Shown here: positions 1 to 34,717 of the stretch, in pieces
Numbering within the stretch: position 1 is the stretch's first letter
How the letters are laid out: every line of letters begins with the position of its first letter
Assembly (NCBI GenBank): GCA_903837595.1
Contig: CAILVI010000103.1
Span: 1-34,717, forward strand
From: an uncultured Thiodictyon sp.
GTDB lineage: Bacteria > Pseudomonadota > Gammaproteobacteria > Chromatiales > Chromatiaceae
Length of the DNA: 34,717 bases
Direction of reading: 5' to 3'
Made by a program: the position numbers and the translations under genes
The notes under the pieces: model-generated
The model's database searches: none
Seen by the model: the letters and a program-made list of their open reading frames with translations, nothing else
What the model was told of the DNA's origin: nothing

Positions 1-17
1 TGGACTTCGACTGGGGG

Positions 18-773
18 ACTTCAATGAAGCCGCCCCCGGAGGGGCGGATAAAACTCACAGCTTGGGGGTTTCATGCCATGCGGCGGGTACTTCAATGAAG
101 CCGCCCCCGGAGGGGCGGATAAAACACTGGCACCACTCAGGATCAGCCAGCACCGTATTACTTCAATGAAGCCGCCCCCGGAGGGGCGGATAAAACTTAC
201 GCATCATGCGAATACCCAAAATCACCAAGACACTTCAATGAAGCCGCCCCCGGAGGGGCGGATAAAACCTGCCCACGGACGGGCTCAACTGGAGACCATA
301 ATACTTCAATGAAGCCGCCCCCGGAGGGGCGGATAAAACCGGGGATCGCGCCCGGCTGTGTCGCACATGGGTAACTTCAATGAAGCCGCCCCCGGAGGGG
401 CGGATAAAACTTGGACGACGACTAAAAGCATTGACTTTCAGCGCAACTTCAATGAAGCCGCCCCCGGAGGGGCGGATAAAACAGGTCCTGCTTTGGTTAT
501 CCTGGCCCGGGTACTGGCGACTTCAATGAAGCCGCCCCCGGAGGGGCGGATAAAACTAAGCCCACGCGTGCCGAGATGGAAGCCGCGCTTAAACTTCAAT
601 GAAGCCGCCCCCGGAGGGGCGGATAAAACGATACGCCTCCAATAGCTCCAACCACTTGGTGTAACTTCAATGAAGCCGCCCCCGGAGGGGCGGATAAAAC
701 GCCCTCGCCTTCCAGGTTCGAGCGGTAGGAGAAACAACTTCAATGAAGCCGCCCCCGGAGGGGCGGATAAAAC
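18..773 (+). CRISPR. CRISPR array, 11 repeats of 37 nt, type I-G associated
   Basis: Eleven identical copies of a 37-nt repeat start at 18, 89, 160, 232, 303, 374, 446, 520, 593, 664 and 737. They are separated by ten unique spacers of 34-37 nt. Each repeat begins ACTTCAATGAAG, contains a perfect 7-bp stem CCGCCCC-CGGA-GGGGCGG, and ends ATAAAAC. If Cas6 cuts at the 3' base of that stem on a plus-strand transcript, the crRNA would carry the usual 8-nt tag ending AAAAC, so I assign the + strand. The leader should then lie left of the window, and positions 1-17 are probably part of another spacer. The last repeat at 737-773 is not degenerate. The 101 bp between it and the neighbouring cas gene is not AT-rich and does not look like a leader. 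The array and the cas operon would be convergent. Confidence 0.97.
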
Positions 774-874
774 CGCACCCAGATAAGACTTTGATCCGCT
801 AACCATTCTAGGCATGTTTGCGCGAACCTCCACCAGTGTACCTCCAGCCGCAATCAGGATTGAGCGCCACCACA

Positions 875-1735
875 TCAAACGATAAGTACGCCAGAGAGTT
901 GCGCAACGCGCGAACCCCCCTTGGTTTTCCTGGAGCTTGGGGTTCGCGCGACCTCAGTCGCCCAGCTCAGGCGTCCGCAAGAATTGCCGGTCTCAAGAAA
1001 ACGAGCGAACCAGGTCGTCACCCCCAGCGCATCACGATCAGTATCACGAAGCCCGCCGAGCCCGAGCACCAGGGCCTTTACGCTCGGGTAGTCGAGCCAT
1101 TCACCCCATGTGGCGTACGTGAGCCCGCCATCGGCCCAGCCCAGAGTAGAGCCGTTGACCATCGGCAGCAAGGGCAAGGCTTCCCACCCGAGCCAGTAAG
1201 CTCCCAAAACACCCGCTTTGGGTGCGCTGTCGGCCTTCGAGCCGATGGTAGCAGCATCAATGCGAGCCGCCGCGTCGAACCCCCAGGCCACGCAACCGTC
1301 GTCCTCGTAGCGCCATGGACCGACCAGTGCCTCGCACACCTTGTCCGCAACATCGAGCGCGGACAGCCGCGCTAGCACACTCCGCGCATCGCCGACCATG
1401 TTGTATCCGCCACCCGGCCGAATCTTCAGGCTACACCCGCGCATCCCGGTTTCGGTCTGGGTACCGAGCGCTAGCGCCCAGTCTCCAGGCAGCGCCTTGA
1501 GGGTCTGCCAGGCGTCGTCGGGCATCGACGCACTCAGTTTGGTGGGGAACTGTAGCTCGGGGGATGCGAGTCGATCGGCGGGGAGAGCAGCCAAGGTCTG
1601 GATGACGTCGCCGTCGAATTCCAACTCAGGTTCGGCGCGATCCCACCGCAACCGGGCGCCGGGGAGCAGTCGCAGGGCACCGCAGGCCGCCATCCAGCCG
1701 ACTGGGTTGTCCGCGCGAAGTGCAGTCAGTTTCAT
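875..1735 (-). CDS. type I-G CRISPR-associated small protein (Csb3/Cas8-like or Cas3-extension family)
   Basis: This 286-residue protein is the last gene of the cas operon, between cas3 and the array. Its ATG at 1735 overlaps the cas3 stop as ATGA, so a longer upstream in-frame start inside cas3 is rejected. The N-terminus (NPVGWMAACGALRLL) resembles the opening helix of short Cas8-like and 'Cas3-extension' proteins of type I-G/I-U loci. A later segment, GAYWLGWEALPLLP near residues 190-205, also fits those families from memory. No catalytic motif is visible. A role in Cascade as a reduced large subunit, or as a Cas3 partner, is inferred from position. It is far too short for Csx17 (about 700 residues). 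I cannot decide between the two family names without a profile search. Confidence 0.62.
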   Translation of the reverse strand: MKLTALRADNPVGWMAACGALRLLPGARLRWDRAEPELEFDGDVIQTLAALPADRLASPELQFPTKLSASMPDDAWQTLKALPGDWALALGTQTETGMRGCSLKIRPGGGYNMVGDARSVLARLSALDVADKVCEALVGPWRYEDDGCVAWGFDAAARIDAATIGSKADSAPKAGVLGAYWLGWEALPLLPMVNGSTLGWADGGLTYATWGEWLDYPSVKALVLGLGGLRDTDRDALGVTTWFARFLETGNSCGRLSWATEVARTPSSRKTKGGSRVAQLSGVLIV

Positions 1736-4002
1736 TGTTGTTCTTCCTTGCTTATCTGCCAGTCTGCCAGGCGGACCAGGGCCTCGAGATAGGCGAGTCC
1801 CCACCAGCCGTATTGTTGCTGGAGCCCCTCGAACTGGGCCGCCCACCCGCCGAGTTGGCGCCAGAGTACCGGATCAGGCGCCACGGGGAACGTGGGCCGG
1901 CCGTGTCCATGATGAGCGCCCACCAAGTGCCGGACCAGGAGATCACGACTGGCCTGCGTCGCGGAAACCATCTCATGCCGCCAGTCCCGCGGCAGCAGCA
2001 GCCAGGGGTCATCGCCGCGAGGGCCTTTGGCCAGGGGCGCATCCGGATCGGCCGCGAGTTTCGCCTGCCAGCGGGCGTCGAGCTTGCCTAGGTCATGTCC
2101 GGAGCCGGCACGCTCGATGGCGTCGCACAAGGCTTCCGGAAGGACCGCGGCATCGGCCATGAGCCGCGCCCGGGCGCCGACCGCACGCAGGTGGTCACGC
2201 AGGAGCACCGGCCGGACCGCGGCCTCGCTGGTGCTCTCTGTAGCGGCCAGAACGAGTGCGCCACCGGGGTAGACGAGCACCCGCCCGGGGGCGGGCATTC
2301 CTGCTCCCAGGGCGAGTGCGCGCCAATCGACGTCGTCGGAACCCGCCAGGCGCAACCGCTCGGCCGTGTCGCCATAGTCCGCGACCGGATCGGTGCACTG
2401 GGGATTCCAGCCGAAGCGGTCGCAGCCACCGACAGTGCAGTCGAGTACGAGGGTGTCGCCGGGCCTTACCGCGGACGGGTCGATCCAGTCGGCTGCGGAG
2501 CCGTCCCAGCGGAGCACTTGGTCCACCTCTAGCCAGCGGAACTCCCAGATGGGCAGTTCCAGGATCTCCTGCCGGACAGGAGGCGCGAGTTCGACGGTCT
2601 GCGCTCCGGCATCCCGCCGCCAACACAGGAACAAGACGGGATCCGGATCGACATAGCCATGCAGCCAGGGGGAAGGGTCAATGCCGTGCTTGATCGAGGT
2701 GCAGGACAGTAGGTCCAGATGGGCGGCGAGCAGGTCAGGAGAGCGCGTGACCGGCTCAGGAAGGGGAGGGTGCCGCTCCATCGCCTGGATACCGAAGTCC
2801 CGCACCTTGTGCTTCTTGATCCACTTGCGGGCCTCCTCTGCGGCCTCCCGGTACAGCGAGCGCTGAGATCGGGTGCCTCGCGTTTTCTCCCAGGCGTGGC
2901 GCTTCTTCTCCCGGTCGTCCAAGGGGCGATGCACCATCACTATGGGCGCGGTCGGGAGTTCGCCCAAACGGTTCAGCCGGCCCGCGCGCTGCCGCAGGGC
3001 CGAGAGAGGGGCCGACTCGGTGACCAGGGCGTCGAAGTCCAGGTCGGCGCCGACCTCAATGGTCTGGGTGGCCACCACGTAGAGTGGCGCACGGCCAATG
3101 CGAGAGCCTGCCGCCATCCGCGGCAGATACTCTGCCACCAGGGCGTCACGGTCGGCCGGGCGGACCCGCCCGGTCAACACGACAGCCTCTCCATCGGTAT
3201 TCAGAAGCGCCCAGACGGCGCGGGCGTCGCGCACCGTATTGGCAACGACCCCAATGACATCGGCGCCCTGATCGCGCAGCCGACGCGCTTCCCTTGCCAG
3301 TGCCGGCGCCATTTCGCCGTCGGGGTCGATATCCCGTACCTCCAGGGGCTTGGGCCTGGCCAGCCGGGGCGCGAGCACCGGGTGCGACCAGTCGGCCGCG
3401 GTGAGCCCCAGGGCATTCGCACCGTCCCAGGTCGCGGACATCGCAAGGACCCGCAAGGGCAGCGGCAGGGCGTCATTGCGCAAGGTCTGCACCTGGCGCA
3501 GGGTGCGCATCAGGGGTTGGGCGATGTGTACCTCATCCAGGACCCACAGGACGTCGTTGCCCAAGAGCGCCGCGTGGACGGGCGCCACTCGGTTCGACAC
3601 ACCATAGCCCGAGAACAGCAACCGACTGCCGGCTTGGTCAACCGTGCTCGCGACGATCGCCGGGCGCAGGGGATCGATCCACGCATCATCGATCGTGATA
3701 CCGCCGCGCATCTGCACGACCGCCGGGGTGCACGCGGACCTGCCGGCGAGCTGCTGCGCATACGCAACGGTAGAGTCCACGATCAGCCGCCGGTCGACCA
3801 CGTAGCAAAGCCGGCGAGGGACACTGATGCCCGCCTCAAGGGCCCACAGCCACACCGCAATGACGCCGGTCTTGCCCGCGCCAGTCGGCGCAGTCAGCGC
3901 CTCGGGCCAGTCTCCCGCCGCGATACGGGTGGCGAGGACCTCTTGCCAGGGGAAGGGACCATAGCCGTGCCGCTCCCGGTACCAGGTCGGAAAGTCCATC
4001 AC
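1732..4002 (-). CDS. cas3: CRISPR-associated helicase/nuclease Cas3 (type I-G, helicase then HD)
   Basis: This ATP-dependent DNA helicase-nuclease is recruited by Cascade to degrade target DNA. Visible motifs are Walker A APTGAGKT (about residues 38-45), the DEVH box in VLDEVHIAQP (156-159) and motif III SAT (189-191). A metal-dependent HD nuclease lies at the C-terminus, with GHDLGKLD near residue 635, RHEM, and AHHGHGRP near 697. The helicase-first, HD-last order is the reverse of most Cas3 proteins and is typical of type I-G. The 756-residue length suits a complete enzyme. The start is GTG at 4002, overlapping the csb2 stop by 4 bp; the next codon is ATG at 3999 and is an equally possible start. 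It is translationally coupled to both neighbours. Confidence 0.93.
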   Translation of the reverse strand: MMDFPTWYRERHGYGPFPWQEVLATRIAAGDWPEALTAPTGAGKTGVIAVWLWALEAGISVPRRLCYVVDRRLIVDSTVAYAQQLAGRSACTPAVVQMRGGITIDDAWIDPLRPAIVASTVDQAGSRLLFSGYGVSNRVAPVHAALLGNDVLWVLDEVHIAQPLMRTLRQVQTLRNDALPLPLRVLAMSATWDGANALGLTAADWSHPVLAPRLARPKPLEVRDIDPDGEMAPALAREARRLRDQGADVIGVVANTVRDARAVWALLNTDGEAVVLTGRVRPADRDALVAEYLPRMAAGSRIGRAPLYVVATQTIEVGADLDFDALVTESAPLSALRQRAGRLNRLGELPTAPIVMVHRPLDDREKKRHAWEKTRGTRSQRSLYREAAEEARKWIKKHKVRDFGIQAMERHPPLPEPVTRSPDLLAAHLDLLSCTSIKHGIDPSPWLHGYVDPDPVLFLCWRRDAGAQTVELAPPVRQEILELPIWEFRWLEVDQVLRWDGSAADWIDPSAVRPGDTLVLDCTVGGCDRFGWNPQCTDPVADYGDTAERLRLAGSDDVDWRALALGAGMPAPGRVLVYPGGALVLAATESTSEAAVRPVLLRDHLRAVGARARLMADAAVLPEALCDAIERAGSGHDLGKLDARWQAKLAADPDAPLAKGPRGDDPWLLLPRDWRHEMVSATQASRDLLVRHLVGAHHGHGRPTFPVAPDPVLWRQLGGWAAQFEGLQQQYGWWGLAYLEALVRLADWQISKEEQQ

Positions 4003-5252
4003 AGGCCTCCGGGGCGCAGCAGCCCCAGCCCAAAGTAACGACCACGTCCGACCAGCATCGGCCCCCGCAGAGGGTTGGCGAAGTGCAGCCGGGCATGGGT
4101 GCGGTGTCCATTCACGCGGGCCGCAAAGGCGCTCGCGCGAGGGACGCCCTGTATGGGGTAGTCCGTGACTTCGACGCCGACGGGAGCCGGATAGCCCGCA
4201 CGCACGACCGAGTCGGCGATGAGCCGCTCCACCGACTGTCCGCGTTTCGGATGCCGGTCCAGAACGATCGGTGTGACGGTCGCCCAGGTCTGCGCCGCGC
4301 GCGACCAGGTCTTTGGGTCAATACCGCGGGTCGACTCACTGGCTAAGGGACGGCGCACCGGGACGGACCCGATCCGATCCACGCGTGTCAGGGGCAGCAC
4401 GCAGGCAGTGCGCTCGGTGGCGCTGACATGCCGGGGAAGCACCATGCCCACCCCCAGGACAGCCCCCCGCGCCCACTGATGATCGACGTCGGGCAGGACA
4501 ACCCAGGCCGCGTGGTCCGCATCCGGGGCACCGACGTCGTGCCCATGGAGCATCGCCGGCAGTGGATCAGACGCCCGGCTCATGACCGCCGCACGCAGCG
4601 CCTCGGCCAACACGGACGCCTGGCGCAGTTCACCATGGGCCGGCCGCAGAACAAACATCTCGCCCCAAGGCGATGGCTGAATGTGCCGGTCGGCGTACCC
4701 TGCTCGCGTGGCCAGCGGCGACCGGCGCCCGGCGGCATGCGCCTCCAGCAGCTCCGTGAGCCGGCCCAGACTGGGCACGCGCAGCAGTTCCTCACCCTCG
4801 GTATCCGGGACCAACTCAGTGAGGGCAGGATCTGGCGCATCAGCAAGGCTGAGCGCGACCGGAGAGTCCGAGCGACCCAAGTAGCCGACCCCGGCCAATA
4901 CCGGGGCCAGCCAGGCCGCCAGGTCCGCAGGGACCGCGGGCCAGGACAGGTACACGGGGGCAGTGACCCGCACCTCTGGCCTGGCGCGTTCGACGTTCGG
5001 CCGTCCACCTGCAATGAATGCACCCGGCACGTAGTTCGTGCCGGTGTGAATGCGCTCGGCGGGAGCACACCAGATGTTTGGCGCTGACTCAAGGGCAGTG
5101 AGCGGTGCCGGGTCGATGCCTTGCTCGCAGGCGCTGGACACGAGCGCCTGGAACACCCGGTCCGGCGCCGGAGGATACTCAGGCAGATCCGGCGCTGTCG
5201 GTTCGGCTGCGCGGTAGACCCCGTGCGAGAACTCGATGCGCAGGTTGATCAT
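3999..5252 (-). CDS. csb2: type I-G Cascade protein Csb2 (Cas5-Cas6 fusion)
   Basis: This 417-residue protein has the family opening: a beta strand NLRIEF followed by EYPPAPDRVFQALVSSA, which matches the Cas5-like start of Csb2 (GSU0054 family). In type I-G the N-terminal half caps the crRNA 5' handle as Cas5 and the C-terminal half is a Cas6-like crRNA endonuclease. The glycine-rich GRGRYFGLGLL near the end fits a Cas6 G-loop. The substrate would be the GC-rich hairpin of the adjacent array. The ATG at 5252 overlaps the csb1 stop by 4 bp, and its own stop overlaps the cas3 start. I assign the family from these motifs and the gene order; the catalytic residue was not identified. Confidence 0.88.
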   Translation of the reverse strand: MINLRIEFSHGVYRAAEPTAPDLPEYPPAPDRVFQALVSSACEQGIDPAPLTALESAPNIWCAPAERIHTGTNYVPGAFIAGGRPNVERARPEVRVTAPVYLSWPAVPADLAAWLAPVLAGVGYLGRSDSPVALSLADAPDPALTELVPDTEGEELLRVPSLGRLTELLEAHAAGRRSPLATRAGYADRHIQPSPWGEMFVLRPAHGELRQASVLAEALRAAVMSRASDPLPAMLHGHDVGAPDADHAAWVVLPDVDHQWARGAVLGVGMVLPRHVSATERTACVLPLTRVDRIGSVPVRRPLASESTRGIDPKTWSRAAQTWATVTPIVLDRHPKRGQSVERLIADSVVRAGYPAPVGVEVTDYPIQGVPRASAFAARVNGHRTHARLHFANPLRGPMLVGRGRYFGLGLLRPGGL

Positions 5253-6358
5253 CGGGATGCAGTACGTAGCGCCAGTAAACCCCTGGACGGGGTGAACATC
5301 ACGGGTTCATGCAGATTCACCGTCTGAACCTGAGCACGCAGGGCCTCCTCGACCTCGGCGAGCGTCAGCGTGATCGGCGTCCTGGACCCGAGACCGATCA
5401 GTTCCACCACGAACGCGTTGACGGCAAGCTCGCATCCAGAACGCAGGTCCAGCCCGTCATTGAGGACCGCGAGTACGCCATAAAGCCCCATCAAGGCGAG
5501 CAACAGACGACCTGCCTCGGTCTCAGTACCGAAGGCGTACCGACGCAGACGGGATAGGCTCAGGGTCGCGTTAAAGGTGATGTCGCCATGCACCAGCACG
5601 CCCTTGGGGGAGAGCGACACGGTGTTGCCGTGGTTGACCTCGCTGGGCCTCACCAACTTGGGGTAGGCTTTCCCACCCTGTGGCAAGCCCCCATCCTTGG
5701 TTGGGTGCATCTCGGCCTCGGTGGCAGCGCGTAGGGTACCGTCGGACTCCTCGACCCAGGCGTATTCAGTGCCCTCCACGCCGATGGGATCGAGCCGATT
5801 ACCCGCCAACGCGACCGGCTCCACCCGGGTGGCCGAAATCTCGGCAGTCATCACCCGCGCCCACTTGGTGCGTGGCCGACCGCCAGAACCCAGGCCGGTA
5901 CTGTCCCAAGAGCCGAACAGGAGCGCACCCGGGTCGCAGTGCAGGAGCGCCGTTGCGTCCCCTGGGCGAGCGGCAATGACCGCTTGTCCGATATCCGTCG
6001 AACGGAACGGCACGCCGGCCAACTGACTGTCCCGCAGGACCGCGTCGAATACCCGGTGCGGCAACTGCATTGTGGAGAGGAACCCGTCGTTGCCGAAGTC
6101 CACGCGCAGCGGGTCAAGGTCCAGCCCCAGACCGACCAGGGCTTGCTCGGCCCGGTTGGCGCAGGAACCGGGGGCGTCCACAGAGCACCAGTTTGAGATG
6201 CCGTCCGGGCCGGGCTTGGTGGCGTTGTGTTTGAAGGGGCCGTCGGTGGCATAGGTCGGCGGCATGATTCGGTTGCCGCTCACCGGGGCCAGCTCGGCGG
6301 TCACGGCGATGGCTGATGCTGCATTGGAAACAGCAGCGCGAAGGATATCGATTGACAT
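5249..6358 (-). CDS. csb1: type I-G Cascade backbone protein Csb1 (Cas7)
   Basis: This is the first gene of the effector operon, 369 residues, starting with ATG at 6358 behind a purine-rich GGGAGAG about 10 nt upstream. The N-terminal third (PVSGNRIMPPTYA, then a Cys-containing segment and ANRAEQALVGLG) follows the pattern of the GSU0053/Csb1 Cas7 family, which polymerises along the crRNA spacer. The middle region has FGSWDSTGLGSGGRPRTKWAR and TRVEPVALAGNRLDP, both typical of this family. The pair csb1-csb2 is diagnostic of subtype I-G. The 198 bp upstream should hold the operon promoter, because the preceding gene pbpC ends there on the same strand. Confidence 0.9.
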   Translation of the reverse strand: MSIDILRAAVSNAASAIAVTAELAPVSGNRIMPPTYATDGPFKHNATKPGPDGISNWCSVDAPGSCANRAEQALVGLGLDLDPLRVDFGNDGFLSTMQLPHRVFDAVLRDSQLAGVPFRSTDIGQAVIAARPGDATALLHCDPGALLFGSWDSTGLGSGGRPRTKWARVMTAEISATRVEPVALAGNRLDPIGVEGTEYAWVEESDGTLRAATEAEMHPTKDGGLPQGGKAYPKLVRPSEVNHGNTVSLSPKGVLVHGDITFNATLSLSRLRRYAFGTETEAGRLLLALMGLYGVLAVLNDGLDLRSGCELAVNAFVVELIGLGSRTPITLTLAEVEEALRAQVQTVNLHEPVMFTPSRGLLALRTASR

Positions 6359-6556
6359 TTGGCCGACTCTCCCTTTGGTGTCGGGTTCGCAATGAGCCCG
6401 TCTCGTGCAGGACTGATGGATTAAACCACCAATCTGCCAGCTTTAGGCGGATTACGCAAACTCGGGGTCTGACAAGCCACGGAAACAGCCGATCAGCTGC
6501 CACCGGGCAGCCATCCATAACGTGGGATATTGCGTTTCGTGATCGGGGTGTGGGGG
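6359..6556 (-). promoter_or_regulatory. upstream region of the cas operon
   Basis: This non-coding stretch lies between the end of pbpC and csb1, both on the minus strand. It is locally less GC-rich than its surroundings. A TTGTCA hexamer reads on the minus strand at 6475-6470, with TAATCC 15 nt downstream. This is a weak promoter candidate because the spacing is short and the -10 is poor. No clear terminator for pbpC is visible. Confidence 0.3.
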
Positions 6557-8866
6557 TTATTCGACTGGAACGGCCGTCAGGGCGGTGGCGGCGGATTGCC
6601 CCTGCTCATCGACGACCCGCACCCCAAACCGGCCAGGCCGCCCTGGCCAGAACACCGTATTGCCCTCGCCCACGTAGCTATCATCGACAAACCAAAAGAG
6701 TCGATGGCGGCCGCCGTCGCTGACGCCGGAAAACTCGATACGGCTGTTGCCGTCGGCACGGATCGGATAGCGCTGGCTGGCCAGCGGGGAGACGATGGTG
6801 GGCGGATGCGCCCCCCCGTCGCCGCCGGTCAAGTCCTCGCACGGCCTTTCAAACGGCGGCGGTGAGGCGCGGCGCACACCGGCCAGCCGGAACAGTTCAA
6901 GCACATCGCTATCCCAAAACTCCGCGACCTGTGGCTGGCTGTGTCCTTCATCGCCCCGGCACTGCCGCAGGCCGTTGGCTGGGTTGATGAAGACTTGCCG
7001 ATGCACCGCGCAGGTCTTGATCGGCGAGACGCCGGGGATGATCCAGCCGCTCTTGCCATGCGGACACCAGGGCGAGCGCAGCGCCCCGGATAGTGGGCAG
7101 ACCTCGACCGCCTTTAAGCCGGGTGGTGGCGTTGGTTTAGACCCACCCCCCGGCCGCTCCTGACTGACCGCTTCGAGGATGCCGAACAGCAAGGGCCCGG
7201 CCAAGTCCCGCCCGACCAATTGCCGATTCGGCGATCCATCGAAATTGCCCAGCCACACCCCGGCCAGCCAATCTCCCATCAATCCCAGTGCCCAGGCATC
7301 CTTCAATCCCGACGAGGTGCCGGTCTTCCAGGCGACCGGTAATTTCCCGCTGAATGAGCGCAGCCCGAAACTGCGTTGCGGCGGCGGATTCGCCTCCAGC
7401 ATCTGGCGGACCAGAAAGGCCGCCTGCGGCGATAGCCGCGGTGGTGCAGCGGTCTGCGGCCCGCCCCCGACGTCCTCGATCAACCAGCGCAACCCCCGAT
7501 AGTGCCCGCCATTCGCTAATAGACCATACAAGCCGATCAGGTCTTCCATGGACGCCTCAGCCCCGCCCAGCGCCAACGTCAAGCCATAGAACGCCTCCCC
7601 CTTCGTCAGCTTGAGTCCAGCTAGTCCCAGGAACTGATACAGCGTCGGCTGGCGCAATTGCGCCGACAGGGCGACGGCGGGAATATTGCGGCTGCGCACC
7701 AAGGCCCCGGTGGCGGACAAGGGGCCGAGATAATTGCCCTCGAAATTCTCCGGCCGGTACTCGCCCACGCGCAGCGGCGTATCTTTAAGCAGCGTATCGG
7801 GCGTAATCAGACCCTGGTCGATTGCCAGCGCATAAACAAAAGGCTTCAGCGTGGAGCCGGGCGAGCGCCGGGCCTTCACACCATTGACAAAACCCTGGAT
7901 GCGGCGATCCAAGTAATCGGCAGAACCGACATACGCCAAGACCTCCATGCTCGGGGCATGGACCACCATCGCCGCCGCATTACCGATGCCGTGTGCCCGC
8001 TGTTGGCGGACAAAGCTGTGTAACAAACCCTCGGTGAGTGCCTGCGCCGTCGGGTCCAACGTCGACGTCAGGCTTTCCCCGCGGCGCTGACACAGGCGTT
8101 CGGCAAAATGCGGCGCCCGCAACGGTAAGTCCTCCCGGTGTCGAAACCCCAGGCGCTCAAAACCCGGATCATCGCCATAGGCAACCTGCCAGGCCGCCTG
8201 CAATGCCTGTTGACCGGCCGGAGTGAGTGGTGCCCGCAAACGGGGGTTTTGTGGAATAAGAGCCAAGGCGCGGGCCTCGTCAGCGGACAACTCGGCAACG
8301 GGCTTATGGAAATAGACCCAGGCCGCCGCCCCGGCCCCCTCAATATTCGCGCCATACGGGGCGATATTGAGATAGGCCTCCAGCAATGTTTCCTTGGAAA
8401 AATGCCGTTCCAGCCACAGGGCATAGCCGATCTGGCGCAGCTTGCCGGGCAAGGCATGGGTATTGAGCCGAAAGCGCTGACGGGCCAATTGCATGGTCAG
8501 CGTGGAACCGCCCATCCAACGGCCGCGCGCCACGAAACTGGTCCACGCGGCCCGCACCAAGGCGACGGGATTGACGCCCGGGTGGTGATAAAACCAACGG
8601 TCCTCATACTGTAGCGTTGCTTGCAGCAACGCCGGCGGCAGCGCATCCAGTGCCACCCACAGCCTGAACTTCTCATCCCCGGTCAAGCTCAGGCGCACCA
8701 ACTTCCCCTCACGGTCGGTGACGGCGCAGGAGGCATTGGACCGGTTGATCAGCAGTGGCGGTGGGATTAAAGCTAATGCCGTCCAGGCTGTTGCCAGAAG
8801 TAAGAAAAGGGCGATCGTATAGCGGGCGACTCTTGCCGCCAGGTGAGAGCATTTACGGATTCTCAT
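6557..8866 (-). CDS. pbpC: penicillin-binding protein 1C
   Basis: This bifunctional peptidoglycan glycosyltransferase/transpeptidase acts at the outer face of the inner membrane. I start it at ATG 8866, giving 769 residues. The following segment has Arg/Lys residues and a hydrophobic anchor (YTIALFLLLATAWTALAL, about 16-33), whereas the 36 codons upstream run into a DNA hairpin. The glycosyltransferase signature EDRWFYHHPGVNP is at 88-100. The transpeptidase motifs are SPGSTLKPF near 335, RSRN, and KTGTSSGLKDAW near 511. The C-terminus (SPLASQRYPI... to ...FGVRVVDEQG) matches the immunoglobulin-like C-terminal domain of PBP1C. The upstream same-strand neighbour is an alpha-2-macroglobulin, the conserved yfhM-pbpC pairing thought to combine wall repair with protease trapping after envelope damage. 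Confidence 0.94.
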   Translation of the reverse strand: MRIRKCSHLAARVARYTIALFLLLATAWTALALIPPPLLINRSNASCAVTDREGKLVRLSLTGDEKFRLWVALDALPPALLQATLQYEDRWFYHHPGVNPVALVRAAWTSFVARGRWMGGSTLTMQLARQRFRLNTHALPGKLRQIGYALWLERHFSKETLLEAYLNIAPYGANIEGAGAAAWVYFHKPVAELSADEARALALIPQNPRLRAPLTPAGQQALQAAWQVAYGDDPGFERLGFRHREDLPLRAPHFAERLCQRRGESLTSTLDPTAQALTEGLLHSFVRQQRAHGIGNAAAMVVHAPSMEVLAYVGSADYLDRRIQGFVNGVKARRSPGSTLKPFVYALAIDQGLITPDTLLKDTPLRVGEYRPENFEGNYLGPLSATGALVRSRNIPAVALSAQLRQPTLYQFLGLAGLKLTKGEAFYGLTLALGGAEASMEDLIGLYGLLANGGHYRGLRWLIEDVGGGPQTAAPPRLSPQAAFLVRQMLEANPPPQRSFGLRSFSGKLPVAWKTGTSSGLKDAWALGLMGDWLAGVWLGNFDGSPNRQLVGRDLAGPLLFGILEAVSQERPGGGSKPTPPPGLKAVEVCPLSGALRSPWCPHGKSGWIIPGVSPIKTCAVHRQVFINPANGLRQCRGDEGHSQPQVAEFWDSDVLELFRLAGVRRASPPPFERPCEDLTGGDGGAHPPTIVSPLASQRYPIRADGNSRIEFSGVSDGGRHRLFWFVDDSYVGEGNTVFWPGRPGRFGVRVVDEQGQSAATALTAVPVE

Positions 8867-8894
8867 GCCGGCGCGTCGCCCTTGATCGTCGTCG

Positions 8895-9002
8895 CGGCCA
8901 CTGGAGGTCGAGGCTTTAGCCGGTCCGGCGTGCAGACACCACAGACCTCTCTCGGACACGTGAGCAACCGCCACCGGCTAAAGCCTCGACCTCCAGTGGC
9001 CG
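8895..9002. repeat. 30-bp perfect inverted repeat with 48-nt loop (REP-like pair)
   Basis: The arms 8895-8924 and 8973-9002 are exact reverse complements, containing CTGGAGGTCGAGGCTTTAGC and its complement. They lie in the 193-bp gap between the alpha-2-macroglobulin stop and the pbpC start. The gap is transcribed if the two genes form one operon, so the RNA would fold into a very stable long hairpin. There is no T-tract, so it is not a standard terminator. The arm sequence looks like a dispersed extragenic palindrome. Confidence 0.9.
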
Positions 9003-9059
9003 GCGGACCGCCGCCGCCCGGAAGGATCATCAAGGCCGCCGCGTCGGAACTCCATTGTC

Positions 9060-12000
9060 CTATTCCTTTACGCGAACCGTACCCGCCACGCCCCGATGCA
9101 AGATCTCGGTATCGTACATGCCCTCGGCCATGATCGGCGGAACCGTGTAGACCCCGGAATTCAGCGGTTTCAGGCGGAATTCAAAGTAGCGCTCGCCGGC
9201 GTCAAGGTCGCCGAAGAACACCACGCGGTCTTCCTGTACATCGATATACTCCGGCTGCCATAGCGGCTTGCCTGCGATTGCCAGTGATTTGCGTGAACCC
9301 AGTCCGTCATCGCTCAAGTCGATTTCAAATCCGCCGGGTATCAGCATCACCACGGCGATATTCTTCATGGCCTTGTCCGGGTGCAGCCCGAAGCGGATAT
9401 GCAGCTTATCCTGTAGCTTCAGCTCTGCGGTCGGCTCGCCTTGCTCATTCAAGACCCAGCGATCGATTGTCAGCCCCTGGTTGATGGCGACGCTCGGCGG
9501 CGCCTTGTCATAGCCGCGTTCGGTCAACTGGTAATACAGATTCCACATCCCTGAGCCGCGCACTTGTACGGGATTCATGGTGCGCTCCAACAACGCCCGC
9601 TTGACGGTCTGTCCGTGCAGCGGCAAGGGCGTCAGGGGTTGCCCGGCCACGATATCAAAGCTCGTGGCGTCGTCCTGCGCGAAGCGGTTCCACAGGGTTC
9701 CCAGGCCCAGCAAGGCCAGCGAGTCGCGGAAGGAGTTACCGCGCTGTTTGATAAGGTCTTGGGCGAGTTCGAGCAGGTAACGGCCAAATTGCGGGTCCTG
9801 CGTGTCCAGCAGTCCGGGGAAGTGTTTGTTGAGCAGGTAGAGGTACAGGCTCATGACCTGCACGTTCTCTTGCATGTTCCACGGCATCAGCCCGGTGCGC
9901 TTCCATTGCCTTTGAAATTCCCCGAAATAGCGATCGGCATCGGCGTCCAAATGATGGATCTGGTAGGCGGCGCCGAGGAAGAGGCGCACCCAATTGGCCG
10001 AGGTTCCGCCGTCTCCCCATTGCCGCGCCAATTCGGCCTCGAACGCCCTGAGCCGGTCGGCGACGTTCTGGCCGTTACGGGCCAGCAGGTACAGGGCATA
10101 GGCTTGGGCTTGGTGTTCATGCCAGGTGTAATGCCGTTGCTGGGTGTATTGGTCGGCATAGCCGACGGCCCGCTTGAACATCGCATCCGATGACTTGCGG
10201 CCGCGCTCGCGGGCCTCCAGCAACAGATGGGTGGCGTACATCGAATAAAACGGCTCGGTTGGGCTGCCGACCGACCAGATGCCAAAACTGCCGTCCTGTT
10301 TCAAACGGGTTTGCAGGGTCTGTAGCGTACGGTTGAACAGTCGATCCGCGTCCTGCGTCGACAAGCCGAGTTCGACGTTGCTGCCCAACACGATCGCCGG
10401 GAAGGCTTGGCTGACCAGTTGCTCGGTACAGCCGTAGGGGTAGTTCTTCAGGTATTCGACCATGCCGCGCAAATAGGCCACCGGGGTCATCGCCACTGAG
10501 AACTCGGCGTAGCGCTGTTCGTCGTAGACGGTGCGCTGCAGCGCGAGCCGAGCCGTCTTGCCGGCCTGCTGGTCGGTGATGTGCAACACGCCATTTTGCA
10601 GCGTGGTCATTAACGGCTGGGATGGGCGGATGCTCAGCTCCTCGCTGTAGGCGGTCGCATCTGCGGCGCCTGTGACCTGGTAGTGCACGGCCACCGGCCC
10701 CAGCTGTTCCCTTGCCCTGGCGGAGAAGCGCACCGTGCCGTCTTGGCCCGGGCCGAGTGTGAGTGTTTGCGGATTGGGTGAGCGTAGTTCCAATGCCTCG
10801 CCCGCCGTTACTGACACCGCCAGCGCTTGTTCGCCGGCCGCGCCGGAATTATTGGCGACCAACACCCCCATCTCGAATTCATCCCCCGGTGCCACCACCA
10901 AGGGCTGTTGGGGCTGGATCACATAGGGGTTGCTGGCGACGCTGCGACTGACCGGCACGGCCAGCCGGCCTGCGTTGACGGCCACGGCCAGCACGCGGAT
11001 GCTGCCGTTGAAATAGTCCGGCACCGGCACCGAGACGACGTGCTCGCCCGGCGCGGCGTCCAGGATACCCGACCAGAACGCCAGCGGCGGCTTGTGCTTG
11101 CGGGCGAAGGGGTTCTTGTACTTGCCGAAGGTCTCGGCGTCCTCGTCTCCGCCGGGGCTTGAGCGCTGTTGCACCAGGGCGTAATCGGGCAGGATCAGAT
11201 CGAGAATCTGGTGGGTCCTGGTCTGCAAGGCGCGTTTGCGGAAGAAAAAATCCAGTGGCGCGGGATTGCGGTAATGGGCGAATTGCAAGATGCCTTCGTC
11301 GACCGCGTAGAGCACGACCTTGGTCGCGTCCTTGACGGTATAACGCACCTCCAGATTGCTGCCGGGGCGCACGGTTTCCGGCACGTTCAAGTCAATGTCA
11401 TTGACGAAGGCCTGGCGGGAAATGGCGAACGGCACCACCGCGGCGCTGAGCGGGCTCATGTAGATCTCACGCGAATCCAAGGAGCGTACGAAGGCCACCG
11501 ACAGATAGCCGTTGCCGCTGACGCCGCTGGGCAGGGTGATGCGATGGGTCGAGGAGGTGCCGGCGGTCTTGAACCACTGGCTGGCAATCACGCCGTCCTG
11601 CTCGATGGTCATCAAACCGGCCCCCTCGTAGGGTGCGACGATTTGCAGTTCGATGTCCTCGCCCGGGCGATATTCCGTCTTGTTCAGGGTCAGGTTCAAC
11701 TCGGCGTTACGTTCGATATCGCGTGACACATTGCCGTCCCCCGCCACCGAATAGGCCACGCGATTCAACTCCTCGCCGTGCACATCCTTGAACACGACGT
11801 AAAAGCGGCCAGGGTTGTCGGTGGGCAGCGCGAAGTCCGTCTTACCACTCGCCAACACCAGTTGTAAGGTGTCGCGCGGCTCGTCGCGTTGGACCGATTG
11901 GTAGGCGTACAACCCGTCCTCGCGCTTGACCAGGGTGGACAAATAGCGCTGCTCGAAGACCTGCGCCGTGACGGTCTCGGTGTCTCTGGGTTTGAAATCC

Positions 12001-15000
12001 GGCCCCACGGCCAATAGCGTCAGGCGGCGCGGGCTGTCTTTTGCGATATAGTCCAGCGGGCCGTCGGCGGACTGGCCGAGCAGGAAGACCTGCTTGGAGA
12101 CCAGGGCGGAGGCGACAGCCACCACCGAACGCCCGGTGCCCTTCTCAAAGCCCTCGCCAGCGAGGGTGATTTCAAAAATCGGCTCGTCAATGGCGATCAG
12201 CGGCAGGTCGAAGCTCGCCACGCCTTGCGCGTCGGTGTTGACCTCGCCCAGTTCTTCGGGTGCCTGCGCAAGCCTGGTTTGCAGGCCGCCCCGGAAGCGG
12301 TAGTCGGGAAATCCCGGTACCTGCCCCGACCAGGGCCGCACGGTCATTTCCAGCTTGGCCGGGTTGCCCGCCGCCGCGGTGCCGAACAGATTGCGCACGG
12401 TGACCTGTGCCTTGGCCCCGTCAGGCGTGATCCAGCCCGTGCCGGGTGCTCCCAGGATCTCGGTCTTGACCTGCAAACGATCCGGCTGGAATTCTTCGAC
12501 CCTCAGCAGGGTGTGGCCCAGGGGCTTCGGCTCGGTTTCCTGCTGGGCGTGCTTCGCCGGGTCGGCAAGCAACAACTCGACGCGATAGGTCCCGGTCTTG
12601 CCGGCGGCGGGACTGGTCCAGGTCAGTTCCTCAAAACCGGCCTCGCCGAAGGCGATCGTCTGCCGCCAGAGCTCTTGGTCTTGCGGGTCGGTGATGACGG
12701 CTTGGAGGGGCAGTCCGGCAGGCAGCGCGGACCAGTCGCGCTTGCGCAGGATCAGGCCGATATGGGCGGTGTCGCCGGGCCGATAGATACCGCGATCCGA
12801 AAACAGGAAGGCGTGCAGTGAGTCTGGTGCGTCGCGCAGCCCGTCGATGTCAAAACGCGACACATCCAGCAACCGCTTGTCCCGTGCATAGGGTAGAAAC
12901 GACAGGTCTCCGTCCTTTTCGGCCAGATAAACCGAGGGTGTCTTTTCATTCTTCAGGCCGGCGACCGAGGGGAAGACGGCCCGACCTTGTGTATCGGTCT
13001 TGGCGGAGGCCAGCGGGATGCCGTTCATACCCAGCAAGGAGACTTGCGCCCCGGCGACCGGCTGGCCGCTGCGCAACGACATCACGAAGAGGTCTTGATG
13101 GCCGTCGGCGGCCGTTTTCACCAGCAAACCCAGATCGGTCAGCAATACCAGGCGCTGGTCTTTGATACCGGCCGAGTCTGCCTGGTCACTGCCATCCCCG
13201 GCGTCGGCCGCTTCATCCGGCGCGGTCGCTGCTGCGCAGTCCGTTTGGGCTGCCTGTCCTGTTTCTTCGGTGACCTCGGGATTGTCCTGCGCGTCGGCCT
13301 CCGGGGCGACGCAAGGCTCGGCCGCGGTTTCCGGCTGCTTCTTTTGCTCCGCCACCGACAACAGGAACAACCCGCGCGGCGGATAGCCTTCCTTCTTCGC
13401 GAAGCGGGCGAAATCGACGGCGAAATACTGTCGCTGCATTTCGTTGCCGGCCGGCAGCGCCTCCTCGTAGGTGAACGTCTCGGCGAAATGCCCGATCGGC
13501 AGTTTGAATGACGGTCGTTGGAAGTCGCCCCGGGTAAACTGGGCCAGGTGATGCATATTGTGCGGCAGCACCCGTTGCAGCACGACCTGTACCCGATCCA
13601 CGCCGCGCACCGCCACGCCCAGCTTCTTGGAACCGCTCAGGCTGAGTAAGGCGCCGTCGTGGAGAATCTTCAACTCTCTTTGGTTGTCTCCCAGGCTGAA
13701 CAGAAAACGGGCGTCTTGCGCCAGTGTGAAGCCGTCCGTGCTCGCGATGCCATGGTTGACCTTGACGAACACCTGGCGTTTTTCCGGTGCCTGAAAAACC
13801 AGGTAATGCAGCCTCTTGTCCTCTTGGTTGGGATCGCGCCAACTCAAGGGGACCGCAGTGGACAGCGCGAGCGTGTCCTCATCCACCTGCTCGGGGCTTT
13901 CCCATTCGCCGATGCCCTTGTCGTCGCACAGCGGCGGACGGGCAAGGTTTTCTTCATGGCAATCGGGCAATAACCAAGCCTCCACGGCCTTGGGCAAGGC
14001 GTGCGGGTCTTGCAATGGCGAGGTGGTTTGCAGGATCAACAGCCGATCGATGTCACCGTCGTTCTTGATGAGGCTCTGGGTATCGGCGGCGCTGAATCTC
14101 AGGAAATCTTGGGCGCTGGGGATGGCCAGGTAGTTGCTGAACGCACTGCCCGAAGGGTTGCCTCCCACGCTGGAAATCAATCCCGGCCCCACACCGATAG
14201 ACACCTCCCCGGGTTCATCCGGGATGGTGATGGGAGCGGTTTTCAAATAGGCGAGCCTGGGATTTTTCTCGTCATAGGACAACTCGAACGGCAGCGAGCG
14301 CACGCGGGGATCGTTGAAAGACTTGGCCGGTTCCACGCGCAGCCGCACCGCGGTGTTGGCCGCGAGGCGGTCTTTCTGCGGGGGATAGCTGAACGTCAAG
14401 GTGGCAGTGACGCGCTTGATCTTGGGATCGGCGGGATCGCTGTATAACTGAAGGTTGGTCACAGACCCGGACATCGGCGGGGTTTGTACTGTCGCGATGA
14501 CCTCGGCTTGCGCGAAGACCAGTCCCGGGAAGGCGGCCGCCGCGACGGCAATCTGGTAATCGGTGCCGGGCTTCAAGGCGGTGGGATCGGTGGGTGTGAA
14601 AATCAGATCCGGGCCCGCCGCCGTATCGCCGTAAACCCAGCGGCCGGCGATGGCGGGGGTGATCGTCACACCGTTCTTCGCCTCTGCGCCCGCCGCTGTC
14701 TTCTTCGCCGATTCCTTCAGATCACGGCCGTCCAAGCGGGCTTGCAGTGTGCCGTCGTGCAATTGCACCCGCAGCCCGGTCACAGTGGGCGGTTTCGCCG
14801 GCTGGTCCTCGATCGTATTCCAGGCGCTGCGCAGCACGGGAAGCCGACAGTCGGCGCCGGTTGCCAGCGTGGCCGCCGCGCCCGCCGTCCAGGTGCCGTT
14901 CTTGTCCCGATCCAGCAGCCGCACCAGGCCGGGGGTGACCTGGAAGCTCAGGGTCATATCCTGGGCTGGGCGCAGCAAGGCGGTGGAATGGATGATGAGG

Positions 15001-15536
15001 TGGGAACCAAACCCGCTGGCCAGGTCGGGCAAGGGGTTGTCGCCGAGTGTGCCGGTGACGGCGGGCCGGTCGACTGGATAGTTGAAATCGACCACGGCCT
15101 CGAACTGCCGGCGCATCGGCGCCTGCAAAATATCCTGCCAGCGGCATTGCCGGCGGACAATCTTCAACGCCGGGGTTTCGTAGCTCAGGGCTGAGCGCTC
15201 GGGGCGATACCCCTCGCGTAGCGCCAGGGCCTGCAACGAAACGGTCAATCGCGTCCCCGGCCGGAAGGTTGTCTCTTTGGGGGTGAAGACCAGGCGCGAG
15301 GGGTCCTGCCAGGTCCATTGGCCCGCCGCCGGGGGCGATAACTGCGGGAGATGGCCGGGTGGCTTGCCCAGTTCATCCAGCGGTGCGACTTCCTGGTCAA
15401 AATTCAGCACCAGCACCGGCGTCCAGGCGCCCTGGTTGAGCAGATAAACCGACGGCGCAACGACGGTTTGTTGACCCCGGCAAGCGGCGAGCATGACCAG
15501 GAACACCAAGAGAAGAACACGCCGGAAGTGACTCAT
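9060..15536 (-). CDS. yfhM: alpha-2-macroglobulin family lipoprotein (YfhM-like, thioester type)
   Basis: This 2158-residue periplasmic protease-trapping protein is thought to shield the cell from foreign proteases. The N-terminus MSHFRRVLLLVFLVMLAAC has a lipobox (LAAC) with the lipidated Cys at residue 19. ATG 15536 is preceded by GAGGAAG at good spacing. The reactive thioester CTEQ is present in YPYGCTEQ at about 1703-1706, the hallmark of the trapping type. A run of MG-like beta domains fills the first 1500 residues. The region around 700-770 is an acidic, low-complexity insert rich in Ala, Asp and Glu. Length exceeds that of the E. coli homologue (about 1650), and the extra sequence is mostly N-terminal. 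It is paired with pbpC downstream, as in many proteobacteria. Confidence 0.95.
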   Translation of the reverse strand: MSHFRRVLLLVFLVMLAACRGQQTVVAPSVYLLNQGAWTPVLVLNFDQEVAPLDELGKPPGHLPQLSPPAAGQWTWQDPSRLVFTPKETTFRPGTRLTVSLQALALREGYRPERSALSYETPALKIVRRQCRWQDILQAPMRRQFEAVVDFNYPVDRPAVTGTLGDNPLPDLASGFGSHLIIHSTALLRPAQDMTLSFQVTPGLVRLLDRDKNGTWTAGAAATLATGADCRLPVLRSAWNTIEDQPAKPPTVTGLRVQLHDGTLQARLDGRDLKESAKKTAAGAEAKNGVTITPAIAGRWVYGDTAAGPDLIFTPTDPTALKPGTDYQIAVAAAAFPGLVFAQAEVIATVQTPPMSGSVTNLQLYSDPADPKIKRVTATLTFSYPPQKDRLAANTAVRLRVEPAKSFNDPRVRSLPFELSYDEKNPRLAYLKTAPITIPDEPGEVSIGVGPGLISSVGGNPSGSAFSNYLAIPSAQDFLRFSAADTQSLIKNDGDIDRLLILQTTSPLQDPHALPKAVEAWLLPDCHEENLARPPLCDDKGIGEWESPEQVDEDTLALSTAVPLSWRDPNQEDKRLHYLVFQAPEKRQVFVKVNHGIASTDGFTLAQDARFLFSLGDNQRELKILHDGALLSLSGSKKLGVAVRGVDRVQVVLQRVLPHNMHHLAQFTRGDFQRPSFKLPIGHFAETFTYEEALPAGNEMQRQYFAVDFARFAKKEGYPPRGLFLLSVAEQKKQPETAAEPCVAPEADAQDNPEVTEETGQAAQTDCAAATAPDEAADAGDGSDQADSAGIKDQRLVLLTDLGLLVKTAADGHQDLFVMSLRSGQPVAGAQVSLLGMNGIPLASAKTDTQGRAVFPSVAGLKNEKTPSVYLAEKDGDLSFLPYARDKRLLDVSRFDIDGLRDAPDSLHAFLFSDRGIYRPGDTAHIGLILRKRDWSALPAGLPLQAVITDPQDQELWRQTIAFGEAGFEELTWTSPAAGKTGTYRVELLLADPAKHAQQETEPKPLGHTLLRVEEFQPDRLQVKTEILGAPGTGWITPDGAKAQVTVRNLFGTAAAGNPAKLEMTVRPWSGQVPGFPDYRFRGGLQTRLAQAPEELGEVNTDAQGVASFDLPLIAIDEPIFEITLAGEGFEKGTGRSVVAVASALVSKQVFLLGQSADGPLDYIAKDSPRRLTLLAVGPDFKPRDTETVTAQVFEQRYLSTLVKREDGLYAYQSVQRDEPRDTLQLVLASGKTDFALPTDNPGRFYVVFKDVHGEELNRVAYSVAGDGNVSRDIERNAELNLTLNKTEYRPGEDIELQIVAPYEGAGLMTIEQDGVIASQWFKTAGTSSTHRITLPSGVSGNGYLSVAFVRSLDSREIYMSPLSAAVVPFAISRQAFVNDIDLNVPETVRPGSNLEVRYTVKDATKVVLYAVDEGILQFAHYRNPAPLDFFFRKRALQTRTHQILDLILPDYALVQQRSSPGGDEDAETFGKYKNPFARKHKPPLAFWSGILDAAPGEHVVSVPVPDYFNGSIRVLAVAVNAGRLAVPVSRSVASNPYVIQPQQPLVVAPGDEFEMGVLVANNSGAAGEQALAVSVTAGEALELRSPNPQTLTLGPGQDGTVRFSARAREQLGPVAVHYQVTGAADATAYSEELSIRPSQPLMTTLQNGVLHITDQQAGKTARLALQRTVYDEQRYAEFSVAMTPVAYLRGMVEYLKNYPYGCTEQLVSQAFPAIVLGSNVELGLSTQDADRLFNRTLQTLQTRLKQDGSFGIWSVGSPTEPFYSMYATHLLLEARERGRKSSDAMFKRAVGYADQYTQQRHYTWHEHQAQAYALYLLARNGQNVADRLRAFEAELARQWGDGGTSANWVRLFLGAAYQIHHLDADADRYFGEFQRQWKRTGLMPWNMQENVQVMSLYLYLLNKHFPGLLDTQDPQFGRYLLELAQDLIKQRGNSFRDSLALLGLGTLWNRFAQDDATSFDIVAGQPLTPLPLHGQTVKRALLERTMNPVQVRGSGMWNLYYQLTERGYDKAPPSVAINQGLTIDRWVLNEQGEPTAELKLQDKLHIRFGLHPDKAMKNIAVVMLIPGGFEIDLSDDGLGSRKSLAIAGKPLWQPEYIDVQEDRVVFFGDLDAGERYFEFRLKPLNSGVYTVPPIMAEGMYDTEILHRGVAGTVRVKE

Positions 15537-15581
15537 GACACCGCTTCCTCACCCGCACGATGGACGCTGAGGAACAGTTTA

Positions 15582-15618
15582 CCAGGGCGGCGCCGACAGG
15601 ACCGGTCGGCGGCCCTGG
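15582..15618. repeat. intergenic inverted repeat between the Hsp70-like gene and yfhM
   Basis: An interrupted palindrome, CCAGGGCGGCGCCGAC / GTCGGCGGCCCTGG with a short loop, occupies most of the 88-bp gap. Read on the minus strand it is a strong hairpin just after the Hsp70-like stop, but no U-tract follows. It may act as a transcript 3'-end stabiliser or an attenuator ahead of yfhM. Confidence 0.6.
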
Positions 15619-15624
15619 GACCGG

Positions 15625-17655
15625 CTATAGAAAATGACTGATGGCCGAAATGTTCTCGATCTCCTGTTCCACCTGGCGCCGGATCTGCCCTTCTAATCCC
15701 TCCCGGGCGCTGTCGGCCTGTGCCTTCACCTTCTCTGCCACCTGCGCTTTGATGTCGTCGCGCAGGCTGGCGATCTTCCCGTCGGTGAGTGCGCGGGCGA
15801 TGAGCCAGCGGGGGGTGCCGTCCCAGGCCTCCGCCAGGCGCTTGGCCTCGTCCATGCCGTAACGGGCGATCAGTAACCCGGCGACCACGCCGATCAGTGC
15901 GCCGATCAGCAGGCCCATGTGACCGGCCATGATGAGCGCGGTGCCGGCCCCGCCGCTCAAGACCGCCGTGAGCACCGTGATGATGGTGGCGGACAGGGCA
16001 AAGACGACACCCTCGATCTCGGCATAGATGTTGGGGTCGGCCATGCTTAAGCTCGTGCCCGTCGTCACTGGCTGGCCCTCGTGGGTGAGTCCCCGGTCGA
16101 AGGTGAGCCGATGGCGGCGGTACCAGTCGCGCATCAGCTCAGTGGTGTCGACGGCCACCCCGGCGAGTACCTTGGCGATCTGGGTCGTGACGATCGACTC
16201 GATCTGGGGTTTGAAGGTGCCGGCCTGCGCCACGATCTGTTCCTTGAGCGCCGCCACCGAGCCGCCCTCGCGGCGAAAACGGTGCAGGATGGGCGCGATC
16301 CCCTCGTCGAAGAGCCCCACCGCCACCCGCTCGGCGATCCGCTCGGCTACCTCGTCGAGGCGCCGTTTCAGCAACGGGTCGATGCGCTCGGTGATGAAGC
16401 CCGGCAGTTCCGTGCGCAGCCCGGTTTGGGTCTCTGCGAGCCGGACCTGGAGTGCCGGGAGTATGGCGAGCCCTTGGGAGACGGTGACATAGGGTCGGTC
16501 GCTGTGTACGAGTCGCGGGGCCTGGGTGAAGTGCGCCAGTTCCTCTTCGATGATGGCGGCGACGAAGGGCCAGGCGCTGCTGCCGCCGGTCAGGATGACG
16601 CAGGCCGGCTCGTGCAGCCGTACCCGTTCGTGCGCCAGTCCCTGGCGCAGCGTCTGGCGAAACCAGTCGAGCAGGTCGACCCCTTGGCCAGCGGTCTGCA
16701 GGTGCCCATAGGCGGCGGGGTTCATCGCCTGGAGATAGTCGGCGAAGGTCCGCGACGGCCGGTAGTGGCGCGCTCGTGCCATGAACGCCTCCCAGGTCAG
16801 ATCGCTGATGCGTCCGAACTCACCGATGGACTTGCGGAAGACCTGGGCCTGGTCCAGCGCCATGGCGAGCGAGAATTTTTCCTTCGCCTCGCGGCAGCGC
16901 ACCGCCAGCACGAAGAATTCCGCCCGCTCGCGCTGCATAGCGGCCACGGCATCCGGGTTCTGCTCAATGAACCATTGGTAGAACAGGTCATCGAACAGGC
17001 GCCCGCCCAGGTGCATGTCGCCCCAGGAGTGCATGACCTCACCCCGCACCAAGAGCGCGAAATCGCAGGTGCCGCCGCCGAAGTCGACGACAAGTGCCCC
17101 TTTGAGCGCTTCGGCCGGTGTGATGTCCTTGCGTTGGAGGTGAAAATAAATCGCCCCCTTGGGCTCGTCGATCGTGCGCACCTCACCGAAGCCCGCGTCC
17201 CGGGCGGCCGTGCACAGGACCGCCCGGTATTCCTCTGACGCCTCACTCGGTGCGCCGAAGATCACCTGGCGCTGCAAGGGGTCGATATCCTTGTGCTGGC
17301 GCCGCGCAACCTCCAGCAGGCCGGCCAGAAAGTCGCGGGTGTTGCGGCGCGCCTCCTCGCTGGTGGCAAGATCCGGCTTGAACTGGGCGCGGATGCAATA
17401 GTCCGGATGGTCGGCGGCCCCGTCACCGAACTCCTCCAGTGCCTGGTAGCCGATCAGTGGCGCCTTGCCGTCGCGGTAGAGGATGGCGGTGGCCAGCCCG
17501 TCGCGGCCGTCGCCGAAGTCCACCCCGACCGGTTCCTCGCGGTCCCCCGCGCACTTGGTCACATAGGTGTTGGAGGTGCCGAAATCGATCGCCAACGTCG
17601 GTCGGACCAGTGGCGTTGCGATCCGCAGTGCGTTAGGAACGTTGTTTTCGTACAA
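15625..17655 (-). CDS. membrane-anchored Hsp70-like ATPase
   Basis: This 676-residue protein has an actin/Hsp70-fold ATPase domain: phosphate-1 motif AIDFGTSNTYV (about 22-32), VVDFGGGTCDFALL (about 188-201) and the adenosine motif ILTGGSSAWPFVAAI (about 350-364). DnaK's substrate-binding domain is not recognisable. Instead there is an alpha-helical part, a hydrophobic double membrane segment (about 545-600, Gly/Ala/Ile-rich) and a charged coiled-coil-like tail ending ENISAISHFL. Translation probably starts at TTG 17655, with GGAG 7 nt upstream, and overlaps the upstream gene by 23 bp. Client and pathway are unknown. The arrangement suggests an ATPase working at the inner membrane with the product of the overlapping gene. 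Confidence 0.85.
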   Translation of the reverse strand: MYENNVPNALRIATPLVRPTLAIDFGTSNTYVTKCAGDREEPVGVDFGDGRDGLATAILYRDGKAPLIGYQALEEFGDGAADHPDYCIRAQFKPDLATSEEARRNTRDFLAGLLEVARRQHKDIDPLQRQVIFGAPSEASEEYRAVLCTAARDAGFGEVRTIDEPKGAIYFHLQRKDITPAEALKGALVVDFGGGTCDFALLVRGEVMHSWGDMHLGGRLFDDLFYQWFIEQNPDAVAAMQRERAEFFVLAVRCREAKEKFSLAMALDQAQVFRKSIGEFGRISDLTWEAFMARARHYRPSRTFADYLQAMNPAAYGHLQTAGQGVDLLDWFRQTLRQGLAHERVRLHEPACVILTGGSSAWPFVAAIIEEELAHFTQAPRLVHSDRPYVTVSQGLAILPALQVRLAETQTGLRTELPGFITERIDPLLKRRLDEVAERIAERVAVGLFDEGIAPILHRFRREGGSVAALKEQIVAQAGTFKPQIESIVTTQIAKVLAGVAVDTTELMRDWYRRHRLTFDRGLTHEGQPVTTGTSLSMADPNIYAEIEGVVFALSATIITVLTAVLSGGAGTALIMAGHMGLLIGALIGVVAGLLIARYGMDEAKRLAEAWDGTPRWLIARALTDGKIASLRDDIKAQVAEKVKAQADSAREGLEGQIRRQVEQEIENISAISHFL

Positions 17656-18730
17656 GGCCCTTCTCCAATACGGTGTGGTTCTGGATCACCGGCTCGTCCT
17701 CGATGATGACGGTGTCGCCCTCCTCGATCAGGCCGAAGGGGCGATAGTGCTCGGCCAGCTCCGGACCCCAGCGTAGCCGGCGACGTTCGGCGCGCTCCTC
17801 GGCCGTGAAGCGGGCCGGGTCGCTCAGTCCCGACAACCCCAGGCGGCGGGCCTCCAGCAACAAGGCCTCGGCGGCGGTCGGCAGCGCCGGCAAGTCGGCC
17901 CGATGCAGGTCGTGGATGGCGCGGGCGAGATCCGGGTCCAGCACCGGGCTGCGCGGCGGCGCCACCGGCGCGCTGGCCAGGCTGCACAGCAGCAGTGCCG
18001 AGCAATCGACCCACTGCCGGATCAGGTCCCGGATCGACTCCCGGTAGGCACCGCGGTCGTATTGGCTGCTGCCCCGGGTGAAGGCCAGCAGGGCGACTAC
18101 CCCCGGGTAGAGCATGATGCGCCGCAGCAGCCCGAAGCCCGCCAGCCGGCCCCAGAGACCAACGGCCCCCAGGGTGGCGACGCGCGCGAGATCCAGGGTG
18201 CCGGCCAGGCCCAGCAGCGTTGTCAGGGCGACCCGCAGTGCCTTGCTCTCTGCCAGCCGGCCGACGGCATACATCGCCCCCGCGGCACCGGCCGGCGCGC
18301 CGATCAGCATCCCGACGGCGCGGAGATCCAGGCTGAGGTTGAACAAGGTCCCGAAGACCAGCATCCCTAACAGGCTCCCGCCGCCCGCGGCGATGGCGAG
18401 GCGTTGCGCGGAGAGCGAACGCTCCGTGGTCGGGGGGCCGGGCAACACCCAGGTGGGGCTAAGACCATACCAGCGGCTGCGCAGCGCCTCGCGGGCGCCA
18501 GCCTCCAAGGGCGGGGAGGGCAGCTGATCGAATACCGTCTCCGCGGTGAGCGCGGTGAACACCGCATCCCGCGCGGCGGCGACGGCCCGCCCGAGTTGCG
18601 CCTGGTCGGCCGGTTCGCTGTCGCCCAGGGTTGCAAAAAAACGTTCGACACCAAGACCTGTGACCTGCTCGCGCAGCCCTCGGTTGGCCGCCATCCATCC
18701 GCGGATGGCCTCTTCGATGATGACTGACAC
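17633..18730 (-). CDS. unrecognised membrane protein, partner of the Hsp70-like ATPase
   Basis: I do not recognise this 365-residue protein. The start is GTG 18730 with AGGGGGT 7 nt upstream. The first 120 residues are soluble and helical. Hydrophobic Gly/Ala-rich segments follow (about 130-180 and 195-240), suggesting two to four membrane helices. A cytosolic-looking C-terminal region ends in the conserved-looking EEGDTVIIEDEPVI. The 3' end overlaps the Hsp70-like gene by 23 bp, so the two are almost certainly cotranscribed and translationally coupled. A nucleotide-exchange, targeting or client-handling role for the ATPase is inference from context only. Confidence 0.75.
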   Translation of the reverse strand: MSVIIEEAIRGWMAANRGLREQVTGLGVERFFATLGDSEPADQAQLGRAVAAARDAVFTALTAETVFDQLPSPPLEAGAREALRSRWYGLSPTWVLPGPPTTERSLSAQRLAIAAGGGSLLGMLVFGTLFNLSLDLRAVGMLIGAPAGAAGAMYAVGRLAESKALRVALTTLLGLAGTLDLARVATLGAVGLWGRLAGFGLLRRIMLYPGVVALLAFTRGSSQYDRGAYRESIRDLIRQWVDCSALLLCSLASAPVAPPRSPVLDPDLARAIHDLHRADLPALPTAAEALLLEARRLGLSGLSDPARFTAEERAERRRLRWGPELAEHYRPFGLIEEGDTVIIEDEPVIQNHTVLEKGLVRKQRS

Positions 18731-19127
18731 GGGATTTACCCCCTATTGCTGACAACCGTCATTCCGGCCCCGAGTTTAGGCCATGGATAACCCCTAGGTT
18801 GGGGGCTTGCCGCGAAGAAATCTGGAGTCCAAAGCGGAAGCCTTGGATGGACAGGACCAAGGCTGCCTTGGATTCCCGCCGCGGGGTGGCCGGAACGACG
18901 ATCAAGGCCCACCGCGTCGTCCGGATGGCGCGGTCATGGTGAGGGCCACCAAGGCGACTTGCTATCGCCTTGATGGCCTGACCGCCATCGCGTGAGCGAG
19001 TAACCCCGAGTAGTGGTTCGGAGTCTACATCCGCAGTCTGCTGGGCCATGCCCCAGGGCTGGCGGTTTCACTGTCCGCGAGCCGGCGGCGGCGCCTCAGC
19101 ATGCGGGTTCACCATCGTCTACCGTCC
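18731..19127. other. 397-bp intergenic region with a degenerate inverted repeat
   Basis: No convincing gene. CGTCATTCCGGCCCC at 18757-18771 faces GGATTCCCGCC...GGCCGGAACGACG ending at 18900. This is an imperfect inverted pair of the common CGTCATTCCGG / GGAATCCAAG extragenic type. It should contain the promoter of the membrane-protein/Hsp70 unit, but no clean -35/-10 is visible. Confidence 0.5.
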
Positions 19128-19745
19128 CTATTGCTTGGACGCCCAGTATTGTTGGCGTTGTTCCGGGGTCAGGCTCCAGATAAACCACGGAGACGCGAAC
19201 TGCACCTTCTCGCTCGTCGCGGAAGGGGCGGTGGCGGTTGGGGCGGGAACGCTCGGCGGGGTTGTCGCTGGAGCAACCACTGCCACGGTTGCCATCGCTG
19301 GCACCGCTGGCACCGCTACCACCGCGGGAGCCGCTTTCACCGTGGGTGCCGTCGCTGCGACGGGCGGGTTGATCATCGCCCCCAGGTCGTTCCACCACCC
19401 TTGCATTTTCGCCGTGTATTGTTGGCGTTGGTCCGGGGTCAGGCCCCATTTCGTCCACAGCTCTTCCGCCTTCAGTTGGATTTCCTCCCAGTATTGTTGG
19501 CGTTGCTCCGGCCGCCAGTTCGCCTGCAACCACTGCTGCATTTGCTCCGTGTATTGCTGGCGTTGCTCTGGGGTCAGGCCCAACCGTGTCCACAGATCGC
19601 TCACCTTCTGTTGCACTTGCTCCTTCGTCCACTGAGGAGAGGTGGCCGCTGGGGCATCCGCTGCCATCGCGGGCGCGCCGGCGAGCAATAGCCCAAGTGA
19701 CAGGGCGGAGGCCGTTAGCGTTAGGCGTTTGGTCGTTGAATACAT
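19128..19745 (-). CDS. exported protein with repeated LTPEQRQQY motifs
   Basis: This 205-residue protein has a clear signal peptide (MYSTTKRLTL, hydrophobic LGLLLAG, cleavage near AMA-AD about residue 28). ATG 19745 is chosen over ATG 19751 because AGAGGT lies 7 nt upstream of the former and only 1 nt from the latter. The motif (L/W)xPEQRQQY or LTPDQRQQY occurs four times (about 57, 77, 102 and 192). The first three copies are spaced by 20-25 residues in a Trp/Gln-rich helical block. An Ala/Pro/Val/Thr linker (about 128-175) separates the last copy. The LTPEQRQ motif recalls the LTxxQ motifs of Spy/CpxP periplasmic chaperones, but the overall architecture differs and I would not assign that function. 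At DNA level the repeats appear as four near-identical GTATTGTTGGCGTTG stretches at 19146, 19417, 19491 and 19551. Confidence 0.85.
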   Translation of the reverse strand: MYSTTKRLTLTASALSLGLLLAGAPAMAADAPAATSPQWTKEQVQQKVSDLWTRLGLTPEQRQQYTEQMQQWLQANWRPEQRQQYWEEIQLKAEELWTKWGLTPDQRQQYTAKMQGWWNDLGAMINPPVAATAPTVKAAPAVVAVPAVPAMATVAVVAPATTPPSVPAPTATAPSATSEKVQFASPWFIWSLTPEQRQQYWASKQ

Positions 19746-19902
19746 CGTCATTACCTCTGAGGTACGGTGTTTCGGGAGACGCAGCATGGCACTCTGAGGC
19801 CCGCGTATCCGTTCGCCGCCGCACGTAAAGCCAAGCCATTACCAGCAAGGCCAGCAGAAGAGGTTTGCCAGGGGGACGCAGACGTACAGGGGATCATTCC
19901 CC

Positions 19903-19974
19903 GTGGGAGCGGCTTCAGCCGCGACGAGTCCACGGTCGCTTGCGAGGTCGCGTCGCGGCTGAAGCCGCTCCCAC
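19903..19974. repeat. REP-like perfect inverted repeat, 23-bp arms
   Basis: The arms 19903-19925 (GTGGGAGCGGCTTCAGCC then GCGAC) and 19952-19974 are exact reverse complements around a 26-nt loop. This GTGGGAGCGGC...GCCGCGAC form is a widespread gammaproteobacterial extragenic palindrome. It sits in the 278-bp gap downstream of the phosphatase-glycohydrolase gene and upstream of the exported repeat protein, so it could protect or terminate that transcript. No T-tract follows. Confidence 0.9.
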
Positions 19975-20023
19975 CGGGTCCCGGTCTGACTATTACGGTA
20001 AGGCCCCGATCTCTCGAGCGGTG

Positions 20024-22210
20024 TCACGCCTGTGTCGGGCGCTCCGCGCCCCAAGTCGCCGGCGACAGGGAGCAGAACCCATTTGCTTCAGGGGCGTCAG
20101 GGTCCATTGGGACCTCGGCCTCGGCTGCCGCGGGGACCGGCGGTGGGGCCAGCAAGCCTGCGCCGGTGCTGGCCCCGGGACCGGTCAAGAGCAGGTAGCG
20201 CGGGTCCGGCTCCTCATACCAATCACCATAGGCGATGGGGAACAGCCCACGGGCGGCCAGACCCAGCACCTCCAGATACCAACCCGCATAGGCCCAGTCC
20301 GTCCCGCGTCCACGGTGGGCAAGCTCCGGGAAGCGGGCTAGGAACAGGTCTGCTAGTCCCCTGGGTCCTTTGCCCTGCGCATCCCGCCAGTCGAACGGGC
20401 GTGGCCCATTGCCAGTGGTGTGATGGGCCGCCTGCTCGAACTCCCGCAGCAAAGCGCCGTTGGTCGCCAGAAAGTTATCGCTCGGGGCGACTGCAACCCG
20501 CCAGCAACAACCCGATGGGGCCAGCCCCGGGGCGATCCGCAGGCGCTGGTAGCCGCGGCGATGCAGCAGATGCACCATCTCCAGGATATCCAGGCAGGTC
20601 TGGACCTCCGGCGGGGGCAGCGTGACGGCACGCATCACGCTGGTCGGTGCGGCGCGATGGCCCTGTTGGGCCAGTTGGCCAACGCCGTGCAGACACTCCG
20701 CCAGCACGTCCAGGCGCCGGACCCAGGCCATGGGTAGGGCGTCCACGCCCTTCCAGGCGCCCCAGATCTGACCGGCAATCGAGCCAGTGGAGTCGCTGTC
20801 ACCATCGTGATTGGTAGCACGCTGGATCGCGTCCTCAAAGCTGTCGGCGGTGAGTACGGCATAGGTGGCTACCGCCAGGGCCTCCTCGCCCACCCAACCC
20901 TGGCCGATCTCGGCGAGCGCTCGGGTGGGGTCCGAACGCAGCCGTTTGGCCCGGGTTTGGGCACGCGTCACAACGGCAAGGAGCTCGGCGTTCACTTGGT
21001 GCTTGCTCAGCGCCTGCGCCGTGACCGCCTTGGCCTGCTCCAGCGCGTGTGAAAAACTGTGCCCTTCGAACAAGGCGCCGATCAGGACCGCCAGCATTCC
21101 GGCGCTAGCCCAACCGTCCGGATGGCCATGGGTCAGGGCGCCCGCCCGTGCGCCTAGGTGGAAGGTCGTGTATGGGGCCGACCTCCGGAACCAGCCAAGC
21201 GGGGCGACCCGCATAACGGCCCCGCAGCCCTTGGACTGGTTGATAGGACGGACTGGACTTCCCCACGCACCGTTCTGCAACGCGGAAAGACAGGTATTGC
21301 CGGGGGCCCGGCGATGACGCAGGGCGGTACGCTTGGCGAGGGTCCCCTGCACCAAGTAACCGGGCCGCTGAGCACCCTGGGTCTGGAGCCAATCGGCATA
21401 GGCATGGCGTAGGTTGTCGACCAGTTGCTCGTCCGACCCATTGCGGGAGGTGCGAGTCATGGCCTCCAGGGTGAAGAGGGTCATCTGCGTGTCGTCACTG
21501 ACACGCAGGTACCCGTCCTGGTAGGCCGGGGTCCGCAGACCAGCGGCGCCGAAGCGCTGGCGAATCGTCTTCAGGCTATCGAACTCCACCGCATAGCCGA
21601 AACCGTCGCCGAGCGCCCCGCCCAGCAGGCAGCCCAGAGCGCGATCGACAAGAGCCTCGTCCAGAACGGGCACGGTTGTAGCCAGGACATGAGCCTTCTG
21701 CGCGGCGGTCTCGATGGTCCCGGGCCGTGCGGTGCGCACAGCCGCGATGGCCTCGGTCGGTGGCATGCCCAACTCAACCAATAGACGGGCGGCGACGGTG
21801 CCAGTGCGGCCCAGACCGCCGCGGCAGTGGAGTAGTACCTTTCCCCCTCCGCGCAGCAGGCGGCGCAGGCGCAGACCGTAAAGGACCCAGCGGTTCTCGA
21901 AGCGTTGCCCGGGTGGCTGCACATCCCGGACCGGCAGGTGATACCAGTCGAGCCCGAGGACCTCCACGGCCTCACCGATGTGAGGCACCTCTACCCGCTG
22001 GAGCTCCTCCGGCTCCATCAGGGTCACGACGGCCGTCGCCCCCCAGTCGGCGATGACCTTGAGATCTTTCGCCAGGTCGCGGAACCAGTGTCCGGTGTGC
22101 GAATCCGCCTGTTTCTTGCCGGGACAGAAGGTCATACCGATCACTCCGCCGCCGGGGGTCGCGACGGCGTCGATCCGCAGGGGATGGGTCTCACTGGTGA
22201 GATGTGTCAC
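20024..22210 (-). CDS. dual-specificity phosphatase fused to ADP-ribosylglycohydrolase
   Basis: This 728-residue protein starts at GTG 22210, with AGGAGAG 7 nt upstream. The reading frame extends further upstream but there runs through the preceding gene in another frame. Residues 20-180 are a cysteine phosphatase: GMTFCPGKK at 25-33, a likely general-acid Asp in LPVRDVQPP (D96), and the P-loop HCRGGLGRTG with C129 and R135. From residue 190 an ADP-ribosylglycohydrolase (DraG/ARH) domain begins: RALGCLLGGALGDGFG, the metal site SDDTQM (238-243), GYLVQGT, KGCGAVMRVAP, GALTHGHPDG, and the second metal site HDGDSDSTGSIAGQ near 466-480. The C-terminal 200 residues are extra and unassigned. The expected reactions are removal of phosphate and of ADP-ribose, possibly from one substrate such as a phosphorylated ADP-ribosyl adduct. 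The substrate is unknown. It lies downstream of the MerR-receiver regulator. Confidence 0.9.
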   Translation of the reverse strand: MTHLTSETHPLRIDAVATPGGGVIGMTFCPGKKQADSHTGHWFRDLAKDLKVIADWGATAVVTLMEPEELQRVEVPHIGEAVEVLGLDWYHLPVRDVQPPGQRFENRWVLYGLRLRRLLRGGGKVLLHCRGGLGRTGTVAARLLVELGMPPTEAIAAVRTARPGTIETAAQKAHVLATTVPVLDEALVDRALGCLLGGALGDGFGYAVEFDSLKTIRQRFGAAGLRTPAYQDGYLRVSDDTQMTLFTLEAMTRTSRNGSDEQLVDNLRHAYADWLQTQGAQRPGYLVQGTLAKRTALRHRRAPGNTCLSALQNGAWGSPVRPINQSKGCGAVMRVAPLGWFRRSAPYTTFHLGARAGALTHGHPDGWASAGMLAVLIGALFEGHSFSHALEQAKAVTAQALSKHQVNAELLAVVTRAQTRAKRLRSDPTRALAEIGQGWVGEEALAVATYAVLTADSFEDAIQRATNHDGDSDSTGSIAGQIWGAWKGVDALPMAWVRRLDVLAECLHGVGQLAQQGHRAAPTSVMRAVTLPPPEVQTCLDILEMVHLLHRRGYQRLRIAPGLAPSGCCWRVAVAPSDNFLATNGALLREFEQAAHHTTGNGPRPFDWRDAQGKGPRGLADLFLARFPELAHRGRGTDWAYAGWYLEVLGLAARGLFPIAYGDWYEEPDPRYLLLTGPGASTGAGLLAPPPVPAAAEAEVPMDPDAPEANGFCSLSPATWGAERPTQA

Positions 22211-22256
22211 GGGTCGGCTCTCCTGCCGGCGGTTGTTTCGCTTATGGGTAGCGTAA

Positions 22257-22276
22257 CTGACAGCTTTCACTGTCAG
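22257..22276. promoter_or_regulatory. palindromic operator candidate CTGACAG-N6-CTGTCAG
   Basis: A perfect 7-bp inverted repeat with 6-bp centre lies 47-66 bp upstream of the GTG start of the phosphatase-glycohydrolase gene. The same TGACAG/CTGTCA half-site recurs in the control region of the adjacent regulator (23088-23093, 23146-23151, and a variant CTGTTAGCGACAG near 23118-23130). There is no T-tract, so a terminator is less likely than a protein-binding site. Binding by the neighbouring MerR-type protein is inference. Confidence 0.55.
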
Positions 22277-22332
22277 AGAGTGAGCGGCTGCCCGGTGAAG
22301 TCCTTGAGGGCCTTGCCCTGGCGGATGCGCAC

Positions 22333-23064
22333 TCAGATCCCGATCTTTTCCAGCCAGTCGCGCAGGTCGTCCGGACCCTCGGTGACATAGTTGGCACCTG
22401 CTTCTGTGGCCAGTTCGCGGACCTGAGCGGCCTTCTTCCTGGTGTAGATGACCATGGGCACGTCGGAGCCCCGGTCGCGAATTTTGCGGGCAAGCTCCAT
22501 GCCGGCGCGCTTGTTCAGCACCTCGCCCTCCGCCCGGGCCAGGTCCGAAATGACCACATGGACCCGTACGCGATCCAGCAGGGCCAGGGCATGGGCGGTC
22601 GAGTAGGCTCGCAGCACCGGGGCACCACGGGCGGCCAGCCATTCGTAGAGGCGCAGATCCGCCTGCGGGTCGTCGTTGACGGCCAGGACCAGGCGGCGGG
22701 TCTCGGGGAACGCCTGGCTCATGACCGTGCGGATCAAGCCAGTGGCACTAGGCTGCGGGTTGTCGATCAGATCGAGCAGGGCCTGCTCGTCCGCGCTGCG
22801 GATCAAGTCGGCGATCTTCTCCAGCGGCCAGTGGTCTCGTGCCAGTTCGCGTACCACTATCAGCTCCAAGAGTTGGCGGTAGCCGAAGCCACCGGTTTCC
22901 CCCGACTCCCGCTCCGGGGGGCTCAGGACACGCTTCTGGACGTAGAAGCGCACCAGACGTTCGTTGAGCTTGGGCTCGTCGAGGCCGAGGGACAGGAAGT
23001 GGGCGGCGGCCTTCTCTGCGAGCTCCGCACCGGTTCCGCGCCAATTCGTGTTGAAGATGGACAT
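22333..23064 (-). CDS. MerR-type HTH regulator fused to a receiver-like domain
   Basis: This 243-residue protein is placed at ATG 23064. An in-frame ATG at 23106 is possible but would lie within the best -10 element (TATGAT, minus strand 23107-23102). The N-terminal part (about 15-95) is MerR-like: LNERLVRFYVQKRVLSPPERE, then GGFGYRQLLELIVVRELARDHWPLEKIADLI. The C-terminal part (about 123-243) has the receiver fold order: RLVLAVNDDPQ (acid pocket), VVISDLAR with D174 at the phosphoacceptor position, MVIYTRK, then GANYVTEGPDDLRDWL. The conserved receiver Lys-Pro is replaced, so it may be a pseudo-receiver. No histidine kinase is nearby. It probably controls the downstream phosphatase-glycohydrolase gene, 122 bp away on the same strand. 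Confidence 0.85.
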   Translation of the reverse strand: MSIFNTNWRGTGAELAEKAAAHFLSLGLDEPKLNERLVRFYVQKRVLSPPERESGETGGFGYRQLLELIVVRELARDHWPLEKIADLIRSADEQALLDLIDNPQPSATGLIRTVMSQAFPETRRLVLAVNDDPQADLRLYEWLAARGAPVLRAYSTAHALALLDRVRVHVVISDLARAEGEVLNKRAGMELARKIRDRGSDVPMVIYTRKKAAQVRELATEAGANYVTEGPDDLRDWLEKIGI

Positions 23065-23307
23065 GGGATGTGACGCTTCGATATCAGTGACAGCTGACCG
23101 AATCATAGCATCTTTTACTGTTAGCGACAGCGATTGATGTCATCTTGACAGGCCAATGTCCGATCGACCGTCGCGACGTCGCCCGGGGGGGCTCGTCAAT
23201 AGCCGTCGCGACCTGACGCAAGAGGTCGTAGGCGGGCTGGCACGGTTGACATCGCCCCCGGTGCGGCCCAGATTCCCGCGTCACTCTCCTACACTGGACC
23301 CCGCCCG
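23065..23307. promoter_or_regulatory. divergent control region between the MerR-receiver gene and tldD-like gene
   Basis: On the minus strand a perfect-looking -10 TATGAT is at 23107-23102. CTGTCG lies 17 nt upstream in place of a -35, and this overlaps the inverted repeat CTGT-TAGCG-ACAG, as expected for a MerR-type operator between promoter elements. On the plus strand a consensus TTGACA at 23246-23251 precedes CAGATT at 17-nt spacing, a plausible promoter for the tldD-like gene. Several TGACAG half-sites occur. Confidence 0.4.
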
Positions 23308-24750
23308 ATGGAACTACTGGAACAGATCGCCACCCGCTTCGCCGCCCTGGCCCCCGCCTGCGACTATTGGACCCTGCGCCTGGTCGCCGAGTCGTCCGAC
23401 CACCTGGAGGTCCGCCAGGGCGTGGTGGAGCCCAGCGCACTGGGTGAGTCCCTGGGGGCCATGATCACGGTGGTGGCTGGGGGCGGGGTCGGCTACGGCG
23501 CGACCAGCGACCTGAGTGCGACCGGCCTGCGGGCGGCGGCCGATCAGGCGCTGGGGTGGGCGGCGGCCCACGCCCTCCTGGGGCTCTTCGACGCGGCCAT
23601 CTATCCGCGCAGCGACCTGCGGGCGCAGTTTCGCGCCCCGGTCCTGGAACCCTGGGAATCGATGGGCCTCACCGACAAGCTCGATCTGCTCCAGGACGCC
23701 AATGAGGCACTGGCCATCGACGAGCGCATCGTCGACTGGTCCGCCTGGCTCGCCTGGCATCAGGTCCGGCAGCTGCTGGTGACGAGTGCCGGCGGGCGGG
23801 TCGCCCAGGTCTGGGACTATGTGAGCCCGGGGCTGGCGGCAGTCGCCAACGCCGGCAGCCAGACCCAGCACCGCCACGGCGGCGGGGCGGACTGGGCGCA
23901 GCAGGGTGGGCTGGAGCGCATCGCCGCGGTCGGCCTGCTGGCGGATGCGCGGCGGGTCGCTGAGGAGGCCATCGCGTTGCTCACTGCTCCCGAGTGCCCG
24001 TCCGACACCCGTGACCTGATCCTGACCCCCGGGCAGATGGTCTTGCAGATCCACGAGAGCATCGGCCACCCACTGGAGCTGGACCGCATCCTGGGCGATG
24101 AGCGCAACTATGCCGGTACCAGCTTCGTGACCCCAGAGATGTTCGGTAACTATCGCTATGGCTCGCAGCACCTCAACGTCACCTTTGACCCCGACGTCCC
24201 CGGTGAGTTGGTGAGCGGCGCGGCGGACGACGATGGCACCCCCATGCGGCGCGAGTACCTGATCCGCAACGGACTGCTGGAGCGGCCGCTGGGCGGGCGC
24301 CTGTCGCAGGCCCGCAGCGGTCTCACCGGGACGGCCAACGCCCGCGCCTGTGGCTGGGACCGCCCGCCCATCGACCGCATGGCCAATCTGAACCTGGAGC
24401 CGGGGGAGGGGAGTCTGGACGACCTGATCGCGCGGGTGGAGCGGGGCGTATTGATGGACACCAACCGCTCCTGGTCGATCGACGACAGCCGCAACAAGTT
24501 CCAGTTCGGCTGCGAGTTGGGGCGGCTGATCGTGGACGGGACGCTCGCGGGGCTGGTGCGCAACCCGGGTTACCGCGGGCTCTCGGCGGATTTCTGGCGC
24601 AGCCTCGACGGGGTCGGCGGACCGGCGACCCTGGAGGTGCGCGGGGTGCAGAACTGCGGTAAGGGCGAGCCCAATCAATCGGTCTATGTGGGGCACGCCA
24701 CCCCGCCCGGCCTGTTCCGTGACGTGGCGGTCTTTGGGGGCGCGGAATGA
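23308..24750 (+). CDS. tldD: TldD-family metalloprotease subunit
   Basis: This is a 480-residue member of the TldD/PmbA (U62) family, whose TldD-TldE heterodimers degrade or mature unfolded peptides in the cytoplasm. The catalytic metal motif HESIGH (HExxxH) is at 249-254, in LQIHESIGHPLELDRILG. The third likely zinc ligand is C450 in QNCGKGEPNQ. The central GNYRYGSQHLNVTFDPDVPGE and NARACGWDRPPIDRMANL segments are typical of the family. ATG 23308 is the first start of the conserved N-terminus; the ribosome site is weak. The stop overlaps the next gene by 4 bp, so the pair is translationally coupled. The substrate is not indicated by neighbours; no obvious precursor peptide was found. Confidence 0.92.
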   Translation: MELLEQIATRFAALAPACDYWTLRLVAESSDHLEVRQGVVEPSALGESLGAMITVVAGGGVGYGATSDLSATGLRAAADQALGWAAAHALLGLFDAAIYPRSDLRAQFRAPVLEPWESMGLTDKLDLLQDANEALAIDERIVDWSAWLAWHQVRQLLVTSAGGRVAQVWDYVSPGLAAVANAGSQTQHRHGGGADWAQQGGLERIAAVGLLADARRVAEEAIALLTAPECPSDTRDLILTPGQMVLQIHESIGHPLELDRILGDERNYAGTSFVTPEMFGNYRYGSQHLNVTFDPDVPGELVSGAADDDGTPMRREYLIRNGLLERPLGGRLSQARSGLTGTANARACGWDRPPIDRMANLNLEPGEGSLDDLIARVERGVLMDTNRSWSIDDSRNKFQFGCELGRLIVDGTLAGLVRNPGYRGLSADFWRSLDGVGGPATLEVRGVQNCGKGEPNQSVYVGHATPPGLFRDVAVFGGAE

Positions 24751-26066
24751 ATCAGGATGCCTTCTACGGACTCGCCGCGCGGCTCTTCGAACAACTCACC
24801 GGCGATGAGCATCTGTTCTGTAGCCTGGGGGGCGAGTCATCCGACTTCGTGCGACTCAATCACAACCGTATCCGGCAGGCCGGCGCGGTGCGCGCCGCCG
24901 CGCTGGGGCTCAACCTGATCGACGGTGAACGCCAGGCGGAGGCGTCCTGCGATCTCAGCGGCGACCCGGAGGCCGACCTGGCCCGCGCCCGGCAGCTGCT
25001 CGGCAGGTTGCGCGAGCGCATCGTCCATGTGCCGGAGGACCCCTATCTCAACTATTGCCTGGAGGCATCCACCAGCGAGCGGCTGGTGGGTGAGGACCCG
25101 CCGGACGCGCGCGCCGCGGTGTCCGAGCTCATCAGCGCCGCCACCGGCCTGGATCTCGTCGGCATCTGGGCGAGCGGTGAGATCGCCGAGGGCCTGGCCA
25201 GCTCCATCGGCCACCGTCATTGGCACCGTAGCCGCAGCTTCAACCTGGACTTCAGTGGCTATCTGGAGGCGGACAAGGCGGTGAAGGCAAGTTATAGCGG
25301 GCTCAATTGGGAGTCTGCCGTCCTGGCGCGCAAACTCGATGAGTTGCGCCAGGGACTGGAGGTGATGGCGCGGCCCGCGCGGGTCATCGCACCGGGTTCT
25401 TATCGGGCCTATCTGGCCCCGTCCGCGGTGGCTGAGTTGATGAATATGCTGGCCTGGGGCGGGTTCGATCTGAAGAGTCACCGTACCCGTCAGACCCCCT
25501 TGCTCAAGCTGGTCCTGGGCGAGCGCGTATTCGACCCGCGGGTGACCATCCGCGAGGAGCAGGACCGGGGGCTGGCCGCCGGTTTCACCGGCGATGGCTT
25601 CATCAAGCCGGATCGGGTCACGCTGATCGAGGCTGGGCGTTTCGGCCGCTGCCTGGTCGATGCCCGGGACGCCAAGGAATACGGTGAGCCGGTGAATGCC
25701 GCGGGTGGGTCGCCGGAGTCGGTGGGGCTCGATCCGGGCGAGTTGCCGGCGGCCGAGGTCCTGGCCCGGCTCGACACCGGCTTGTGGATCGGCAACCTCT
25801 GGTACTGCAACTGGTCGGACCCCAACGACTGCCGCGTCACCGGCATGACCCGCTTTGGCACCTGGTGGGTGGAGCAAGGGGTGATTGCCGCCCCGGTCAA
25901 GGTCATGCGCTTCGATGACAGCCTTTACTACCTGCTCGGCGACCGCCTGGAGGGCTTGACCTACGAGCGGGAACTGCTGATGGACGCTGGGACCTATGAG
26001 GGGCGCAGCACCGAGAGTGCACTCTTGCCGGGGGTGTTGGTGTCGGGGATCGAATTGGCGTTATGA
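24747..26066 (+). CDS. TldE/PmbA-like metalloprotease partner
   Basis: This 439-residue partner subunit follows the TldD-like gene with an ATGA overlap. It lacks the HExxxH motif, as expected of the non-catalytic TldE half. The family landmarks are DFVRLNHNRIRQAG near the start, RVIAPGSYRAYLAPSAVAEL in the middle, and the C-terminal CRVTGMTRFGTWWVEQGVI...MRFDDS. In TldD/TldE systems the two subunits form a hollow heterodimer that threads unstructured peptides to the zinc site; I infer the same here. The sequence is divergent from housekeeping PmbA, so this may be an extra copy rather than the core pair. Confidence 0.88.
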   Translation: MNQDAFYGLAARLFEQLTGDEHLFCSLGGESSDFVRLNHNRIRQAGAVRAAALGLNLIDGERQAEASCDLSGDPEADLARARQLLGRLRERIVHVPEDPYLNYCLEASTSERLVGEDPPDARAAVSELISAATGLDLVGIWASGEIAEGLASSIGHRHWHRSRSFNLDFSGYLEADKAVKASYSGLNWESAVLARKLDELRQGLEVMARPARVIAPGSYRAYLAPSAVAELMNMLAWGGFDLKSHRTRQTPLLKLVLGERVFDPRVTIREEQDRGLAAGFTGDGFIKPDRVTLIEAGRFGRCLVDARDAKEYGEPVNAAGGSPESVGLDPGELPAAEVLARLDTGLWIGNLWYCNWSDPNDCRVTGMTRFGTWWVEQGVIAAPVKVMRFDDSLYYLLGDRLEGLTYERELLMDAGTYEGRSTESALLPGVLVSGIELAL

Positions 26067-26163
26067 TCCGCCCGGGCCAGCCGTCAACGCGACGGCCGGC
26101 CGCGACCGTCTCGGCGAGTGTGAATGCGAGACAGCACGACATCAGGGTCATAAGGAGGTTCGC

Positions 26164-28611
26164 GTGTCCCCGTATCGCATCATGCTCGCCGCCGTCCCGG
26201 TACTCGTGTTGGGTGCCCAGTCAGGCTTCGGGTCAGGCCTCGGGTCAGGCTTCGGATTAGGTTTTGGGTCTGGCTTCAGGTCGAGCGTCGCGTCGAGTCA
26301 GTTTCCGGAGCTCGACGGCGACTTCGCCGGGGTCTGTCAAACCGCGTATGAGCGCTCGCATGAGCGCAATGTGGAGGCGGTACCGCCGCCCTTGCCGGAG
26401 TTCGATCCACCCATCTCGGGGGCCAAGGAGGGGTCCGGTCTGGTCTACGAGGAATACAATAAGATCCAGACCAACGGGTGGCTCTACCACGACAGCGTCC
26501 TGTGGGTGACGCCCCGGCCGCGCGGCAACGTCCACAAGCTGCCGCTCGATGTGTGGTATGCCCCCGACCTGGGGCGCAAGTACCTGCACTGGGAGTATCA
26601 CGAGTCCGACTACAAATATTGGGTCTCGGGCGTTACCCCCCCCTTGCCGCGGACGATTCCGGCCGCGGCGCGGATCATCGCAGGTCTGGAGTTCGGCGCG
26701 GCCTTCGGTCGGTCCGGCAGTTGGCCCCAGATCGGCTATCTGGGACCCAGTGCCTATGTGCGGTTGACGGGGCTCGATACCGTGTTCGGGAGCAGCCTGC
26801 GTTTGACCGGTTACAACATCGGGTTCGTCGAGTCCAAGCCGCGTGTCACCCAGGTCTATGTCCGGGCGCTCCCCTATGCCCGGTTGGCGCTGCTGGGGGT
26901 GATCGAGAACGCCCCCTATACCGCCTGTTTTCAGATGGTCGTGACCCCGGATCTCAGCACCCGTGCCCAGACGACGCTGCGCTTCTATCCCCGCACGCGG
27001 TACCAGGGGTCGCCGCACGCCATGGTCGCTCCGCTCGCCATCAGCAGCATGTTCTGGAAGGATGAGATGCATGCCACGGACATCGGCACCGACGAGGCCC
27101 ACGATGCCGATCACCTGGCCGTCTGCGGCCAGCCCTCGGTCCCGCTCCGGGACGTCGTCCCCGACACCCTGCTGCGCCGGCACCCGAACTTTCGCGAGGT
27201 CGGCCCTGCCGCCTGTTTCGGGCTGGTGCAACTGGATCGCAATCCCGCTCACTATAAGAGGTACGTCGCGGCCAATTATGCCCGGCGCGTGAGCTTCTGG
27301 GTCGACGACGTGCAATCGGACCTGCCCTACGCCATCAAGCTCATGGCCTACGGGACCAACTACGAGGGGGAGGACAACGTCGTTGCCTATGCCGAGTTCC
27401 AGCGCGACCTGCCGGTCCCCCGCTCGGCCGCGGACGGCGCCACCTTCCGCTATACCCTGACCGCCTCGGACCTGCCGCCGCCGCAGCCGGGTCCGCGGGT
27501 CGTGGTGGGCGAGACCGGCCCGGGCGACCGGGTCGGGCAGGCGCTCGCCATGAGCGGGGAGACCCTGGCGGTGGGTGCGCCGGCCATCAAGGGTCGGCCG
27601 GGCTCGGTGTATCTGTTCAAGCGCACGCCGTTCGGGTTGATCGCGCAGCGGCAACTCACCCCGCACGACGGCGTGGCCGGCGACCAGTTCGGGATGGCCC
27701 TGGCCATGGAGGGCGATCGGCTGGTGGTGGCGGCGCGCGGCGCTGTCTATGTCTTCGTGCGGCGCGGGCTGGATTGGGCGGAGCAGGCCAGGCTCTCGGT
27801 ACCCAACGGCGATAGCGTCTCGCCCCTTGGGTATGCGGTGGCCACGGCGGGCGACCGGATCGCGGTCGGGGTCCCGGGTGATGACGGCGGCGCGGGTGGG
27901 CCCATGACCGACTATGGCATCGTCTATGTGTTCCGGCGCGAAGGAGAGACCTGGCCCCGGGAGGAGATCCTGCGGGCGGCCGACCGGGAGGCCTGGGACC
28001 ATTTCGGCGCCGCGCTCGCGCTCGACGGTAACCGGCTGGCTATCGGCGCCCCGGGCGACGATTATCCCAACGCCTGGGAGCAAGGGTCGGTCTACCTGTT
28101 CGAGCGGACCGCGACCGGCTGGGCGCAGACGGCGAAGCTCACCGAGCCGGGCGGTTGGCAGGACTACGGGGCCGCGCTCGCCCTGTCCGGCAATCGACTC
28201 CTGGTGGGACAGCCCCGCGCCCGTGAGGACGGCGGGCGCACCGCCACGGGCGCCGTCTGTGCCTACACACTGCCGCCTCAAGGTGGTCCGCGGTCCCCGC
28301 GTGAGTGTTTCCGCCCGCTCGACGGGCGCCAGGGGGACGCGTTCGGTGCCGCCGTCAGCCTCAGGGGTAGCACCGCGGTCATTGGTGCCCCCGGGGCGCT
28401 GGCGGGCCATGGAGTCGCCTGGGTCTACCGCAACGCCAAGGGGAGTTGGCAGCGGGGTGCCAGGCTCACCGGCGTGGCGGGGGCCGCGGAGCAGTTCGGG
28501 ACCGCGGTCGCGACCGACGGCGCCTCCTGGTCCATCGGTGCACCGCCGGTCGCCGGTCAGACCCGCACCGCGCGGGGTGCGGCCTATCTGTTCCCGGCGC
28601 TCGCTCGTTAG
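26164..28611 (+). CDS. exported OpgG/MdoG-like domain fused to FG-GAP beta-propeller repeats
   Basis: This 815-residue protein starts at GTG 26164, with AAGGAGG 5 nt upstream. A signal peptide (MLAAVPVLVLGAQS) is followed by a Gly/Ser/Phe low-complexity run (about 20-38). Residues about 45-420 resemble OpgG, which helps make or branch osmoregulated periplasmic glucans: VYEEYNKIQTN, YLGPSAYVRLTG, RLALLGVIENAPYTACFQM, APLAISSMFWKDE...DEAHDADHLAV, and CFGLVQLDRN are in the family's order. From about 450 to the end, six or so FG-GAP-like units follow (DRVGQALAMSGETLAVGAP, DQFGMALAMEGDRLVVAA, DHFGAALALDGNRLAIGAPGDD and others), expected to form a beta-propeller. The fusion suggests a glucan-active or glucan-binding surface protein. 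The OpgG match is motif-level recognition. Confidence 0.8.
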   Translation: MSPYRIMLAAVPVLVLGAQSGFGSGLGSGFGLGFGSGFRSSVASSQFPELDGDFAGVCQTAYERSHERNVEAVPPPLPEFDPPISGAKEGSGLVYEEYNKIQTNGWLYHDSVLWVTPRPRGNVHKLPLDVWYAPDLGRKYLHWEYHESDYKYWVSGVTPPLPRTIPAAARIIAGLEFGAAFGRSGSWPQIGYLGPSAYVRLTGLDTVFGSSLRLTGYNIGFVESKPRVTQVYVRALPYARLALLGVIENAPYTACFQMVVTPDLSTRAQTTLRFYPRTRYQGSPHAMVAPLAISSMFWKDEMHATDIGTDEAHDADHLAVCGQPSVPLRDVVPDTLLRRHPNFREVGPAACFGLVQLDRNPAHYKRYVAANYARRVSFWVDDVQSDLPYAIKLMAYGTNYEGEDNVVAYAEFQRDLPVPRSAADGATFRYTLTASDLPPPQPGPRVVVGETGPGDRVGQALAMSGETLAVGAPAIKGRPGSVYLFKRTPFGLIAQRQLTPHDGVAGDQFGMALAMEGDRLVVAARGAVYVFVRRGLDWAEQARLSVPNGDSVSPLGYAVATAGDRIAVGVPGDDGGAGGPMTDYGIVYVFRREGETWPREEILRAADREAWDHFGAALALDGNRLAIGAPGDDYPNAWEQGSVYLFERTATGWAQTAKLTEPGGWQDYGAALALSGNRLLVGQPRAREDGGRTATGAVCAYTLPPQGGPRSPRECFRPLDGRQGDAFGAAVSLRGSTAVIGAPGALAGHGVAWVYRNAKGSWQRGARLTGVAGAAEQFGTAVATDGASWSIGAPPVAGQTRTARGAAYLFPALAR
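26218..26283 (+). repeat. degenerate 12-nt tandem repeat encoding Gly-Ser-Gly-Phe units
   Basis: About five imperfect copies of a GGCTTCGGGTCA-like unit encode SGFGSGLGSGFGLGFGSGF just after the signal peptide of the OpgG-like protein. The unit is in frame, so copy-number change would alter linker length without a frameshift. Confidence 0.7.
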
Positions 28612-28744
28612 GGTCCGCTGCGCGGGCCAACGGATTCACCGAATAACCCTTTTTCGTGTTCCGCATCGCGCAAGGGGGATGCAAAGCGTGTCAGACCTGG
28701 GATACCCTAACCTCCGAGCCCAGTAAACACCACCAGAGGCCGCC

Positions 28745-29149
28745 ATGACCGACATCGCCCCGCAGACTGACACCGCCCTCAAGGCCGATCCCGCCGCCGA
28801 TCTGACCCAGCGCATCGGTAACCGCCTGCGTCAGGCGCGCCACGACCTGAAGCTGTCACTCAGTGAGTTGGCCGAGCGCACCGGCTGTTATTCCAAGTCG
28901 CGCATCAGTAACTATGAGCAAGGGCTGCGCCGCATGGGCCTGGAGGAGTCCATGGCTTTGGCCGCGGCCCTGGGTACCGTCAGCCCCACCTGGCTGCTGT
29001 GTCTGGACGACCACGCTCCGCTCGATCCCGTGGAGGCCGACCTGATCGCCCGCTACCGTGCCGCCGACGAGGCCGGTCAGGCGAGCCTGCGCGAACTCGC
29101 GCAGTCGCTGCCCGCGCTCAAGCCCAAGCGCGCCGCCAAGAAGGCATAG
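28745..29149 (+). CDS. small XRE-family helix-turn-helix regulator
   Basis: This 134-residue protein has a Cro/CI-type HTH at about 22-80: IGNRLRQARHDLKLSLSELAERTG, then KSRISNYEQGLRRMGLEESMALAAALG. A short helical C-terminus (DPVEADLIARYRAADEAGQASLRELAQSL) follows, and the protein ends in a Lys/Ala-rich tail. ATG 28745 has a weak AGAGG upstream. It is separated by 133 bp from the OpgG-like gene and convergent with the large protease. It resembles phage- or defence-type repressors, but no target operator or phage gene is visible nearby. Confidence 0.88.
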   Translation: MTDIAPQTDTALKADPAADLTQRIGNRLRQARHDLKLSLSELAERTGCYSKSRISNYEQGLRRMGLEESMALAAALGTVSPTWLLCLDDHAPLDPVEADLIARYRAADEAGQASLRELAQSLPALKPKRAAKKA

Positions 29150-29516
29150 GGGCGGGGGCCGCGAGCGCCCGGTGCTCTGCCCCAGCGACTTTTCTCATCG
29201 CCGCACAGCGGATCTCTTTGCACCCCGGGCATCGCCGCCAGCTTCGTGGGCGAGGGTCAGGTCAGTGACGGGGGCGAGAGCGCCGGCCTGCCCGATCGGC
29301 TCCCGGGGCGGGGTGGAGGTGGCGCTGATCGTTCAAGCCATGATTGGCGAAATATCCGCAACCCCAGAGTCAGTAGGACGGGCTGGGTTTTCCGGTCTCT
29401 CGGCTGGTCGCCCTGCAGTGCCTGGCTACCGCGGTCGTGCCAGCGGCGGAGACCGGTTCCTGCGAGGGCAAGGGCAGCGACACGCAATGGCAGGTCCTGC
29501 GTACATCGCCGTATGC
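29150..29516. other. 367-bp convergent intergenic region
   Basis: It lies between the ends of the XRE gene and the large protease gene. Short frames occur in several directions, but none has a ribosome site, a recognisable protein or a conserved-looking composition. No strong hairpin with T-tract was found for either flanking gene. Confidence 0.4.
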
Positions 29517-32500
29517 TTACCGCAGACCTTTACGCCAGCCGCCCGAAGGCAGGCATGCAATGCAGAAGAACCTGAACTCGACGATGCACGATTGGGTCAT
29601 CGCCCCAGTGGTCCAAGTGTTCCCCTGCCAACCACCAGTCGGGCAAGTACCCTCTACTCCATGGGGGATGTAGCCGCTGTCGGCGGTGATGACGAACGAC
29701 TTTGTTCCCCCGGGACTGACCGATTGCGGGGTATCGGGACTGACGCTCCCGCCCGCCCCAGCAACCGGTGTGACGGTCAGCGCGTTCCCGGTGCCGATGT
29801 CGTTGCAGCCCATGAACCAGCCCGAGTTGCTCGGCAATGTGGTCACCGGACAGCCGCAGTGCCCTTGGCCGTCATGGCCGAATTGCCAGCCGTCCCAGGA
29901 TACCAGCACCTTGCCCGCAGTCGTGCTGGAGCCGCAAATGACCGTGCCCCGAGTGCCGGCAGAGATGCCGCTGGAACCCGCTGGGTTGTCGACCAGGGCG
30001 ACGACCTGTTGGCCGACGGAGTAGCGACTGTCGCATTGGCAGGCGATCGGCTCGCTCGGACCGGTGTCGGAGAAGATGGCTGTCACGCTCTTGTCGGTGT
30101 TCATGACGACCGTGCATCCACCCAACCCGGAACAGGCGCCGCCCCAGCTACCGAAGGTCGAGCCCACCCCGGTTGTTGCGCGTAATGTGACCGAGGTCCC
30201 GGAGCTGAGGTTCATGTTGCAGGCAGTCCCACAGTCGATACCGGCCGGGTCGCTCGCGATCTGACCCGTCCCCGCGCCCAGACGCACGACGGTTAGTGTG
30301 TAGGAGCTGCCGCTGCCCGAGCTATACACGACCTGATCCAGCCAGCCCGCGTCGTTGCCTTGGCTGACACTGTAGTCTTTGGTGTAGGCCCACTTCAGGG
30401 TGTGCGACCCAGCCGCGATTCCCCAGCTCTGCGAATCCCAAGCGGTTTCCCCAGTGATATTGCTCTGCTCCACCCCGTCGATGTAGAACCGCAGATAGTC
30501 CCAGCCGCCCTCGGACGAGACCTTCCAATAGTAAGACAAGGTTCCGGGGCCGCTGACGGTCGTTTGCAGCCAGGTGGTCTGATTGTCCGAGATGCCGCCG
30601 CCTTGAGCCGCATCGGTCCCATCGTGCGAAATGACATGCTCCCCCAACCACGAGGCGTTGCCACCGGTCGTCCAATTCAGCCCGGGGGCGTCCACTGCAT
30701 CGGCCAGTGAAACCGGGGTGTCGGAGACAAGAGTGACTTGGTCGACCCAGCCGGCATCGCTGCCGCTGCTGACGCTTTCGTCTTTGGTGTAGGCCCACCT
30801 GCTCGTGTGGTTGCCGGCCGGAATGGTCCAGACCTTTTGCTGCCAATCGACAGCGCCGCTGATGCTGCCCGTCTGCTCGACCCCGTCGATGTAGAATCTC
30901 AGATAGTCGTAAGTGGACTCGGACGAGACCTTCCAGTAGAACGAGAGAGTCGTCGGTCCGGTAACGGCCGTCTCCATCCAAGTGCTTTGCGAGTCCCCGA
31001 CATCGCCGCTCTGTGCAGCGTCGGTCCCGTCGTGCGAGACGGGTGTTTGCCCGTACCACTGCGCGTCACCCCCGGCGACGAGGGTCAAAGAGGTGTTGTC
31101 GAGCGCCTCTTGCAGGCTCGCCGACCCAGCGGGACTGACCTCGCCGCACTCCGCATACCAGCCCGAATGGTCCGGTAACCCGCCGGTCGGACAACTGCAA
31201 TACCCGTTGCCGGTGTGGCCGGACTGCCAGTTATCCCAGGAGATCAACAAGGGCGGCGACCCCGATGCGCCGCAGACGACCGTACCGTGGTCGCCCGCCG
31301 AGATACCGCTGGCCCCGCTGGGGCTATTCACGAGCGCGACCACCCGGTCGCCCACCGAATAATGGCCAGAGCATTGGCAATCGACCGGAATGCTGCCCCC
31401 TCCGGAGAAGGTCGCAGTGACGCTCCGGGACGCGCTCATGCTCAGGGTGCAGGTGCCGGTGCCCGTGCACGCGCCGCTCCAGCCACCGAACTGAGAGCCC
31501 GGAGACGCTTGGGCAGTGAGTGTCACGGAGGTACCCGCAGAGTAGTCTTGCGTGCAATCGTTGCCGCAGTCGATGCCGGCGGGAGCGCTCGCGACGGTGC
31601 CTGAGCCGCTACCGGCCTTGCTGACGGTCAAGGTATATTGCAGGCTGGTGCCGAAGACGACCTGATCGACCCAGCCGGCATCCGAGCCCAGGCTGACGCT
31701 GCCATCCTTGGTATAGGCCCACTTGAGCGTATGGTTGCCGGAGGCTATGTTCTGGACCACTTGCCGCCAGTCTACCTCGCCGCTGATGCTCCCGGTCTGC
31801 TCGACGCCGTCGATGTAGAACCTCAGGTAGTCGAAACTGGATTCGGACGAAACCTTCCAGTAGAAGGACAGGGCGCTCGGTCCGGTGACCGATGTCTGCA
31901 TCCAGGTCGTGCCCGAGTCCGAAATGTTGCCGCTCTGCGCCGCGTCCGAGCCGTCGTGGGAAACGCTGGTCTGCCGAGCCCAGGATCCATCGCCTCCCGT
32001 GGTCCAGCTCAGGCTTGTGTTGTCGACCGCATCGGCGAGCGATCCGCTCGGTACGCCGTTGAATGTTGCGGTGACGCTGTGGTCGGCGCTCATGGCGAGC
32101 GTGCAGGCGCCGGTGCCCGAGCAGGCCCCGCTCCAGCCGGCGAAGGTGGAGCCGCCACTCGCCGCGGCGCTGAGTGTCACGGAGGTCGTTGCGTTGTAGC
32201 TCTCGACACAATCGCTGCCGCAGTCGATGCCGACGGGAGCGGACGAGACCGATCCCGATCCGGTGCCAGCGAGGGTCACGTTCAGGAGGTGCGCGTCGCC
32301 GACCGGCGCCACGTCGATCCAGGCTGCGCCTTGGCCGACCCGGGAGTTGGCTCCGGTCTGGTCGTAACGGATGCGCATGTACCCATGCTCGCCCCAATTG
32401 GTACCCCAACTGTTGCGCAATATCCAGCTCTGGGTGCTGTCATCCCACCCGACCAGCACAATCTCGTGGTTAACGCCGCCGCCGCATACGTTCCCGGAAC

Positions 32501-33716
32501 CGGCATAAACGCTGCCGCTGTAAGAATACCAGCCATTATCCACGCAGACCGCGGAGCTTACCGCTCCATGGGTCATGATCGCGTCCTTGATCTGGTCGAC
32601 GGTCGGCATGGTGAATTCCGACCCGGTGATAAACCGCCACGCCGAGGCGCGGTAGGGATGGTCATATGCCGTGGTGCAGGCGCTGTCAGTCGCCGTGTAC
32701 GGCTTCGCGGATTCGAGCACCGCCCCTATCGTCGACTGGCTGCGTCCCAGCGTATCGTAGTGGTACTTGCTCGCATTCCACCCGCCGTCGGCGCAGCTCC
32801 AACGGTCGAGATTGCATGAAACCAGAAACTGCTCGGAGAGGTCGACCGACGAGGTGCCCGCTCTTGCGAGGGCGACCTCCATGATGCCCACAGTGCCGAA
32901 GGCCCAGCAGCTTCCGCACGAGCCCTGATCGCGAACGGCAGGCACGATGCCGGCGGTTCGGGAATCGTAGGACGCGGGATATCCCAGACGGCCTGCCTTG
33001 TTGGTGGACGGGATATTTGGCTGCGGCTTGTCGTTAGTGGAAAAGGGGCGGGCGACCGGAGGCTTGACCGGGGTCGGATCGGTGAGATCGACGACATTAC
33101 CCATCGCCTCGACCCCCGTCACCGACATCGTCATCAGGGCGGGCGCCGAGGTCGCCTTCTCGAACGGCCTGCGGTAGATCAAATGGACAGTCGCCGGACC
33201 TTCGCCGGTCGCGCGGAGTTTGAACGTCTGAATCCCTGGGCTCCCGACGCCTTGCCGGCGCATGGACCATGCCTCGTCCCCCTGCTTGCGGTAGCGCGAA
33301 TCGCCTTCGTCCAGCATCCAGATGTATCCGGTGGTCATGCGAGACTGGAGTCGTACCGTGAGGTTATCGGCTGCGGACTTCACGTTGATGACCAGGTCGG
33401 TGGGCTGACCCAGGAAATTCAGCGACTCGGCAGCCGGGCTGCGAAAGAGCGTGTCGCGCAGCTGCGACATATCTTGGTCGCCGGAAAGCTGGACCGTGCC
33501 GTTCGCCGACTCCAACCCGACCCCGCTCTGGTTCAAGGAGGCGCGGAGTCCCGACAGCCCATCGGTCGCGCCAAGCAATCGGTTCCCCTGTGGTGTGCCC
33601 TTGAGGTCGAGCGTCCACTGGATTTGCGCCGGCGCCGCCGGCGCCTGCATCGGGGTGACTAGCGCAGCGGAGAAAGCGAGCAAGCACGCAAGAAAAGTTC
33701 CAAACGATCGTTTCAT
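29517..33716 (-). CDS. secreted papain-family (C1) cysteine protease with chagasin-like domain and modular tail
   Basis: This 1399-residue protein starts at ATG 33716 behind GAGAGGG. A signal peptide (MKRSFGTFLACLLAFSAALV) is followed by a pro-region. Within it, residues about 105-185 look like an I42/chagasin cysteine-protease inhibitor: TTGYIW (about 127), GVGSPG (about 155) and YRRPFE (about 180). The peptidase has QGSCGSCWAFG (C270), VNHEIVLVGWD (H417) and RNSWGTNWG (N435). The tail holds three copies each of a Cys-paired GIDCG...GWSGAC beta-repeat and a SLADAVDN...WVDQV lectin/MAM-like jelly-roll unit. It also has two CQC...YSVGDRVVALV...GWY domains and a final GGSVSP repeat. The extreme C-terminus (FFCIACLPSGGWRKGLR) does not fit the last domain. 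Secretion and self-inhibition before maturation are inferred. Confidence 0.9.
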   Translation of the reverse strand: MKRSFGTFLACLLAFSAALVTPMQAPAAPAQIQWTLDLKGTPQGNRLLGATDGLSGLRASLNQSGVGLESANGTVQLSGDQDMSQLRDTLFRSPAAESLNFLGQPTDLVINVKSAADNLTVRLQSRMTTGYIWMLDEGDSRYRKQGDEAWSMRRQGVGSPGIQTFKLRATGEGPATVHLIYRRPFEKATSAPALMTMSVTGVEAMGNVVDLTDPTPVKPPVARPFSTNDKPQPNIPSTNKAGRLGYPASYDSRTAGIVPAVRDQGSCGSCWAFGTVGIMEVALARAGTSSVDLSEQFLVSCNLDRWSCADGGWNASKYHYDTLGRSQSTIGAVLESAKPYTATDSACTTAYDHPYRASAWRFITGSEFTMPTVDQIKDAIMTHGAVSSAVCVDNGWYSYSGSVYAGSGNVCGGGVNHEIVLVGWDDSTQSWILRNSWGTNWGEHGYMRIRYDQTGANSRVGQGAAWIDVAPVGDAHLLNVTLAGTGSGSVSSAPVGIDCGSDCVESYNATTSVTLSAAASGGSTFAGWSGACSGTGACTLAMSADHSVTATFNGVPSGSLADAVDNTSLSWTTGGDGSWARQTSVSHDGSDAAQSGNISDSGTTWMQTSVTGPSALSFYWKVSSESSFDYLRFYIDGVEQTGSISGEVDWRQVVQNIASGNHTLKWAYTKDGSVSLGSDAGWVDQVVFGTSLQYTLTVSKAGSGSGTVASAPAGIDCGNDCTQDYSAGTSVTLTAQASPGSQFGGWSGACTGTGTCTLSMSASRSVTATFSGGGSIPVDCQCSGHYSVGDRVVALVNSPSGASGISAGDHGTVVCGASGSPPLLISWDNWQSGHTGNGYCSCPTGGLPDHSGWYAECGEVSPAGSASLQEALDNTSLTLVAGGDAQWYGQTPVSHDGTDAAQSGDVGDSQSTWMETAVTGPTTLSFYWKVSSESTYDYLRFYIDGVEQTGSISGAVDWQQKVWTIPAGNHTSRWAYTKDESVSSGSDAGWVDQVTLVSDTPVSLADAVDAPGLNWTTGGNASWLGEHVISHDGTDAAQGGGISDNQTTWLQTTVSGPGTLSYYWKVSSEGGWDYLRFYIDGVEQSNITGETAWDSQSWGIAAGSHTLKWAYTKDYSVSQGNDAGWLDQVVYSSGSGSSYTLTVVRLGAGTGQIASDPAGIDCGTACNMNLSSGTSVTLRATTGVGSTFGSWGGACSGLGGCTVVMNTDKSVTAIFSDTGPSEPIACQCDSRYSVGQQVVALVDNPAGSSGISAGTRGTVICGSSTTAGKVLVSWDGWQFGHDGQGHCGCPVTTLPSNSGWFMGCNDIGTGNALTVTPVAGAGGSVSPDTPQSVSPGGTKSFVITADSGYIPHGVEGTCPTGGWQGNTWTTGAMTQSCIVEFRFFCIACLPSGGWRKGLR
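30325..32049 (-). repeat. three direct repeats (about 390 bp each) within the protease gene
   Basis: Copies at roughly 31640-32049, 30730-31114 and 30325-30706 encode the same unit: an opening SLADAVDN-like strand, SHDGxDAAQ, LSFYWKVSSES, DYLRFYIDGVEQ, and a close in DAGWVDQV. DNA identity is high over long runs, for example the stretches coding FYWKVSSES and FYIDGVEQ, which suggests recent duplication. These units are separated by the Cys-paired and CQC-type domains. Boundaries are approximate. Confidence 0.75.
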
Positions 33717-34164
33717 GGCGACCCTCTCGGATTCACGAGCCAACGCGTTCTTGGCACACATCGCAGACCAAGTTCGTAACGCAGGACAATAGTGTATCGA
33801 ATATCCGTCGCCGGGTACGGCGCCAGACCCGGGCGCGCCAGCGACCACCGGTGCCGGGAAACGCTTGCCTGGCCATCGTCGCACGCGCGCCTACCGCCCC
33901 TGAGATCCTCTCGGCACCCGCCAGGACGTCCCGTTGCCACCCCTGGTCAGCGCAAACCCACCCGGCAACGGCCAACGCCAGCGCCCACCGGCGCCACCCG
34001 ATGTCAGCCGGCAACAGGGTTATGCTTCAGGGCTGCGCACAAGTCCAACAGCACAAGCCCAAAGGCTTGCGTCTAGCCCGTCTGCCGTGGTAGCCTTCCG
34101 CTTCTTTTTCGGGCACCCAGGTGTTGCCGGTCCCGGCCATTTTTTTTCTTTTAGGATCTCTGCC
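33717..34164. promoter_or_regulatory. 448-bp divergent region upstream of the protease and rpmB
   Basis: No credible gene. On the plus strand, TTGCGT at 34067-34072 and TAGCCT at 34091-34096 have 18-bp spacing and form a weak candidate rpmB promoter. The -35 overlaps the palindrome CAAGCC-CAAA-GGCTTG at 34054-34069. A T-rich tract (34139-34152) after GCCGGTCCCGGC lies just ahead of the rpmB ribosome site and could be a leader attenuator or a terminator remnant. Confidence 0.35.
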
Positions 34165-34401
34165 ATGTCTCGGGTATGTCAGGTCACCGGTAAGGGACCA
34201 ATGAGCGGCCATCGTGTGTCGCACGCCAACAACAAGACCAATCGCCGTTTCTTACCTAACCTGCATTATCATAGGTATTGGGTGGAGAGCGAGAACCGGT
34301 GGGTGCGTCTGCGTCTCACCGCCAGCGGGATGCGTCTGATCGACAAGCAGGGTATCGATGTGGTCATCCGTGACCTGCGTGCTCGCGGTCAACAGGTTTA
34401 A
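34165..34401 (+). CDS. rpmB: 50S ribosomal protein L28
   Basis: This 78-residue protein is full length for L28. It begins [29 protein letters not shown], the standard bacterial L28 N-terminus with its VCQVTGK and SHANNKTKR-like motif, and ends [12 protein letters not shown] 34165 has AGGA 8 nt upstream. It forms the usual two-gene operon with rpmG, which starts 12 bp after its stop. Confidence 0.98.
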
Positions 34402-34413
34402 GGGGAAAGGTCC

Positions 34414-34581
34414 ATGGCCAAGGCAGCACGCGAGAAGATCCGGCTCAATTCCAGCGCCGGTACCGGTCACTTCTACACGACCACCAAGAACAAGCGCAAT
34501 CAGCCGGGTAAGATGGAGATCAAGAAGTTCGATCCCGTCGCCCGAGCGCATGTGATGTATAAAGAAGGGAAGATCAAATAG
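34414..34581 (+). CDS. rpmG: 50S ribosomal protein L33
   Basis: This 55-residue protein begins [28 protein letters not shown] and ends VMYKEGKIK, a standard proteobacterial L33 without zinc-binding Cys pairs. AGGGGAAAGG precedes ATG 34414. It is cotranscribed with rpmB and ends directly at an intrinsic terminator. Confidence 0.98.
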
Positions 34582-34611
34582 AAAAAAGCCCGCGGTAGCG
34601 GGCTTTTTTTT
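34582..34611 (+). terminator. intrinsic terminator of rpmB-rpmG
   Basis: A-tract, then the stem GCCCGC-GGTA-GCGGGC, then eight T residues, starting immediately after the rpmG stop codon. The flanking A and T runs can extend the stem, so it could work in both directions. Confidence 0.95.
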
Positions 34612-34650
34612 GCCTAATCATTAAGGCCCTGAGTGCCCAGCACTGCTGGC

Positions 34651-34680
34651 CGTCGTAGGAGCGGCCCCCCGGCCGCGACG
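34651..34680. repeat. REP-like extragenic hairpin
   Basis: CGTCGTAGGAGCGGCC-CCCC-GGCCGCGACG forms a 6-bp GCGGCC/GGCCGC stem with outer CGTC/GACG pairing. The GTAGGAGCGGC...GCCGCGAC layout matches the hairpin at 19903-19974 in style, so the two probably belong to one dispersed family. Confidence 0.65.
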
Positions 34681-34717
34681 GGTTACTGCGAGGTGCGGTG
34701 GCCGCAATTGTGATGAA

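What the first reader, a model, noticed from the sequence alone, without database searches (positions are those of the whole stretch)
20024..23107. Candidate undescribed ADP-ribose/phosphate signalling module: MerR-receiver regulator plus phosphatase-ADP-ribosylglycohydrolase fusion
One protein carries an intact Cys phosphatase P-loop (HCRGGLGRTG) and both metal sites of an ADP-ribosylglycohydrolase. Next to it is a MerR HTH fused to a receiver-like domain with no kinase nearby. Coupling two hydrolases suggests one substrate bearing both phosphate and ADP-ribose, such as a product of NAD-dependent modification or RNA repair. The regulator could sense a nucleotide rather than a phosphoryl signal. 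Domain assignments rest on motifs; the system-level idea is inference.
Basis: partly seen in the sequence, partly recalled or inferred. Interest (0 to 1): 0.8.

Follow-up and report, generated by a model that had tools for sequence, protein, structure and literature searches.

The report
Regulated ADP-ribose eraser, defence-linked
A bacterial gene pair encodes a protein with two intact-looking active sites, one for removing phosphates and one for removing ADP-ribose tags, next to its own DNA-binding switch; some relatives sit beside DNA-cutting immunity genes, so it looks like a new version of an already predicted but untested anti-virus repair system.

Summary
Beside it is a MerR-like HTH fused to a receiver domain that keeps DD, D and T but has Glu for the conserved Lys: a pseudo-receiver. 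In 146 family genomes the regulator adjoins 4 of 6 listed fusions, those four forming one supported clade (95/93); TGACAGT-type sites lie before both genes. The fusion is not undescribed: PMC9503650 predicted ARG/rhodanese-phosphatase conflict systems with Nudix or WYL regulators, nucleases and helicases. In 33 loci examined here, 4 carry a Nudix regulator, 6 an adjacent WYL regulator (2 more elsewhere in the locus), 4 the MerR/pseudo-receiver, 17 none of these. New: a third regulator class in that slot, a C-terminal domain without Pfam family that recurs beside restriction genes, and McrB/McrC directly downstream in two close relatives. KptA, DarT and NADAR were not found in the genome, which weakens the RNA-repair idea. 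Best reading: an inducible eraser of foreign ADP-ribosylation; substrate and inducer unknown. No structure could be predicted.

The parts
20024..22210 (-). fusion gene, GTG start, 728 aa, stop at 20024-20026
   Evidence: ORF and translation; start set by homologues in A1
21671..22210 (-). phosphatase domain (DSP/PTP, residues 1-180)
   Evidence: Pfam PTP-SAK 3.1e-13, CDKN3 5.7e-5; PDB ShufPTP 9e9l 2.1e-13
21806..21826 (-). CX5R catalytic loop, C129 to R135
   Evidence: Cys and Arg kept in 27 of 28 fusions
20696..21670 (-). ADP-ribosylglycohydrolase domain (residues 181-505)
   Evidence: Pfam ADP_ribosyl_GH 5.8e-66; DraG 2woc/2woe and ARH structures matched; metal-site residues kept in 28 of 28
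20171..20695 (-). C-terminal domain (about residues 506-680), no Pfam family
   Evidence: separate gene in L054, L150, L151, L152
22333..23064 (-). regulator gene, 243 aa from this start (alternative start 23106, 257 aa)
22735..23064 (-). MerR-like HTH region
   Evidence: 19.3 bits here, 25.6 bits in L030 orthologue against cut-off 21.6
22336..22710 (-). pseudo-receiver domain: D131 D132, D174, T208, E229 in place of Lys
   Evidence: PF00072 37.4 bits; alignment to two ordinary receivers; numbering
22258..22275 (.). inverted repeat TGACAG-N6-CTGTCA, between regulator and fusion
   Evidence: only match in the window, 0.02 expected in shuffles with up to one mismatch (pattern chosen after seeing it)
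23115..23131 (-). operator-like site upstream of the regulator
   Evidence: best-scoring place in the window for a matrix built from L030, L031 and L033 alone (15.54; next best 14.38 at 19985-20001)
23088..23093 (+). further TGACAG half-site near the regulator start
23146..23151 (+). further TGACAG half-site upstream of the regulator
19899..19978 (.). 36-nt-arm inverted repeat just after the fusion gene (REP-like by eye)
   Evidence: 89% complementary arms

Best explanation
An inducible eraser of foreign ADP-ribosylation, a member of the predicted ARG/rhodanese-phosphatase conflict systems with a new kind of switch. Shown: two conserved active sites in one chain; a linked MerR/pseudo-receiver regulator inherited with the fusion in one clade; shared operator-like sites; nuclease, helicase or McrB/McrC genes beside several relatives. 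Inferred: the regulator dimer binds the TGACAGT-type repeats before both genes and holds expression low; infection or intoxication relieves this through the pseudo-receiver (by a small molecule or partner, not by ordinary Asp phosphotransfer); the ARG domain takes ADP-ribose off host proteins or nucleic-acid ends that a foreign transferase has modified; the phosphatase domain removes a phosphate that the same reaction leaves exposed, or trims the released product; the C-terminal domain and, in relatives, McrB/McrC link this to attack on foreign DNA.
For: Active sites. Linkage: 4 of 6 listed PTP-ARG fusions in 146 family genomes; the four form a clade (95/93) and WYL-linked fusions another (100/100). 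Operator-like sites. Same slot taken by Nudix (4) or WYL (6 adjacent) regulators in 33 loci, which PMC9503650 section 3.8 proposes to be ADP-ribose-sensing repressors. Defence context: McrB-like AAA and McrC in L030 and L031; PD-(D/E)XK and UvrD genes in L023 and L025, homologues in L059, L062, L064, L067; EH_Signature and SNF2 genes in L054; separate C-terminal domain inside restriction or DUF1156/DUF499 gene runs on plasmids. Patchy: 1 of 6 genomes of the own genus sample has the fusion. An ARH-like bacterial enzyme removes ADP-ribose from RNA phosphate ends in vitro, leaving a phosphate (PMC11833690, section 18 read).
Against: No biochemical or phage test exists for this family as far as these searches show. 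The window copy itself has no nuclease or defence gene directly beside it; the type I-G CRISPR-Cas lies about 14 kb away. PADLOC has no model hitting fusion or regulator. 17 of 33 loci carry none of the three regulator types (several are short contigs). The second-best matrix site in the window scores close to the best and lies outside the promoters; no sigma-70-like promoter was found. Repression versus activation is not shown. L061 and L063 neighbours are not defence-like where scanned or listed.
Confidence: 0.5

Rival explanations
1. Double eraser of protein marks: the phosphatase reverses phosphorylation by a foreign protein kinase and the ARG reverses ADP-ribosylation by a foreign transferase, on separate or the same host proteins.
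For: The phosphatase is closest to protein/DSP phosphatases (CDKN3, ShufPTP). Stand-alone relatives (51-58% identical) stand beside a conserved ~250-aa gene in 7 of 12 loci, so the phosphatase also works without an ARG.
Against: That ~250-aa gene has no Pfam hit (two members scanned) and no PDB hit below E=0.6; calling it kinase-like is by eye only. DSP-type enzymes also act on RNA ends and lipids (recalled).
Confidence: 0.2
2. One reading: one soluble or RNA substrate carrying both phosphate and ADP-ribose, such as a KptA product, sensed by the regulator.
For: Two hydrolases in one chain; pseudo-receiver without Lys; cRec receivers are predicted cyclic-phosphate hydrolases (PMC9503650 section 3.4.5).
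Against: No KptA, DarT or NADAR match in this genome. The receiver is not cREC by Pfam (no PF20274 hit; the genome search rang in no control, so says nothing). PMC9503650 argues that ARG prefers macromolecular adducts.
Confidence: 0.12
3. Endogenous regulation like DraG: the fusion reverses a host transferase's mark in metabolism, unrelated to conflict.
For: The ARG domain resembles DraG (TIGR02662 75.5 bits, below its 337 cut-off; 2woc/2woe). One stand-alone phosphatase relative lies near draG/draT in Rhodobacter sp. CZR27.
Against: No transferase beside any of the fusions annotated here (only selected neighbours scanned); patchy distribution; restriction and helicase neighbours.
Confidence: 0.13
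4. Regulator and fusion are neighbours by chance or by lineage inheritance without function.
For: All four linked cases are in one family; beyond it the regulator was not found (1, the own genome, of 369 class genomes; 1, own, of 398 phylum genomes).
Against: Kept in three genera and in two arrangements: same operon in L030 and L031, divergent and split into two ORFs in L033; operator-like sites kept.
Confidence: 0.05

Closest known systems
ARG-centric conflict systems with rhodanese-phosphatase partner (PMC9503650, section 3.8)
   Same: ARG fused or adjacent to a rhodanese-phosphatase-superfamily phosphatase, no transferase in the locus, own one-component regulator, variable REase/helicase neighbours, ARPP in one relative (L112, PF20208 3.6e-100)
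   Different: Regulator is MerR plus pseudo-receiver, not Nudix or WYL; extra C-terminal domain without Pfam family; McrB/McrC in close relatives
DraG / ARH ADP-ribosylhydrolases
   Same: Same domain and metal-site motifs
   Different: Fused to a phosphatase; far below the DraG and Tri1 equivalog cut-offs
PTP-SAK / CDKN3-type DSP phosphatases
   Same: Intact CX5R loop and general acid
   Different: Fused to ARG
Pseudo-receiver proteins / atypical response regulators (PMC12632262, passages seen)
   Same: Receiver fold match lacking one of the five active-site residues (Lys to Glu)
   Different: MerR-type HTH; the word MerR does not occur in that paper's text
cRec domains (PMC9503650 3.4.5; PMC7824862 passages)
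   Same: Divergent receiver in an ADP-ribose context
   Different: No PF20274 hit
McrBC type IV restriction
   Same: McrB-like AAA plus McrC directly downstream in L030 and L031
   Different: Absent from the window; four McrC-family matches lie on other contigs of the genome

Membership tests
ARG/rhodanese-phosphatase conflict system | ARG domain with metal-site residues | tested here: met
ARG/rhodanese-phosphatase conflict system | phosphatase of the rhodanese-phosphatase superfamily in the same chain or next gene | tested here: met
ARG/rhodanese-phosphatase conflict system | no transferase gene in the locus | tested here: met
   none among 16 distinct window proteins scanned with Pfam; small ORFs not scanned
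ARG/rhodanese-phosphatase conflict system | Nudix or WYL one-component regulator (over 42% of systems in the paper, so not required) | tested here: not met
   MerR plus receiver instead
ARG/rhodanese-phosphatase conflict system | variable nuclease/helicase/chaperone partners | tested here: inconclusive
   none adjoining in the window; McrB/McrC in L030, L031
ARG/rhodanese-phosphatase conflict system | protection against viral ADP-ribosylation | not testable with these tools
   prediction only, also in the paper
DraG / Tri1 equivalogs | score above the NCBIfam cut-off | tested here: not met
   75.5 of 337.05 and 66.7 of 490 bits
ordinary response regulator | all five receiver active-site residues (DD, D, T, K) | tested here: not met
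   Glu at the Lys position, in window, L030 and L031, and Glu also in L033
MerR regulators | MerR_1 match above cut-off | tested here: inconclusive
   19.3 bits window, 21.1 L033 (below 21.6), 25.6 L030 (above)
cREC | PF20274 match | tested here: not met
   no hit for P0002, L030 or L033 receiver at E up to 10; without working control
KptA-type RNA repair | KptA in the genome | tested here: not met
   control rang in 3 genomes
known PADLOC defence system | model match for fusion or regulator | tested here: not met
   fusion; regulator

The most novel reading that the evidence does not exclude
The MerR/pseudo-receiver is a new class of ADP-ribose-derived-nucleotide sensor, and the fusion is a two-step end-repair enzyme: the ARG domain strips ADP-ribose from a phosphorylated RNA or DNA end and the phosphatase domain then removes the exposed phosphate, with McrB/McrC in sister systems cutting the DNA of the attacker.
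Probability: 0.12. Interest if true: 0.78.

Novelty: new variant of a known kind. Interest (0 to 1): 0.45.

Why it matters
Bacterial systems that undo ADP-ribosylation by phages have been predicted but, in the papers seen here, not tested. This compact two-gene version, with operator-like sites that can be checked by binding assay and both active sites in one soluble chain, makes the prediction testable: what the ARG and phosphatase act on, and what a MerR/pseudo-receiver senses without a histidine kinase. The unnamed C-terminal domain, seen as a separate gene inside restriction gene runs, is a further lead.

Tried and rejected
KptA/RNA-repair link: no KptA, DarT or NADAR match in the own genome; relatives were not searched for them. 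cREC: no Pfam hit; one search had no ringing control and proves nothing. Phage origin: no place covering 80% of the fusion in phage or plasmid records; the regulator gave no match in plasmids or viral contigs. Of 80 viral-contig loci three matched from the phosphatase part (L159, L160, L161); L160 shares its neighbour gene with the Pseudescherichia chromosome (L051), so is probably host DNA beside a prophage. E. coli: no match to the L051 fusion in 5,426 genomes. A kinase identity for the ~250-aa neighbour of stand-alone phosphatases was looked for and not supported. The receiver-only match in G081 lies beside transposase-like genes by eye, not an ARG. C-terminal domain: no Pfam family, no PDB sequence match below E=0.3. 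Structure prediction gave nothing (below), so no fold search was made. Two papers that I recalled (rhodanese-phosphatase superfamily; RNA repair systems) are not held.
Full report
What is there. On the minus strand, a regulator (22333-23064, or from 23106) is followed after 122 bases by a 728-aa fusion (20024-22210). The fusion holds a DSP-type phosphatase (residues 1-180), an ADP-ribosylglycohydrolase (ARG, 181-505) and a C-terminal domain (about 506-680). The catalytic Cys/Arg loop is kept in 27 of 28 fused homologues, the general acid in 26, the ARG metal-site and TH residues in 28 (partly selected for by the search pattern). The regulator has a MerR-like HTH (below cut-off here, above it in L030) and a receiver domain above cut-off. 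Aligned to two ordinary receivers from L072, the receiver keeps D131/D132, D174 and T208, has extra residues after D174 and Glu229 where Lys is expected; window, L030, L031 and L033 agree. By the definition in PMC12632262 (passages seen) this is a pseudo-receiver.

Linkage. In 146 family genomes the listed matches that span phosphatase and ARG number six (G000, G038, G082, G098, G124, G137; G010 has a phosphatase match with an ARG piece holding a stop beside it). The regulator was found in G000, G098, G137 and, as two neighbouring ORFs on the opposite strand, G038, in each case next to the fusion; a fifth genome, G081, has only a receiver-like gene (36% identity) without ARG nearby. The regulator was not found in other class genomes (1, the own, of 369), its HTH not in other phylum genomes (1, own, of 398). 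In the tree of 28 fusions the four regulator-linked ones form a clade (95/93), WYL-linked ones a clade of seven labelled rows against the other groups (100/100), the Nudix-linked ones are unresolved. In the own genus 1 of 6 sampled genomes has the fusion.

Other regulators and neighbours. I examined 33 loci with ARG (32 with a phosphatase match at 1e-6): MerR and receiver in 4 (window, L030, L031, L033); a homologue of the L054 Nudix protein in 4 (L053, L054, L058, L060; Pfam NUDIX tested in L054 only); an adjacent WYL protein in 6 (L023, L025, L059, L062, L064, L161) and a WYL protein elsewhere in the locus in 2 (L067, L112); none of these in 17, several of them short contigs. McrB-like AAA and McrC follow the fusion in L030 and L031; nuclease and UvrD genes occur in L023 and L025 with homologues in L059, L062, L064 and L067; EH_Signature and SNF2 genes in L054 and an SNF2 gene in L072; ARPP-1 in L112. 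Not defence-like: glycosidases in L061, a PQQ enzyme in L065, a dehydrogenase and a ShlB-type transporter in L058, CpeT and a metallophosphatase in L055, transport and rnk genes in L024.

Operator-like sites. L030, L031 and L033 share CTGWCAATGACAGT in front of the regulator. A matrix from these three ranks 23115-23131, in front of the window regulator, first among all positions of both strands of the window (15.54), though 19985-20001 follows at 14.38. Between regulator and fusion lies TGACAG-N6-CTGTCA, the only such repeat in the window (0.02 expected); this pattern and that were chosen after seeing the site. In L030 and L031, where the fusion follows the regulator closely, no site was seen between them. 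No sigma-70-like promoter was found.

C-terminal domain. It is fused in the window, L030, L051 and L160, a separate gene in L054, and a broken remnant in L033. Three plasmid records carry it as a separate gene: within a type I restriction gene run (L150), after a WGR gene and before an MmeI-like gene (L151), and in a WYL, DUF3883, DUF1156, DUF499 run (L152). In 398 phylum genomes five matched: own; G613, whose contig has the length of the L054 contig; G630, next to a gene without Pfam hit; and two weak matches in genes with no defence neighbour seen. Ten members share invariant H26, G29, R47, D114 and W120 (alignment numbering of the window row). No phage record matched.

Literature. PMC9503650 section 3.8 (read in full) describes ARG-centred systems, over 42% with Nudix or WYL regulators and a little over 55% with a coupled phosphatase, with REases, helicases and ARPP, and proposes that they undo viral ADP-ribosylation. 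The string MerR there occurs only in an author name. PMC11833690 (abstract, passages and section 18) shows that the ARH-like SCO5809 removes ADP-ribose from RNA phosphate ends. Searches for MerR with a receiver domain listed no such ADP-ribose-linked regulator by title and abstract start; only passages of two of those papers were read, so absence from print is not shown.

Reading. The fusion belongs with the ARG/rhodanese-phosphatase systems; the MerR/pseudo-receiver takes the place of the Nudix or WYL regulator. That the system is induced, what induces it, and what it erases are inference. The lack of KptA, DarT and NADAR matches fits a foreign rather than a resident transferase but other transferase families were not searched. 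The defence reading rests on relatives: the window copy has no nuclease beside it, and McrC-family genes of this genome lie on other contigs.

Noticed in passing
window 18-792 and 875-6358: CRISPR array (11 repeat copies, spacing 71-74) and type I-G (I-U) cas genes: Cas7g, Cas56g, Cas3g, Cas8g by PADLOC models.
   Followed up: partly
window 29520-33884 (-): One chain holds a chagasin-family protease inhibitor domain (I42) and a papain-family protease (C1), plus InlB-type repeats.
   Followed up: no
window 25996-28608 (+): MdoG domain with five FG-GAP_2 stretches in one ORF; its start overlaps the upstream gene, so the start is uncertain.
   Followed up: no
window 6560-15536 (-): Bacterial alpha-2-macroglobulin (2158 aa) next to a penicillin-binding protein with BiPBP_C.
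   Followed up: no
L035, L036, L037, L038, L039, L040, L041: Stand-alone relatives of the phosphatase domain stand beside a conserved ~250-aa protein without Pfam hit, 7 of 12 loci compared.
   Followed up: partly
L031 6852-8948 (-) and L030 6014-8656 (-): The L030 and L031 fusions end in another shared C-terminal region absent from the window; in L031 it replaces the C-terminal domain.
   Followed up: no
window 19131-19787 (-): Small protein with several copies of a motif around LGLTPEQRQQY (by eye), no Pfam hit.
   Followed up: no
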